DNA of 64,000 nucleotides, taken from positions 42,435 through 106,434 of the forward strand of contig PAIP01000059.1 in assembly GCA_002704915.1 (NCBI GenBank). The letters are read 5' to 3'. Source of the stretch: Parvularcula sp. (GTDB taxonomy: Bacteria; Pseudomonadota; Alphaproteobacteria; Caulobacterales; Parvularculaceae). Position 1 is the stretch's first letter; every line of letters begins with the position of its first letter. The notes under the pieces were generated by a model, which did not search any database, was not told the origin of the DNA, and saw nothing but the letters and a program-made list of their open reading frames with translations. Positions 1-64,000 of the stretch are shown here, in pieces. A program made the translations under genes and the position numbers.

Positions 1-178
1 GCACATCCTCGATCCACGCTGTTTTGAAGGCTTGCGAGCCGCCCATGGCCCAGCCCATGACCGCAACGATAACGGCAAGCCAGAAGAGCGTGATCCATTC
101 GATGCGCTCTGCATCCTCAAGCGCGGTCTCAACCGTTTGCGGATAGGCCGGGCGGTCGCGCACCGCATTCTCAGTCAT
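1..178 (-). CDS. Cation transporter, N-terminal fragment (cut by window edge)
   Basis: Reverse-strand ATG at 178 gives MTENAVRDRPAYPQTVETALEDAERIEWITLFWLAVIVAVMGWAMGGSQAFKTAWIEDV; looks like the N-terminus of a cation-efflux-type membrane protein; overlaps the upstream CDS by 4 nt. Confidence 0.5.
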   Translation of the reverse strand, partial: MTENAVRDRPAYPQTVETALEDAERIEWITLFWLAVIVAVMGWAMGGSQAFKTAWIEDV

Positions 179-624
179 CGCGGCGTCTCCTGCATCAAGA
201 GCCGGTCCACCTCATAAAGCCAGGCGTTTTCGCCAGGCCTTACCGCCCAGGCGCGTTTTTGTGCGCGCTCTTGCGGGTTGGGATAGGGGCGGGAAAGGCC
301 GACTTCTGTTGCGAAAGGGGATTTGGCGGGCATGCCCATGATGAGGTCGATCTCGCCGCGGCGCAGCGCCTCTACAAGCTCATGAGCCTCGCCGGGCATC
401 TCTTCGATCCGGGCGTCTTTTCGTTCGCCGAGCGCGGCGAGCCATGCGCGTTCTGCGGCCAACTCTTCCGCTTGGGCGGAATATCCGGCGTGGATTTCGC
501 TCTCAAGCTCAATCCTCTCGGTGGTCCCGCGCTGATCCTTCGGCAATTCGCAGCCAAAGAGCACGCAGAGACAAAGAAGGGAGAAGCCCATCCTGGCGGA
601 AGTGAACAACGATCTCGACATCAT
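175..624 (-). CDS. Small lipoprotein resembling part of a family 3 solute-binding protein
   Basis: Lipobox-like LCVLFGC; motif 'LRRGEIDLIMGMPAKSPFATEVGLSRPY' typical of SBP_bac_3 proteins. Confidence 0.5.
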   Translation of the reverse strand: MMSRSLFTSARMGFSLLCLCVLFGCELPKDQRGTTERIELESEIHAGYSAQAEELAAERAWLAALGERKDARIEEMPGEAHELVEALRRGEIDLIMGMPAKSPFATEVGLSRPYPNPQERAQKRAWAVRPGENAWLYEVDRLLMQETPR

Positions 625-690
625 ATTTTCGCTTTATCCGTAAAAAGCGAACAGATGCGCCGCCGAGACGGTTCCAGCCGGGTTGGCCGG

Positions 691-1674
691 CTATTCGTTC
701 ACCGGGAACGGTCCGTCTTCGAAAATCTCGTCGTGATAGCCTTTTTTGCCGATTATATCGCGCAACAGACTGAACGGGCTTTCGTTGCGCTTGATGCGGT
801 CGAGCGCCGTTAAGAAGTCGAATTCCGGATTCCAGCCAAGCTCTTTGCGGGCCAGATCGTTCACATAGACGCGGTCGAGCGTATCGAACATGCGCCAGCC
901 GCGGCGGGCATATTCCCCTTCATAGTCGGCATATCGTTTCAGGACGGCGGGCGCGTTGCGGCCGAGCTCTTCCATGTCGCCAGGCTGAAACGGCGTCGTT
1001 GCACTGATGATGTAACGGCCGAACCCGATCTCGCGCGCGCGGTCGAGGGCGCATAAATGCGCCGAGACCACATCGGCTATGTCGACGCGACGGTAAGTGA
1101 GTTCGTTCAGCTTGGCGTTCATGTCCTCATAGGCGTTGCGGATCGCCCCCTTGTCGTCTTCTTCCGGAAAAAACCGCGACGTGCGAAGGATAAGGCAGGG
1201 CAGGCCGTGCAGCTTATGAAACAGCCTGCATATATTTTCCGCCGCCAGCTTGGTGACGCCATAGATGTTGCGAGGAACGGGCGCCAGGTCTTCGGTGACA
1301 AGCACCGCGGGCGAACCGGGAGGCGGGCGCATGGCCTCGCCGAACGTGCTGGTGGTGCTCGTAAAGATGAAGCTTCCGACGCCCTCCGCAATCGCCGCTT
1401 CGAGCAGATTCAGCGTGCCGGTGATGTTGGTGTCGACAAAGTCCTGCATGGAATGCGTCGCCACATGGGGCTTGTGCAGCGTCGCCGTATGCAGGACCGC
1501 GCGGACGCCTTTCATGATGCGGGCGGAAAATTCAGCGTCGGCGATATCGCCGGTTTCTTGGGTGTAAGGTCCGGTTTTAATGTCCGCACTGATATAAGCG
1601 CGGCCCTGTGCCTCAAACGTACGGCAGAGCGCTTCACCGAGATGGCCGGAAGAGCCGGTGATGAGGATGGTCAT
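691..1674 (-). CDS. NAD-dependent epimerase/dehydratase (SDR family)
   Basis: MTILITGSSGHLGEAL Rossmann motif, YGVTKLAAE active-site motif; start trimmed to internal Met. Confidence 0.85.
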   Translation of the reverse strand: MTILITGSSGHLGEALCRTFEAQGRAYISADIKTGPYTQETGDIADAEFSARIMKGVRAVLHTATLHKPHVATHSMQDFVDTNITGTLNLLEAAIAEGVGSFIFTSTTSTFGEAMRPPPGSPAVLVTEDLAPVPRNIYGVTKLAAENICRLFHKLHGLPCLILRTSRFFPEEDDKGAIRNAYEDMNAKLNELTYRRVDIADVVSAHLCALDRAREIGFGRYIISATTPFQPGDMEELGRNAPAVLKRYADYEGEYARRGWRMFDTLDRVYVNDLARKELGWNPEFDFLTALDRIKRNESPFSLLRDIIGKKGYHDEIFEDGPFPVNE

Positions 1675-1705
1675 GGAGCGCTTTTGCCGGGACGCCGCGT
1701 CGCGG

Positions 1706-1993
1706 TCAATTCTCTCTACGGTAGAAGTCCACACGAAATGTCACGCCGTCGTCAGGCCTTACATAGTGTTTTACTTCCGGCTCAATGACAGCGAACTCCC
1801 CCGCGCAAACATGTTTTCGCTTTTCTGGCGGGCCGGGGATGACATAATCGAGCGCGCCTTCAATCACGACCAGCTTTCCCCAGACGCCCGCTTTGGTGTC
1901 GTGAGCGCGTGTGAGCTTCGCCGGAACGGTCTTTTCCGTGAAAACCGGCGTGCCGCCATATTTGACGAGCCCGGGCGGAAGGTCGCGCATCAA
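1706..1993 (-). CDS. DUF1971 (YeaR/TehB N-terminal-like) small cupin protein
   Basis: LPPGLVKYGGTPVFTEKTVPAKLTRAHDTKAGVWGKLVVIEGALDY...GEFAVIEPEVKHYV resembles YeaR. Confidence 0.75.
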   Translation of the reverse strand: MMRDLPPGLVKYGGTPVFTEKTVPAKLTRAHDTKAGVWGKLVVIEGALDYVIPGPPEKRKHVCAGEFAVIEPEVKHYVRPDDGVTFRVDFYRREN

Positions 1994-2445
1994 CTTTGAC
2001 GGCGCCCGCCTGGCGCGCCGATCTCCGGAAGGCCGAACATGGCCAGTTTCAGACTCTCTGCAATGCGTTCGGCGCGCTCCATGAAATAGGCGGCGGCTTC
2101 GGGCGATGGGGCCGTATCGGTGAGGGTTGCGCGGAAGAGCCCCAGCCAGATATCGAAATGCCAGGGCTGGACCGATGTCAGCGCCTTGTGTTTCGGGACG
2201 GGCTTGCCGGAATAGCGTCCGGCGTTGAGCGCAACCGACGCCCAGAAGTCTTTCATCTTCGCAAGATGCGGCCCCCAGTCGCTGATGGCCTCATCGAAAA
2301 CCGGGCCGAGCAGGGGATGCGCGCGCACACGCTCATAAAACGTATCCACAAGGGTGGAGATATAGTCCTCATCGACGCCCATCGACGCGGCGGCGGCGGC
2401 GATCTCCTCACGGCGCTCATCGGCGGTGCGGATGCGGGTTTCCAT
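1990..2445 (-). CDS. Group III truncated hemoglobin
   Basis: STLVDTFYERVRAHPLLGPVF...DWGPHLAKMKDFWASVALNAGRYSGKPVPKHKAL. Confidence 0.85.
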   Translation of the reverse strand: METRIRTADERREEIAAAAASMGVDEDYISTLVDTFYERVRAHPLLGPVFDEAISDWGPHLAKMKDFWASVALNAGRYSGKPVPKHKALTSVQPWHFDIWLGLFRATLTDTAPSPEAAAYFMERAERIAESLKLAMFGLPEIGAPGGRRQS

Positions 2446-2885
2446 TACGCGGCCTCCTCTTCAAGCAATTGGCGCAGGCGCCCGTTGCGGCGCACGAGAT
2501 CGCCGAGCGTGTAGCCGTCGAGCGCTGCGAGGAACGCTTTCACCGCTTCATGCAGGACCGATTTCAGCCGGCATGACGGGGTAATGAGGCATTCCCCGGC
2601 GCCGCCCTCGAAACATTCGACAATGGCGAAATCGGCTTCCATCCGCCGGACGACATCGCCGACATTGATATGGGCGGGCGGGCGCGCCAGGCGCAATCCG
2701 CCGGTCCGTCCGCGCACCGTCTCGATGAAGCCTTCGCGCCCTAAAAGATGCGCGACCTTCATCAGGTGGTTTTTGGAAATGTCATATCGCGCCGCCGCCT
2801 CGGCGATGGTGCAGAGACGGTCTTCATTGACCGCCAGATGCATCAACAGGCGCAGGGCGTAGTCGGTTTGCAGATTGAGACGCAT
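2445..2885 (-). CDS. nsrR: Rrf2 family regulator, NsrR-like (Fe-S)
   Basis: MRLNLQTDYALRLLMHLAVNEDRLCTIAEAAARYDISKNHLMKVAHLLGREGFIETVRGRTGGLRLARPP; three cysteines in VECFEGGAGECLITPSCRLK; stop/start overlap with globin gene. Confidence 0.85.
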   Translation of the reverse strand: MRLNLQTDYALRLLMHLAVNEDRLCTIAEAAARYDISKNHLMKVAHLLGREGFIETVRGRTGGLRLARPPAHINVGDVVRRMEADFAIVECFEGGAGECLITPSCRLKSVLHEAVKAFLAALDGYTLGDLVRRNGRLRQLLEEEAA

Positions 2886-2942
2886 TGCCGCTCCTAAAAG
2901 ATGCATATCATATATTGGATATCGTCCGGGAATGCAATATAA

Positions 2943-2965
2943 AAGATGTATATAAAATACATGAA
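2943..2965. promoter_or_regulatory. Candidate NsrR operator (11-1-11 dyad)
   Basis: AAGATGTATAT-A-AAATACATGAA with ATGTAT/ATACAT arms; a further half-site AAGATGCATAT at 2898-2908. Confidence 0.6.
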
Positions 2966-2978
2966 AAGGATATGAGCC

Positions 2979-3437
2979 ATGGCGATGCTTGCCGAAGTGA
3001 TGGAAACCGGCCTGATCGAAGCGGAACTCGAGGCGGAGCGCAAAGAGCAGGCGGCGCCCGCGATAATGCTTGTCAAGATGACGCAGCCGAACACGACCCT
3101 GCATGGCGGCGTCTTCAAAAGCCTGGCGCTGATTTACGCGGCGCTGCTGGCGGTTTTCTGGCTGACCTTTCAGGGCGATGAGGAGGCGTTGTTCATGGTG
3201 GCGATCAGCGCCGTATATCTCGCCGCCTATATGGGAACGCCCTTCCTGCTGAGCCGCGTCGGCGGCCGGGTGGACCCCGAAAGCAACAAAAACTTCGCGG
3301 CGTTTCTCCGCGAGCCTTTCGAAACCTGGACCGGGATTGTGACGGGACGCGAGGCGATGCTGCAGGTCTTGCTCATTCCCATGGCGATCCTCATCGCCGG
3401 CTGCGGCATGGGCGTCATCATCGCTGTCAGCCGTTAG
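2979..3437 (+). CDS. Hypothetical membrane protein, predicted NsrR target
   Basis: 152 aa, at least three hydrophobic segments; starts 14 nt after the candidate NsrR site. Confidence 0.7.
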   Translation: MAMLAEVMETGLIEAELEAERKEQAAPAIMLVKMTQPNTTLHGGVFKSLALIYAALLAVFWLTFQGDEEALFMVAISAVYLAAYMGTPFLLSRVGGRVDPESNKNFAAFLREPFETWTGIVTGREAMLQVLLIPMAILIAGCGMGVIIAVSR

Positions 3438-3904
3438 ACGGCGCCGAGATCGAAACGCAGTTTCGGCAGGACCCGTCTTGGAATGGAGCCGGAAGGAACC
3501 TGTCCATCGTCTTTTGCGCCCATGCGCATGTAAAAGGGAACGGCGTCGGGGTCGGCTTCGATGGTCATGAAACTTGCGCCTTGCGCGCGCGCTTCATCCG
3601 CCGCCCATTGAAAGAGCGCGCGCCCCACGCCGAGGCCCATAGCCTCCGGGTGAACGAAGAGTTTTTCCAGCGACGCGACGTCGCCGTTTAATTCCAACTG
3701 CGCCATGCCGAGGAGCGTTCCCTCACGCTCGGCGATCTGAATTGTCGAATAATCGAAATCCGTTTGCGTAATCGTCAGCTCTTCACGGCACGCTTCCATG
3801 AACGCATCGTCATACCCCCAATAGGCTTTGGAGAGCATACAGAGCTCGGAAAGCGCAGGTGCTTCTTCGAGGCGGGCGGAGCGCATTTTGAGTTCTGATT
3901 TCAA
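3434..3904 (-). CDS. GNAT family N-acetyltransferase
   Basis: LEKLFVHPEAMGLGVGRALFQWAADEARAQGASFMTIEADPDAVPFYMRMG. Confidence 0.85.
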   Translation of the reverse strand: MKSELKMRSARLEEAPALSELCMLSKAYWGYDDAFMEACREELTITQTDFDYSTIQIAEREGTLLGMAQLELNGDVASLEKLFVHPEAMGLGVGRALFQWAADEARAQGASFMTIEADPDAVPFYMRMGAKDDGQVPSGSIPRRVLPKLRFDLGAV

Positions 3905-4314
3905 ACTTCAGTCCAGCTTATCGCCCCGGAAAGTGCGCCGGTTCTGCAGAACTCGCCAACGGCCTCCAGTGCTGGCGCAATACCTATAATGTGCCGGGTT
4001 TCGACTTCGGTATGGTGATTGCCAAACAAATAGTAATCGACCGTGTCGTCGCTATTTTCTGTTTCGTTTATCGAGGCGAGATATGGCGGCTCATTGTCTT
4101 CGGGCATATGATGAAGACAAAGACCCTGCCGAGCGCCAATGCCGATACCCATTGCGCCTTTTCCAGGCGTTTCAATTGTTATTATAACAGGTTGTTTGTT
4201 TTGGCGCTGGCGAACAAAACCTTCGATGCGTCCGAATAGTTTCTCAACATCAAAGAATTCTTCTGGCTCATGTTCAGAAATTCGCAGAATGCTCGGGGCT
4301 TGGGAGCCGGGCAT
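3901..4314 (-). CDS. Imm1-like immunity protein
   Basis: Pattern GIGIGARQGLCLHHM...PYLASI...DYYLFGNHHTEVETRHIIGIAPALEAVGEFCRTGALSGAISWTEV fits the Imm1 C-terminal pattern; ATGA overlap with GNAT gene. Confidence 0.6.
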   Translation of the reverse strand: MPGSQAPSILRISEHEPEEFFDVEKLFGRIEGFVRQRQNKQPVIITIETPGKGAMGIGIGARQGLCLHHMPEDNEPPYLASINETENSDDTVDYYLFGNHHTEVETRHIIGIAPALEAVGEFCRTGALSGAISWTEV

Positions 4315-4317
4315 GTC

Positions 4318-5385
4318 TCAAATCTCAAACCTGTCGAGTGCGTTTGATGTTTCCGCGCCGCCGGCTTTTGCGGCGCCGCCGAGCACATAGATTGCTTCGC
4401 CCAAGGACACCGCGCCGAGCCCGTGACGCCGACGCGGCATGGCGGCGACGGCGCGCCAGTTGTCGGTATCGGGATCGTACTCCCACGCCTCCGCAAACAC
4501 GCCGCCGGGCGATGGCGTGAAATATTCGCCGCCAAAGGCGTAGATCTTGCCGTTCAGCACCGCGGCGGCGAGGCCGCCTTGGGCTTTCGGCATGGGACGC
4601 GCTTCGCCCCAGCGGTCGGCGAGGGGGTCGTAGACTTCGACGACATTGGTGTTGCCGCCATTCACGGTGCGTCCGCCGATCACATAAAAGACGCCATTGG
4701 CGACCACGCCTGCGGTTGAGTTGCGCGCCGTGAGCATGGGCGCGAGCGCGCGCCAGCGATTGTCGCCGGCGTCATAATACCAGTGCCGGTCCGTATCGAT
4801 ATGATCGTCCCATTCGAGATTGGCGCTGCCCGCCGGCGCGCGCCCGCCGGCCACGTGAATGAAGCCGTTGAGAGAAACGGCGGCGCATTCGGCCTGGGGG
4901 CTCGGCATGGGCGCGAACGGTTCCCAGCGTTCCTGTAAGTCGGTGAGGCGCCAGCATTGCGACTGCATGCGCCAGCCGCCGACCGCATCGCGGGCGAAAC
5001 CGCCGACGCCGTAGAGAAAGCCATTGTTATTCACCAGCGCCAGGTGATGGCGCGGCTGGGGAAGGGGCGTTGCAAAACCCCAGGCGTCATAGGCCGGATC
5101 GTAAAAGGTCACCTTGTCGGTGACGTTGAAGGGCGCGTCGGGCGTCAGGCCGCCCGCATTGACGAGAAGGTCAAGCGGTTTCGGCTTCATGGACGGGCCG
5201 GGATCGGACGACTTGCGGAACGGCGCGGGATAAATCTCCTGCACCGGAAAGGGCATGGGCGCGAGCGGCGTCCACGCGCCCGTCGGCAAAATCGTATTGT
5301 CCGCGCGCGCCGGCAAAACTGCGCCCGCGCCGAGCGCTGCGGCGCCAGCCAGCATCTTTCGTCTGTCTATCTTGTTCATTTGCAT
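4318..5385 (-). CDS. Kelch-repeat protein with Tat signal
   Basis: N-term IDRRKMLAGAAALGAGAVLPARA; repeated kelch motifs (GVFYVIGGRT..., GKIYAFGGEY..., AIYVLGGAA). Confidence 0.85.
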   Translation of the reverse strand: MQMNKIDRRKMLAGAAALGAGAVLPARADNTILPTGAWTPLAPMPFPVQEIYPAPFRKSSDPGPSMKPKPLDLLVNAGGLTPDAPFNVTDKVTFYDPAYDAWGFATPLPQPRHHLALVNNNGFLYGVGGFARDAVGGWRMQSQCWRLTDLQERWEPFAPMPSPQAECAAVSLNGFIHVAGGRAPAGSANLEWDDHIDTDRHWYYDAGDNRWRALAPMLTARNSTAGVVANGVFYVIGGRTVNGGNTNVVEVYDPLADRWGEARPMPKAQGGLAAAVLNGKIYAFGGEYFTPSPGGVFAEAWEYDPDTDNWRAVAAMPRRRHGLGAVSLGEAIYVLGGAAKAGGAETSNALDRFEI

Positions 5386-5423
5386 CCCCCCTTACGCGAC
5401 TTCCCCAAATTGCAGGCCCCGGC

Positions 5424-6008
5424 CTATTCCCCGAGATTGAACGCCGCGCAGGCGACGCGCGCCCCGGCGCCCCCGATCGGCTGCGTCATGTGATCGTCCG
5501 GATTTTCGTGAATGACGACAGCGAATCCGTCTGCGTCGGAAAGCGGTCCGCCGTCACTGAGTGAAAGGGCCGTATTGAAAAATGCAGCAACCGCGACGCC
5601 ATCAGGCCCCGCATAGATATTCGGCAGGTCCGCCGCTTCATATCCATTGGGATTGAGGAGACCGTGTTCGGCGCCTTCAGGATTGATATGGCTGCCCGAG
5701 GCCTTGAAGCCTTCGGCGCCGTCGCTGCAATCGCCAACCTGATGCAGATGCATCCCGTGCCAGCCCTCGGAAAGACCGCTGATGGAAACCCGGATGAGCA
5801 CGCCTTCCGGCGCGTCTTTGAGAGCGATGTCGCCGGTCTCGCCGCCCTCGACATTCACGAAATCAGCCTCGGCGTCGGGCCAGCCGGAGGGCGCCGCCAT
5901 GGGCGCGGAGGCCGCCTCGGATGTGTCGTTAGCGCCGCTTTTTCCACAAGCGACCAAAAGGATCGCTGAAAGGACTGTTATTGCTGCGCTTTTTCCGGCG
6001 GTCTTCAT
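5424..6008 (-). CDS. sodC: Superoxide dismutase [Cu-Zn], lipoprotein-type signal
   Basis: GMHLHQVGDCSDGAEGFKASGSHINPEGAEHGLLNPNG...HENPDDHMTQPIGGAGARVACAAF; ILLVACGKSG lipobox. Confidence 0.85.
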   Translation of the reverse strand: MKTAGKSAAITVLSAILLVACGKSGANDTSEAASAPMAAPSGWPDAEADFVNVEGGETGDIALKDAPEGVLIRVSISGLSEGWHGMHLHQVGDCSDGAEGFKASGSHINPEGAEHGLLNPNGYEAADLPNIYAGPDGVAVAAFFNTALSLSDGGPLSDADGFAVVIHENPDDHMTQPIGGAGARVACAAFNLGE

Positions 6009-6131
6009 GACATCTCCCAATGAGTTTCCAGGGGCATGATACCCTATCGCGGCGTATGAATAAACTGACGCGCCGGAGACGCCCAAAAGCCTGTAAAAAC
6101 CGGCGCTCACGCTTGGCTTTGAAGGGGCCGA

Positions 6132-8954
6132 ATGCTAAGCGAGAGCGTTCTTTTCCGACTGATTCCCAAAGGTTTTCCAAAAGGTTTTATTGTGGCCGAA
6201 GACAACGGCGATACCCCCGATAACGGCGATCACGGCTCCGGCGAAAACACCCCCGGCACACCGGCCGGCGGCGACGGCGCGTCGTCCATCTCCATCGAAG
6301 ACGAGATGAGGAAGTCCTATCTCGATTACGCCATGAGCGTGATCGTGAGCCGCGCGCTTCCCGATGCGCGGGACGGGTTGAAGCCCGTTCACCGGCGCAT
6401 CCTCTGGTCGATGCATGAAAACGGCTATGTCTGGAACAAGCCTTACCGCAAATCGGCGCGCGTCGTCGGGGACGTCATCGGTAAATATCACCCCCATGGC
6501 GACCAGTCGATTTACGACGCGCTTGTCAGGATGGCGCAGGATTTCGCCATGCGCCTGCCGTTGGTCGACGGGCAGGGCAATTTCGGCTCCATCGACGGCG
6601 ATCCGCCGGCGGCCATGCGCTACACCGAATGCCGCATGGAGAAAGTGGCGAACGCGCTGCTTGATGATATCGAGAAGGATACGGTTCGCTTCCAGGACAA
6701 TTATGACGGCACCGAAAGCGAGCCGTCCGTTTTGCCGGCGAAATTTCCGAACCTTCTCGTCAACGGTTCGGGCGGCATTGCAGTCGGCATGGCCACCAAC
6801 ATTCCCCCGCATAATCTCGGCGAAGTCGTCGATGCGACCATGGCGATGATCGACAATCCCGAGATCACCGATGACGAACTGATCGAAATCGTGCCGGGCC
6901 CCGACTTCCCGACCGGCGGCATCATTCTCGGCCGCGCGGGATCGAAGGCGGGGCTGTTGCTCGGGCGCGGCTCCGTGGTGATGCGCGGGCGCGCCACGAT
7001 CGAAGAGGTTCGCAAGGACCGATACGGCGTCATCATCACCGAAATTCCCTATCAGGTGAACAAGGCGATGATGGTTCAGCGCATCGCCGATCTGGTGCGC
7101 GAGAAAAAGATCGAAGGCATCGCCGACATTCGCGATGAATCGAGCCGTCAGGGCATTCGCGTGGTCGTCGAATTGCGCCGCGACGCCTCGCCGGACGTTG
7201 TCCTCAATCAGCTCTATCGACACTCGCAACTGCAGACGAGTTTCGGCGTCAACATGCTCGCCTTGAATGGCGGCAAGCCGCAGCAACTGACCTTGCGCGA
7301 TGTGCTTGCAGCCTTCGTCGATTTCCGCGAAGAGGTCATCACGCGGCGCACGAAATTCGATCTCAACAAGGCCCGCGACCGCGCGCATATTTTGGTCGGT
7401 CTCGCCATCGCCGTCGCCAATATCGATGAAGTCGTCGCGCTGATCCGCGCGGCGCCGGACCCGCAGACGGCGAAAGACCAGTTGATGGCCAAGGCCTGGC
7501 CAGCGAAGGATCTTGCGCCGCTGGTGCTCCTGGTCGCCGACCCGCGGCATTTGATGACCGAAGGCGACACGCTGAAACTTTCCGAAGAACAGGCGAAGGC
7601 TATTCTCGATTTGCGCCTGCAACGCCTGACCGCGCTCGGCCGCGACGAGATCGGCGACGAGCTGAAAGGCCTTGCGGAAAAGATCGCCGATTATCTCGAC
7701 ATCCTGCGCAACCGCGATCGCGTCCTGACCATCGTCAAGGACGAGCTGTCGGCGGTGAAGAACGAATTCGCAACCCCGCGCAAAACCGAAATCGTCGACG
7801 CCGAAGGCGAAGTGGAAGACGAAGACCTCATCGCCCAGGAAGACATGGTCGTCACCGTCACCCATGCGGGCTATGTGAAGCGCACGGCGCTCTCGACCTA
7901 TCGCGCGCAAAAACGCGGCGGCAAGGGCCGCGCCGGCATGAAGTTCAAGGACGAGGATTTCGTCAACCAGCTTTTCGTCGGCAACACCCACACGCCGCTT
8001 CTGTTCTTCACCTCGACGGGCATGGCCTACAAGCTGAAGCTGTGGCGCCTTCCCGAAGGCGCGCCGTCATCGCGCGGCAAGGCGTTTGTGAACCTGCTTC
8101 CGCTCGGGCCCGACGAGCGGGTCACCAACATTTTGCCGCTGCCAGAGGACGAAAACGCATGGGAGGATTTCCATGTGATGTTCGCCACAAAATCGGGCAA
8201 TGTCCGTCGCAACAAGCTGTCCGACTTCCAGCGTGTGAACCGCAACGGCAAGATCGCCATGAAGCTCGATGAGGGCGACCGGCTCGTCGGCGTCAAAGTC
8301 TGCCGCGAGGACGAGGATGTGTTGCTGACGACGGCGTCGGGCATGTGCATCCGCTTCCCCGTCGACACGGTGCGCGTCTTTGCGGGCCGCACCTCCACGG
8401 GCGTGCGCGGCATCCGCCTCGAAAAGGACAATCACGTCATCTCCATGGCGATCCTGCGCCATGTGGAGACGACCTCCGAAGAAACGAAAGCCTATCTCAA
8501 ACACGCCGCCGCCATGCGCCGCGCGGCGGGCGAGGCGGACGCCGAGGAGCCGGAAGACACCGAGACCGCTGATGTGGCGATCGGCCAGGACCGCATCGCC
8601 GAGCTTGGCGCGGCGGAGCAGTTTATCCTGACCGTCACCGAAAACGGTTATGGCAAGCGGACGTCGTCTTACGAATACAGAACCTCCGGCCGTGGCGGCA
8701 AAGGCATCATCGCGATCCAGACGACGAGCCGCAACGGACCCGTGGTCGCCGCCTTCGCGGTTGAGGATTCCGATCAGATCATGCTGGTCACCGATGGCGG
8801 CCAGTTGATCCGCACGCCGGTGGACGGCATCCGCATCGCCGGCCGCAATACGCAAGGCGTCACCATCTTCCGCACCCGGGAGGACGAACACGTGGTCTCC
8901 GTGGGCCGCATCGAGGATGTGGAAGGCGACGAGGAAGAGGGCGACGAGGAATAA
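6132..8954 (+). CDS. gyrA: DNA gyrase subunit A (GTG at 6192 is an alternative start)
   Basis: [60 protein letters not shown]; GyrA box QKRGGKG. Confidence 0.97.
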
Positions 8955-9454
8955 TGACCAAACTCATCGGCCTTTATCCCGGCACGTTCGATCCGTTGAC
9001 GCTCGGGCATGTGGACCTTGTGGAGCGGGCGGTGAAGCTTGTGGACGAGCTGATCATCGGCGTCGCCATCAACCGCGATAAAGGCCCGCTCTTTTCCCTC
9101 GAAGAGCGCGTCGCGATGGTCGAAAAGGAAATGGCGCGCATCTCCAAGGCGACAGGCACGCCCATCCGTGTCGTTCCCTTCGAAACGCTGCTGATGAAGT
9201 TTGCGGAAGAGGTGAAGGCGAACATCATCATTCGCGGCCTTCGCGCCGTCTCGGATTTCGAATATGAATTTCAGATGGTCGGCATGAACCAGGCCTTGAA
9301 TGACGAGATCGAGACCGTCTTTCTGATGGCCGATGCGCGCTATCAGTCCATCGCTTCGCGCCTCGTCAAAGAGATTGCGCGCCTCGACGGCGAGATCTCC
9401 TCCTTCGTGCCGGCCCATGTGGCCGAGGCGCTGAGGGCCAAGTTTTCAAAGTAA
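8954..9454 (+). CDS. coaD: Phosphopantetheine adenylyltransferase
   Basis: GLYPGTFDPLTLGHVDLVERAVKLVDELIIGVA; IIRGLRAVSDFEYEFQM. Confidence 0.95.
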   Translation: MTKLIGLYPGTFDPLTLGHVDLVERAVKLVDELIIGVAINRDKGPLFSLEERVAMVEKEMARISKATGTPIRVVPFETLLMKFAEEVKANIIIRGLRAVSDFEYEFQMVGMNQALNDEIETVFLMADARYQSIASRLVKEIARLDGEISSFVPAHVAEALRAKFSK

Positions 9455-9528
9455 CCGGTTCGCAATTTCGCCGCGGGCGCCTTATATGATGGCTCTCTGC
9501 CCGGGGCGGGTCTTGGCAAGGAGTTGAT

Positions 9529-10431
9529 ATGCGTTTTGGATCAATGAGTTGGGCAATGGCGGCGCTGGCCGCTGTGATGCTGTCGCCGGCTCTTGCGGAT
9601 GACGATGACGAGAACGCGCCCACGGCGCGGGAAATCGTCGAGAATGCGCCGGAAAGCGACTGGCGCGGCCTCGATCCTGAGAACACTTTATATATGGACC
9701 TGCCTGCGGGGACCGTGGTCATTGAGCTGCGCCCCGATTTTGCGCCGGGTCATGTGGAGCGCATCAAGACGCTGACCCGCCAGGGTTTTTATGACGGCCT
9801 CGCTTTCCATCGCGTGATCGAGGGCTTCATGGCCCAAGGCGGCGATCCGAAAGGGGATGGCACCGGCGGGTCCGATCTGCCCGACCTTGAAGCGGAATTC
9901 ACCCGCGACAGCACGGAAGTCGAAGGCTTCCGGGAGATCGGCCGCGATCGCATGGCGCCGCGGCTCGGCTATGTGGACGGCATGCCGACGGCGGCGGAGC
10001 CGGAGGGCCTGCGCGCCTTTCTGACCAATGGCCATGTGGATGTCTGGCCGGTGCATTGCCCCGGCGTCATGTCCATGGCGCGCGCCACGGACCCCGACAG
10101 CGCCAACAGCCAGTTCTTTTTGATGATCGGCGACAGCCGCCAGAATCTGGACCAGCGCTACACCGCCTGGGGCTGGATCGTCGATGGATATGAAGCGACG
10201 CGGCGTATTGTGCGCGGCGAGCCGCCTTCGCGGCCGACGCCGATCATCCGTATGCGCATCGAAGCCGACATCCCTGAGGCCGAGCGCGAGGACATCAAGG
10301 TTCTGAAAACCGACAGCCAGACTTTCACCGAGTATCTGAAGGCGGACGGTCAGCTTTCTGACACCGGCTTCCTGAAAGATATCTGCGACATCAAAGTGCC
10401 TGTGAAGGCGGAAGGAGACCTCGAACTATGA
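9529..10431 (+). CDS. Exported cyclophilin-type peptidyl-prolyl isomerase
   Basis: Signal peptide; GFYDGLAFHRVIEGFMAQGGDPKGDGTGGSDLPDLEAEF...SANSQFFLMIG. Confidence 0.9.
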   Translation: MRFGSMSWAMAALAAVMLSPALADDDDENAPTAREIVENAPESDWRGLDPENTLYMDLPAGTVVIELRPDFAPGHVERIKTLTRQGFYDGLAFHRVIEGFMAQGGDPKGDGTGGSDLPDLEAEFTRDSTEVEGFREIGRDRMAPRLGYVDGMPTAAEPEGLRAFLTNGHVDVWPVHCPGVMSMARATDPDSANSQFFLMIGDSRQNLDQRYTAWGWIVDGYEATRRIVRGEPPSRPTPIIRMRIEADIPEAEREDIKVLKTDSQTFTEYLKADGQLSDTGFLKDICDIKVPVKAEGDLEL

Positions 10432-10877
10432 GCGATAAACTCATTCTCACCCTCGATACAGGCGACGTCGTTATCGAAACATTTCCGGACAAGGCGCCGG
10501 GTCATGTGGAGCGCATCAAGGAGCTTGCCGACGAAGGCTTTTATGACGGCATCCCCTTGCACCGCGTGATTGACGGGTTCATGGCGCAGATGGGCTGTCC
10601 TCGCGGCGACGGCACGGGCGGATCGAAAAAGCCCGACCTCAAGGCCGAGTTCAACGATGTCAGCCACCAGCGCGGCGTCTGCTCCATGGCCCGCGCCCAG
10701 GATCCGAACAGCGCCAACAGCCAGTTTTTCATCGTTTTCGACGACGCCTCTTTCCTCGACGGCCAGTACACCGCCTGGGGCAAGGTCGTTGAAGGCATGG
10801 AGCATGTGGACGAAGCGAACCGCGGCGAGCCGCCCGCAAACCCGACCAAGATCGTGAAATTCCGTACCGCGGCTTAA
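10428..10877 (+). CDS. ppiB: Cytoplasmic cyclophilin-type peptidyl-prolyl isomerase
   Basis: GFYDGIPLHRVIDGFMAQMGCPRGDGTGGSKKPDLKAEF...SMARAQDPNSANSQFFIVFD. Confidence 0.92.
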   Translation: MSDKLILTLDTGDVVIETFPDKAPGHVERIKELADEGFYDGIPLHRVIDGFMAQMGCPRGDGTGGSKKPDLKAEFNDVSHQRGVCSMARAQDPNSANSQFFIVFDDASFLDGQYTAWGKVVEGMEHVDEANRGEPPANPTKIVKFRTAA

Positions 10878-10911
10878 GGAAACGGCAAGGAAATTTTCAC
10901 CTGCAACTGGC

Positions 10912-10940
10912 AAAAGGGCGCGAATCCATCGCGCCTTTTT
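10912..10940 (+). terminator. Rho-independent terminator
   Basis: GGCGCG-AATCCAT-CGCGCC followed by TTTTT. Confidence 0.75.
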
Positions 10941-10969
10941 CTTTGTTTATGTGAGCGACGCAAGCCCCC

Positions 10970-12190
10970 GTGACCCACAAGCCCAACATCGCCTATCTCA
11001 TGAACACCTATCCGCTGACGTCGACGACGTTCATCCGGCGGGAGATCGAGGCTCATGAGCGGCGGGGGTTGCGGGTCACGCGTTACGCGTTGCGGGGCCG
11101 GGACGGCGAACTTGTCGACCCGCTCGACATCGCGGAGATCGACCGCACCCATTACATTCTATCGGGCAATGCCGGCGGTCTTGTCAAAGCATTCTTCCGT
11201 GAGCTGATGACTAACATGGGAGGGTTGCTCAAGGCGCTCGGTCCCTGGCGGTCGCTGCTGAAACAAGCCCGGGGCGGGGTCATCCGGCATGTCGCCTATC
11301 TGATGGAGGCGTGTTATTTCCGCCAGCGCGCCGCGGCCGATCATATCGACCATGTTCATGTGCATTTCCTGACCAATTCGACGGCCGTCGCCATGCTTGC
11401 GCGGATCATGGGCGGGCCCACCTACAGCGCGACGGTCCATGGCCCCGATGAACTGGTGGATGCGCCGTTGCTCGATTTTCCCGCGAAGATCGAACACGCC
11501 TCTTTCATCGCGGCGATCACGCATTTCTGCAAATCGCAGCTCATCCGCTTTTCTTCGATTCAGGCGGCGGACAAGATCAAGATCATTCATTGCGGCCTCG
11601 ATCTCTCCGGATTTGAGGCGACGCCGCCGCCGGACAATCAAACGCTTGTCTGCGTCGGGCGCCTGTGCCCGCAAAAGGGACAGGCGCAATTGCCAGCCGC
11701 CGTCGCGGCGCTGAAAGACGAATTTCCGGATATGAAGCTCGTCCTGATAGGCGACGGCGAAAGCCGCGCGGTGATCGAGGCGGAGATCGCCCGGCTCGGC
11801 GTCGGCGACCGGATTGAGATCACCGGCTGGATGGAGAACGCAAAAGTCCGCGAAGTCGTGAAGAACGCCCGCGCCTTCCTGTTGCCGAGTTACGCCGAAG
11901 GCCTGCCCGTCGTCATTATGGAGGCGCTGGCGCTTGGCCGTCCCGTGATCTCAACCTATATCGCCGGCATTCCTGAACTCGTGGACGAAGGCTGCGGCTG
12001 GATCATCCCGGCCGGCGACGGCGAGGCCTTGGTCCGTGTCATGCGCGAGGCGCTGACCGCGTCGCCTGAAAACCTCCGCGATCTCGGCGCCGAGGGCCGT
12101 CGCCGTATCGAAGACCGGCATGATGTGGACAAGGAAGCGGAAAAGCTTGGGGCGCTGTTTGAAGATGTCGTGAAGCGCCGGAAGCTTTAA
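10970..12190 (+). CDS. Group 1 (GT4-type) glycosyltransferase, GTG start
   Basis: VCVGRLCPQKGQAQLPAAVAAL...LVLIGDGESRAVIEAEIARLGVGDRIEITGWMENAKVREVVKNARAFLLPSYAEGLPVVIMEALALGRPVI. Confidence 0.9.
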   Translation: MTHKPNIAYLMNTYPLTSTTFIRREIEAHERRGLRVTRYALRGRDGELVDPLDIAEIDRTHYILSGNAGGLVKAFFRELMTNMGGLLKALGPWRSLLKQARGGVIRHVAYLMEACYFRQRAAADHIDHVHVHFLTNSTAVAMLARIMGGPTYSATVHGPDELVDAPLLDFPAKIEHASFIAAITHFCKSQLIRFSSIQAADKIKIIHCGLDLSGFEATPPPDNQTLVCVGRLCPQKGQAQLPAAVAALKDEFPDMKLVLIGDGESRAVIEAEIARLGVGDRIEITGWMENAKVREVVKNARAFLLPSYAEGLPVVIMEALALGRPVISTYIAGIPELVDEGCGWIIPAGDGEALVRVMREALTASPENLRDLGAEGRRRIEDRHDVDKEAEKLGALFEDVVKRRKL

Positions 12191-12210
12191 CAATAAGTGC
12201 TGCTTGGCGT

Positions 12211-12350
12211 CTTCTCTTCCCCCGTTTACGGGGGAAGTCCCCGCGAAGCGGGGGATGGGGGCGTGCCCAAAAAGAGCAAAAATTCTTTGCCGGCTTCGCC
12301 CCCCTCCGTCCCTTCGGGACACCTCCCCCGCAAGCGGGGGAGGAGAACGT
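12211..12350. repeat. Intergenic palindromic repeat cluster / large inverted repeat
   Basis: TTCCCCCG-TTTA-CGGGGGAA, CCCCGC-GAA-GCGGGG, GTCCC-TTC-GGGAC, CCTCCCCCGC-AA-GCGGGGGAGG; left and right halves are diverged inverted copies around an A-rich spacer. Confidence 0.75.
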
Positions 12351-12463
12351 CTGAGTCATTTGAAAAACCCGCACCCCAAAAACGCGAAAAATACCTCAAA
12401 AATGGTGAATTCTTACGTTTTTCCCAATGTTGGTGAAGAGTTATCCACCACCCTTAGCCCTGC

Positions 12464-12561
12464 TTTATGATCCCTCCATCGCGCTTGCCCACGCGTCCAG
12501 CGTGGGGTTCAGGAATGGCCAGCCGTGGTGAGGCGCGAGAGGAAGGAGACCGGAGCATAAA
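12464..12561. other. Candidate structured RNA or hairpin-rich element, identity unknown
   Basis: Nested complementarity TTTATG/CATAAA, CTCC/GGAG, TCGCGC/GCGCGA around CCCACGC-GTCCA-GCGTGGG. Confidence 0.3.
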
Positions 12562-12624
12562 ATGTCAAATGGCGCCACATTCGTCTGTAGCCCAATAAAT
12601 CCGCGGGCGAAAACGGGCGGCGCG

Positions 12625-14079
12625 CTATTTTCCAAGCCCGCCGAAAAGCCCGTATTTGACGTTGATGTAATCCTCGAGCCCGTATTTGGAGCCTTCGCGG
12701 CCGACGCCCGAATCCTTGACGCCGCCAAAGGGCGCAACCGGCGTCGAGAGAATGCCCTCATTGATCGCGACCATGCCGTATTCGAGCCCTTCCATGACGC
12801 GCCATGCACGGCCGATATCCCTGGTGTAGAAATAGGAAGCGAGACCGAACTCGGTGTCGTTGGCCATTTCGATGGCTTCTTCTTCGGTGTCGAATTTAAA
12901 GAGCGGCGCGACTGGCCCGAATGTTTCCTCGCTCGATATTTTCATGTCCGGCGTTACGCCGGTCAGCACCGTCGGTTCGAAGAACGTGCCGCCAAGTTCA
13001 TGGCGGTCGCCGCCCACAGCGACTTTCGCGCCTTTGGAGACTGCGTCGCCGATATGGTCCTCGACTTTCTCGACCGCCTTTTCTTCGATGAGCGGGCCCT
13101 GTTCGACGCCGTCTTTAAGGCCGTCCCCGACTTTCAGTTCGGAAACGCGTTTGGCGAATTTGTCGGCGAATGCGTCATAGACGCCCGCCTGCACCAGAAT
13201 GCGGTTGGCGCAGACGCAAGTTTGCCCCGCATTGCGGAACTTGCAGGCGATGGCGCCCTCGACCGCGCTGTCGAGATCGGCGTCGTCGAAAATGATCAGC
13301 GGCGCATTGCCGCCAAGCTCCATGGAGACGCGCTTCATATTGCCCATGGCTTTGGCGGCGAGTTGCTTGCCGACGCCGGTGGAGCCGGTGAAGGTGATCT
13401 TCGCGACCGCGGGGTTTTCGCAGAATTCCTCGCCGATGGGCGCGGCCTCGCCGGTGATAACGGAAAAGACGCCTTTGGGCAGCCCGATCTCGTCCGCGAT
13501 GACGCCGAGCGCCAGCGCCGAATAGGGCGTCTGCGAGGCCGGCTTGCAGATGATGGGGCAGCCCGCGGCGAGCGCCGCGGCGGCCTTGCGCGCGATCATG
13601 GCGGTCGGGAAATTCCACGGGGTGATGGAACAGACGACGCCCACCGGCTCTTTCGTCACCACAATGCGCTTGTCGGCCCAGGGAGAGGGGATGACGTCGC
13701 CGTAAACGCGCGACGCTTCCTCGGCGAACCATTTGAAGAAGCCGGCGCCATAGGCGATTTCGCCTTTTGCTTCGGCGAGCGGCTTGCCCTGTTCCAAGGT
13801 CAGAAGCTCGCCGAGCGCCTGTTGGTTGTCCATCAACGCTTCGTAAAAGCCGCGGCAGAGCTTTCCGCGCTCATCGGCGGTCTTGGCGCGCCATTCCGGA
13901 AAGGCTTTCGCCGCGGCGGCGATCGCCTCTTTCGCCTCGTCGCGGCCGAAATCGGGGACATGGCCGATGGTCTCGCCATTAGCCGGATTCGTCACCGCAA
14001 TGGTTTTGTCGCCGCTGCGCCACTCGCCGGCGATGTAACAGTCTTCACGAAAAAATTTTTGACGGTCAGCCTGGCTCAT
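12625..14079 (-). CDS. gabD: NAD(P)-dependent succinate-semialdehyde dehydrogenase
   Basis: VCSITPWNFPTAMIARKAAAALAAGCPIICKPASQTPYSALAL; FTGSTGVGKQL; SMELGGNAPLIIFDDADLD; NAGQTCVCANR. Confidence 0.93.
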   Translation of the reverse strand: MSQADRQKFFREDCYIAGEWRSGDKTIAVTNPANGETIGHVPDFGRDEAKEAIAAAAKAFPEWRAKTADERGKLCRGFYEALMDNQQALGELLTLEQGKPLAEAKGEIAYGAGFFKWFAEEASRVYGDVIPSPWADKRIVVTKEPVGVVCSITPWNFPTAMIARKAAAALAAGCPIICKPASQTPYSALALGVIADEIGLPKGVFSVITGEAAPIGEEFCENPAVAKITFTGSTGVGKQLAAKAMGNMKRVSMELGGNAPLIIFDDADLDSAVEGAIACKFRNAGQTCVCANRILVQAGVYDAFADKFAKRVSELKVGDGLKDGVEQGPLIEEKAVEKVEDHIGDAVSKGAKVAVGGDRHELGGTFFEPTVLTGVTPDMKISSEETFGPVAPLFKFDTEEEAIEMANDTEFGLASYFYTRDIGRAWRVMEGLEYGMVAINEGILSTPVAPFGGVKDSGVGREGSKYGLEDYINVKYGLFGGLGK

Positions 14080-14198
14080 ATGGGACGCTCCTTCCGGTTT
14101 GGGGGCAAGGCTTATCACTGCAGCAGGGTTTTGCAATCGGCTTGCGCTGCGGCCATGATGCCTTCCAGAACAGGACGTTAGCGGCGAGGAATGGTTCC

Positions 14199-14969
14199 AT
14201 GACGGTGAAATATGAAACCCCGAAAGAGGGCGTTGCGCTTATTACGCTGAACCGGCCGGACAAGCTCAATTCGTTTAACCGGGAGTTGCGGGCGGATCTG
14301 ACGCAGGCGCTGGCGAAGGCTTCAGCCGACGATGCGGTGCGCGCAGTCGTGGTGACGGGGGAAGGCCGCGCTTTCTGCGCCGGCGCGGATGTCTCCGCCG
14401 TCGACGAAATGGCGAATGTGGAAGATGTTCTGAATACGGAATATGCGGGCTTTCTGAATATCCTGCAGTCCATGCCGAAGCCGGTGATTGCGGCGATCAA
14501 CGGACCCGCCGCCGGCATCGGCATGACCCTGGCCCTCACCTGCGATTTGCGGGTGATGGGCGAGGGCGCCTATCTCATGAGCGCGTTCGCCAATATCGGA
14601 CTTGTGCCCGATGGCGGGCTCTCGTTTTTGCTGACGCGCGAGATCGGTTACGCCCGCGCCTATCAGCTCGCCATTGAGGCGGAGAAGATCGACGCGAAAC
14701 GCGCGCTCGACTGGGGGCTCGTTAATCGCGTTGTCGCCGACGGGGATGTTTTGACCAATGCGCTCGACTGGGCCGCGTCGCTGACCGAACGCGCGCCGGT
14801 CGCCATGGCGTTCACCAAGCGCGCCTTCCGCGCGGCGGCGCAGGACGGGCTGAAGACCGCCATGGCCTATGAGGCGATGCTGCAGCGTCAGGCGATCACG
14901 ACCGAGGACTGCGCCGAAGGCGTCGCGGCGCTGTTCCAGAAACGCAAGCCCCAATTCAAAGGACGATAA
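14199..14969 (+). CDS. Enoyl-CoA hydratase/isomerase family protein
   Basis: VALITLNRPDKLNSFN; GRAFCAGADVSAVDEM; AAINGPAAGIGMTLALTCDLRVM. Confidence 0.92.
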   Translation: MTVKYETPKEGVALITLNRPDKLNSFNRELRADLTQALAKASADDAVRAVVVTGEGRAFCAGADVSAVDEMANVEDVLNTEYAGFLNILQSMPKPVIAAINGPAAGIGMTLALTCDLRVMGEGAYLMSAFANIGLVPDGGLSFLLTREIGYARAYQLAIEAEKIDAKRALDWGLVNRVVADGDVLTNALDWAASLTERAPVAMAFTKRAFRAAAQDGLKTAMAYEAMLQRQAITTEDCAEGVAALFQKRKPQFKGR

Positions 14970-14981
14970 GGTCAAGGGACG

Positions 14982-15797
14982 CTAGGAGAAATAGGGCAGG
15001 TTGAGGCCATGGGCGATCATGGCGGCGCCGCCGGCAGCGGCGAGGGCGGGCCCGAACGGAATGGGCGTCTCCCGGCCGATATGGGCGCCGCGCAGCGCCG
15101 CGAGCCCCACGCCGATCAGCGCCATGATGGCGGCGAGGAAAACCACCGGCGGTAGAACCGGCCAGCCGAACCAGGCCCCGATGGCGCCAAGCAGCTTGGC
15201 GTCGCCCTGGCCCAGCCCCTCGATCCCGCGCAGGCGCAGGAAAATCATGTCGACGAGCCGGAAGGCCCCATAGCCGACGATCGCGCCGAGGATCGCTGCG
15301 CCAGGCGCGGCATTGAAAAGGTCGAGAGCGTTGGCCACGACGCCCAGGACCATGAGCGAAAGGGTCAGGACATCGGGCAGATAGCCGGTTTCCGCGTCGA
15401 TAGCGCCCAGTGCGATGAGATAGAGAAAAAAGACAAAAGCGCCCGCCCCCTCAAGGCTCAGCCCGAACAAGGCGAGTGCGATGATCCCGGCGGCCGCGCC
15501 GGCGACCTCCACCAGCGGATAGCGAAGGGAGATTGGCGCGCTGCAATCGGCGCACTTCCCGCCAAGCATGGCGTATCCCGCCAGCGGAATAAGATGGAGG
15601 CTGCGAATCGGCTTGCGGCATGACGGACAATAAGAGCGGGGCGACGCCAGATTTCCGCGCTTTTCTCCATCCACCAGCTTCCACAATACAGGGCCGCGAT
15701 AAATGACGACGTTGAGAAAGCTTCCCAGAACGGCGCCGAGCGCGGCGGCTGTGACGAAAAAGACCCAGTGAGGCGTCATCGCGCCGGCGCTGTCCAT
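14982..15797 (-). CDS. gspO: Prepilin peptidase, type II secretion
   Basis: GSFLNVVIYR; two CxxC pairs (CPSCRKPI, CADCSAPI); GAIDAETGYLPD and GQGDAKLLGAIGAWFGW aspartate motifs. Confidence 0.92.
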   Translation of the reverse strand: MDSAGAMTPHWVFFVTAAALGAVLGSFLNVVIYRGPVLWKLVDGEKRGNLASPRSYCPSCRKPIRSLHLIPLAGYAMLGGKCADCSAPISLRYPLVEVAGAAAGIIALALFGLSLEGAGAFVFFLYLIALGAIDAETGYLPDVLTLSLMVLGVVANALDLFNAAPGAAILGAIVGYGAFRLVDMIFLRLRGIEGLGQGDAKLLGAIGAWFGWPVLPPVVFLAAIMALIGVGLAALRGAHIGRETPIPFGPALAAAGGAAMIAHGLNLPYFS

Positions 15798-15923
15798 GGC
15801 AATTTCCTGATTCGTGAATAAGGCATTGTTAACCTGCCTCGACTGCGCCGTGAAACTGGCCGAATTTTAGGCTCCCGGCAATCACATGACTTGAAAACGC
15901 TTTTTCTAAACAGGCGCATTTTA

Positions 15924-16002
15924 TGCGCATGGTAAATGTGCGCGGAGTGCGCATTTCTTTTTGCCGCACGTGGTGCGCATACGGATGAAATGCCTGTGCG
16001 CA
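15924..16002. promoter_or_regulatory. Cluster of four evenly spaced TGCGCA palindromes
   Basis: TGCGCA at 15924, 15948, 15974 and 15997 (spacings 24, 26, 23 bp), plus a TGCGCG at 15939. Confidence 0.4.
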
Positions 16003-16126
16003 ATTGTCATCAATCTGAAACAAACGTGTCACTCGCCTGTCAAACGTCTGCTCTATCGGCACGGAGCAACGACGCGTGGGGCGTCGTCCTTTGTGCGTGA
16101 AACCTTTTCCTCCGGGGGTCTCTTCA

Positions 16127-18979
16127 ATGAGCCAAATCTCGAAATTCAAATCTATTCTTCTTGCGGGCGCCGCGCTGACAGTTGCAGCCTGTACGCAAGG
16201 CAGCGACATCGAATCGCCGGGCGTCACAAATCCCGGCACGCCCCCGACGGGCGGCGGCGGCGGTGGAGGCGGTGGAACCGTTTCCGGCGACACCTGTCCT
16301 TCCGGCTTCGCCGCCGGCGCGAATGTGGATCGCGCTTCCGGCCCCGATCAGGTTGTCTGCGACATCGCCGGCACCTATCTCGCAAATATTGCGCTTCCCT
16401 ATAAAGACGATGACGGCGACGGCGTGCCGGTTGCGTATCGCATTGCCGGCCGCGTCAATATCGGCGAGGACATCGGCGCAGACGGTTCGGCGGGCAATCC
16501 GGCGGTGCTCACCATTCAGCCGGGCGTCACCCTTTTCGGCGAGTCCGGCAGCGACTTCATGGTCGTCAACCGCGGTTCGCGTATTGAAGCCGACGGCACG
16601 GCAGATGCGCCCATCGTTTTCACCAGCCGCGCTGACCTTGAAGGCACGCAGTCCGATCCGGACAACGCCATCGGCGAGTGGGGCGGTCTTGTGATCCTCG
16701 GCCGCGCGCCGATCAACCGCTGCGAAGGCGGCGGCACGCCGGGCATGGCGGACTGCGAAAACTTCATCGAAGGCGTGACCGCGCCGGAAGCGCAATATGG
16801 CGGCGGCGTCGCAACGGACAATTCGGGCACGCTGCGCTATGTGCGCGTTCAATATGCGGGCTTCCCGCTGTCCTCGGGCAATGAGCTGAACGGCATCTCC
16901 TTCGGCGGCGTCGGCAGCGACACGGTCGTCGACTATGTGCAGGTTCACAACAACTCCGACGACGGCATCGAGATGTTCGGCGGCACGGTGAATCTGAAGC
17001 ACATCGTCCTCACAGGCAATGACGACGACTCCCTCGACACCGACAATGGCTGGAACGGCAAAGTGCAGTTCCTCGTCGTCAGCCAGATCGACGGCCGCGG
17101 CGACAATGGCTTCGAAATGTCATCCGCAGGCACGACCGTGTCGCCGGCGACGAACCCGACAATCGCGAACTTCACCATTGTCGGGTCGACAAAAGCCGCC
17201 GATGCGGGCAACGCCATTCGTCTGAACTCCGGCCATATCGGCCGCTTCCTCAACGGCGTCGTGCAGGATCAGGACGAGTGCTTCCGCTGGCAGGACGCCG
17301 GCAATGACAACGCCACCTATGACGGCATCGGCGTCGATCCGACCTTCAATTCCGTTCTCTTCGATTGCGGAACCGGCGGTCTGACCATCGACGATCCGGA
17401 AACGCCGGCCGCCGTTGCTTCGGTTGCGGCTGACGCCAACAACTCGGAAGACACAAGCTCCATCACCGGGAACTTCCAGGCCGGCGCCAAAGAGCTGCCG
17501 CCCATGGCGACGCCTTTTGCGGTTGAAACGCTCGATCCGTTCTTTGTGGAAGCCGATTATCTCGGCGCCTTCGGTCCGGAAGAAACGGAAACCAACAACT
17601 GGGCGACCGGCTGGACTTTTGGCCTGTTCGCCGATCCGGGCTGCCCGGACGGCACGTCCGATACGGGCAACACCATCAACGGCACGCGCGTTTGTCTCCT
17701 GACCGGCACGCTTGACGGAGATTCGGGCGCCTATACCGAGGTCAGCCTGACTCGCGGCAACTTCTTCGAAATCGACGGCCGCGTTGATGTGGGCGTCGAT
17801 ATCGGCAATGACGGCCTCGAGCCGGATGGCGAGTCGATCGTGCTCAATATCGAGCCGGGTGTTTCGATCTTCGGCAACTCCGGCTCCGACTTCCTGGTCG
17901 TCAATCGCGGTTCGCAGATCTTCGCGAACGGCACGCGTCAGAACCCGGTTGTCTTCACCTCTGAAGCGGACCTTCAGGATGCGGTTGACCCTTCCCTGCG
18001 TCTCGACTCCATTGGTGAGTGGGGTGGTCTTGTGATCCTCGGCCGTGCGCCGATCAATCGCTGCGAAGGCGGCGGCACGCCGGGCGCAGCGGATTGCGAG
18101 AACTTCATCGAAGGCGTGACCGCGCCGGAAGCCCAGTATGGCGGCGGGGTCGCAGGCGATAACTCCGGCATGCTGATGTATACGCTGGTCAAATTCGCCG
18201 GCTTCCCGCTCTCCTCGGGCAACGAGCTGAACGGCATCTCCTTCGGCGGCGTCGGCTCGGGCACCACGGTTGAGTATGTCCAGGTTCACAACAACTCCGA
18301 CGACGGCATCGAGATGTTCGGCGGCACGGTCGATCTGAAACACATCGTTCTGACCGGCAATGACGACGACTCGCTCGACACCGACAATGGCTGGAACGGC
18401 AACGCTCAGTTCGTGATCGTCAAACAGCGCGACGGCCGTGGCGACAACGGTTTCGAGATGTCGTCAGCCGGCACCGCGGTGTCGCCGGCGACCAATCCGA
18501 CGATCGCCAACTTCACGATCTTCGGCACGACCAAAATGACCGATCCGGGCAACGCCATCCGCATCAATAGCGGTCATATCGGACGGTTCATCAACGGCGT
18601 GATCACCGATGAGGATGAGTGCTTCCGCTGGCAGGATGCGGGCGACGGCAACGCCACCTATGACGGCCTCGGCGTCGATCCGACTTTCAACAATTCGCTG
18701 TTCGATTGCGGAACGGGCGGTCTGACCATCGACTCGCCGGAAACGCCGGCGGCGGTCGCCTCCATCGGCGCCGACGCGTCCAATACGACGGCCGTCGACG
18801 TCAACCTGATCGACGACTTCATCAATGATACGGCGGCGGCGGGGCGCACGGCCTTCACCGACCTCCCGACCAATGTCGATCCGTTCTTCGAAGACGTGTC
18901 CTATATCGGCGCCGTCGAAGATCAGAACGACGACTGGTGGGACGAGTGGAGCTGCGGTCTCGCTGCGGACGATTGCTAA
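16127..18979 (+). CDS. Large lipoprotein with internal tandem duplication, probable beta-helix surface protein
   Basis: Signal and lipobox FKSILLAGAALTVAAC; Gly9 linker; two copies of a block beginning GEWGGLVILGRAPINRCEGGGTPG..., about 447 aa apart. Confidence 0.8.
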   Translation: MSQISKFKSILLAGAALTVAACTQGSDIESPGVTNPGTPPTGGGGGGGGGTVSGDTCPSGFAAGANVDRASGPDQVVCDIAGTYLANIALPYKDDDGDGVPVAYRIAGRVNIGEDIGADGSAGNPAVLTIQPGVTLFGESGSDFMVVNRGSRIEADGTADAPIVFTSRADLEGTQSDPDNAIGEWGGLVILGRAPINRCEGGGTPGMADCENFIEGVTAPEAQYGGGVATDNSGTLRYVRVQYAGFPLSSGNELNGISFGGVGSDTVVDYVQVHNNSDDGIEMFGGTVNLKHIVLTGNDDDSLDTDNGWNGKVQFLVVSQIDGRGDNGFEMSSAGTTVSPATNPTIANFTIVGSTKAADAGNAIRLNSGHIGRFLNGVVQDQDECFRWQDAGNDNATYDGIGVDPTFNSVLFDCGTGGLTIDDPETPAAVASVAADANNSEDTSSITGNFQAGAKELPPMATPFAVETLDPFFVEADYLGAFGPEETETNNWATGWTFGLFADPGCPDGTSDTGNTINGTRVCLLTGTLDGDSGAYTEVSLTRGNFFEIDGRVDVGVDIGNDGLEPDGESIVLNIEPGVSIFGNSGSDFLVVNRGSQIFANGTRQNPVVFTSEADLQDAVDPSLRLDSIGEWGGLVILGRAPINRCEGGGTPGAADCENFIEGVTAPEAQYGGGVAGDNSGMLMYTLVKFAGFPLSSGNELNGISFGGVGSGTTVEYVQVHNNSDDGIEMFGGTVDLKHIVLTGNDDDSLDTDNGWNGNAQFVIVKQRDGRGDNGFEMSSAGTAVSPATNPTIANFTIFGTTKMTDPGNAIRINSGHIGRFINGVITDEDECFRWQDAGDGNATYDGLGVDPTFNNSLFDCGTGGLTIDSPETPAAVASIGADASNTTAVDVNLIDDFINDTAAAGRTAFTDLPTNVDPFFEDVSYIGAVEDQNDDWWDEWSCGLAADDC

Positions 18980-18994
18980 GGACGAGTGATAGTG

Positions 18995-19020
18995 CGGCGC
19001 GCTCCTTAAGGAGCGCGCCG
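18995..19020. terminator. Perfect 26-bp palindrome, intercistronic hairpin or weak terminator/attenuator
   Basis: CGGCGCGCTCCTT|AAGGAGCGCGCCG between lipoprotein and TonB receptor genes; no strong T-tract. Confidence 0.6.
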
Positions 19021-19061
19021 AGCTTCCTTTCTCACGAAATCAGATCAGGGTAATTATTGTC

Positions 19062-21719
19062 ATGAAGCCGTATCAAACATTCGGGAGCGCGCTGCTCGCA
19101 TCGACGATGCTCATCGCTCCCTCTGCGTTCGCGCAGGACGCAGGGACGGAAGGGTCGGGAACCGGCAGCAGCCTTTCTTCTTTCCAGCCCACCTATTCCG
19201 ACGAGATCGTGGTCCGCGGCCGCAACATTCCGGAGCCGCAGCGCGCAACCTCTCAAGTCGCAACCTTCTTGAACGCAGACGATTTGCAACGCACAGGCGA
19301 CGACAACGCCGCGCTGGCGCTGACCCGCCTCAGCGGTCTCAGCGTCGTCGGCGGCAAGTTCGCCTATGTCCGCGGTCTCGGCGACCGTTATTCTTCCGCG
19401 CGCCTGAACGGGTCTCCTCTGCCGAGCCCGGAGCCGTTGAAGCGTACCGTGCCGCTGGACCTGTTCCCGTCCAATATTCTTGCAGGCGCTACGGTGCAGA
19501 AAACCTTTTCGCCGAATTATCCGGGCGAATTTGGCGGCGGCATCATCGACCTTCAGACCCTGCGCAAGCCGGACGAGAACTTCCTTAACGTCAAGCTTGG
19601 CATCGGCGCCAATCTCGTCACGACGGCTCGCGAAGGCCTTTACGTCAATGGCGGCGATCTCGACTGGCTTGGCTATGATGACGGCATTCGCAGCATGCCG
19701 GATGAGCTGCAGGCGGTTGTCAATACTGATCAGGAGCTGTCTGACCTGGACCCGGCGGTTCAGGAAGCGGTTGGCGAAAGCCTCGTCAATTCGCCTCTTT
19801 CCGTTATTCAGGAAGGCAGCCTGGGGCCGAATTTCGAAGGCTCTGTCGATGGCGGCAAATATTGGGATATGGATAGCGGAGCGACGTTCTCCATCCTGGG
19901 CGTTGTCGGCTACAAGCAGGACTGGACGACGGAACAAGCCGTGCGCCAGCTCGCCTCTGAAGAGCGGGTCGGAATCAACTCGACCCAAACAGAAACCGCG
20001 CTTGATGTCACTGTTAATGGGCTGCTGACTGCAGCTCTTGAGATGGATCGTCACGCCTTCTCGTTGACCGGTCTTTATATCCATTCGACCCGAAAGGAAG
20101 CGCAGGTACAGCAAGGTTTCAACTTTAACGCTGACGGCGCTGGCGGTTTTGTCACCGAGGCGAACTCCTGGCTCGAGCGCGCCTTGATGATGGGGCAGGC
20201 GGCGGGCGAACACGATCTGAGCGATCAGTTTGCGGTCAACTGGCGTGGCGCATTTGCGCGGTCTACCCGCGATGCGCCTTATGAACGCACCCTCGAAAAC
20301 AGGTCGGCACCCATCGACGAAAACGACAATGTCGTTGGTCCGCCATCGATTGTTTTCAACACGCGTCACAATATCAATTTCTCGGAGCTGACCGACGACA
20401 CCTGGAGTGGCGGCGCTGAACTCCTCTGGTATGTGCCGGTTTCCGGCGCCCGCGAAGCGACGATCTCCGCAGGCTACGAATACAGCGATAATGACCGCGA
20501 GTTCATTTCCGATCCGTTCAACTTCACGTTGAACACGTCGATCCCGATCGATGTGGCTCAAGCCCGCATCGATTTCGCCTATTCGCCGGATAATATCGAT
20601 CCGAACCGGTTCAAGCTGATCGACACCAATACCCAAGGCGTCAACTCCTATAATGGCGAGTTGACGACCCATGCGGGCTACGCCCAGATCGATGCGGAGC
20701 TGATTTCCACGATCCGCACCACGGCGGGCGTTCGCTATGAGACCGCCGATCAGTCCGTGGACGTCTTTGACCGGTTCAACGACTCCAGCGCGTTCGACAC
20801 ATCCTTGTCGAACGATTACTGGCTGCCGTCGGCGATGGTGACCTGGAACTTCACGGATAACATGCAGTTCCGCGTTGGTTACTCTCATACCATCGCGCGC
20901 CCGCAATTCCGCGAGCTTGCCGCCTCGCAGTTCACCGATCCTGAGACGGACCGGATTTATTTCGGCAACTCCAATCTGACGGATAGCAAGTTCAGAAACT
21001 ATGACGCTCGTTATGAATTTTATCTCGGGCGCAACCAGTTCCTGACACTGGCTGGTTTCTATAAGACCATCGACAAGCCGATTGAAGAAATCCAATTCAC
21101 GACGACCGACTTTTCGTTCCAGTCGAGCTTCATCAACTCGCCCAAAGCCGAGCTCCTTGGCGGCGAGTTCGAATATCGCACACGCTTCTTCCTGCCGGGC
21201 GATGGCTGGCTTGCCGATCAGGAATGGTTGTTCTCGGTCAACTACACCTACACGGAATCGGAAATCGTCGTCGGGGCTGGCGACACGATTACCGAACGCG
21301 ACGGCGATATCGTGGCGGCATCGTCCTACGGCCTCGACGGATCTCCGATGGTCGGCACGCCGAAACACATTGTGAACACCCAATTCGGTTGGGAAGGCGA
21401 GAATACGCAGTTCACCATCCTCGGGGGGTGGGTCTCCGAGCGTCTTCTGGCGCGCGGCGAAGCCCTGACAAAGGCGAACCGTCTCCTCGATGTCTATGAA
21501 AAACCGGGTTTCCAGCTTGACGCGGTTTTCCGCCACAGGGTGAACATCCACGGCACGGATTTCACGATCGGGCTGGCTGGGCGCAATCTTCTTGCTACCA
21601 AGCATATCGAGGAGCAACGGGGCGTTGACGACCCGGATCGGGCGCCCGACGGCATCGTCGACTTTAATACCTATGAGCGTGGGCGCAGTCTTTCGGCCAG
21701 CCTCACGGCGCATTTCTAG
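19062..21719 (+). CDS. TonB-dependent receptor
   Basis: Signal peptide; plug motif YVRGLGDRYSSARLNGSPLPSPEPLKRTVPLDLFPSNILAGATVQKTFSPNYPGEFGGGIIDLQT; C-terminal Phe (LTAHF). Confidence 0.9.
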   Translation: MKPYQTFGSALLASTMLIAPSAFAQDAGTEGSGTGSSLSSFQPTYSDEIVVRGRNIPEPQRATSQVATFLNADDLQRTGDDNAALALTRLSGLSVVGGKFAYVRGLGDRYSSARLNGSPLPSPEPLKRTVPLDLFPSNILAGATVQKTFSPNYPGEFGGGIIDLQTLRKPDENFLNVKLGIGANLVTTAREGLYVNGGDLDWLGYDDGIRSMPDELQAVVNTDQELSDLDPAVQEAVGESLVNSPLSVIQEGSLGPNFEGSVDGGKYWDMDSGATFSILGVVGYKQDWTTEQAVRQLASEERVGINSTQTETALDVTVNGLLTAALEMDRHAFSLTGLYIHSTRKEAQVQQGFNFNADGAGGFVTEANSWLERALMMGQAAGEHDLSDQFAVNWRGAFARSTRDAPYERTLENRSAPIDENDNVVGPPSIVFNTRHNINFSELTDDTWSGGAELLWYVPVSGAREATISAGYEYSDNDREFISDPFNFTLNTSIPIDVAQARIDFAYSPDNIDPNRFKLIDTNTQGVNSYNGELTTHAGYAQIDAELISTIRTTAGVRYETADQSVDVFDRFNDSSAFDTSLSNDYWLPSAMVTWNFTDNMQFRVGYSHTIARPQFRELAASQFTDPETDRIYFGNSNLTDSKFRNYDARYEFYLGRNQFLTLAGFYKTIDKPIEEIQFTTTDFSFQSSFINSPKAELLGGEFEYRTRFFLPGDGWLADQEWLFSVNYTYTESEIVVGAGDTITERDGDIVAASSYGLDGSPMVGTPKHIVNTQFGWEGENTQFTILGGWVSERLLARGEALTKANRLLDVYEKPGFQLDAVFRHRVNIHGTDFTIGLAGRNLLATKHIEEQRGVDDPDRAPDGIVDFNTYERGRSLSASLTAHF

Positions 21720-21770
21720 GTTCGGGCGGGGAGAGTTAGAAACGTCCTGTTAACCAGTTGCGTAATCCTG

Positions 21771-21808
21771 AAACCCGGCGGGCCGTCAGCGGCGCCGCCG
21801 GGTTTTTC
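21771..21808 (+). terminator. Rho-independent terminator after TonB receptor
   Basis: AAACCCGGCG ... CGCCGGGTTTTT. Confidence 0.8.
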
Positions 21809-21970
21809 TTTCCGAAACGTTAAAGATGGGCCGGCGCAGCTCACGACCGCAGGGCTCGGCAGGTGAATATTCAAGGAATTTCAGGGCTTTTGCCCTGTTT
21901 TTGGAACAGAATTTGAATGAAAATCGTCCAGACGAGAGTGGGCGGCTTCTCATCGGTTTGCTAAAGCTTT

Positions 21971-22909
21971 TTGCGTTATGAAAAGCAGGTGGGCCGAAAA
22001 GGCGACAGACCGGGTAAGGCGTTAAGCAAGGTGGCGGGTCTTGAACTTCGAAGAGGGTTTGGCGCGCCCGCATTTTTGCGGGGCGAACGGGCCCGCGCGC
22101 TCGGCCCCCGGATCGTCGAATGGGCGCTGATCGCCGTGATCGCCTTTTTGCTGGCCCGCACAGCCATCGCCTTCTTCGCGCCCCTGCCTGTTCCCGCCGG
22201 CGATCAACTTGCAGCTCTGCCCGCGACGAAATCCGGCGGCGCGACGCCTCTTGAGGGACGTAATCCGTTTCCGGCCGCCGTGGTTGATGCGGCGCCCGTC
22301 GAGACCGGCCCCGATCTCGCCGAGACAGCGCTCGATCTGACGCTGACCGGCGTCTGGCCCGGTGATGACAATAGCTCCGCCATCATTCAGCGTCCGGACG
22401 GAAGGCAAAAACGCTTTGCCGTCGGCGATGAAATCGTTTCCGGCGTCCGGCTTGTGGCGGTTTATTCCGATCAGGTCGTAATCGAGCAAAACGGCGTGCG
22501 CGAGTCCCTGCGGTTTGAATCCAAAATCACCGCCCCGCGCGCAATCCAAAATACAAACCGGCCGGCAACTGAAAATGCGCGCGATGCTGCGCCCGAAAAC
22601 AAGATAGAGAATGCGCCGGCAGGGAGCGATCTCAGCGGCGCCTTCCGGCTGGCGCCAGGCGTCGATCCCGCCGGCAAGCCCGCGATCCTTCTTTATGCCG
22701 GTCGAGACCGGGCAACATTCGAAGCGACGGGATTGCGCGACGGCGATGTCTTACGCCTCGTGAACGGCTCGGCGCCGCCGAACGAACCGAACGAACTCGC
22801 TGCGATGATGAGCCAATTCATGAAATCGGGCGCTGCGACCATTGTGATCGAACGCAATGGCGCCATGCAAAAAATCGAGCTGTCGCGAGACGGATCAGGG
22901 GATGAGTAA
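21971..22909 (+). CDS. gspC: T2SS protein GspC (TTG or other alternative start)
   Basis: Single TM near N-terminus, homology region LTLTGVWPGDDNSSAIIQRPDGRQKRFAVGDEI, C-terminal PDZ-like region; directly upstream of gspD. Confidence 0.82.
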   Translation: MRYEKQVGRKGDRPGKALSKVAGLELRRGFGAPAFLRGERARALGPRIVEWALIAVIAFLLARTAIAFFAPLPVPAGDQLAALPATKSGGATPLEGRNPFPAAVVDAAPVETGPDLAETALDLTLTGVWPGDDNSSAIIQRPDGRQKRFAVGDEIVSGVRLVAVYSDQVVIEQNGVRESLRFESKITAPRAIQNTNRPATENARDAAPENKIENAPAGSDLSGAFRLAPGVDPAGKPAILLYAGRDRATFEATGLRDGDVLRLVNGSAPPNEPNELAAMMSQFMKSGAATIVIERNGAMQKIELSRDGSGDE

Positions 22910-24924
22910 TGTTGTTGTGTCGTAAAATCCTTGCCGCTTGCAGCGGCGTCGTCTTGTGGGCCGCCGCGCCGCATGCCCTCGCGCAGGAGAATTGCGGCGA
23001 AGCCTTGAATTATGAAGATGCCGACATCCGGGCGGTCATTGACGAAATCGCCATTCGCACCGGCCGCACCTTTCTGCTCGATCCGGCGGTGCAGGGGCGC
23101 GTCACGGTAAAATCGCCGCCCAATGGCGGTCTCTGCGCCGACGAGGCCTGGGAGTTGTTCCAGGCGATGCTGAGGGTCAATGATTTCGTGGCGACCCCGG
23201 TGGGCGATGGAAAATACCGCATCGTTCCCTTACAGGAAGCGGCGCGCACGGCGGGCCCTGTGGGCGAGGGCGTGGGCTCGGACCTCACCACGCAGATTGT
23301 GCGTCTCAACTATGTGGACGCGCGCGAAGCGGCGGCGAACCTGGCGCAGATCATCGGGAATAATGGCGTGGTCAGCCCGGTGCGGTCAGGCAACGCCGTC
23401 ATCATCGTCGACACCGCCGACAATGTGGAGCGCATTCGTCAGGTTCTCAGACAACTCGACCGCGACATGACCGTCTATCGCACCATCGCGTTGGAGCACG
23501 CTTCCGCAACCGAGATTGCGCGGCTTGTGCGCGAACTGGCGCAGGAAATGACCGAAGAGGGCGGCGGTCGCGCCGCCTATAGCGTCGTTGCGGTTGAGGC
23601 CAGCAATTCCCTTTTGATCCGCGCCGAGCCGGCCCTCATGCGCCGTCTTGAACTCGTCATCGGCGAGCTCGACCAATATGGGGAGGCCTCTTCGGAACTC
23701 ACCGTCGTGCATCTGAACCACGCCAACGCCGAAGAGCTTGCGCCCTTGCTTGAGGAAGTCGCAAATAATACCCGTAGCAGTGGCTCCGGCGAAGGAACCG
23801 TCTCCAGTAATCGCGCCACGATTTCCTTCCACAAGGCGACCAACTCCATCATCATCAATGGCGACGCCAATATTCAGCGAACGCTTCAGAATGTGATCGC
23901 CGAGCTCGATGTGCGGCGCCCGCAGGTGCAGGTGGAAGCCATTGTTGTCGAGATTTCGGACACGGCGGCGCGCGAGCTTGGCGTTCAGTATTTTCTGACC
24001 GGCGACAATATTCCGTTCTCGGCGACCAATTATTCCGCTGCGCCGAACATTTTTCCGGCCGCCGGCGCGGCGCTGCTCAACAGCTCTCGTTACAGCGGCA
24101 TTTTCGAAACGCCGACAACCACCGTTGTCGATGACGGCGTTCAGACTCAAAGCGAGACCGAGGGTATTCAGTCGGAGCTCGCCAGACAGGCGCTGCAATC
24201 CTTGCTAGGCGTTCAGGGCCTTGCGCTTGGCGGCGGTTTCGAATTTGGCGATGGAAACATTTTCGGCGGCATTCTGACGGCGCTCAAGAACGACGCGGAT
24301 TCGAATGTCCTTTCGACGCCGTCTGTCGTGACCCTCAACAATGAAACAGCGCGTCTGCAGGTCGGCCAGGAGATCCCGATCACCACAGGTGAAGCGATCG
24401 GAGATGACTTCACCAACGCTTTCCGCACCATATCCCGCGAACAGGTGGGCGTCATTCTGGAAGTGACGCCGCAGATCAATGACGGCGACACGGTGACGAT
24501 GCAGATCGTGCAGGAAATCTCCAGCATCGCCGGGCCCATCAACACCTCCTCCACCGATCTGATCACGAACAAGCGTGAGATTACGACCACGGCGCTGGTT
24601 GATGACGGCGACATCCTCGTCATCGGCGGGCTTATCGACGACACGCGCGAGGAGCGCTCGGAGAAGGTGCCGCTGTTGGGTGATATTCCCGGCGTCGGAA
24701 ACCTGTTCAGATCCTCCGCCAAAGAGCGCCGGCGTCAGAATCTGATGGTCTTCATCCGCCCGACTATCATTCGCGACAAGGAAACGGCGAACGCCGCGAC
24801 AAAACGCAAATTCGATTACATGCGCGCGCGCGAGCTGTTGCGGAACGGCGAGCCTGTTTCCGAAATGGAGCGTCTGATCAACGATGTGACCGGCGTCGCG
24901 CCGCCGGATGCGCAGCCGCAATAG
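22909..24924 (+). CDS. gspD: T2SS secretin GspD
   Basis: N-domain repeats; VNAIVVEISD-type motif (VQVEAIVVEISDTAARELGVQY); VPLLGDIPGVGNLFR secretin signature. Confidence 0.95.
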   Translation: MLLCRKILAACSGVVLWAAAPHALAQENCGEALNYEDADIRAVIDEIAIRTGRTFLLDPAVQGRVTVKSPPNGGLCADEAWELFQAMLRVNDFVATPVGDGKYRIVPLQEAARTAGPVGEGVGSDLTTQIVRLNYVDAREAAANLAQIIGNNGVVSPVRSGNAVIIVDTADNVERIRQVLRQLDRDMTVYRTIALEHASATEIARLVRELAQEMTEEGGGRAAYSVVAVEASNSLLIRAEPALMRRLELVIGELDQYGEASSELTVVHLNHANAEELAPLLEEVANNTRSSGSGEGTVSSNRATISFHKATNSIIINGDANIQRTLQNVIAELDVRRPQVQVEAIVVEISDTAARELGVQYFLTGDNIPFSATNYSAAPNIFPAAGAALLNSSRYSGIFETPTTTVVDDGVQTQSETEGIQSELARQALQSLLGVQGLALGGGFEFGDGNIFGGILTALKNDADSNVLSTPSVVTLNNETARLQVGQEIPITTGEAIGDDFTNAFRTISREQVGVILEVTPQINDGDTVTMQIVQEISSIAGPINTSSTDLITNKREITTTALVDDGDILVIGGLIDDTREERSEKVPLLGDIPGVGNLFRSSAKERRRQNLMVFIRPTIIRDKETANAATKRKFDYMRARELLRNGEPVSEMERLINDVTGVAPPDAQPQ

Positions 24925-24938
24925 GCGCGTGAGAGCTT

Positions 24939-26447
24939 ATGAGTGAAACAACCGCAAAAGCGGCGACACGGCTCGCCTATGCTTTCGCCAAGGAACGCGG
25001 CCTCATCGTGCTGGACGCCGCGTCGAGGCCGGTTGTGCTCGGCGCGCGCGGTAAGGCGCCGGACCCTTGGGCGGTCATCGAGGCGCGGCGCGCCATGGGC
25101 GCGCCGGTGGCTGTGGACGTCATGCCGCTCGACGCTTTCGAAAGGCGGCTTTCGGAAATCTATTCGGTCGAGGGGATTTCCACTGACGATCTCGGTCTCG
25201 ACGATGATGACGCGGATCTCGCCTCGCTGGCCGAAGGCCTGCCCAAAACCGCGGACCTCCTCGACAGCGAAAATGATGCGCCGGTGATCCGCTTGATCAA
25301 TGCGCTCATCGCCGAGGCGGTGAAAGTAAAAGCGTCCGACATTCACATCGAACCTTATGAAAAGGCGCTGTCCGTCCGCTTGCGTATAGACGGCGTTTTG
25401 CGCGAAATCCTGTCGCTGCCCTCGCGGATGACGCCGGTGCTGACCTCGCGTGTCAAAGTCATGGCGCGTCTCGACATCGCCGAGCGGCGCGTGCCTCAGG
25501 ACGGACGCATTTCTCTGGCGCTGGGCGGCAAGACGGTCGACGTGCGCGTCTCGACCTTGCCAGCGCGCTTTGGCGAGCGCGTCGTCATGCGTATTCTCGA
25601 CAAGGATGAGGCGCGGCTGGATCTCGACGGGCTCGGCATGCCGAAGGAAATCCTGACGCGCTTCAAACATGCGCTGGCGCGGCCCAACGGCATCATTCTT
25701 GTCACCGGCCCAACAGGCTCCGGCAAGACGACGACGCTTTACGGCGCCCTCACGCTGCTCAATGAACCGAGCCGCAATATTCTCACGGTCGAAGACCCGG
25801 TTGAATACGCCATCGAGGGCGTCGGCCAGACCCAGATCAATCCGAAAGTCGGGATGACCTTTGCGACGGGCCTGCGCGCGATCCTGCGTCAGGACCCGGA
25901 TATCGTCATGGTGGGTGAGATCCGCGATGTGGAAACAGCCGAGATCGCGGTGCAGGCCTCGCTCACCGGGCACCTTGTCCTGTCCACTGTGCATACCAAC
26001 TCCGCCGCCGGCGCCATCACCCGACTGCGCGATATGGGCGTCGAGGCGTTTCTGCTCTCCTCGACCATCGCGGCGGTGATGGCGCAGCGGCTTGTGCGGC
26101 GCCTGTGTCCGTCCTGCAAACAGCCTTACGCGCCGGATGCGGCAACGCGGCGCCTGCTCGGCGTCGGTCCGCGGGAAGAGGTGACGCTCTACCATCCCGG
26201 CGCATGCGGTCGCTGCAACCACACTGGCTATGAAGGGCGCATCGGCGTTTACGAATTGATCGTGGTCGATGAAAAGCTCAAACGCCTCATCCATGACGGC
26301 GCCAATGAACAGGATATTTCCTCCTACGCTTTTGCGCATGGGGACACTTTGCAGCAATCGGGCCTGCGCCATGCGCGCGCCGGCGTCACCTCGCTGGAAG
26401 AGGTCTTGAGGGTCGTGCATCAGGAGGAAGACGATGCCGGCCTTTGA
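24939..26447 (+). CDS. gspE: T2SS ATPase GspE
   Basis: Walker A GPTGSGKTTTLYGAL; ASDIHIEPYEKALSVRLRIDGVL; tetracysteine CPSCK...CGRCN. Confidence 0.96.
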   Translation: MSETTAKAATRLAYAFAKERGLIVLDAASRPVVLGARGKAPDPWAVIEARRAMGAPVAVDVMPLDAFERRLSEIYSVEGISTDDLGLDDDDADLASLAEGLPKTADLLDSENDAPVIRLINALIAEAVKVKASDIHIEPYEKALSVRLRIDGVLREILSLPSRMTPVLTSRVKVMARLDIAERRVPQDGRISLALGGKTVDVRVSTLPARFGERVVMRILDKDEARLDLDGLGMPKEILTRFKHALARPNGIILVTGPTGSGKTTTLYGALTLLNEPSRNILTVEDPVEYAIEGVGQTQINPKVGMTFATGLRAILRQDPDIVMVGEIRDVETAEIAVQASLTGHLVLSTVHTNSAAGAITRLRDMGVEAFLLSSTIAAVMAQRLVRRLCPSCKQPYAPDAATRRLLGVGPREEVTLYHPGACGRCNHTGYEGRIGVYELIVVDEKLKRLIHDGANEQDISSYAFAHGDTLQQSGLRHARAGVTSLEEVLRVVHQEEDDAGL

Positions 26448-27648
26448 ATATGAAGCCGTCGATTTTGGCGGGCGGACAAAAAAAGGCGTTCTTTCCGCCG
26501 ACAGCCCGCGCCAGGCGCGACAGGAATTAAGACGCATGAAGCTGACGCCGTTGCGCCTTTCCGCGCCGCGGTCGGAACGTAAAGCGGGCGCTTTCGGCTC
26601 GGACAAGCCGCGCGTCAAACCCGCGCAACTGGTGATGATGACGCGGCAATTATCGGCGTTGATCGGCGCGGGCACGCCCTTGGAAGAAGCCCTCAACGCC
26701 GTGGCGGTGCAATCGGAATCCGGGCCGGCGCGCACGCGTCTTCTTTCGGTGCGCGAGCGGGTAATGGAGGGCTGGCGGTTCGCCGATGCGCTGGCCGAAG
26801 ATGAAAAGTCCTTCCCGCCGCTCTATCGCGCCGTCATCGCTGCGGGCGAGACCTCCGGCGATCTCGGCGGTGTGCTCGACCGCCTCGCCTCCATGCTGGA
26901 GAAAAACCGGGCCATCAAGAACAAGGCGGTTGCCTCGCTCATCTATCCGGCGGCGCTGATGATGATCGCCGGCGGCGTCGTCACTGCGCTGATGGTGTTC
27001 GTCGTTCCAAAGATCATCGACCAGTTCAACAGCTTCAACGCCGAGTTGCCTTTTCTCACGAAGGTCGTTGTCGGGCTTTCCAACTGGACTGTGAGCTATG
27101 GGCTGTTTGCGCTTCTTTTTATTGTTATTTTGGGCGTCGCCTTCTGGCGCGCCATGAAGGAGCCGCGCTTCAAGCTCGCCGTGGACCGCTTCATGCTGCG
27201 CGTTCCGGTGCTGGGCCGGCTTTCCCGGGGCGTTGATGGGGCCCGTTTCGCCCGCACGCTGGCGACCCTTTTTTCCGGCGGCGCGCCCTTGCTGGACAGT
27301 CTTGTGGGGGCGCAAAAGACGGTTTCAAACAGCTATATCCGCTCGCGGCTTGACCGGACGGTGACGATGGTGGGAGAGGGAGCCTCGCTCGCCGCCGCCA
27401 TCAAGCGGGCGGATGTTTTGCCGCCCATGCTCACCCATATGATTGCGGCGGGCGAACGGGCGGGCGCCCTGTCGGAGCTGCTCGACAAGGCGGCGCTGCA
27501 GCTCGAAGAAGAATTCGATACGGCGTCGACGGTGGCCCTGAGGCTTTTGGAGCCGGCCATCATCGTCGCCATGGGCGGCGCGGTGCTCGTCATCGTGCTG
27601 TCAATTTTGCTGCCGATCCTGCGCATCAACACGCTGGCTGTCGGCTAA
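26434..27648 (+). CDS. gspF: T2SS inner membrane protein GspF
   Basis: MPAFEYEAVDFGGRTKKGVLSADSPRQARQELR; MTRQLSALIGAGTPLEEAL. Confidence 0.95.
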   Translation: MPAFEYEAVDFGGRTKKGVLSADSPRQARQELRRMKLTPLRLSAPRSERKAGAFGSDKPRVKPAQLVMMTRQLSALIGAGTPLEEALNAVAVQSESGPARTRLLSVRERVMEGWRFADALAEDEKSFPPLYRAVIAAGETSGDLGGVLDRLASMLEKNRAIKNKAVASLIYPAALMMIAGGVVTALMVFVVPKIIDQFNSFNAELPFLTKVVVGLSNWTVSYGLFALLFIVILGVAFWRAMKEPRFKLAVDRFMLRVPVLGRLSRGVDGARFARTLATLFSGGAPLLDSLVGAQKTVSNSYIRSRLDRTVTMVGEGASLAAAIKRADVLPPMLTHMIAAGERAGALSELLDKAALQLEEEFDTASTVALRLLEPAIIVAMGGAVLVIVLSILLPILRINTLAVG

Positions 27649-27662
27649 ACGGGAGACGCTAA

Positions 27663-28118
27663 ATGAAGAAGACCATGAAACGCCGTCAAAGAGGCTTTTC
27701 GCTTGTTGAATTGCTCGTAGCGCTCGCCATTCTCGCGCTAATTTCTGCGATTGTCGTGATCAATGTGCTGCCGGCGCGCGACAAAGCGGCGGTCGATACG
27801 GCGAAGATCGATATCGGCGTTATCGAAAGCGCGCTCGATCAATACCGTCTCGACATGATGAACTATCCGAATTCGCAGCAGGGCTTGCGGGCGCTGATCA
27901 CTGTTCCCGCCGATGCGCGCAACGCGTCGAACTACCGCCCAGGCGGTTATCTGCGCGGCGAAGTCCCGACCGATCCCTGGGGCAATCCTTATCAGTATCG
28001 TTTTCCGGGCGAGCGCGGCGGCGCCTATGATCTCTATTCCCTTGGCGCCGATGGCGAGCCCGGCGGCGAGGGGCTGAACGCCGATATCGGCAACTGGTCG
28101 GATGACGAGCGGCTGTAA
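27663..28118 (+). CDS. gspG: T2SS major pseudopilin GspG
   Basis: RGFSLVELLVALAILALISAIVV; PTDPWGNPYQYRFPGERGGAYDLYSLGADG. Confidence 0.95.
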   Translation: MKKTMKRRQRGFSLVELLVALAILALISAIVVINVLPARDKAAVDTAKIDIGVIESALDQYRLDMMNYPNSQQGLRALITVPADARNASNYRPGGYLRGEVPTDPWGNPYQYRFPGERGGAYDLYSLGADGEPGGEGLNADIGNWSDDERL

Positions 28119-28650
28119 GCATAAGTCACGCCGGATCTCGCGGCGACAGGCGCAGCGCGGTCTCTCGCTTGTGGAACTGCTTGTGGTCATGGCGCTCGCC
28201 GCCATGGTCGCCGGCGTCGTCGTCATCAATGCGCCCCCGGGCCGAACGGATGCGCGCCGGGCCGCCGAAGCTCTTGCCGCGCGGCTCGATTTTGCGGCGC
28301 AGGATGCGGTCACGCGCGGCGCCGTTCTTGGCATGCGCCTCGATGACGAAGGGTATGCTTTCTTTCGTTATCAGCGCGGCGAGTGGAAGCCGGAAACAAC
28401 GGCGCAGATGAAAGCGGATAGTTTTCCGCCGGAATTTTCCGTCGATGTTTCGCGCGAGGCGCCGGCGAAAAGAAATGAGCCGGAGGAAAAACGCCGGGAG
28501 ACAGAAACTGTCATCCGGCCGGATCTGCGGTTCATGCCGACGGGCGAAACAACGCCGGTGACGGTGATGTTGCAGGATCGGCGCGAGATTTGGCGCGTGA
28601 CGCTGGACGGCGCGGGCCATGTGGAAGTGAGCAATGTCGATGGCGCGTAA
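28102..28650 (+). CDS. gspH: T2SS minor pseudopilin GspH
   Basis: RGLSLVELLVVMALAAMVAGVVV; operon position. Confidence 0.88.
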   Translation: MTSGCKHKSRRISRRQAQRGLSLVELLVVMALAAMVAGVVVINAPPGRTDARRAAEALAARLDFAAQDAVTRGAVLGMRLDDEGYAFFRYQRGEWKPETTAQMKADSFPPEFSVDVSREAPAKRNEPEEKRRETETVIRPDLRFMPTGETTPVTVMLQDRREIWRVTLDGAGHVEVSNVDGA

Positions 28651-29008
28651 CAACCAGAAGGGCGTGACCCTTGTCGAGACACTGGTGGCGCTCGCCGTTA
28701 TGGGCCTCGTTATCGGCGCGCTCCTGGTGCTGATGGGCCAGAATTCGCGTTTCGCCGCCTCCATGCGCGAGCGCACGCTCGCCGCCATCGCAGCAGACAA
28801 TCTCATGGTCGAGGCGATGGTGCTGCGCGAGGCGACGGAAATCGGCGAAACCGAAGGCGAGGTGACGGTGGGCGGCGCTGCGCTTCGTTATCGTCGCACG
28901 ATTGTCGAAACCGGCGTCGACAACATTGTGCGTATCGAGATCGATGTTCTGTCGCCGGGTGGGGAGCAGCGCCTTGCGCATGCCGTCTCCATGCGGAGGC
29001 CGTCATGA
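28634..29008 (+). CDS. gspI: T2SS minor pseudopilin GspI
   Basis: KGVTLVETLVALAVMGLVIGALLVL; operon position. Confidence 0.87.
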   Translation: MSMARNNQKGVTLVETLVALAVMGLVIGALLVLMGQNSRFAASMRERTLAAIAADNLMVEAMVLREATEIGETEGEVTVGGAALRYRRTIVETGVDNIVRIEIDVLSPGGEQRLAHAVSMRRPS

Positions 29009-29658
29009 ACGCCCACGCACAAAAAGGCCTGACCCTGCCGGAGGTGCTGATCGCGCTGCTCGTGTTTTCAGCGATCGCCGCGACCGCTGTTTACGCCCTG
29101 CGGCTTGGCGTTGACAGCCGCGACCAGCTTGCGGTTGTCGATGACGATCTGAAATCCTTCCAGATTGCGCGCACGCTCATCAAGGAAGATCTGGCGCAGA
29201 TAACTTCGCGCACCGTGCGCGATGAGTTCGGCGACGGCCGGCCTGCGGCCTTTATGGGCAATCTTCAGAATTTCGCGTCGCGCCGTGAGGAGGACGAGCG
29301 CGTGCTCGCCTCTTTCGTGCGGGCGGGCTGGATCAATCCGGGGGCGGAGGAACCGCGCAGCGCCCTTCAATATGTGGAATATGTGTTTCGCGACGGGGTG
29401 CTCCTGCGCCGCAGCCGCGCCTATCTCGACGAGGCCTCCGGCGCAGATGCTGACGAGCGCGTCTTGTTCGCCAACCTTGTGGATGCGCAGGCCGCTTTTT
29501 TGATCGGCGAGCAGCGCGGCGAGCTGGAATGGTCGGATATCTGGCCGGTGTCGGGCAGGGGCTCGGCGCCGCAGGCCCTATCCATTACCCTTGACCGCGA
29601 AGGCCGAGAGCCGGTGGAGCAGCTTTTCTGGATCGCCCCCGTGGAGGCGCAGTCATGA
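29005..29658 (+). CDS. gspJ: T2SS minor pseudopilin GspJ
   Basis: KGLTLPEVLIALLVFSAIAATAVYALRLG; 4-nt overlaps both sides. Confidence 0.87.
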   Translation: MNAHAQKGLTLPEVLIALLVFSAIAATAVYALRLGVDSRDQLAVVDDDLKSFQIARTLIKEDLAQITSRTVRDEFGDGRPAAFMGNLQNFASRREEDERVLASFVRAGWINPGAEEPRSALQYVEYVFRDGVLLRRSRAYLDEASGADADERVLFANLVDAQAAFLIGEQRGELEWSDIWPVSGRGSAPQALSITLDREGREPVEQLFWIAPVEAQS

Positions 29659-30623
29659 CCCGGGGGGAGGACCAGAAAGGCGCCGCCCTGCTGATCGTGC
29701 TTCTTCTGGCGGCGACGCTGTCTTTCGTGGCGTTGTCCGCCATGGAGCTGACCACGCGCGCTGCGGCGCGGACCGTTAATGTCAATGCGCGCGGCGAAGC
29801 CTTGTGGCGCGCCTTCGCCGTTGAAACGCTGACGCTCGCCGCTGTGGAAGAGATCGCGTCGGCCGATAGCGGAATCATGTCGCTTGACGATCCATGGGCG
29901 AGCGAGCCTGTGGAATTGCCTTTCGAGGAAGGCGGCGCGCGCGTTCTTCTCGGGGACGGAACCGCCTGTTTCAACGTCAACGCCTTGAACACGACCTATG
30001 GCGAAGGCGCCGGCGATCAGACTGTCGCTGAATTTATCCGCCTCGCCGGTCATCTCGGCGTCAGTGAATTCGACGCGGCCGCGCTGGCGCAGGCGATTGG
30101 CGACTGGGTCGATGAAGATACGAGCCGGCGCCCGCAAGGCGGCGAGGATGAGCATTATACGGTCTTGCCGTCGCCCTATCGCACCGGCAATCAGGCGATG
30201 GCTTCCGTTTCCGAATTGCGTGCGGTCAAAGGCGTGACGCGAGAGCTTTACGGCGCGCTGAAGCCGCATCTTTGTGCGCGCGAAGGCGGGGCGCCGTCAG
30301 TGATCAATGTAAACATGCTTTCAGAGCGCCATGCGCCCGTGCTCGCGGCCGCTCTCGGGCCGGCGGTGACCCCGCAAATGGCGGCGGACGTGATTTCCGC
30401 CCGCCCGCCGGGCGGCTGGACCAGTGTGGATGCGTTTCTCGCGACCCCGCCGATCAGCGATCTGGAACTTGAAAACGGGAGCCGGTTCGCCGTGTCGTCC
30501 CGCTTCCTGATCGCCCGTGCAGAGATTGTTTATGATACTGCCTTACTGGAGATGACGTCGGTTATTGACGCAAATGAAGGGGCTGCGCGCGTGATATCGC
30601 GCCGGCTCGGAGCGGAAGAGTGA
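29655..30623 (+). CDS. gspK: T2SS minor pseudopilin GspK
   Basis: KGAALLIVLLLAATLSFVALSAM; CFNVNALNTTYGEG; SPYRTGNQAMASVSELRAVKGVTRELYGALKPHLCA. Confidence 0.9.
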   Translation: MTRGEDQKGAALLIVLLLAATLSFVALSAMELTTRAAARTVNVNARGEALWRAFAVETLTLAAVEEIASADSGIMSLDDPWASEPVELPFEEGGARVLLGDGTACFNVNALNTTYGEGAGDQTVAEFIRLAGHLGVSEFDAAALAQAIGDWVDEDTSRRPQGGEDEHYTVLPSPYRTGNQAMASVSELRAVKGVTRELYGALKPHLCAREGGAPSVINVNMLSERHAPVLAAALGPAVTPQMAADVISARPPGGWTSVDAFLATPPISDLELENGSRFAVSSRFLIARAEIVYDTALLEMTSVIDANEGAARVISRRLGAEE

Positions 30624-31816
30624 ACGAAACCTTAATTCTTCTTGCAGGCTCGACGCCGGAGGCCCCCGTGCAATGGGCCTTTGTCGGCGAGTCAGGCATC
30701 ATCGAGGCCGATACGGCTGACAGCGTCGCCGACCTTGCCGCCATCACCGACCGCGCCGCGGAGGCGCGTTCCATTGCGTTGATCTTGCACGGCGAGTGCG
30801 CCACCATGCGCGCGTTGCCCGTTCCGCCGAAGTCCACGGCCCAGTTCCGCGCGGCCGCGAGCATGCTGCTTGAAGACGAACTCGCGGAAAGTCTGGAAAA
30901 TGTCCATGTCGTTACAACGCGACATGAGAGCGGCGCCGGGATATCGCTGGCGATCAAGAAATCGGAAATGGACGCGTGGCTTACGGCGCTGGCGCAGTCC
31001 GGATTGTCGCCAGACATCCTCACCGTGGACTATGCCGTAACGCCTATGGCGCCGGGCCGCGCGGTCGTCATCGAAACCTCGGACCGGATGATGGGCGTTG
31101 TGGGTTTGAAAGGCTTCGCCCTCGAGAAGACGCTCGCGGGCGAACTCTTATCATCGCTGCTCCATGACGAGGAACTGAGGAAGATCGTCGCCTGTACTGC
31201 GCAGAGGATCACGGCGGACGAGCGCGAAACGCTGGAGATCGATCAGCGCGAGCCCATGAACGGCGAAGCGCTTCTCGGGTTTTTCGCCGAAGGTCTCGCC
31301 AAGGCGCCGAATTTTCTGCAGGGCGCCTATCGCAAGCGGCGCGACTGGCGTGCGACCGCCGGTCCGTGGCGCCGGGCGGGACTTCTCGCGGCGGCGTCGG
31401 TTGCGGCGCTGTTGCTGGTCAATATTGCGGAACTTATACGCGATCTGCGTACGGCGGATCGCCTTGAAGAAGACACGCTCGCCCTTCATCAAACCGTGTT
31501 TCCGGATGCGGCCGGCGTCGATCCAAGAACGCATGCGCGGCAGGTCCTGGGCGCCGGCGCCGGCGGCCGATCGTTTCTGACAATTTCCAATGCGCTTGCC
31601 GACAGCCTTGAGGGATCGAGCGGCATTCAGATCGACCGCATCCGCTATAATGGCGCGCGCGACGAATATGCCGTGAATTTGCGCTTCGGCGACATCAGCC
31701 AGATCGAAACACTGAAGCGCATGCTGGAGGCGCGCGGCCTGACTGCGGCGGAGGCTGGCGGCGTTCGGCGCACTGGCAACGCCTATCTCGGCGAATTGAG
31801 GGTGAGCGCGTCATGA
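30620..31816 (+). CDS. gspL: T2SS protein GspL
   Basis: GspL-like cytoplasmic domain with single TM; operon position. Confidence 0.85.
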   Translation: MNETLILLAGSTPEAPVQWAFVGESGIIEADTADSVADLAAITDRAAEARSIALILHGECATMRALPVPPKSTAQFRAAASMLLEDELAESLENVHVVTTRHESGAGISLAIKKSEMDAWLTALAQSGLSPDILTVDYAVTPMAPGRAVVIETSDRMMGVVGLKGFALEKTLAGELLSSLLHDEELRKIVACTAQRITADERETLEIDQREPMNGEALLGFFAEGLAKAPNFLQGAYRKRRDWRATAGPWRRAGLLAAASVAALLLVNIAELIRDLRTADRLEEDTLALHQTVFPDAAGVDPRTHARQVLGAGAGGRSFLTISNALADSLEGSSGIQIDRIRYNGARDEYAVNLRFGDISQIETLKRMLEARGLTAAEAGGVRRTGNAYLGELRVSAS

Positions 31817-32271
31817 CCTGGTGGACTGATCTTTCGCAGCGCGAGCGCCTGATGATCCTCATCGCCGGCGCGCTTGCGGCTGTGCTTTTCGTTTCGCTTG
31901 CCATTGTGCGGCCCTTCGCGGATTTGCGCTCAGACGCCGCCCGCAAGGCGGCCGCAGCCCGAGACGGCTATGAACTGACCGCTGCTGCGGCGGCTGTCGC
32001 CGGCGTCTCGGATACGACAGCCCCGCAGGACGGCGCGCCATTGCGGCAGGCGGTGCTTCAGTCTGCGCGAGCCGCGGGCATTGAAGTCGTGCGCATCGGC
32101 GCGGAAAGCGACGGCCAGCTAGAAATTCAGGCCGCGCCTGTCAATGGCGACGTGTTTTTTGAATGGCTGGCGCAGGTGCAAGGAAATTACGGCGCACGGG
32201 TCGCCTTTGCGGATATCGCCCGCGGCGAGGACGGCATGGTGACGCCGCAAGTTCTGGTGTTGGAGCGGTAA
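31813..32271 (+). CDS. gspM: T2SS protein GspM
   Basis: WWTDLSQRERLMILIAGALAAVLF; operon position. Confidence 0.85.
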   Translation: MTWWTDLSQRERLMILIAGALAAVLFVSLAIVRPFADLRSDAARKAAAARDGYELTAAAAAVAGVSDTTAPQDGAPLRQAVLQSARAAGIEVVRIGAESDGQLEIQAAPVNGDVFFEWLAQVQGNYGARVAFADIARGEDGMVTPQVLVLER

Positions 32272-33047
32272 TGACGAAAGGCGCTGTGCAATCGAAAAAG
32301 CTGCTCGCGCCAATTCTCGTTGGCGGCTTTATCTTTCTTGCAACGCTGATCGCCTCGATCCCGGCCAGCGCTGTGTCTCTGCTCGCAAACAACAGCGGCG
32401 GCGCGATCTCTTATGCGGATGCGCGCGGGACAATCTGGAATGGCGAACTCGGGTCCGCTTCGGCGGGGGGCGTGGCCCTCGGCGACGTTCGGTTCCATCT
32501 GTCGCCCTGGTCGTTGCTGACGTTCTCGCCAAAAGTGACACTCTCCGCGAACGGCGCTGTACGGGGAACGGGCGCCGTCGCTTTCGGTCCGGGCGCCAAG
32601 CTTTCATTGAAGAATGTGAAAGCGGATATCGATCTTGCCGCGGCCGCGCCGCGCGGCCTTCTGGGCGAACCGGCGCGCGGTGAAGCGAGACTGAACATAA
32701 AGCGGCTCGACTTCAGCCGCAAAAACGGTTGCCTGAACGCCGCCGGGGATTTGTGGACCAATGCGCTCGATGCGCCGGCGAAGCGTTATGATCTGCCCGC
32801 CCTGCCCATGAGCGGCGGCGTGGCCTGCGAAGACGGCAAGCTGGTGATTGCGATGACCGGCGAAAACGCCCGCACGGCGGCCCGTATCCGACTTTTGCTC
32901 GACCGGTCGCTCGCTTATGAAGTGACAGCGACAGCGCAGCCTTCGGAAGAAAATGTCGCCTCCGCCTTGCGCTATTTCGGGTTCGAAGACGACAATGGCG
33001 AAATGACCTATGGCACAGTGGGCGTGCTGACTGGAGCAGGATCATGA
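32271..33047 (+). CDS. gspN: T2SS protein GspN
   Basis: Single N-terminal TM; LSPWSLLTFSPKVTLSANGAVRGTGAVAFG; TAATG overlap with gspM. Confidence 0.8.
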   Translation: MTKGAVQSKKLLAPILVGGFIFLATLIASIPASAVSLLANNSGGAISYADARGTIWNGELGSASAGGVALGDVRFHLSPWSLLTFSPKVTLSANGAVRGTGAVAFGPGAKLSLKNVKADIDLAAAAPRGLLGEPARGEARLNIKRLDFSRKNGCLNAAGDLWTNALDAPAKRYDLPALPMSGGVACEDGKLVIAMTGENARTAARIRLLLDRSLAYEVTATAQPSEENVASALRYFGFEDDNGEMTYGTVGVLTGAGS

Positions 33048-33538
33048 ACAAGTCCATTCTCGCCATATGTTCTTTCGCGGCGCTCGCCGGTGCCTGCGTA
33101 ACAGACGGGATGTCCTCGCCGCGTCAGGCCGAAGCCGGCAGAATTGATCTGGCGAGCGATGCTGCGGGGGCGCAAGGCTTGCGTCCTTTGGGCGATGCGG
33201 CGCTTCCGGACAAATCCTGCGGCATGATTTTGTGGACGCTCGAGGGCGTGCGTCCTGCGGCGGTATTCAGGTTCGTTTCTGGCAAAGAGGCCGAGATCAA
33301 TATCGCCGGTCAGCCGGTAATGCTAACCCGCACTGCGCAGGACGGCGCGGCGGGCTTTGGCGTTTTCGAACGTCAGGTCTTTGAAAGTGAAGACGGGGTG
33401 ACTGTTGAAGTGTCCGCCCGTTTTGGGCTCGGTTTTGACGGCGGCGCCTATCTTGAAAAAGGATTGATCAAGGTTCGGGATGATCAAGGCTGGAGCATGG
33501 TCGCGCCAACGGCCGGCATCGCCGGATGCAAAAATTAA
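33044..33538 (+). CDS. Hypothetical lipoprotein terminal to the T2SS operon
   Basis: MNKSILAICSFAALAGACVTD lipobox; ATGA overlap with gspN; no family recognised. Confidence 0.75.
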   Translation: MNKSILAICSFAALAGACVTDGMSSPRQAEAGRIDLASDAAGAQGLRPLGDAALPDKSCGMILWTLEGVRPAAVFRFVSGKEAEINIAGQPVMLTRTAQDGAAGFGVFERQVFESEDGVTVEVSARFGLGFDGGAYLEKGLIKVRDDQGWSMVAPTAGIAGCKN

Positions 33539-34287
33539 TGAACGTGGTTGAAGTGTTCGAACAAGAGCGCAGCGGTTCCGGCCATCACGCCTAGCATGGC
33601 GACGTCATAGCCGCGTTTGTTCGGCGTGCCCGTTGCGTGCGGGCCGAGGTGAAAGATCAGCACATAAATCAGAGCGCCGGCGGCGGCGCCCAGCATGGCG
33701 GCGAGGGGGGGCGCTGTCGCCAGACCGAAAAGCGATTGCGCGCTTAACGTTCCCGCTATGGTTGTCAGCGCCGCGGCGATAATCGCAAACAGGATTGCGC
33801 GGCCGCGTGGCAGACCGGCTTGAGCGAGCAACGCATAAGCTATGACTCCTTCCGGAAATTCATGGAAAAGGAGCCCGCCAGTCGCAAGCCAGCCGGTGAA
33901 GGCCTCTTCCCAAAAGGAAGCAGCGTAAACGGCGCCGTCCAGAAAAGAATGAGCGGCAAGGCCGATAATCGAGACGTAACCGAAAGTAAGCGCCGCGCCC
34001 TCGGGCTGGCGCGCAACGGCGGTCTGGACCGCCATGCCGATCAACACCATGGCGACAAAACCGGCCAGAACCCAGCTTAAAGCGGAGGTGGAAATACTTG
34101 CGGCTTCAGGGATGAGATGAAACATCACGCCGACGGTCAACAGACCGACAGCGAAAGCTGCGCAATAAGCGCTGTTGCGCTGGGCCCAGCCGCTGAATGA
34201 GGCCATGGCGAAAATGCCAAAGGTGCTCATGGCCGCGGCTATCAAGCTCGCGATCAGCCCATTGATGATGCTGGCGTCCCCAAACAA
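33535..34287 (-). CDS. ZIP family metal transporter (TTG start as tracked)
   Basis: Multiple TM; HSFLDGAVYAASF and LLFHEFPEGVIAYALL metal-binding helices. Confidence 0.85.
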   Translation of the reverse strand: MFGDASIINGLIASLIAAAMSTFGIFAMASFSGWAQRNSAYCAAFAVGLLTVGVMFHLIPEAASISTSALSWVLAGFVAMVLIGMAVQTAVARQPEGAALTFGYVSIIGLAAHSFLDGAVYAASFWEEAFTGWLATGGLLFHEFPEGVIAYALLAQAGLPRGRAILFAIIAAALTTIAGTLSAQSLFGLATAPPLAAMLGAAAGALIYVLIFHLGPHATGTPNKRGYDVAMLGVMAGTAALLFEHFNHVH

Positions 34288-34563
34288 ACCCGCAGGGCCC
34301 CCTTCCTGCCCATTTTAACTCTACTTTACTTATACATGCACGCGCAGGCGGTTGTCCTTAGCCTCAAACCGTACCGAATGATAGCAAGGAAGATGTTATC
34401 ACGTCACTTTTTTTCCCATGCGGGGCGGGCTCATCAGGGTGAACAGAGCGTGTTGAAATTACTGTGAAATGTAGGGACCGCGCCTTGCTCTGGCGGGCAA
34501 GCGCAGACTAAAGTCCCCGAGCCTAAAACAGCTTCGCGCAAAACAGGGCGCTCTGACGAACGC

Positions 34564-35565
34564 ATGAGCAATTGCACACATCAGGATCATTCGCAGCCTG
34601 TCGGCAAAGTGACGGGACGCCTCCTGATGGCGCTCGCTGTCATCGTGGTCTTCATGGTCATCGAGGTTGTCGGCGGACTGCTATCGGGGTCGCTGGCCCT
34701 GCTCGCCGATGCGACCCATATGCTGACCGATGCGCTGGCCCTCGGGCTCGCCGCGAGCGCGCAGTTTTTCGCGGCGCGCCCGCCGGATAAACGGCTCCAT
34801 TTCGGTTATAACCGCGCGCAGGTTCTCGCCGCTTTCGTCAATGGCGTGTTGCTTGCCATTCTCCTCGTCTGGATTGTTTTCGAGGCTGTGCATCGCTTTT
34901 TCTCGCCGGTTGAGGTCGAGGCACAGCTCATGTTGTGGGTAGCGGTCGCCGGGCTGATCGCCAACGGCATCGCGTTTTTCATTCTTCACCGGCGCGATGA
35001 GCATAATCTGAATATGCGCGGCGCATTGCTCCATGTGATAAGCGACCTTTTGGGCTCGGTCGCGGCGATCATTGCGGCGCTGGTGATCGCCGCTACAGGG
35101 TGGATGGCCATCGACCCCATCCTCTCCGTCGGCGTCGCGTTCCTGATCGGCGTTTCAGCATTAAGGCTGGTGCGCGAAACCGGACACATTCTACTCGAAG
35201 GCGCGCCGGAGAATATCGATCTCGCTGAGCTGGAAGCGGAGTTGCTGAAATCGGGCCCGCAGATAAAAAGCGTCCACAGCATTCAGATTTCGCAAATCAC
35301 GCCGGAGCAGCCGCGTTTGACCATGCATGTCTGCGTCGGGGACGCGCGTGACGCCGCCGGCGCGCTTGCCGAGGTGAAAGCCTTTCTCGAAGAGCGCTAC
35401 GGCATCCATTATTCCACCATTCAGGTGGAGATTGGCGAGGAATGCCCGGACGCGGCCTCTCCGGGCGCCGCGGCGTCATTTGAGGTTCACGGCCATGGTC
35501 CGTCCTGCCGCAGTAACGTGGAAATCAAACCCCAGGGCGGCGCAGCGGCTTTCGTTACGGATTAA
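34564..35565 (+). CDS. CDF family cation (Zn/Co/Cd-type) efflux transporter
   Basis: LLSGSLALLADATHMLTDALALGLAASAQFFAARPPDKRLHFGYNRAQVLAAFVNG; Cys/His-bearing N- and C-termini. Confidence 0.92.
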   Translation: MSNCTHQDHSQPVGKVTGRLLMALAVIVVFMVIEVVGGLLSGSLALLADATHMLTDALALGLAASAQFFAARPPDKRLHFGYNRAQVLAAFVNGVLLAILLVWIVFEAVHRFFSPVEVEAQLMLWVAVAGLIANGIAFFILHRRDEHNLNMRGALLHVISDLLGSVAAIIAALVIAATGWMAIDPILSVGVAFLIGVSALRLVRETGHILLEGAPENIDLAELEAELLKSGPQIKSVHSIQISQITPEQPRLTMHVCVGDARDAAGALAEVKAFLEERYGIHYSTIQVEIGEECPDAASPGAAASFEVHGHGPSCRSNVEIKPQGGAAAFVTD

Positions 35566-36896
35566 GCCGGATTTTCCCCTTCGCCGAGGAGCTGTTTCAG
35601 GCGCTTGCGGCCGCGCCAGTTGCGAAGCCGCGCTTCGCGCAGGGCGTAGCCGACCGGTTTTCCTTCGGCAACGGACATTTTGCTCAATGCGGCGATGAGC
35701 GCGATGACAATGAGATACCCATCCCACATTTCCAGCGAAACGGAAGCGCCGCCAATGGCGAAAACGGCAAGCGACATTTGCGCGTAATAGGCGAAGCGCC
35801 ATTTCCATGGCGCGAGCTTTTCGTTTCCGCGCGAGAGATAGATGCGCCAGGATGTGAAAAACGCGGTTGCGAAGAGCGCCAGATAGATCAACAGCCCGAC
35901 AAAACCGGCGCCCCCCAATACTTCGAAATAGATGCTGTGCGCCGCCTTGGCGCGCGCCGCACGCTCAATGTCGACGGATTGCGCTATCTCTTTTTCATAG
36001 GAGTTGCGTAGTCCGGCGCCGGTCATGGGATGCTCAACCGCGAGTTTGTAGTTGATCACCCAGGCGTCGACCCGGCCCATAAAGGACGCATCCTGCGTCG
36101 CCTCGCCGATGGTGCTCATGCGCTCTGTCCATTTTCCCGGCATGAAAGCGATGGCGGGCGCCATGACGAGAACAAGCCCCGCCAGAATGGCGAATTTGTG
36201 TTTGGCGCGGATCCAGAAAAAGCCGCTGAACGCAATCAAGGACAGGAAGGCGCCCCGCGATTGCGTGCCGATGATGGCGACGATGGCGAGGCAGAAAAGA
36301 GCCAGAAGCCCACGCCTGACAATGGGCCGCACTGACTCGTCGCGCAGATAGAGAATGAGCGGCAGGATCGTTGCGACGGCGATGCCGAAATGGTTGTTGT
36401 CTTCAAGCACCGTGTTTGGAAGACCCTGCACTCTGAATTGGCCGAGCGTGGCGAAGGTGAAGGCGGCGCCCTTCGCGGCGAAGAACCCGATGGACGCCAC
36501 CATGGTCCACACCAGCGCATTAAAACGCAATTTGCCCGCGGCCATCTGCGCGCAGAGCAGGACGAAGAGCAGCGTCTTGATGAAGCGGTCGTGATAGACC
36601 GCCGAGTTTTCAGGGCTGAGCGAGAAAGCCTGCGCCAACGTCAGCCAGCCTGCGAAGAGAATAATGAGAATGGTGATGACGTCGAAGCGGAACTTTGCGA
36701 TTTCACCGGAGACGACATAGGAGCCGATGGTGACGCCGGCGATGATGACGTTGAGCGGAACGCCATAAACGCCGAAAGCGGCCTGATGCGGCGTCATCAG
36801 GGTAAACCACGCCCAGGTCAAAAGCCCGGCGAACGGGTGGCGGATCGCCGCCGCAAGGCAGAGCGCCATAAAACTGAGCAGAATGAGGTCGCGCAT
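35562..36896 (-). CDS. O-antigen ligase-like / exosortase-A-system O-glycosylation ligase-like membrane protein
   Basis: Polytopic; LPNTVLEDNNHFGIAVATILPLILYL; HPMTGAGLRNSYEKE; AHSIYFEVLGGAGFVGLLIY. Confidence 0.75.
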   Translation of the reverse strand: MRDLILLSFMALCLAAAIRHPFAGLLTWAWFTLMTPHQAAFGVYGVPLNVIIAGVTIGSYVVSGEIAKFRFDVITILIILFAGWLTLAQAFSLSPENSAVYHDRFIKTLLFVLLCAQMAAGKLRFNALVWTMVASIGFFAAKGAAFTFATLGQFRVQGLPNTVLEDNNHFGIAVATILPLILYLRDESVRPIVRRGLLALFCLAIVAIIGTQSRGAFLSLIAFSGFFWIRAKHKFAILAGLVLVMAPAIAFMPGKWTERMSTIGEATQDASFMGRVDAWVINYKLAVEHPMTGAGLRNSYEKEIAQSVDIERAARAKAAHSIYFEVLGGAGFVGLLIYLALFATAFFTSWRIYLSRGNEKLAPWKWRFAYYAQMSLAVFAIGGASVSLEMWDGYLIVIALIAALSKMSVAEGKPVGYALREARLRNWRGRKRLKQLLGEGENPA

Positions 36897-37001
36897 GCCT
36901 GCCGCCGCGGTTCATCGCGGGAAAAACCCGCCGCCGATTAAGCATATATACAAGGAACAGGCCGAATCCGGCGCTCGTTTCGCGCAAATTTACAAGCTTG
37001 G

Positions 37002-38006
37002 TTAACGGCCAGCTTCGTAAACGGCGCGGGCGATGGCGCGGGTCAGGCAGTCGGATGCCGCGGCCCCGATGCGCGCCACAAGGCCGTGGCGGAAAGGCGG
37101 AGGATCGGAAGGCAGATCTTTTTCGGCTGTCGCGATGGCGAAGACGATGTCGCCGTCAAAGGCCGTATGCGCGGGGCGAACGGCGCGGGCGATCCCGTCC
37201 TGCGCCATCATGGCGATGCGTTTGACTTCCACATTGGTGAGGTCCGCATTGGTGGCGACGATCGCCAGCGTCGTATTGGCGCCGGCCTGAGCGCGGGCGT
37301 GAAGACGCGAAAAGTTTGGGAAGGGCTCAGCAAGCTCATGCAGGGTCGGCGGCCTCTGTCCCCCGAACTCGCCGGCGAGTTCATAGGGCCAGGCGTGGAA
37401 GGTTTCGCCGTCCGCCATATAGACAGACCCGACAGGATTGGCCGCAACAAGCGCGCCGACCACAACGCCCTGTTCAAGCACAAGCGAAGCCGAGCCGAGC
37501 CCGCCCTTTTCGACGCCGGCCATGGCGCCGCGCCCCGCGCCGGTCGAACCGAGTTCGAAGGTCACATCGGCATTTACGACTGCGTCCATGCCGAGCTTTC
37601 GGTAAGGCGGCGTGTCGCCCCAGTCCTTGTCGCCGTCATTGCCGAGATCGTGCAGCACGGCGGCGGGCATGATGGGAATCGCCGGGCCCTTGTCGCTGAG
37701 TTTGAGGCCCACATCGGCTTGAGACAACGCGCTTGTGGCGCCGTCCGCCGCGGCGAGGCCGAAGACGGAACCGCCGGTCAACACAATCGCGTCGCAGCGG
37801 CCCACAAGATTTTCCGTTGAAAGCACGTCGATCTCGCGCGTGCCCGGCGCGCCGCCGCGCACATCGGCGGCGGCGATGAAACGCCGGGCGCAGCGCAACA
37901 CGGTGACGCCGGTCTGAACGTTTTCGTCAGTCGCGTTGCCAACCGTAAGACCAGTCACATCGGTGATCAGATTGCGCGGGCCGGGTTTCAGAATGTCGTC
38001 GCTCAT
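37002..38006 (-). CDS. P1 family (DmpA/S58-like) peptidase
   Basis: NLITDVTGLTVGNATDENVQTGVTVL; LTGGSVFGLAAADG; ELGSTGAGRGAMAGVEKGGLGSASL. Confidence 0.9.
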   Translation of the reverse strand: MSDDILKPGPRNLITDVTGLTVGNATDENVQTGVTVLRCARRFIAAADVRGGAPGTREIDVLSTENLVGRCDAIVLTGGSVFGLAAADGATSALSQADVGLKLSDKGPAIPIMPAAVLHDLGNDGDKDWGDTPPYRKLGMDAVVNADVTFELGSTGAGRGAMAGVEKGGLGSASLVLEQGVVVGALVAANPVGSVYMADGETFHAWPYELAGEFGGQRPPTLHELAEPFPNFSRLHARAQAGANTTLAIVATNADLTNVEVKRIAMMAQDGIARAVRPAHTAFDGDIVFAIATAEKDLPSDPPPFRHGLVARIGAAASDCLTRAIARAVYEAGR

Positions 38007-39610
38007 AAGGTCTCTCCGGCGCTTTGCCGCCACTTTATCACAGGGGCCGCTGCGATGAGACGTCTGGTATAGTCATTTTCCGGCGCGGCGAAAATCTGCC
38101 CGGTTTCGCCGCGTTCGACAATATGGCCGTTTTTCATGACCAGCACGCGGTCAGCGATATCGTGGATCACCGACAAATCATGAGTGATAAACAGAAGCGA
38201 CACGCCTCGCGAGGCAGAGAGGGATTGCAGCAAGTCGAGGATGCGATTGCGCGAGCCGATATCGAGGGCGGAGGTCGCTTCGTCGAGGATCACCACATCC
38301 GGATCCGTTGCGAGCGCCCGGGCGATGGCGATGCGCTGGCGCTGTCCCCCGGAGAAAGCGTGCGGATATTTATCGAGCGTTTCCTCATTGAGGCCGACGC
38401 TTTCGATAAGTGCTGCAGCGCGCTGGCGCTTTTGCATACGCGTCAGGGGGGCGTCGATGAGATGCAGGGGTTCGGCGACGATATCGGCGATGCGCTGGCG
38501 CGGGTTGAAACTGGAATAGGGATCCTGAAAGACAATCTGGATTTTTCGGCGCAACCGCCGCATGGAGGCCTTGTCTCTGGCGGGAAAACTTTCGCCGCCA
38601 ATGGCGGCGCGCCCTTCCGCCAGCGGATGAAGTCCAAGCAGCGCTTTCGCCAGAGTGGACTTGCCGCAGCCAGACTCGCCCACAAGCCCCAGTGTTTCGC
38701 CCTTCATGATGTCGAAATCGACATTGTGAACAGCGCGGAAGAGGGACGGCGCCGCAAACAGCGATGGGCGCCTGTTTACATAGTCGCAGGAAATGTTTTC
38801 GGCTTTCAGGACCGATTCGGTTTTCGGCGCCGCGGAGGTCTCGCGTCTCACGCGCGCCGGAATAAAATCTCTGGCGAGCGCGGAGTCGGCATGGGCGTAA
38901 AAATCATTAGCGGCTTCCTCGGCGATGATGCGGCCGTGATCCATCACTGCGATCCGGTCAGCGATGTGCGACACCACAGCGAGGTCGTGAGTGATGAGCA
39001 GGAGCGACGTACCGTCTTCTTTCACGAGGCTCTTCAAAAGATCGAGAATTTCCGCCTGTGTGGTTACGTCGAGCGCCGTTGTCGGCTCGTCGGCGATCAG
39101 CACTTTCGGTTTCATGGCGATGGCGATGGCGATGACGGCGCGCTGTCGCTGACCGCCGGAAAGTTCATGGGGCCGCTTGGCGGGAGAAACTTCCTCAGGC
39201 GGCAAACCGGCGCGGGCGAGAGCGGTCTCGGCTTTCTTTTGGGCCTCGGCGCGGCTGATCTTTTCATGCGTCTGAAAAACTTCCGCCACTTGCGCGCCGA
39301 TGGTCTGGAGCGGATTGAGCGCCGTCATGGGCTCCTGAAACACCATGGCGACTTTTCGTCCGCGAAGCTCGCACAGAGCCCGTTCGCGCATGGCTAATAT
39401 GTTCTCGCCATCCATGATGATCTTGCCGGAAAGTTGTGCGGCCCGGGGGCTCAGCCCCATCATGGCGAGCGCCGTCATGGACTTGCCGGAGCCGGATCGT
39501 CCGATCAGCCCTGTAATTTCGCCTTCGCGCAGAGAGAGCGTGACGCCGTCGAGAATCTGCGCGCCGCCTATGCTGAGAGACAGATTATCCAGCCGGATTG
39601 CGTCGGTCAC
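38003..39610 (-). CDS. Peptide ABC transporter, fused duplicated ATPase (DppD-DppF type)
   Basis: Two Walker A (GRSGSGKSMTAL, GESGCGKSTLAK) and two LSGGQRQR/FSGGQRQR signatures. Confidence 0.95.
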   Translation of the reverse strand: MTDAIRLDNLSLSIGGAQILDGVTLSLREGEITGLIGRSGSGKSMTALAMMGLSPRAAQLSGKIIMDGENILAMRERALCELRGRKVAMVFQEPMTALNPLQTIGAQVAEVFQTHEKISRAEAQKKAETALARAGLPPEEVSPAKRPHELSGGQRQRAVIAIAIAMKPKVLIADEPTTALDVTTQAEILDLLKSLVKEDGTSLLLITHDLAVVSHIADRIAVMDHGRIIAEEAANDFYAHADSALARDFIPARVRRETSAAPKTESVLKAENISCDYVNRRPSLFAAPSLFRAVHNVDFDIMKGETLGLVGESGCGKSTLAKALLGLHPLAEGRAAIGGESFPARDKASMRRLRRKIQIVFQDPYSSFNPRQRIADIVAEPLHLIDAPLTRMQKRQRAAALIESVGLNEETLDKYPHAFSGGQRQRIAIARALATDPDVVILDEATSALDIGSRNRILDLLQSLSASRGVSLLFITHDLSVIHDIADRVLVMKNGHIVERGETGQIFAAPENDYTRRLIAAAPVIKWRQSAGETL

Positions 39611-40446
39611 ATGGCCCCCACGATCCGGTGCGGGTCGAGGCGCCGGCGCAGCCCGTCGCCCAGAAGATTTAGTCCGAAGACGAACAGAAAAATCGCAAGG
39701 CCCGGAAAAATGGCGAGCCAGGGCGCGAAGCTGATCATGGTCTGGCTTTCGGCCAGCATGCGCCCCCAGCTCGGGGACGGCGGCTGCGCGCCCAGCCCTA
39801 CATAAGAGAGCGCCGCTTCGGCGAGAACGGCCAGCGAGAACTGCACCGTCGCCTGCACAATGATCACCGGCAAAATGTTCGCCAGCACATGTTCGAGAGA
39901 GATTTGAAACGCGTTCTTTCCGGCGGTTCTTGCGCTCATGACAAAGCCGCGCGTCCAGATCGGTAAGGCTGCGCCGCGGGTCAGCCGCGCGAATACGGGA
40001 ATATTGAAGATGCCGATGGCGATGATCGCGTTGACGGCGCCGGGTCCGTAAACCGCGGCGATGAGAATGGCGAGAATGATCGCGGGAAAAGCGAAAACGA
40101 CATCGCTCATGCGCATCACAGCATCTTCGACAAGTCCTTGCGTTTGCGCTGCCAAAAGACCGAGGGGAACGCCGACGAACATCCCAATGCTGACAGCGAC
40201 GAGCGCCACAAAGATCGATATGCGCGCACCGACCATGATCATGGAAAAGACATCGCGGCCTAGATGATTTGTTCCGAAAGGATGAGCAAAAGAGGGCGCC
40301 GCGAGGCGTGCGTCGGCGTCGACCAGCGCGACATCATGAGGCGTCCAGACAAAGGAGAGCAGGGCGATGAAGAGGAATAATGCGACAATCGCCGCGCCGG
40401 CGGCGAAGCCCTTGTCGCTGCGCAAACTGGCTGCGATCGCGCTCAT
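39607..40446 (-). CDS. Peptide ABC transporter permease (DppC type)
   Basis: HPFGTNHLGRDVFSMIMVGARISI; EAALSYVGLGAQPPSPSWGRMLAES. Confidence 0.94.
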   Translation of the reverse strand: MSAIAASLRSDKGFAAGAAIVALFLFIALLSFVWTPHDVALVDADARLAAPSFAHPFGTNHLGRDVFSMIMVGARISIFVALVAVSIGMFVGVPLGLLAAQTQGLVEDAVMRMSDVVFAFPAIILAILIAAVYGPGAVNAIIAIGIFNIPVFARLTRGAALPIWTRGFVMSARTAGKNAFQISLEHVLANILPVIIVQATVQFSLAVLAEAALSYVGLGAQPPSPSWGRMLAESQTMISFAPWLAIFPGLAIFLFVFGLNLLGDGLRRRLDPHRIVGAM

Positions 40447-43058
40447 CGCCGTTCCCCGTGAAGGCGCGGGTCGACAATGGCGTAGGCGAGATCGATCAGA
40501 AAGGCGATGGCGACCACAGCGAAGACAAGCACCATGACGACGCTTTCGACGACGATCAGGTCGCGCTGTGCGATCGCCTGAAACACCATGCGGCCGAGAC
40601 CCGGCAAATAGAAGACGTTTTCAATGATGACGCCGCCGGCGAGCAGGAAGGCGAATTGCAGGCCCAATATGGTCAGCACCGGGATGAGCGCATTTCTGAG
40701 TGCATGACCGGTCAGGGTTTCGCGCCGCGTAAGACCTTTTGCGCGCGCCGTGCGGATATAATCCTCGCGCAGGGTTTCAATGGTCGACGACCGCATGATC
40801 TGTGTCAGGATCGCCGCCTGCGGAATGGCGAGCGCAATGGCGGGAAGCAGCAGCGCCTTCAGGGCGGAAAAGAAACCGGCGTCCCAGCCGGGAAAGCCGC
40901 CGGCGGAAAACCAGCGAAACGCAACGGCGAAGATCATCACCAGCAGGATCGCGAGCCAGAAATTCGGGATGGCGACGCCGGCTTGCGCCGTCGCGACGAT
41001 GGCTTTGCCGGATGCGCGGTCGCGGCGCGCTGCGGCGGCAAGACCCGCCGGGATGCCGATAGCGGTCGAGATGGCGAAGGCGAGGAGGGCGAGTGGCAGC
41101 GACACCCAAATGCGCTCCGCCATCAACTCGGCGACCGGCGTGCGGTAAGTGTAGCTGACGCCGAAATCGCCCATGGCGAGCCCGCCGATCCAGCTTGCAT
41201 AGCGCGCGATCAGCGACTGATTGAGCCCCAGCTCTTCGCGCAGCGCATCGACGGCGGCGGGGTCGGCGTTCAGCCCCATCATGAACGCCGCCGGATCGCC
41301 TGGCGCGATTTCAATCAGAAAGAAAATCACCAGCGACGCGGTGAACAGTGTCAGCGCCATGGAGGCGGCGCGGCTGGCGAGAAAAGCAGGACTAGCTCTG
41401 GCGAACACCGCGACCACGGTGAAGGCGAGTGCGATAACAACGAATATCGGCCAGAGCGGAAGCATGCGCGTTGGATGATCTCCGGGAGCCAATGGTGCGC
41501 GCCCGACGACATCAGCGTCGGTGAGATCATTGGCCTGCACTGGCGCATTGGCCCACACGCCCGTTACGTCTTTCGACCAGACCGCAATTTTCGGACTGGA
41601 GGCGATGAACACATTCACCGCATCCTCCGCGATGATCTCTTGCGCCTCGTGCAACAGCGCATCGCGGCGCGCCGGATTGGTTTCTCCGCGCAGAACAGCG
41701 ATCACCTTGTTGAAAGCGTCGCTATGATACTGAAAATAATAATCGTCGCGCGCATAGATATCGATATCCACAGGCTCGGTGTGGGAAACGATGGTGAGAT
41801 CGTAGTTCTTATTGGCGAAGACCTGGTCGAGCCATTGCGCCCATTCGATATTGCGGATCTCGACTTTAACTCCAACAGCTTCGAGCTGCGCCGCGATCAC
41901 CTCGCCGCCGCGGCGCGCATAGGCCGGCGGGGGCAGGGCAAGCGTGGTTTCGAAGCCGTCGGGATAGCCAGCTTCCGCCAGCAGACGCCGTGCTTCCGCC
42001 GGGTCGTATGGGTAAAGACCGGTGAGGTCTTCATAGGAAGGATGATGCGGCGGAAAATGGCTGCCAATCGGCGTTCCAAAGCCGAAGAGGCCTGCTTCGA
42101 TGACGGCTTGCTTGTCGATGGCGTGATTGAGCGCGCGGCGAACGCGAATATCGTCAAAAGGCGGGACGCCATTATTGATGGCGAGAATCATTTCCCCTTC
42201 GCCCGTGCCGGTGACGATCTTGAAGCGATCATCGCGTTCGATCAGTCCGAGATTTTCCGCCGCCGGATAATTCGGGAAGCCGTCCACATCGCCAGCCATC
42301 AGGGCTGCAAAAGCGGCGGTCGGGTCGGGAATGAAAATGAAATTGATCCGGTCGAGCGCCGGGCGGTTCCCCCAATAGTCATCATTGCGGACAAGCGTCG
42401 CGGAGGCGCCTCTGCGCCAGCGCAGGAATTTGAACGGGCCTGTGCCGACCGGGTTGCTGGCATTGGTCGCGGCGCTTTCCTCGGCGACAATGACCGCGTC
42501 GCCCCAGCCGAGATAAGTGGGGAACGCGCCGAGCGGTTCATTCAGGGTGATGCGTACTGAATAGGGGCCAGTCGCGCGCGCCTCATTGATTATTTCAAAG
42601 ATCGGGCGTTGTGCGTTTGTAGATTCCGGCGCTTTCGCGCGGTTCAGCGTGAAGACGACATCTTCCGCGTCGAACGATGTTCCATCGTGAAATGTGACAC
42701 CTTCGCGCAACTTGAAATCGTAAATGCGCCCGTCCCCGGAAACGGTCCAGCTTTCCGCGAGGAGGGGCGAGACAGCGCCGTCTTCATTAATGCGGGTCAG
42801 CCCCTCGAAGACATTGGCGTAAACGATTTCGTCAATCGCCGCCGCCGCGCCGCTGGTGGGGTCGAGATTGGGGGGCTCAAGCTGTACGCCGATATTGAGC
42901 GCCCCGGCAGCGTGCGCCGGAGAAATGGACAAGGCCGCCGCCAGAACCAGAAGGGCGCGCAGCATCGTCAGACGAAACATGTCGGCCTTGGCCGGCATTG
43001 GCGCTCCTTGGGGCGGCGTCGGATTTCGTCTGTTTATCAGGCTTTTAGGCTGGATCAA
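40443..43058 (-). CDS. Fusion of family 5 solute-binding protein and DppB-type permease
   Basis: N-terminal SBP (LEPPNLDPTSGAAAAIDEIVYANVFEGLTRIN...), linker TM LWPIFVVIALAFTVVAVFA, then DppB (LIEIAPGDPAAFMMGLN...IRTARAKGLTRRETLTGHALRNALIPVLTILGLQ). Confidence 0.92.
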   Translation of the reverse strand: MIQPKSLINRRNPTPPQGAPMPAKADMFRLTMLRALLVLAAALSISPAHAAGALNIGVQLEPPNLDPTSGAAAAIDEIVYANVFEGLTRINEDGAVSPLLAESWTVSGDGRIYDFKLREGVTFHDGTSFDAEDVVFTLNRAKAPESTNAQRPIFEIINEARATGPYSVRITLNEPLGAFPTYLGWGDAVIVAEESAATNASNPVGTGPFKFLRWRRGASATLVRNDDYWGNRPALDRINFIFIPDPTAAFAALMAGDVDGFPNYPAAENLGLIERDDRFKIVTGTGEGEMILAINNGVPPFDDIRVRRALNHAIDKQAVIEAGLFGFGTPIGSHFPPHHPSYEDLTGLYPYDPAEARRLLAEAGYPDGFETTLALPPPAYARRGGEVIAAQLEAVGVKVEIRNIEWAQWLDQVFANKNYDLTIVSHTEPVDIDIYARDDYYFQYHSDAFNKVIAVLRGETNPARRDALLHEAQEIIAEDAVNVFIASSPKIAVWSKDVTGVWANAPVQANDLTDADVVGRAPLAPGDHPTRMLPLWPIFVVIALAFTVVAVFARASPAFLASRAASMALTLFTASLVIFFLIEIAPGDPAAFMMGLNADPAAVDALREELGLNQSLIARYASWIGGLAMGDFGVSYTYRTPVAELMAERIWVSLPLALLAFAISTAIGIPAGLAAAARRDRASGKAIVATAQAGVAIPNFWLAILLVMIFAVAFRWFSAGGFPGWDAGFFSALKALLLPAIALAIPQAAILTQIMRSSTIETLREDYIRTARAKGLTRRETLTGHALRNALIPVLTILGLQFAFLLAGGVIIENVFYLPGLGRMVFQAIAQRDLIVVESVVMVLVFAVVAIAFLIDLAYAIVDPRLHGERR

Positions 43059-43095
43059 GAAACGCTTTTGAGAGCAGGGGCTTGCAGCCGTTCTC

Positions 43096-43959
43096 TTAGG
43101 GCCATTTGGCCAGCGGCGGCAGGGAAGAGAGAATCGACGTCACATTGCCGCCGGTCTTGAGACCGAAGGTGGTGCCGCGATCATAGAGCAGGTTGAACTC
43201 GGCGTAGCGACCGCGCTGGATCAGCTGCTTTTCGCGGTCGTCGTCGGTCCAGGGCTGGTCCATGCGTTTGGCGACAAGCTTCGGATAGATGTCGCGGAAG
43301 GCCCTGCCCACATCCTGAGTGAAGGCAAAGTCCTTGTCCCAGTCGCCGGAATTATGGCGGTCGTAAAAAATACCGCCGACGCCGCGCGGTTCGTTTCGGT
43401 GCGGCAGATAAAAATACTCATCGCACCATTTTTTAAACTTCGGAAAATAGTCCGCATCATGAGCGTCGCAAGCGGCTTTATAGGCGGCGTGGAACTCTCG
43501 CGCGTCTTCGTGATTTTCATCGCGATAGGCGGGGTGCATGGGGTTAAGGTCGCCTCCGCCGCCGAACCACCATTTGGTGGTGGCGATCATGCGCGTGTTC
43601 ATGTGAGCGGCGGGCGCATGCGGGTTGCGCGTATGGGCGATCAGCGAAATGCCAGACGCCCAGAAACGCGGGTCCTCCTCCGCGCCCGGTATCTGCTTGC
43701 GGAATTCTTCGGAGAATTCGCCGTGAACGGTGGAAACGTGAACGCCCGCCTTTTCAAAGACGCGTCCGTGAAGTATGCCCATTTCGCCGCCACCTTGATC
43801 GGGTCCGCGCTCCCAGGACGTGATCTCGAACTTGCCCGGCGCCAAGTGGGCGTAAAGTTCCCCGGCCTCGCCTTCGAGACGCTCAAACGAGGCGCAAATC
43901 TGGTCGCGCAAGGTCACGAACCAGGCTTTGGCGGTTTCCTTGTTCTGTTCAAAACTCAT
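43096..43959 (-). CDS. hemF: Oxygen-dependent coproporphyrinogen III oxidase
   Basis: [93 protein letters not shown]. Confidence 0.97.
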
Positions 43960-44080
43960 CGAGGGGTCCTTTTTCGGGCGTTCCCGGTCTATGCTTTTCC
44001 CTGCGTCCGGTCAAAGGCCGGCCCGGAACGAAACCCTCTTTCGTCTTGTTATACCAGCACAAGAAAAGCGAGGTGAAATC

Positions 44081-44566
44081 ATGCGAGATTTAGCGGATCA
44101 GATTACCTGGGTTGTGGTGGCGGACGGCGAAAAAGCCTTGATATTTGTTAATGACGATACGCCCGAGCAGCCCTTTTTAAACGTGATTTCCAAAGACAAG
44201 ATCGACAATCCGCCGACGCGCGAACAGGCGGCGAATCGCCGGGGTCGGTTCAATGACGCCGGCGCAGGAGGCGCGCAACGCTCCGCCGTGGCGGACACTG
44301 ACTGGCACGAGTTTGAAAAAGAACGTTTTGCGAAAGACTTTGCCGAGACGCTGAACAAGGCGGCGATGAAAAACAAATTCGATCACCTCGTCCTGTTCGC
44401 GCCGCCCCAGGCGCTCGGCCGGCTGCGCAAGGAGCTGCACAAGGAAGTGGAGCAGCGCCTCACCTTTACGGTCGACAACGACCTGACGAACCACCCGGTC
44501 GACGAAATCGAAACGCATCTTGCGAAAGCCTATAAAGAGGAGGCGGCTGCGAAACCGCTCGCCTAG
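44081..44566 (+). CDS. Host attachment protein family
   Basis: TWVVVADGEKALIF...RRGRFNDAGAGGAQRSAVADTDWHEFEKERFAKDFAETLNKAAMKNKFDHLVLFAPPQALGRLRKELHKEV. Confidence 0.8.
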   Translation: MRDLADQITWVVVADGEKALIFVNDDTPEQPFLNVISKDKIDNPPTREQAANRRGRFNDAGAGGAQRSAVADTDWHEFEKERFAKDFAETLNKAAMKNKFDHLVLFAPPQALGRLRKELHKEVEQRLTFTVDNDLTNHPVDEIETHLAKAYKEEAAAKPLA

Positions 44567-45324
44567 CCGCCTTCGAAATAATCGCGCGTCGCCTCGTCGG
44601 CAGGGAACATCAATTCGATGCGGATATCGCTTGCGCCGATATCCTGAACCGAGCCGAAATGCGCGATTGTAGAGAAGAGCGACAGGCGAACGTCCTCAAG
44701 GCGCAGCACGGTCGGAACCACAGCCTGACTGTAATCTGCCGTGCTTTTGAACGCTTGCAGCCGTGAGTGCCGGGCGAAGCGATCAGCGAAGTCTTCAAGC
44801 TTGTCATCGCCGCCATAGTGGATGATTTCGCTCTTCAAGCGGCTGAGAATGATTAGCGCGTTATCTTCCCAGTTTTCCACTGTGCTGCCATCGCCAAGTT
44901 CTAGCATGACTTCAAGCATATTGGCGCTTCCCCCTACGCCCACGGCGGCAAACAATGCGGCTGCTCCGTGATTGGCGTCAGTGATGTTCCACCAGCGGTC
45001 GATGGCGACTCCGGGAAAGGGGGCATGATTGTCGAGCATCATTTTTACCGCATTACGCACAGGCTCAAGCGCCTTGTCGTCGAAAGGCAAGGCTGGGTAA
45101 ACCGGCGCAAAGCCCGCTGAATGCAGCGCCCTGTTCGCCGTCTCCTTGGGCATGGCGAGCGCGTCGGTCAGCCTTAAAACCATGGCGCGGCTGGGACGCG
45201 AGCGCCCCGATTCAAGAAAGCTGAGATGCCGCGCCGACATGCCGGCCTCCAGGCTGAGCTGAAGCTGGCTGAGCCGGCGCAAATCGCGCCACTCCCGTAT
45301 AATGTCGCCGAAAGCGTTCGACAT
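44563..45324 (-). CDS. XRE family regulator with MmyB-like ligand-binding domain
   Basis: REWRDLRRLSQLQLSLEAGMSARHLSFLESGRSRPSRAMVLRLTDALAMP; W-N-I-T-D-A-N-H domain. Confidence 0.9.
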   Translation of the reverse strand: MSNAFGDIIREWRDLRRLSQLQLSLEAGMSARHLSFLESGRSRPSRAMVLRLTDALAMPKETANRALHSAGFAPVYPALPFDDKALEPVRNAVKMMLDNHAPFPGVAIDRWWNITDANHGAAALFAAVGVGGSANMLEVMLELGDGSTVENWEDNALIILSRLKSEIIHYGGDDKLEDFADRFARHSRLQAFKSTADYSQAVVPTVLRLEDVRLSLFSTIAHFGSVQDIGASDIRIELMFPADEATRDYFEGG

Positions 45325-45446
45325 CAGGTGCTCCTCGCGAACCTCTATAGCGTTTTCACACGCGCCGCGCGCTTACCTCTGACGTAATTGTCCGACTGCG
45401 GCGCCGATCCCATCATGATCCTGAAACCCAATCAGGAGAATAAACC

Positions 45447-45893
45447 ATGTCGCCAACCACCGCCGCCGCGCTGATGCGGGCCCTCGCCGCCTTCTTTTTC
45501 ATCGCCGCGCTGATATTTGCATCAGGAGCGTTTCCCGGGCTCGATGGCTTATCGATTCTGATGCACGACTTTGTCGACTTTCCGCTGGACGGAACAACAG
45601 GGCCCTATACCGAAGACGCGCGCTGGTTCAGCGCCATCGGCGGCGGCGTCTTCGCGAGCCTCTGTGTTGTAATGTGGATGATCTTCGCCCCGGCGATTGA
45701 AAATGGCGACAAGCAGATTGTTCGCAGCGCCATTATCTCAATTTTGGTGTGGTTCGTGATCGACAGCGCCGGGTCCGTCGCAGCCGGCGTGCCCGTGAAC
45801 GTGGCCTTTAATGTGCTGTTTCTCGCCATGCTGATGGCGCCGCTGACGCTCGTCCGGGAGCCGTCCGGCGTTGGCGCGGCAAGCCGGGCCTAA
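45447..45893 (+). CDS. Hypothetical membrane protein
   Basis: 148 aa with four hydrophobic segments; divergent from XRE regulator. Confidence 0.7.
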   Translation: MSPTTAAALMRALAAFFFIAALIFASGAFPGLDGLSILMHDFVDFPLDGTTGPYTEDARWFSAIGGGVFASLCVVMWMIFAPAIENGDKQIVRSAIISILVWFVIDSAGSVAAGVPVNVAFNVLFLAMLMAPLTLVREPSGVGAASRA

Positions 45894-46339
45894 GCCCATC
45901 CGGTCTGGCGGCGGGCTTCGGCGAGCGCCACCGCCGCCGCCGTTGCGACATTGAGGGAGCGCGCGCCCGAAGCGATGGGGATCCGCAGACGCGCATTGGC
46001 GCGCTCATGGACCTCGTCCGGGGCGCCGGCGCTCTCCCGGCCCATGAGGATGATGTCGTCCGGCCGGAACGAAAACTCCCAAATGGTTTCGTTGGCTTTG
46101 GTGGTGAGCAGGATCAGCCGCGCAGGGCCGAGCGTTTCCAGAAAGGCCGTCCAGCCCGGATGAGCGCGCGGCGGGGCGGCCGTCGCCCCATAGTCCATGG
46201 CGACCCGGCGGACCTCGCGCGAATCAAGCGGAAACCCGCAAGGCTCGATCACATCCATCCCTGCGCCGAAGCAGGCCGCGGCGCGGATTGCCGCGCCTAC
46301 ATTTTGCGGAATGTCAGGCTGATAAAGGGCGAGGCGCAT
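45890..46339 (-). CDS. trmL: tRNA (cytidine(34)-2'-O)-methyltransferase
   Basis: MRLALYQPDIPQNVGAAIRAAACFGAGMDVIEPCGFPLD; ILMGRESAGAPDEVHERANARLRIPI. Confidence 0.92.
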   Translation of the reverse strand: MRLALYQPDIPQNVGAAIRAAACFGAGMDVIEPCGFPLDSREVRRVAMDYGATAAPPRAHPGWTAFLETLGPARLILLTTKANETIWEFSFRPDDIILMGRESAGAPDEVHERANARLRIPIASGARSLNVATAAAVALAEARRQTGWA

Positions 46340-46493
46340 GAAGCTGATTTTCCAAGGATTTTCGGAGCAGTCACTGAGCCGCAGCGACGCTAGGCCGCAG
46401 CGCGTCGTCGCCTAGACTTTGTACATAGGACATGTCAAACACCCCGGCGATTCTTCTTATGGGGCGCATCCTTCCTAAAGGCGTAAGAGAGCC

Positions 46494-47090
46494 ATGACGA
46501 CATCTGACATGAGCGATGACGGCGAACCGACCCGCCGCGACTTTATTCACATCTTTGGCGCGGCGACCGCCGCCGCCGGCGCAGGCGCGGTGCTCTGGCC
46601 GCTGGTTCATCAGATGAACCCCGACGCCTCGGTGCTGGCGCTGTCGACCAAGGAAGTCGACCTCTCGGCGGTGCCGGAGGGGCAGGCCATCAAGGTGATG
46701 TGGCAGGGCAAGCCGGTCTTCATCCGCCACCGCACGCCGGCGGAAATCGAAGAGGCGAAGTCCGTCGCTATTGCGCAGCTCAAGGATCCGGTCGCGCGCA
46801 ACGCCAATCTGTCTGGCACGGAAGAGGCAACGGATGAAAACATCGTCACCGGCGCCTCCGGCGAAGCGCATGAGCCCTGGCTGATCCTTGTGGGTGTATG
46901 CACCCATCTCGGCTGTATTCCTCTTGGCACCAGCGCCGGCGAAAGCCGCGGCGATTTCGGGGGCTGGTTCTGCCCCTGTCACGGATCTCACTACGATCTC
47001 GCAGGCCGCATTCGCAAAGGTCCCGCGCCGGAGAACCTCCTGGTGCCGCCTTATCAGTTCGTCACCGACACTGTCGTGAAGATCGGCTAG
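46494..47090 (+). CDS. petA: Ubiquinol-cytochrome c reductase iron-sulfur subunit (Rieske)
   Basis: [10 protein letters not shown] and [24 protein letters not shown]. Confidence 0.97.
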
Positions 47091-47104
47091 GGGAGCGAGA
47101 GATA

Positions 47105-48397
47105 ATGAGCCACGTTTCCAATTACAATCCGTCGAGCGGCATCGAGAAATGGCTGGACAAGCGTCTGCCGATTATCCGCATGAGTGCGGATTTCATGGAT
47201 TTTCCAACGCCGAAGAACCTCAATTACTGGTACACCTTCGGCGCCATTCTCGCTGTGTGTCTGGTGATCCAGATTATCACCGGCATCGTGCTCGCGATGC
47301 ATTATACGCCGCACACCGACATGGCTTTCCAAAGCGTCGAGCATATCATGCGCGATGTGAATTACGGCTGGCTTTTGCGCTATATCCACGCCAACGGCGC
47401 GTCCATGTTCTTCCTCGCCGTTTATATCCATATGTTCCGCGGGCTCTATTACGGCTCCTATAAAGAGCCGCGCGAAGTCGTGTGGATGCTTGGCGTCGTG
47501 ATCTTCCTGTTGATGATGGCGACCGCGTTCATGGGCTATGTGCTTCCCTGGGGTCAGATGTCCTATTGGGGCGCGACGGTGATCACCAACCTGTTTTCGG
47601 CGATCCCTGTTGTGGGTGAATCGATCCGTACGCTGCTCTGGGGCGGCTTCTCGGTCGACAACCCGACGCTGAACCGCTTCTTCTCGCTGCACTATTTGTT
47701 GCCGTTTGCGATTTTCGGCGTGGTGGCGCTCCACATCTGGGCGTTCCACACCTCGGGCAACAACAACCCGTCGGGCGTCGAGATCAAGGACGTCAAGAAA
47801 GACGCGGTGCCGTTCCACCCCTATTACACGGTGAAGGACGGCTTCGCGATCGTTGTCTTCCTGATCCTCTTTGCGGCTTTCGTCTTCTTCAATCCGAACG
47901 GTCTCGGCCACCCGGACAACTATATCGAGGCGAACCCGCTGTCGACGCCGGCGCATATCGTGCCGGAATGGTATTTCCTGCCGTTTTACGCCATGCTGCG
48001 CGCCATCACCTTCGATGTGGGTCCGATCTCGTCAAAGCTCGGCGGCGTCCTTGTCATGTTCTCGTCGATCCTGATCCTGTTCGTGCTGCCCTGGCTCGAC
48101 ACCTCAAAGGTGCGCTCCATGCGCTATCGGCCGGTGGCGAAGCTCTGGTTCGTTCTGTTTGTGATCGCCTGCATCGCGCTTGGTTACCTCGGCGGCAAAC
48201 CGGCGGAAGGCATCTATGTGATGTGGGCGCAGATCGCGACGGCTTATTACTTCGCGTTCTTCCTCATCATCCTGCCGCTTCTCGGCATTCTCGAAACCCC
48301 GAAACCGCTGCCGCGCTCCATCTCGGAGTCGGTGCTGCATAGATCCGCGAAACCTGAAAGCTCGGCGGCGCCTGGCGCGCCGGCGGCGGCTGAATAA
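47105..48397 (+). CDS. petB: Cytochrome b
   Basis: [48 protein letters not shown]. Confidence 0.97.
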
Positions 48398-48412
48398 GGG
48401 ACGCTCTCCGTG

Positions 48413-49333
48413 ATGAAAGCCATGACGATAACGAAAACGCTCATCGCCGTCCTTGCCGCTGCGGCCGCAAGTCAGGCTGTCGCGCTCGCAGCCGGCGGCG
48501 GAGAGAAACACCCCGAGCATCAGCACTGGCATTTCTCGGGCCCGTTCGGGACCTATGACCCCAACGCGCTTCAGCGCGGCTATCAGGTCTATGAGACCGT
48601 CTGCTCGAACTGCCACAGCCTTAATTACGTTGCGTTCCGCAATCTCGGTCAGAAAGGCGGGCCGTTCTATCTCGAAAGCTGCCCGGAAGGCTTTCCGGAC
48701 AATGTCGATTGCTCGAACCCGAACGACAATCCGATCGTGAAGGCGCTGGCCGACAAATACAAATATCAGGTGACCGACGGACCCGACGATACGGGCGAAA
48801 TGTTCCAGCGCGCGGCCTTGCCGTCGGATAGCATCCCGGCGCCTTACGCCAATGAGCAGCTTGCCCGCATGGCCAACAACAACGCGTTGCCGCCGGATCT
48901 GTCTCTAATCACCAAAGCGCGGGGCGGCGGCCCGGATTATGTTTACTCGCTCCTGACCGGCTATGAAGAGGCTCCCTCGACCGTTCAGCTTGCGCCCGGT
49001 CAGTATTACAATCCTTATTTTCCGGGCGACATGGCCCAGGCCATGAAGCCGGAATATATGCATGACGGACATCCGGTGGAGGGCGTCACGGTCCCGCCGG
49101 GGGGCGTTTTGTCCATGGCGCCGCCGCTCGCCGACGGCATTGTCGAATATGGCGACGGCAGCCCGCAAACCGTGGAGCAATACGCCAAGGACGTTACCGA
49201 GTTCCTGATGTGGGCGGCCGAGCCGAAAATGGAAGCGCGTAAGGCGCTCGGCGTCATGTCGATCATCTATCTCGTGATCCTTGCCGGCATCCTTTACTGG
49301 TCCTACCGCAAGGTCTGGGCTGACCAGCACTAG
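48413..49333 (+). CDS. petC: Cytochrome c1
   Basis: VCSNCHSLNYVAFRNLG; RANNNALPPDLSLI-like motif; C-terminal TM anchor. Confidence 0.95.
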   Translation: MKAMTITKTLIAVLAAAAASQAVALAAGGGEKHPEHQHWHFSGPFGTYDPNALQRGYQVYETVCSNCHSLNYVAFRNLGQKGGPFYLESCPEGFPDNVDCSNPNDNPIVKALADKYKYQVTDGPDDTGEMFQRAALPSDSIPAPYANEQLARMANNNALPPDLSLITKARGGGPDYVYSLLTGYEEAPSTVQLAPGQYYNPYFPGDMAQAMKPEYMHDGHPVEGVTVPPGGVLSMAPPLADGIVEYGDGSPQTVEQYAKDVTEFLMWAAEPKMEARKALGVMSIIYLVILAGILYWSYRKVWADQH

Positions 49334-49362
49334 ACTTAACGGCTTTGCGATTTTGAATCCCG

Positions 49363-49394
49363 AACGGCGGCGCATAGACTGCGCCGCCGTTTTC
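49363..49394 (+). terminator. Rho-independent terminator after bc1 operon
   Basis: AACGGCGGCGCA-TAGAC-TGCGCCGCCGTTTT, 12-bp stem. Confidence 0.85.
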
Positions 49395-49408
49395 ATTTGA
49401 GGACTTTC

Positions 49409-50290
49409 ATGACCGAACAAAAACGCGTTCTGGGCTTTATCGGCGGGTCGGGCGTTTATTCCATGGATGCGCTGGAAGGTCCGGAGCGGCTGGAGATCGA
49501 CACGCCCTGGGGCGCGCCGTCGGACGGGCTGATCAAGGGAAAGCTCAGCGGCGTGGAGGTCGTGTTTCTCGCCCGTCACGGCGCGGGCCATACGTTGCCG
49601 CCATCGCATATCAATTACCGCGCCAATATCGACGCCATGAAACGGGCGGGGGTGACGGATCTCGTCTCTGTCTCCGCCTGCGGATCTTTCCGGGAGGAGC
49701 TGTCGCCGGGAACATTCGTGATCGTCGACCAGTTTATCGACCGCACGACGATGCGGCCGAAGAGCTTTTTCGGTCCGGGTTTCGTCGCCCATGTCTCCAT
49801 GGCGGATCCCGTTTGTCCGGCGCTCGCCGAGGCGCTTGTGGCGTCTTGCGCGGCCATCGGCGTCGCTCATGAAAAGGGCGGAACCTATATTTGCATCGAC
49901 GGCCCGCAATTTTCCTCGCGCGCGGAGTCGCATCTCTATCGCTCCTGGGGTTGCGACGTGATCGGCATGACCAACATGCCCGAAGCGAAACTCGCGCGCG
50001 AGGCCGAACTGCCTTACGCCAGCGTCGCTATGGTCACGGACTACGACTGCTGGCGAGAGCAGGATGGCCCCGTGGAAGTGGGGCTGATCCTCGAAACCCT
50101 GAAACAGAATACGGCGAACGCCGCCCGCCTTGTCGCCGATCTGGCGCCGCGTCTCGGGCCAATGCGCATTGGCTCGCCGCTTGGCATTGAGACCGCGCTC
50201 GACATGGCGGTGATCACGCCGCCGGAACGTCGCGATCCTGAAATGATGAGAAAGCTGGACGCCGTTGCGGGGCGCTTCTTTAAGCGCTGA
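49409..50290 (+). CDS. mtnP: S-methyl-5'-thioadenosine phosphorylase
   Basis: LGFIGGSGVYSM; FLARHGAGHTLPPSHINYRANIDAMK; GMTNMPEAKLAREAELPYASVAMVTDYDCW. Confidence 0.95.
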   Translation: MTEQKRVLGFIGGSGVYSMDALEGPERLEIDTPWGAPSDGLIKGKLSGVEVVFLARHGAGHTLPPSHINYRANIDAMKRAGVTDLVSVSACGSFREELSPGTFVIVDQFIDRTTMRPKSFFGPGFVAHVSMADPVCPALAEALVASCAAIGVAHEKGGTYICIDGPQFSSRAESHLYRSWGCDVIGMTNMPEAKLAREAELPYASVAMVTDYDCWREQDGPVEVGLILETLKQNTANAARLVADLAPRLGPMRIGSPLGIETALDMAVITPPERRDPEMMRKLDAVAGRFFKR

Positions 50291-51014
50291 GGGCCATTTG
50301 CATCGGCGATAAGGAATCGAGGTGGTCGGCGATCGGCTCCGCGTCGATGTCGAGCGTCCAGGCGCCGGCCTCGCTCATAATCGCGATTTTGAGGCCATAG
50401 GCGGCGCCCATATAGGCCTGCCAGTCATTAAGGCTCAGAACCGCGATGCCGCGATTGTTGCGCTGTTCGAATTTCAAGGCCTTCGCCGTCCATTTGACGC
50501 CATCGGCGTTGATCCAGATCGTCTTGATGTTTTCAAGCGCCGCCGGGTCGGCCGTGACGATGGAGAGGAAATGGCGATTATAGCCCGGTTGATAGCCCAC
50601 GCCTGATGAGATTAAAGCGCGGGCCGGCACGGACGAGTGGGTGCGGATAAACGGGCTGTTCTGCGTTTCCACCGGTCCGGAAACACCGGCCGCATGAAAT
50701 GCGCTGTGCCCGTTGCCCGGATCGGTATGCGCCATGAGCGCGAGCGATCCTTCATTGAGCACGACCGCAAAGCCTTCTGGGAAGACACGCACGATTTCGC
50801 CTTCGATCGCCGGCAGTCCCGCAAAAGAGATGGCGATGCGGTCGCCTTTCTGGGCGAGCACGTCGCTGCGGATGGCGATGGAGCGTGACGTGAAATTGAG
50901 CGTGTTGCTCACGATTTCCGCGCCGTCATTTATGGAAAAGCGGATATCGAAACCCGCTTTGTAACGCTGCGCCTGGCGGCGGTCGATGGTCTGAACAACT
51001 GTCATGGTTGGCAA
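50280..51014 (-). CDS. PilZ domain protein
   Basis: DRRQAQRYKAGFDIRFSINDGAEIVSNTLNFTSRSIAIRSD. Confidence 0.75.
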   Translation of the reverse strand: MPTMTVVQTIDRRQAQRYKAGFDIRFSINDGAEIVSNTLNFTSRSIAIRSDVLAQKGDRIAISFAGLPAIEGEIVRVFPEGFAVVLNEGSLALMAHTDPGNGHSAFHAAGVSGPVETQNSPFIRTHSSVPARALISSGVGYQPGYNRHFLSIVTADPAALENIKTIWINADGVKWTAKALKFEQRNNRGIAVLSLNDWQAYMGAAYGLKIAIMSEAGAWTLDIDAEPIADHLDSLSPMQMALSA

Positions 51015-51082
51015 TCATAGTTGATCCGGCTTAACCATGCGTAAAAAATACCGTGAACGGAGTATTAACGGCCCGGGGCGGG

Positions 51083-52180
51083 CTAGGTGTTGAACCGGAA
51101 ATGCATGACGTCGCCGTCTTTGACGACATATTCCTTGCCTTCGAGCCGCATTTTCCCGGCTTCCTTGGCGCCTTGTTCGCCATTGAGGTTGACATAATCG
51201 TCGAAGGAAATCGTCTCGGCCCGGATAAAGCCTTTCTCGAAATCCGTATGGATGACGCCCGCGGCTTGCGGCGCCGTCGCGCCGCGTCTGACGGTCCAGG
51301 CGCGCGCTTCTTTCGGTCCGGCGGTGAAATAGGTTTGAAGCCCCAGGAGGTCGTAACCGGTGCTGATCAGTCGATTGAGCCCGGGCTCCGACAGCCCGAT
51401 GGTATCGAGATATTCGGCCTGTTCCTCGTCAGAAAGCTGCGCCAGCTCCGACTCGATTTTGGCGGAGATGACGACCGTCGCCGCGCCTTCCTTGGCGGCG
51501 CGCGCCTCCACCATCTTTGAATATTCATTTCCCTCAGCGGCGCTTTCTTCATCCACATTGGCGACGAAGAGGACCGGCTTGGAGGTCAGCAATTGCAGTC
51601 CGGCCCAGGCTTTCTTGTCTTCTTCGGCTACATCGGCGGCCCGCGCCGGATTGCCCTCGCGCAGTTCAGCGAGCGCCTTGTCGACAAGGAGGAGCAGGGC
51701 TTTTGCTTCCTTGTCCTGCCCCTTGGCCTTCTTTTCCAGATTGACCCGGCGCTTTTCGAGGCTTTCAAGATCCGCAAGCATCAGCTCTGTTTCGACAGTT
51801 TCAAAATCGGCGATCGGGTCGATCTTGTTCGAGACATGGGTGACGTCGTCATCGTCAAAGCAGCGAAGCACATAAACCACGGCGTCGACCTCCCGGATAT
51901 TGGCGAGGAACTGGTTGCCGAGGCCTTCGCCCTGGCTCGCGCCTTTGACGAGCCCGGCAATGTCCACGAACTGCATGCGCGCCGGGATGATCTCTTTCGA
52001 GCCGGCGATTTCAGCAAGCTGCTTCAGGCGCGGCTCCGGCACGGCGACGTCGCCCACATTGGGCTCAATGGTGCAGAAAGGATAATTCGCCGCCTGCGCC
52101 GCCGCCGTCTTGGTCAGCGCGTTGAAGAGAGTGGACTTGCCCACATTCGGCAAGCCTACGATGCCGCATTTGAAACCCAT
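51083..52180 (-). CDS. ychF: Redox-regulated ATPase / Obg-like GTPase YchF
   Basis: [43 protein letters not shown]. Confidence 0.97.
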
Positions 52181-52196
52181 GGATCGTTCTTTCTGG

Positions 52197-52892
52197 TTAT
52201 TCCTTGTCGCCGCGCTTTTTGAAGACTTCGGCGAAGACATTCAATGCCGTCTTTGAGGGCGTGTTCGGCTCGGCTGGTTTCGATTCTGAAGCCGGTTCTT
52301 TTTTCGCAGGCGCCGATTTCTTCGGCGGCGCGAGCTTGTGCGCAACGGCGGTCTGAAAGCGGTTGTTATCCGGTTCGGCGAGATAGGGCGCCTCGCTGGC
52401 GATGGCGTCGAGGAGAGGCTCCAGCCAGTCCTGATCCGCCTTTGCAAAATCGCCCAGCACATGGCCCGTTACGCGGGATTTGTCGCCGGGATGGCCAATG
52501 CCGATTCGCACGCGCCGGAAGCCGTTGCCGATATGAGAGTCGATAGACCGGATGCCGTTATGCCCGGCCGCGCCGCCGCCGGTTTTCATTTTGATCTTGC
52601 CGGGGGCGAGGTCGAGTTCGTCGTAAAAGACAATGACGTCCTCCGGCGCGAGCTTGTAAAAGCGCACGGCTTCGCCAACCGACCGACCGGAATCGTTCAT
52701 AAACGTCTGGGGTTTCAGGATCAGCGCCTTTTCGCCGCCGATCGTCCCGTCGCGGACCTCGCCCTGAAATTTCGCGCGGGCAGGGCCGAAACCGTGGGCG
52801 TCCGCAATAGCGTCTGCGGCCATGAAACCCACATTATGCCGATGGCGCGCGTATTTGCCGCCGGGATTGCCGAGCCCTACGAGAAGCAGCAT
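52197..52892 (-). CDS. pth: Peptidyl-tRNA hydrolase
   Basis: [39 protein letters not shown]. Confidence 0.96.
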
Positions 52893-52946
52893 GAGGCGCT
52901 CCGTTTTGCGCCGGGCCGGAAGAACATGAAGAAACGGCGAAGGAGG

Positions 52947-53609
52947 TTAGTCTTCCTTCGCGTCCTCTTCTTTTTTCTCTTCGCTCTCTTCGCCTTCACC
53001 TTCCGCTTCGCCTTCGTCTTCGTCAGAGGCGCGCAGCGCCGACGGCGCGGCAATGGTGGCGATCGTGAAGTCGCGGTCAGTGATCACGAAGGTGACGCCC
53101 TGGGGCAGGTTAATGGCCGAAGCGTGAATGCCGTCGCCGACCTCAAGACCCGATACGTCGATTTCGAAGACTTCCGGAATCGAGGTCGCCGGCGCGTAAA
53201 CCTCAACCGTGTGACGCACAACGTTCAAAACGCCGCCTTTCTTGAGGCCCGGGGATTTTTCTTCATTGATGAAGTGAACCGGAATTTCGACGTCAATGCG
53301 GGTCTTTTCGTCAACGCGCATCATGTCGATATGGATCGGATGACCTTTTACGGGATGCACCTGAACATCGCGGGCGATGACCGGCTGCTGACCTTCTTCA
53401 CCCGGAACGTCGATTTTCGCCAGATGCGAAAGAAGGCGCCCGTTGAGATAAGCCTTGTTCACCTCATTGATGCGGAGGCTGATCGCAACCGGGTCCTGGC
53501 CGCCGCCATAAAGAACGCCCGGCACCCAGCCTTCGCGGCGCGCGGCGCGTGCGCCGCCAGTGCCGATATCCTTGCGGGGTTCACAGTAGAAAATGTCGGT
53601 CTGGGCCAT
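52947..53609 (-). CDS. rplY: 50S ribosomal protein L25/general stress protein Ctc
   Basis: GTGGARAARREGWVPGVLYGGGQDPVAISLRINEVNKAYL; VIARDVQVHPVKGHPIHIDMMRV. Confidence 0.95.
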   Translation of the reverse strand: MAQTDIFYCEPRKDIGTGGARAARREGWVPGVLYGGGQDPVAISLRINEVNKAYLNGRLLSHLAKIDVPGEEGQQPVIARDVQVHPVKGHPIHIDMMRVDEKTRIDVEIPVHFINEEKSPGLKKGGVLNVVRHTVEVYAPATSIPEVFEIDVSGLEVGDGIHASAINLPQGVTFVITDRDFTIATIAAPSALRASDEDEGEAEGEGEESEEKKEEDAKED

Positions 53610-53928
53610 CGGTCTCGGCGTCCTTCGCGCAAAAACCGCCGTGGCGGCGAGCCTGATCCGGCTCCCGGGTCGGCGGGAAATTCCTGATTGAGCGGCGCTC
53701 TATAGTGGAAAGCCCGGCGGACCGCAAGCCGTGAAACCGGCTCTTTTGCGGCCTTTTGGCCCCGCGGCCAGCGTCTCGCTGGGGGCGCGGCGGGGCGGAA
53801 AGAAAAGGCGGGAAGCGCGCATGACTGTCCTAAAGCGTCTTTGGGCCCGCAGAAGCTTCAGAAAAGCAAACTGGCGTTAACCCAACCTGCCTAGGGTTGC
53901 GCTGAACTAGCGAGTTTACGGGGCGGGA

Positions 53929-56514
53929 ATGAAAGTTACAGGCAAGGCGGCGGCAGACCGCAGGAACGCGCCGTCCGGCGTGCGCCTAATGGGGCCCGCG
54001 GTTGTGGCCGGCACACTCGCTGTCATCTTCGCTTTCTTCGTTTTTGCGCTTTTTCAGGACCTGTCGCAGGGCGAGTTCCGCCGCCAGGAAATGGAAAAAT
54101 ACCTGGAAACCGTCAGTTCGACCACGGCCTGGGGGGCGGACAACTGGCTCAACCAGCGCATTGCGCTTGCCGAAAGCCTCGCCCAGTCCGTCTCCAAACG
54201 CTTTGACGGCGGCGATGCGGTCGCCATCGTTCACCAGGATATCTATGAAGAGACCTTTATCTGGACCTATTTCGGCGAGGCGAACGGCCGCTATCACATC
54301 TGGCCGCCCGATGACACGCTGCCCGCGGATTACGATCCGCGCACGCGTCCCTGGTACGCCGCCGCCATGCTCGCCGGCGAAGCCACGCTGACCGAACCTT
54401 ATTTCGACATCGTGACCAAAGTGGAGACCATCACCGTCGCCGGTCCCGTCTATCGCGACGGAGAGCTGCTCGGAGTGGTGGGCGCCGATTTCTCAACGGA
54501 TTCCCTGAGCGAGATCCTCGCCGAAACCGATATGGGCGGTCTCGGCCACGCTTTTCTCGTGTCGGGGGACGGTAAAATCCTCGCCCACCCCGATCGCAGC
54601 CTAGTCTCCAAAGACATTGCGGCCGCATATCCAGGGCAGCGTCCTGATATTTCCAACCGGGTTCAATATCTCGATGATTTGGAAGCGCCGCAGATGGTCA
54701 TCTTCGAACGCATTCCGTCGCTGTCTTCGGTGGACTGGTATCTTGGGCTGTCCGTCGACAAGAGCGCTGCATTTCACAGCCGCGTGGAATTCCGCCATTC
54801 CGCGGTGATCGCCGCCCTCGGCATGGCGTTGTTGCTGGCGCTCGTCCTGGGCGTCGTCATTCACCGGATGCTTGTGCGTCCGCTGATGAATGCGCGCATC
54901 GCCGCCGATGCGGCCAATGTGGCGAAATCGGAATTCCTCGCCTCCATGAGCCATGAAATTCGCACGCCAATGAACGGTGTTCTCGGCATGGCTGAAGTCC
55001 TGATGACCACCAATCTCGACAAGCGCCAGCGCGAGCTCGCGGGCATCATCGTCTCTTCGGGCAACGCCCTGATGACCGTGATCAATGACGTGCTCGATTT
55101 TTCAAAGCTTGAGGCGGGCAAGTTCAGGCTGTCGCGGCAGCCCTTCAATCTGCGCCAGACCGTCAACGAAATCGCGATGATGATGCAGGCGCCGGCCCTG
55201 GAAAAAGATATCGAGCTGATTGTGCGCTATGCGCCGGAACTGCCGGAGGGTGTTGTTTCGGATGAATCGCGCCTGCGCCAGGTTTTGGGCAACCTGATTG
55301 GCAATGCGGTGAAGTTCACCGAGCGGGGGTATGTGCTGATCGAAGTGGCCGGAGAGCGCAGGGACGGCGATGTCGACCTTGTCATCAGCGTCACCGACAC
55401 CGGCGTCGGGATCTCCGAGGAATTCCTGCCGCGCCTGTTCGAAAAGTTCGAACAGGCTGACGCATCTCATACGCGCAAGTTCGGCGGCACGGGGCTGGGC
55501 CTCGCCATATGCAAAAACATTGTGGAGCTTATGGGCGGGACAATCGATGTAAAAAGCGAGCCCGGCAAGGGCTCGCGTTTCTCAGTGTCGCTGACCGTGC
55601 CGGCGGAAGACTCCATTCGCTCCATGCCGAGCGTTCCGTCTTCGGCGTTCAACGGCGTGCGGCTTCTCGCGGTCGACGACAATGCCGTCAATCGTCGCAT
55701 CCTGCAGGAGCTGTTCGAGGGTTGGGGCTTCCGCGCCACGGTGGCGCCCGATCCTGTCAAGGCGATGGCTGCGCTGGAGCGATCCGTCAGCGACAATGAC
55801 CCATATCACGCCCTGATCCTCGATTTCCAAATGCCGAATGAAAACGGCGTTGAACTGGCCGCACGCATTCAGGCCAATCCGAATTTCGGCGCCATCCCGA
55901 TTCTGATCCTGTCATCAGTGGAAAATGCGCCGGCGGCTGCGAGCCAGGCCGGCGCCCGCATCTCCGCCTATCTGTCGAAACCGGTGCGCCCGTCACAGAT
56001 CATGGACGCCCTTGCGCAGTCCCTTGCCGAGGACGCCCCGCGCTTGTTGCGCCGTAAGATCCTCAAGGAAACAGAAGAAGAGACTGCGCTGCTTCCGGCC
56101 CCCACGCCGGACAAAATGAAAATCCTGATTGTCGAGGACAATCCGGTGAACCGCATCGTGTTGACTCAATTTATCGATCAGAGTGCGTTCGAGATTATCG
56201 TCGCCGAAAATGGCGTAGAGGCGGTGGAGCAGTTCAAGAAACATGCGCCGGCGGTTGTGATGATGGATATTTCCATGCCGCTCATGGACGGTCTTCAGGC
56301 GACGAAGATCATCCGCGAATATGAGGCCGAAAACGGCCTCGACCGGCGCCCAATCATCGCCACCACAGCCCATGTGCTGGAGGAAGACCGCAAACGCTGC
56401 GACGCCGCGGGCATGGATGATTTCCTGTCCAAGCCCATGAAAAAGACCGCCGTTGCCGAAACCCTCGAACGGTGGCTGGGCGAGGATTATGCGGCGGCCG
56501 CCAACGACGGGTGA
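53929..56514 (+). CDS. Hybrid sensor histidine kinase: Cache sensor, HisKA/HATPase, two receiver domains
   Basis: Extracytoplasmic domain with [63 protein letters not shown] and [14 protein letters not shown]. Confidence 0.93.
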
Positions 56515-56584
56515 CCTTTCGGTTTCGTGAAGTTTTGCGGCAAGGATGCCTCCACCCTTGACACCGTTTGTGATGCATGTATCA

Positions 56585-56608
56585 GCGTGTTAATACAGTA
56601 TTACACGC
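56585..56608. promoter_or_regulatory. Candidate operator dyad for the TrpR-like regulator
   Basis: GCGTG-T-TAATAC-A-GTATTA-CACGC; perfect arms apart from one extra T, 12 nt before the GTG of the regulator gene. Confidence 0.55.
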
Positions 56609-56620
56609 GAAGGGCCTCTC

Positions 56621-56965
56621 GTGGCGAGCGAAGTGAAAAAAGCCGAGCGATCCGGCGCGGCAGGGAAACGTACCGGCGATGAACGGGCCCTGTTCGATGC
56701 TTTTGCGCATTTAACTTCAGGCAAGGAGGCCGCGCGGTTCCTGCGCGATCTGGCCACCCCGGGCGAACTCGGCGCTTTCGCCGAGCGCTGGCGCATTGCC
56801 CGCTTGCTCGATGAAGGAAAGCTTTCCTATCGCGAGATTGCGTCGGCGACGGGCGCCTCAACTACGACGGTGGGCCGGGTCGCGCGGTTTCTGCGCGAAG
56901 AAAATCATCAGGGATACCGGCTTGTGCTCGACCGCATGGCCGAAAAATCGGGAGCGAAAAGATGA
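56621..56965 (+). CDS. YerC/YecD family TrpR-related regulator
   Basis: LFDAFAHLTSGKEAARFLRDLATPGELGAFAERWRIARLLDEGKLSYREIASATGASTTTVGRVARFL. Confidence 0.88.
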   Translation: MASEVKKAERSGAAGKRTGDERALFDAFAHLTSGKEAARFLRDLATPGELGAFAERWRIARLLDEGKLSYREIASATGASTTTVGRVARFLREENHQGYRLVLDRMAEKSGAKR

Positions 56966-57849
56966 GCGAGCAGAGACTGCGCATCGCCATTCAGAAATCC
57001 GGTCGCCTTTCTGACGGCAGCTTCGAGCTCTTGAAAAGCTGCGGCCTTACCGTGTCGCGTGGGCGTGACAAGCTCTATGGCCGGGTGCAGGAATTGCCCA
57101 TCGATGTTCTCCTGCTGCGCGATGACGACATTCCCGCTTTTGTCGCCGACGACGCCTGCGATATCGGCATTGTTGGCCAGAATGTCTTTGAGGAAGAGCG
57201 TCTCAGCGAAAGTCACGAGGCGCCGGCGGAGGAGGTGATGCCGCTGGGCTTCGCCCGCTGCCGGCTGATGCTCGCCGCGCCCAAGGAATGGAGTTTCGAT
57301 GGCGCATCCATGCTTGAAGGAAAGCGCATCGCCACTTCCTATCCGGCGCTCACACGCGCTTGGTTTGAACGTGAAAAGGTCGACGCCAAGGCCGTGATGA
57401 TGAAAGGCTCGGTCGAGGTGGCGCCGCGGCTCAAAATCGCTGACGCTATTTGCGACATCGTCTCCACCGGCGCCACGCTCGACGCCAACGGGTTGAAGCC
57501 AGTGGCGAATGTTTTCGATTCCGAGGCGATCCTCATCCGCAACCGCAACGCCTTCTCTCTTGAAAAACAGACGGTTTTCGACGCGCTGTTGAAACGCATC
57601 AATGGCGTCATGACCTCGCGAGAGGCGAAATACATCATGATGAACGCGCCGCGTTCCGCTGTTCCCGCCATCACGGAATTCTTGCCGGGCGCTGACGCCC
57701 CAACCGTGCTTGAACTTGCCGGAAATCGGGAAAAGGTCGCCATACACGCCGTCTGCCGCGAAAGCGTTTTCTGGGACACGCTTGAAGAACTGAAAAAACT
57801 CGGCGCGAGCGCGATTCTCGTTTTGCCGATTGAAAAGATGATGGCTTGA
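56962..57849 (+). CDS. hisG: ATP phosphoribosyltransferase, long form
   Basis: LRIAIQKSGRLSDGSFELLKSCGL; DIGIVGQNVFEEE; IADAICDIVSTGATLDANGLKPV. Confidence 0.95.
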   Translation: MSEQRLRIAIQKSGRLSDGSFELLKSCGLTVSRGRDKLYGRVQELPIDVLLLRDDDIPAFVADDACDIGIVGQNVFEEERLSESHEAPAEEVMPLGFARCRLMLAAPKEWSFDGASMLEGKRIATSYPALTRAWFEREKVDAKAVMMKGSVEVAPRLKIADAICDIVSTGATLDANGLKPVANVFDSEAILIRNRNAFSLEKQTVFDALLKRINGVMTSREAKYIMMNAPRSAVPAITEFLPGADAPTVLELAGNREKVAIHAVCRESVFWDTLEELKKLGASAILVLPIEKMMA

Positions 57850-58106
57850 GCGATTCGTTTCTTGTGACTGTGATGCGAAAGTGAAGGCGCAACGGGTGCG
57901 TTTGATTTCAATCGCGCCGCGCACGGCTTGCGCTTTTCGAAAATAGTTTTCCAGATTTTTTATTTTTAACTCCGGTTCGGCGGGAATGTCATATTCTTGA
58001 AAACATCGATGCATAGACAGCGACCGGTAGCGTTTTATCCGTACAAATATGATTTGCGCATTGATTGCGCCGGCCATGTTCTTTCAGGGACAGGAGAGGA
58101 GTAACT

Positions 58107-59672
58107 ATGTCTATGCACAGCGCGCCTAAAGGAGTGCAGGGTCCATTCGTAAACAGGGGTTTGAGTCGCCGGGACATGCTGCGCAGCGGCGCAATGCTTG
58201 CCGGCGCGGCGGCGATTGCAACGCCGCTGAAAGGACTTGCCGCTTTTCAGGGAGCCGCCGCTTCCTATGCCGAACCGATTGCAAGCCCTTACGGCCCGAT
58301 CTCACCGAAACTCGATCAGACGACCGGCCTGCCGCTTTTGCAACTGCCGGATGGCTTCACCTATCGTTCCATGGGATGGACGGGCGATATGATGAATAAC
58401 GGCCAGCCGACGCCGCCGCGCCATGACGGCATGGCGGTGGTCGAGCAGCGCGGCCAGCTCACCATGCTTGTCCGCAATCATGAAAACGGCGTCGTCAACG
58501 ATCTCGAAGGCAACCCGTTCGGGCTGATTGACGCTCGCGGCATTTATGACGATGTCGTCAGCGCCGAACAGGGCGCCCCGAAAGGCATTTCCGGCGGGAC
58601 GTCCACGCTGGTCCTGCGCCGGGGCGAATATTACAAGACGATCCCAAGCCTTGGCGGCACGTTGACCAACTGCGCCGGCGGGCCGACGCCATGGGGCACC
58701 TGGCTCACCTGCGAGGAAACGACGACCAATCTCGAACCGCTTGGCGGCAAGAAGCACGGTTACGTTTTCGAAGTTGCCTGGAACGGCAACAAACGCTCGC
58801 AGCAGCCGATTGTCCATATGGGGCGCATGGCGCACGAAGCTGTGGCGGTCTATCCCCATACGGGCGATGTCTACCTTACGGAAGACCGCCGCAACGCAGC
58901 GGGCTTCTACAAATATGTTCCGGACTACCCCCAGCACAGATTCGGGGCGCTCGAGAAAGGCGGAACGCTTTACGCCGCGAAGATTGTCGGCGAAGACAAT
59001 GTGGACATCAACAATCCATCCATCGGCGATTGCTATCAGCTTGAATGGGTCAAGATCGACGAGCCGGATATGGACCCGGCGCAATATACAGATGAGATCG
59101 TCGATACAGAGGCGAGCGGACCGTTCCTGCAGGCTCGCGCCAAAGGCGGCCTGCGCATGAGCCGCGGCGAAGGGTGCTGGTATTCGCAAGCCGACGGGCT
59201 CATCTATTTCGTGGATACGGCCGCCGGCGTTGACGGTTCGGGCCGCCCGGGCCGCGGCGATGGCGGGGTTTGGGCCTTCGATCCGGTGCGCAACCTGCTG
59301 AGCTGCATCTATGTTTCGGGCAATCCGCTCGCTGGCAACAACGCCGACAATCTGACGGTCAGCCCACGCGGCGGCATCGTGCTGTGCGAAGACGGCGGCG
59401 GCGTTGAGGACATGTTCGGCTTCGGCGAGCGCCTGCTTGGACTGACGCCGTCAGGCGCCCCGTTCATCCTCGCCAAGAACAATATCCAGCTCTCGACTGC
59501 GGATCTTAAAGCCGCAGGCAAATCGACGTTGCTGATCGCTGAGGATGACTATCGCAACAGGGAGTGGTGCGGCGCCTGCTTCGATCCTTCGGGGTCTACG
59601 CTCTTCGTCAACGTCCAGACGCCGGGCGTCACTTTCGCCATCACCGGCCCATGGAGCGCCGGACCGATCTAG
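58107..59672 (+). CDS. PhoX family (DUF839) phosphatase with Tat signal
   Basis: LSRRDMLRSGAMLAGAAAIATPL; MLVRNHENG; WGTWLTCEETTTN; GRMAHEAVAVYPHTGDVYLTEDR. Confidence 0.9.
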   Translation: MSMHSAPKGVQGPFVNRGLSRRDMLRSGAMLAGAAAIATPLKGLAAFQGAAASYAEPIASPYGPISPKLDQTTGLPLLQLPDGFTYRSMGWTGDMMNNGQPTPPRHDGMAVVEQRGQLTMLVRNHENGVVNDLEGNPFGLIDARGIYDDVVSAEQGAPKGISGGTSTLVLRRGEYYKTIPSLGGTLTNCAGGPTPWGTWLTCEETTTNLEPLGGKKHGYVFEVAWNGNKRSQQPIVHMGRMAHEAVAVYPHTGDVYLTEDRRNAAGFYKYVPDYPQHRFGALEKGGTLYAAKIVGEDNVDINNPSIGDCYQLEWVKIDEPDMDPAQYTDEIVDTEASGPFLQARAKGGLRMSRGEGCWYSQADGLIYFVDTAAGVDGSGRPGRGDGGVWAFDPVRNLLSCIYVSGNPLAGNNADNLTVSPRGGIVLCEDGGGVEDMFGFGERLLGLTPSGAPFILAKNNIQLSTADLKAAGKSTLLIAEDDYRNREWCGACFDPSGSTLFVNVQTPGVTFAITGPWSAGPI

Positions 59673-59697
59673 GCTTTCGCCATTGTCGCGTAGAAGC

Positions 59698-59732
59698 GCC
59701 CGTCATCCGCTTTTGGCGGATGGCGGGTTTTT
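59698..59732 (+). terminator. Rho-independent terminator after PhoX gene
   Basis: CCCGTCATCCGC-TTTT-GGCGGATGGCGGG-TTTTT. Confidence 0.75.
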
Positions 59733-59844
59733 GTATGGTTTCACGGATAATCCCTAACCGCGAGAACAACGGTTCTATGAAACTGTCGTTCGCGGCGATT
59801 GTTTCGAAACTGTAGAAACAAAACTGCGATTTGGAGGCGACCCC

Positions 59845-61242
59845 ATGTTCATTGAAAAAATAAAAACCGATGGATTGTCGCATCTTTCCTATCTTGTGGG
59901 AGCAGGGGGCAAGGCGGCTGTGATCGATCCGCGCCGCGATTGCGACCTTTATGTGGAAATGGCGGTGGCGCGCGATTGCCGCATCACTCATGTTTTCGAA
60001 ACGCATCGCCATGAAGACATTATTTCCGGGGCGCCGGTTCTGAAGGAGATGACGGGCGCCGCCGTCTTTCACGGGCCCGACGCGGATGGCGAAGTCGTCT
60101 ATGCCGAAACGGTGCGCGAAGGCGATGAGTTTGAATTCGGGTCGCTATTGATCAAGGTTCTTCAAACGCCGGGACATACTTTCGATAGCGTGTCCTACGC
60201 GGTCTACGACAAAGACTTCGGAGACAAGGCGGTCGGCGTTTTTACAGGCGACGCTCTCTTTGTCGGCGATGTGGGCCGCACCGATTTCTATCCTGACCGC
60301 GCCGAAGAGGTTGCGGGCCTGTTATATGAGAGCCTGCAGAAACTCCTGTCGCTGGGGGATCAGGCGATTGTCTATCCGGCCCATGGCGCGGGCTCGGTCT
60401 GCGGCGACAATATGGCCGATCGGGAGTTTTCGACGCTCGGCTATGAGCGCAAATACAATCCCATGTTGCAGCATGAGAGCAAACAGGCCTTCATAGAAAA
60501 GAAACTGAACGAATATCACGACCAGCCGCCATATTTCCGGCTGATGGAAAAGCTCAATCTCGAGGGCGCGGGGCCGGCGAAGCACGTCTTGACGCCGCCG
60601 CCGCTCGATGCGGAAACATTTCTTCGCCGCAAGGAAGAAGCGACTGTCGTCGATGTGCGCGGCATCGCCGACTATCTCGGCGCGCATGTAAAGGGCAGCT
60701 TCGCCATTCCCTCCGACATGATTCCGGCTTTCGCGGGCTGGCTGCTGGATCCGGACAAGGATCTCCTCCTGATCGCAAGCGGCGCCGCGGAAGCCGAAAC
60801 CGCGGCACGCCATCTCGCGCGCATCGGCTATGACCGGGTCTGCGGATATCTCTCGCCGGCGATGACTGGCTGGGCCGCACAGGGGCGGGATTTTGAAACA
60901 ACGCCTGCGATTGACGCCGATGCCGTGGCCGAGCGCGTCACGAAGGACGACGCCGATTGGCGCTTGCTCGATGTGCGCAAACTGACGGAGGTCGCCGAAG
61001 GCGTCGTGCCCGGCGCAATGCCTATTTTTCTAGGGGATCTGCCTGACCGCCTCGGCGATCTCGACCGCAATGCCCATTACACCACCATGTGCGCCAGCGG
61101 CGCGCGCGCGACCATCGCCGCCTCGATCCTTCAGCGCGCTGGTTTTTCGAAGGTGGATGTCTTTCTCGGCTCTATGGGCGCGTGGCGCGCCGCCGGCCGT
61201 GACATTGTGGATTTGGAAAATGGTGCTGCCGGAGAGAATTGA
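59845..61242 (+). CDS. MBL-fold hydrolase with two rhodanese domains (persulfide dioxygenase-like)
   Basis: FETHRHEDIISG; TPGHTFDSVSYAV; GRTDFYPDRAEE; second rhodanese loop TTMCASGARAT has Cys, first (LLLIASGAAEA) does not. Confidence 0.9.
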   Translation: MFIEKIKTDGLSHLSYLVGAGGKAAVIDPRRDCDLYVEMAVARDCRITHVFETHRHEDIISGAPVLKEMTGAAVFHGPDADGEVVYAETVREGDEFEFGSLLIKVLQTPGHTFDSVSYAVYDKDFGDKAVGVFTGDALFVGDVGRTDFYPDRAEEVAGLLYESLQKLLSLGDQAIVYPAHGAGSVCGDNMADREFSTLGYERKYNPMLQHESKQAFIEKKLNEYHDQPPYFRLMEKLNLEGAGPAKHVLTPPPLDAETFLRRKEEATVVDVRGIADYLGAHVKGSFAIPSDMIPAFAGWLLDPDKDLLLIASGAAEAETAARHLARIGYDRVCGYLSPAMTGWAAQGRDFETTPAIDADAVAERVTKDDADWRLLDVRKLTEVAEGVVPGAMPIFLGDLPDRLGDLDRNAHYTTMCASGARATIAASILQRAGFSKVDVFLGSMGAWRAAGRDIVDLENGAAGEN

Positions 61243-61296
61243 ACTCTCGGCCTCTCCCTTACCAAGGGAGTGCTCTACCCCTGAGCTACGGCAGCA
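61221..61296 (-). tRNA. tRNA-Thr (anticodon GGT), CCA encoded
   Basis: Reverse complement TGCTGCCGTAGCTCAGGGGTAGAGCACTCCCTTGGTAAGGGAGAGGCCGAGAGTTCAATTCTCTCCGGCAGCACCA folds as a cloverleaf. Confidence 0.96.
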
Positions 61297-61488
61297 TTGC
61301 GGGCCCCAAGGGGCCTCAAAAGAGGCGGCGGTATAGCGCGGCCCGGACGGCTTGAAAAGGCGCATGCGAGCATTTTCAAGCGAAGTGGTCTCCGGTTCGC
61401 GTTAAGAAAATGCGACCAAAGAAGAATCTTGTCTGGTTACGGGCTATTGGCGGCTTCCGTGGACTAGCATCAGGCGGCGGCAAAAAGC

Positions 61489-61944
61489 CTAATCAGATGT
61501 GGAGACGCCGAAGCGATCCAGAATCTCCTGGCTGACCCGCTTGGGCTTGCGGGTTTTCGCATCGATCAGGCACCAGTCGGTTTCAACCTTGGCGGAAAAG
61601 CGCTTTGCGCCAGGTTTTCGGATATCGATATGGCGGATGAAGCGGGGGCCGGAGACGCGGCCGAGCCAGGTGCGGATTTCCACCGTCTCTCCCTCGACCA
61701 CCTGGTCGCGATAGTCGATCTCATGACGCAGCGCGACCCACACCATCTCCTTTTGCATCTCTTCGGACGCCACGGCGCGCCAATGGGCCGTGCCGGCGTC
61801 CTGGGCCCAGATCAGGTAGACGGCGTTGTTCACATGGCCGAGCTCGTCAATATGCTCGGCTTCGGCCCGCCGGGTCATTACGACGGCGGTCTCAAAGGAG
61901 CGGGCCCCGGCAAGGTCGCCCGAAAGTGCAAGGTCTGAGGTCAT
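61489..61944 (-). CDS. Acyl-CoA thioesterase (4HBT hotdog fold)
   Basis: TRRAEAEHIDELGHVNNAVYLIWAQDAGTAHW; LRHEIDYRDQVVEGETVEIRTWLG. Confidence 0.88.
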   Translation of the reverse strand: MTSDLALSGDLAGARSFETAVVMTRRAEAEHIDELGHVNNAVYLIWAQDAGTAHWRAVASEEMQKEMVWVALRHEIDYRDQVVEGETVEIRTWLGRVSGPRFIRHIDIRKPGAKRFSAKVETDWCLIDAKTRKPKRVSQEILDRFGVSTSD

Positions 61945-62036
61945 GAGGGCTTCTCTAAACGGCCTTACGGCCACGCAAAAGGCCGCAAATGAGCGCGCTT
62001 GACGGATAGGGCGGCAGGGCCTTTAAGTCCCGCCTC

Positions 62037-62249
62037 ATGCCGGAAAACAAGGACAAATCGCAGGATCGCCCGATCGGCGCCCCGAAAAAGCCGGGCGCCG
62101 CGCCGAAGGCGGGCGTGAAAGCGAAAAACGCCCCGAAAAAGGGCGCAGACAGGGAAGTCCGGCTCGCAGAGGCCCTGCGCGCCAATCTGCGCCGGCGCAA
62201 GGCGCCGAAATCGGGCGATGGCGGCGGTGAGGACACGAAAGAAGAATAA
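62037..62249 (+). CDS. Small basic hypothetical protein upstream of murA
   Basis: 70 aa Lys/Ala-rich ORF abutting the murA start. Confidence 0.55.
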
Positions 62250-63508
62250 TGGATAAACTGGCGATCATAGGCGGGCGGCCCCTTTACGGCGTGCTGCCCA
62301 TCAGCGGGGCGAAGAACTCCGCCCTGAAGGTGATGGCGGCGGCGCTTTTATCGGACGAGCCGCTGACCCTCGCCAATGTGCCGCGATTGGCCGATGTGGA
62401 TATGCTGCTGCGGCTCCTGGAGCAGCACGGCGCCAGCGTCGATTTCCACGGCTCCAAACTGAAGCTTCATGCCAAAGACATCGCCTCAACTGAGGCGCCG
62501 TATGATCTAGTGCGCAAAATGCGCGCGAGTTTCAACGTATTGGGCCCGCTTCTTGCGCGGGAGGGCAAGGCGAAGGTGTCGCTGCCCGGCGGCTGCGCTA
62601 TCGGCGCGCGGCCCGTGGATCTGCATCTGAAAGCGCTCACCGCCATGGGCGCGAAGATCGACCTCGATGAGGGCTATGTGCTGGCCGAGGCGCCGGACGG
62701 GCTGCATGGCGCTCACGTGACCTTCCCCTTTGTCTCCGTGGGCGCCACCGAGCATACGATGCTCGCGGCGGTGCTGGCGCAGGGCGAGACCCTGATCGAA
62801 AATGCCGCCCGCGAGCCGGAGATCGCCGATCTCGCTGATTGTCTCAACGCCATGGGCGCGAAGATTTCCGGCGCCGGAACCTCGAAGATCTCGGTCGAGG
62901 GCGTGGAGCGCCTGCATGCCGCCGAACACAGCGTGCTCCCCGACCGGATCGAAACCGGGGCCTACGCCATGGCGGTGGCGGCGACCGGCGGCGAACTGAC
63001 GCTAACCGGAACCCGCGCCGACCTTCTCGGCGCCGCCTGGGCGGCGATGGAAGAAGCGGGCGTTGAAATGGCCGAAGTCGACAACGGCATTCGCATCCGC
63101 CGCAACGGGGCGGGTTGCAAGGCGGTGGACATCGTCACCCAGCCTTTCCCCGGCTTTCCGACCGACCTTCAGGCGCAGTTCATGGCGCTGATGGCGACGG
63201 CGGACGGCGTTTCCACGATCAAGGAAACCATCTTCGAGAACCGCTTCATGCACGCGCCGGAGCTTGGCCGCATGGGCGCTAAAATCTCCGTAGACGGACA
63301 GACGGCGACCGTGCGCGGCGTATCGCGCCTGAAGGGCGCGCCGGTGATGGCGACGGATTTGCGCGCCTCTATGTCGCTGATCATCGCCGGGCTCGCCGCG
63401 GAAGGACAAACCATGGTCAATCGTGTTTACCACCTTGACCGCGGCTTTGAACGTCTGGAAGAAAAACTCCAGGCCTGCGGCGCGCTGATCGAGCGGGTGA
63501 AGGAATAG
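62249..63508 (+). CDS. murA: UDP-N-acetylglucosamine 1-carboxyvinyltransferase
   Basis: [46 protein letters not shown] with the fosfomycin-target Cys. Confidence 0.97.
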
Positions 63509-63519
63509 GAGAGGCGGCT

Positions 63520-63972
63520 TTGGCTTCGCTTACGGATTATAAACCCTTGCGGCTCATGGCGGGCGATGAAGAGGATCTCGGCGTCCTCTCCGCGGTGCTT
63601 CAGGATGCCGTGGCGAAGTTGGGCGATTTCGCCTTTATCCCGTCGGAGAGGCGCTTTGCCTTCGTGACCAACCGGTTCTGCTGGGAATGCGCGGCGGAGC
63701 GCAAGCACGGCCCCTTCGCCCGGGTGCGGGCGGGCGTCCATTTCGACGATGTGAAAGCGGCGCAATTTCAGAATCTCAAAACGGACGCCAAAGACGCCGT
63801 CGTCGAACTGCTCGCCGCGCGTTTCGAGCCGGGAGAGGACGGAACGGGCGCGATCATCCTCGATTTCGCCGGCGGCGGCGCCGTGCGGCTCGAGGTCGAA
63901 AGCGTCAACGCCTGGCTTTCCGATTTGTCGGAGCCTTGGCGGACCCGCGCCAGGCCGGAGCATGAAGGCTAA
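63520..63972 (+). CDS. DUF2948 family protein
   Basis: KPLRLMAGDEEDLGVLSAVLQDAVAKLGDFAFIPSERRFAFVTNRFCWE; downstream of murA. Confidence 0.75.
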   Translation: MASLTDYKPLRLMAGDEEDLGVLSAVLQDAVAKLGDFAFIPSERRFAFVTNRFCWECAAERKHGPFARVRAGVHFDDVKAAQFQNLKTDAKDAVVELLAARFEPGEDGTGAIILDFAGGGAVRLEVESVNAWLSDLSEPWRTRARPEHEG

Positions 63973-64000
63973 TTAGAGCATAAAGCCCTCTCCCCCTTGG

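Follow-up and report, generated by a model that had tools for sequence, protein, structure and literature searches.

In the window, that is, the whole 64,000-nucleotide stretch of Parvularcula sp. DNA that was analysed, a large lipoprotein gene and a TonB-dependent receptor (TBDR) gene lie on the same strand and are flanked by gspO and gspC (table 1). ORF and Pfam readings confirm this layout as the initial annotation had described it, including the Gly9 stretch of the lipoprotein and the YVRGLGDRYSS type of the receptor. Chance or artefact as the origin of the duplication and of the pairing was ruled out by orthologues in 41 of 60 relatives and by the near-universal receptor neighbour (see below). 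Two further ORFs of the window were recorded: one of 164 aa (33044-33538, +), which overlaps the end of gspN and has no Pfam/NCBIfam match, and one of 871 aa (40443-43058, -), an unusual transporter fusion of an SBP_bac_5 solute-binding domain with a BPD_transp_1 permease. One relative (G003:C25:419469-419741) retains just a 95-aa lipoprotein remnant at a distance of ~1.6 kb from gspD, to all appearances a locus copy that has decayed.

Table 1. Features of the lipoprotein-receptor locus and its flanks, in coordinates of the window.
Feature	Position	Strand	Basis or remark
gspO prepilin peptidase	14982-15797	-	Peptidase_A24; upstream flank, outside the pair
Candidate tandem Pho box	16004-16043	+	Four 7-mers, 11-bp spacing: TTGTCAT CAAT CTGAAAC AAAC GTGTCAC TCGC CTGTCAA
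ElpS-family lipoprotein gene, two-unit form, 950 aa	16127-18979	+	ORF, orthologues, AlphaFold2
Lipid-modified Cys22 of lipobox VAAC	16190-16192	+	Direct sequence reading; lipidation predicted
Gly9 flexible linker, residues 42-50	16250-16276	+	Sequence; pLDDT <50 over residues 1-49
Unit 1, predicted beta-helix, about residues 57-503	16295-17635	+	Half comparison, AlphaFold2
Unit 2, predicted beta-helix, about residues 505-950	17639-18976	+	Half comparison, AlphaFold2
Hairpin CGGCGCGCTCC-TTAA-GGAGCGCGCCG between lipoprotein and receptor genes	18995-19020	+	Stem-loop search
TonB-dependent receptor, CC_0171-type, 885 aa	19062-21719	+	Pfam, AlphaFold2, Foldseek
gspC-gspN type II secretion cluster	21971-33047	+	Downstream flank; adjoins the pair almost only in Alphaproteobacteria
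gspC	21971-22909	+	Downstream of the TBDR
gspD	22909-24924	+	Downstream of the TBDR
gspN	32163-33047	+	End of the gsp cluster

In the lipoprotein, the VAAC lipobox is followed by CTQGSDIESPGVTNPGTPPT and then by the nine glycines. Both Cys22 and the S30-P31-G32 motif that follows it in Alphaproteobacteria occur without exception in the 21 orthologues, and the glycine linker adjoins the position equivalent to the release cleavage of Caulobacter ElpS (before Asn38, 18 residues after Cys20; PMC2996285). The AlphaFold2 model (pLDDT 90.0, pTM 0.87) has residues 1-49 disordered, followed by beta-rich units that read as beta-helices. The lipobox and the disordered residues would correspond to the lipidated N-terminus and the flexible tether of the ElpS pair. 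As a whole, the protein is predicted to fold into a double beta-helix on a tether, with no solved relative. In detail, no solved homologue was found by sequence or profile search, no family of Pfam or NCBIfam, and no enzyme family, scored above cut-off, and Foldseek returned only weak beta-helix matches, for example with GH55 and PL6 enzymes.

The internal duplication noticed in the initial annotation is evident from the identity of the two halves (67% in protein and 70% in DNA). In a tree of 110 halves and 8 single-unit forms, the H1/H2 label changes 25 times against 1 expected and the own halves of 16 proteins are sisters, which rules out one ancient internal duplication. The halves are often more alike within one protein than across clades, and the number of units per protein ranges from 1 to 5. 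The halves have been re-duplicated or homogenised repeatedly.

The receptor carries the motif YVRGLGDRYSSARLNG, and both its Plug and its TonB_dep_Rec_b-barrel domains exceed the Pfam cut-off, as in the TBDR class. Its AlphaFold2 model (pLDDT 86.8, pTM 0.85) has clear Foldseek matches, the best of which are TBDRs such as PiuA, FecA, and PqqU. The gap between the two genes holds a hairpin, which is a conserved property of the pair: z scores from mononucleotide shuffles fall below -2 in 47 of 53 lipoprotein-receptor gaps versus 30 of 126 other co-directional gaps (Fisher P = 3e-16, a value that overstates independence because the loci are related by descent). Through the hairpin, the cell probably makes more lipoprotein than receptor.

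A profile of the 21 orthologues led to 80 named loci. The receptor adjoins the lipoprotein gene in 73 of the 74 scorable ones, always on the same strand, that is, in 30/30 alphaproteobacterial, 32/32 gammaproteobacterial, 7/7 Bacteroidota, and 4/4 Verrucomicrobiota loci, the last with the gene order reversed. The sole scorable locus without a receptor neighbour belongs to one bdellovibrionote (0/1). This near-invariant adjacency supports the functional pairing that the initial annotation had proposed. The distribution of gsp genes is different: a distance of 11 kb or less was seen in 20/29 alphaproteobacterial and 1/3 Verrucomicrobiota loci, but in none of the 30 gammaproteobacterial and 7 Bacteroidota ones. 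The pair stands without an adjacent type II secretion system (T2SS) in 9/29 loci of Alphaproteobacteria, 30/30 of Gammaproteobacteria, and 7/7 of Bacteroidota. GspD is absent genome-wide despite the pair in Phycosocius-type genomes (G038, G046, and G054), in G053, in Asticcacaulis currens, in an Erythrobacter MAG, and in seven Bacteroidota. Most gammaproteobacterial hosts have a T2SS elsewhere in the genome, and for that reason it may still help. The initial annotation had named co-occurrence with gsp loci as a check of its reading, and a pair found mostly in genomes lacking the T2SS as a refutation; across the phyla the pair usually stands without adjacent gsp genes, and the table of lipoprotein against T2SS in the 60 relatives (37/4/15/4) gives no significant co-occurrence (Fisher P = 0.25). 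The constant partner of the lipoprotein is the receptor, not the T2SS.

These distributions bear on the reading of the initial annotation, in which the adjacent T2SS would bring the lipoprotein, as its substrate, to the cell surface in the manner of pullulanase, for joint action with the receptor. The surface type of the lipoprotein is supported. As for the route, ElpS had been named as a T2SS-exported precedent, and the published work concludes the reverse: ElpS remains accessible to proteinase K in a gspC-N deletion, and only its release depends on the T2SS (PMC2996285). Klebsiella pullulanase PulA, a T2SS-linked lipoprotein, does reach the surface through the T2SS, unlike ElpS (PMC2996285). 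T2SS display was rejected as the main model on this exposure without gspC-N and on the hosts that lack GspD. The SPG motif after the Cys was likewise considered as a T2SS signal and ruled out, as the T2SS-less Phycosocius (L020) and Asticcacaulis (L096) keep it. A closer link with the T2SS keeps some room because ElpS release is T2SS-dependent and ElpS overexpression is toxic in a T2SS mutant (PMC2996285), and the gsp proximity in most alphaproteobacterial loci is in its favour. On balance, we consider transport by the T2SS unlikely.

Proteobacterial members of the family are mostly lipoproteins. The Bacteroidota homologues were rejected as such: their sampled N-termini show no lipobox by eye, and in 6/7 the T9SS sorting domain TIGR04183 scores above cut-off at the C-terminal end. 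They are therefore also bound for the surface or the outside, by another route. As judged from these predicted signals, the export route varies while the outside destination and the receptor neighbour stay. A search for Slam (DUF560) in the window's genome gave one marginal match (22.1 bits vs a cut-off of 22; C61:6670-7383), located on the same contig ~51 kb before the lipoprotein gene, and Slam is absent from the Caulobacter control.

The regulatory region of the lipoprotein gene points to phosphate control. The best Pho-box 18-mer, GTGTCACTCGCCTGTCAA at 16026-16043, lies 83 nt before the ATG and scores 21.0 out of 25.2, a value reached by 0/50 shuffles. The whole 4.5-Mb genome, which encodes PhoB, has only six exact matches to TGTCAN6TGTCA, this one included. 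The Pho box is kept upstream of elpS in alpha- and gammaproteobacteria, with a mean best score of 18.9 at 82 proteobacterial elpS loci, against an average of 15.2 for the 717 regions upstream of other genes (P = 4.6e-37, a guide only, as the loci are related by descent and independence is overstated). The receptor gene itself has no such box upstream: a score of 19 was reached in 0/61 regions.

Genes of phosphate metabolism and of TonB energisation are found around the pair in several groups. phoBR and/or pst genes lie within 10 kb in 15-16 of the 80 named loci; for instance, phoBR and pst stand beside the pair in Arsukibacterium, and pst in Kordiimonas. In many gammaproteobacteria exbB-exbB-exbD-tonB follows directly downstream, and the order in Alteromonas is phoB-phoR-PBP-2OG oxygenase-elpS-TBDR-DUF3450-exbB-exbB-exbD-tonB. 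Because this energy cluster adjoins the pair, it can be argued that the pair serves active transport. The Pho box of elpS, the phoBR, pst, and exbBD-tonB neighbours, and the conserved intercistronic hairpin together point to phosphorus acquisition. Nutrient capture, as proposed in the initial annotation, is supported, and phosphorus is the nutrient that the evidence points to where that annotation had left it open.

Some other traits of phosphate regulation were observed in the window's genome. A phoR-phoU-phoB cluster without pst genes between lies at positions 8189-11396 of a separate stretch (L117, G000:C68:106000-122000). Neither PstS (PF12849) nor PstB scored above cut-off anywhere in the genome, which is Pho-regulated yet apparently without a Pst transporter. 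Among the relatives G000-G027, 15 have only the lipoprotein, 2 both, 6 only PstS, and 5 neither, so that within the genus a genome with the lipoprotein tends to lack PstS and vice versa (Fisher P = 0.03, with no correction for descent or genome incompleteness). On the minus strand, a run of four Pho-box half-sites spaced at 11 bp (L107, G000:C34:69115-69152) precedes a membrane protein that is ExbB/MotA-like by eye and is not a known pst gene, and an exact Pho-box pair (L111, G000:C75:12766-12781) lies upstream of a second, Oar-like TBDR.

Our preferred explanation, to which we give a probability of roughly 0.6, is that the pair consists of a PhoB-controlled surface capture lipoprotein serving the adjacent receptor for phosphorus compounds, with the T2SS as a companion. 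As the pair spans several phyla, usually without a neighbouring T2SS, a phosphate-scavenging unit is likelier than a T2SS cargo. The computed elements of this model are the gene structure, the Pho box, the hairpin, the conserved pairing, the pho/pst/exbBD-tonB neighbourhoods, and the predicted fold; starvation induction, surface exposure without the T2SS, and T2SS-dependent release were demonstrated in Caulobacter. On phosphate exhaustion, PhoB would bind the tandem Pho box and switch on the lipoprotein gene, and the receptor gene would follow behind the hairpin, probably with far more lipoprotein than receptor being made. The lipoprotein would be lipidated, reach the outer leaflet without the T2SS, and hang there by its disordered Gly-rich tether. 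The twin beta-helices would capture a ligand, which we infer to be phosphorus-bearing, and pass it, presumably by physical contact, to the adjacent receptor, which would import it at the expense of the proton-motive force. The neighbouring T2SS, which in Caulobacter belongs, like TBDRs, to the PhoB regulon (PMC11208175), would secrete hydrolases and probably also a tether-clipping protease, leading to lipoprotein release.

An improbable alternative is that the lipoprotein is a shed exoprotein, that is, a beta-helix lyase, a phosphatase activator, or a matrix protein, which acts independently of the receptor and shares only its regulation. The weak fold matches with GH55 and PL6 enzymes would fit, as would the polygalacturonase-like binding suggested by Lidbury et al. 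(PMC8115612); moreover, cells release ElpS, and alkaline phosphatase activity rises when it is overexpressed (PMC2996285). However, ElpS itself has no phosphatase activity (PMC2996285), no Pfam/NCBIfam enzyme family was matched, and the receptor remains adjacent over several phyla and export routes.

It is very unlikely that the receptor helps to move the lipoprotein outwards, with the TonB-energised receptor exporting or docking it and the same pair then forming an uptake complex: Oar, without which Myxococcus does not secrete PopC (PMC6434023), is a precedent for a TBDR as exporter, and such a role would explain the T2SS-independent exposure, the universal pairing, and the dedicated exbBD-tonB genes of gammaproteobacteria, with Slam-type translocons marginal in the window's genome and absent from Caulobacter, but 6/7 Bacteroidota homologues have a T9SS signal yet retain the receptor neighbour, and ElpS is still made without CC_0171, although its location there was not reported (PMC2996285). 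If true, it would be a receptor-driven, T2SS-independent surface route for beta-helix lipoproteins in Proteobacteria.

The proposed phosphorus-capture pair touches on two open questions, namely, the way in which most Proteobacteria bring surface lipoproteins to the outer leaflet and the passage of phosphorus across the outer membrane of porin-poor aquatic bacteria. Being kept across phyla under differing export routes (as a lipoprotein, by T9SS, next to a T2SS or not), it is a direct test case for the two. A tempting reading is corrected as well: the neighbouring T2SS is not what places the lipoprotein on the surface. Naming the lipoprotein family would aid annotation, because it has no Pfam/NCBIfam model and 14 of the 15 listed plasmid records call it a "hypothetical protein".

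The locus represents, in a two-unit form, the Caulobacter ElpS/CC_0170-CC_0171 pair, an arrangement known since 2010. Le Blastier et al. (2010) placed CC_0170 (ElpS) and the TBDR CC_0171 immediately before gspC-N in Caulobacter crescentus and reported this arrangement also for Xanthomonas campestris, Sphingomonas alaskensis, and Hyphomonas neptunium (PMC2996285). The identity with ElpS was set by gene layout (Sphingopyxis L101/L102 and Phenylobacterium L080) and by the published description. The order of lipoprotein gene, TBDR gene, and gspC-N is found in the window, and the two pairs share the lipoprotein and, as predicted from the Pho box, the link with starvation. ElpS is induced by phosphate starvation, surface-anchored, and released after the cleavage before Asn38; the receptor gene was reported to be constitutive in Caulobacter, and its deletion left ElpS production intact (PMC2996285, data not shown there), both of which count against our preferred explanation. 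At ~50 kDa, Caulobacter ElpS fits one unit, whereas the form of the window has two units in 950 aa.

In Flavobacterium johnsoniae, the Pi-inducible lipoproteins FI, FII, and FIII (PUSIII and PUSIV, with TBDTs) show 31-36% identity to ElpS and lie beside TBDTs or phoBR, similarly to the receptor neighbour in the window; FI and FII, beside TBDTs, are strongly inducible, with FI exceeding every other exoprotein in abundance (PMC8115612). They differ in belonging to the Bacteroidota, which have no T2SS here and most of whose sampled homologues use a T9SS sorting domain. The SusCD-like arrangement suggested in the initial annotation holds as an analogy, not as homology. As in SusCD/PusCD, a surface lipoprotein and a TonB-dependent transporter are encoded together, and the likeness is one of logic only: the window lipoprotein has no SusD Pfam match and an all-beta model unlike the SusD fold, and the receptor has only Plug and barrel, without Pfam CarboxypepD_reg, with siderophore-type receptors rather than SusC as best Foldseek matches. 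Beyond the 2010 description (PMC2996285), the Pho box, the hairpin, the TonB linkage, and the multi-phylum range of the pair are new.
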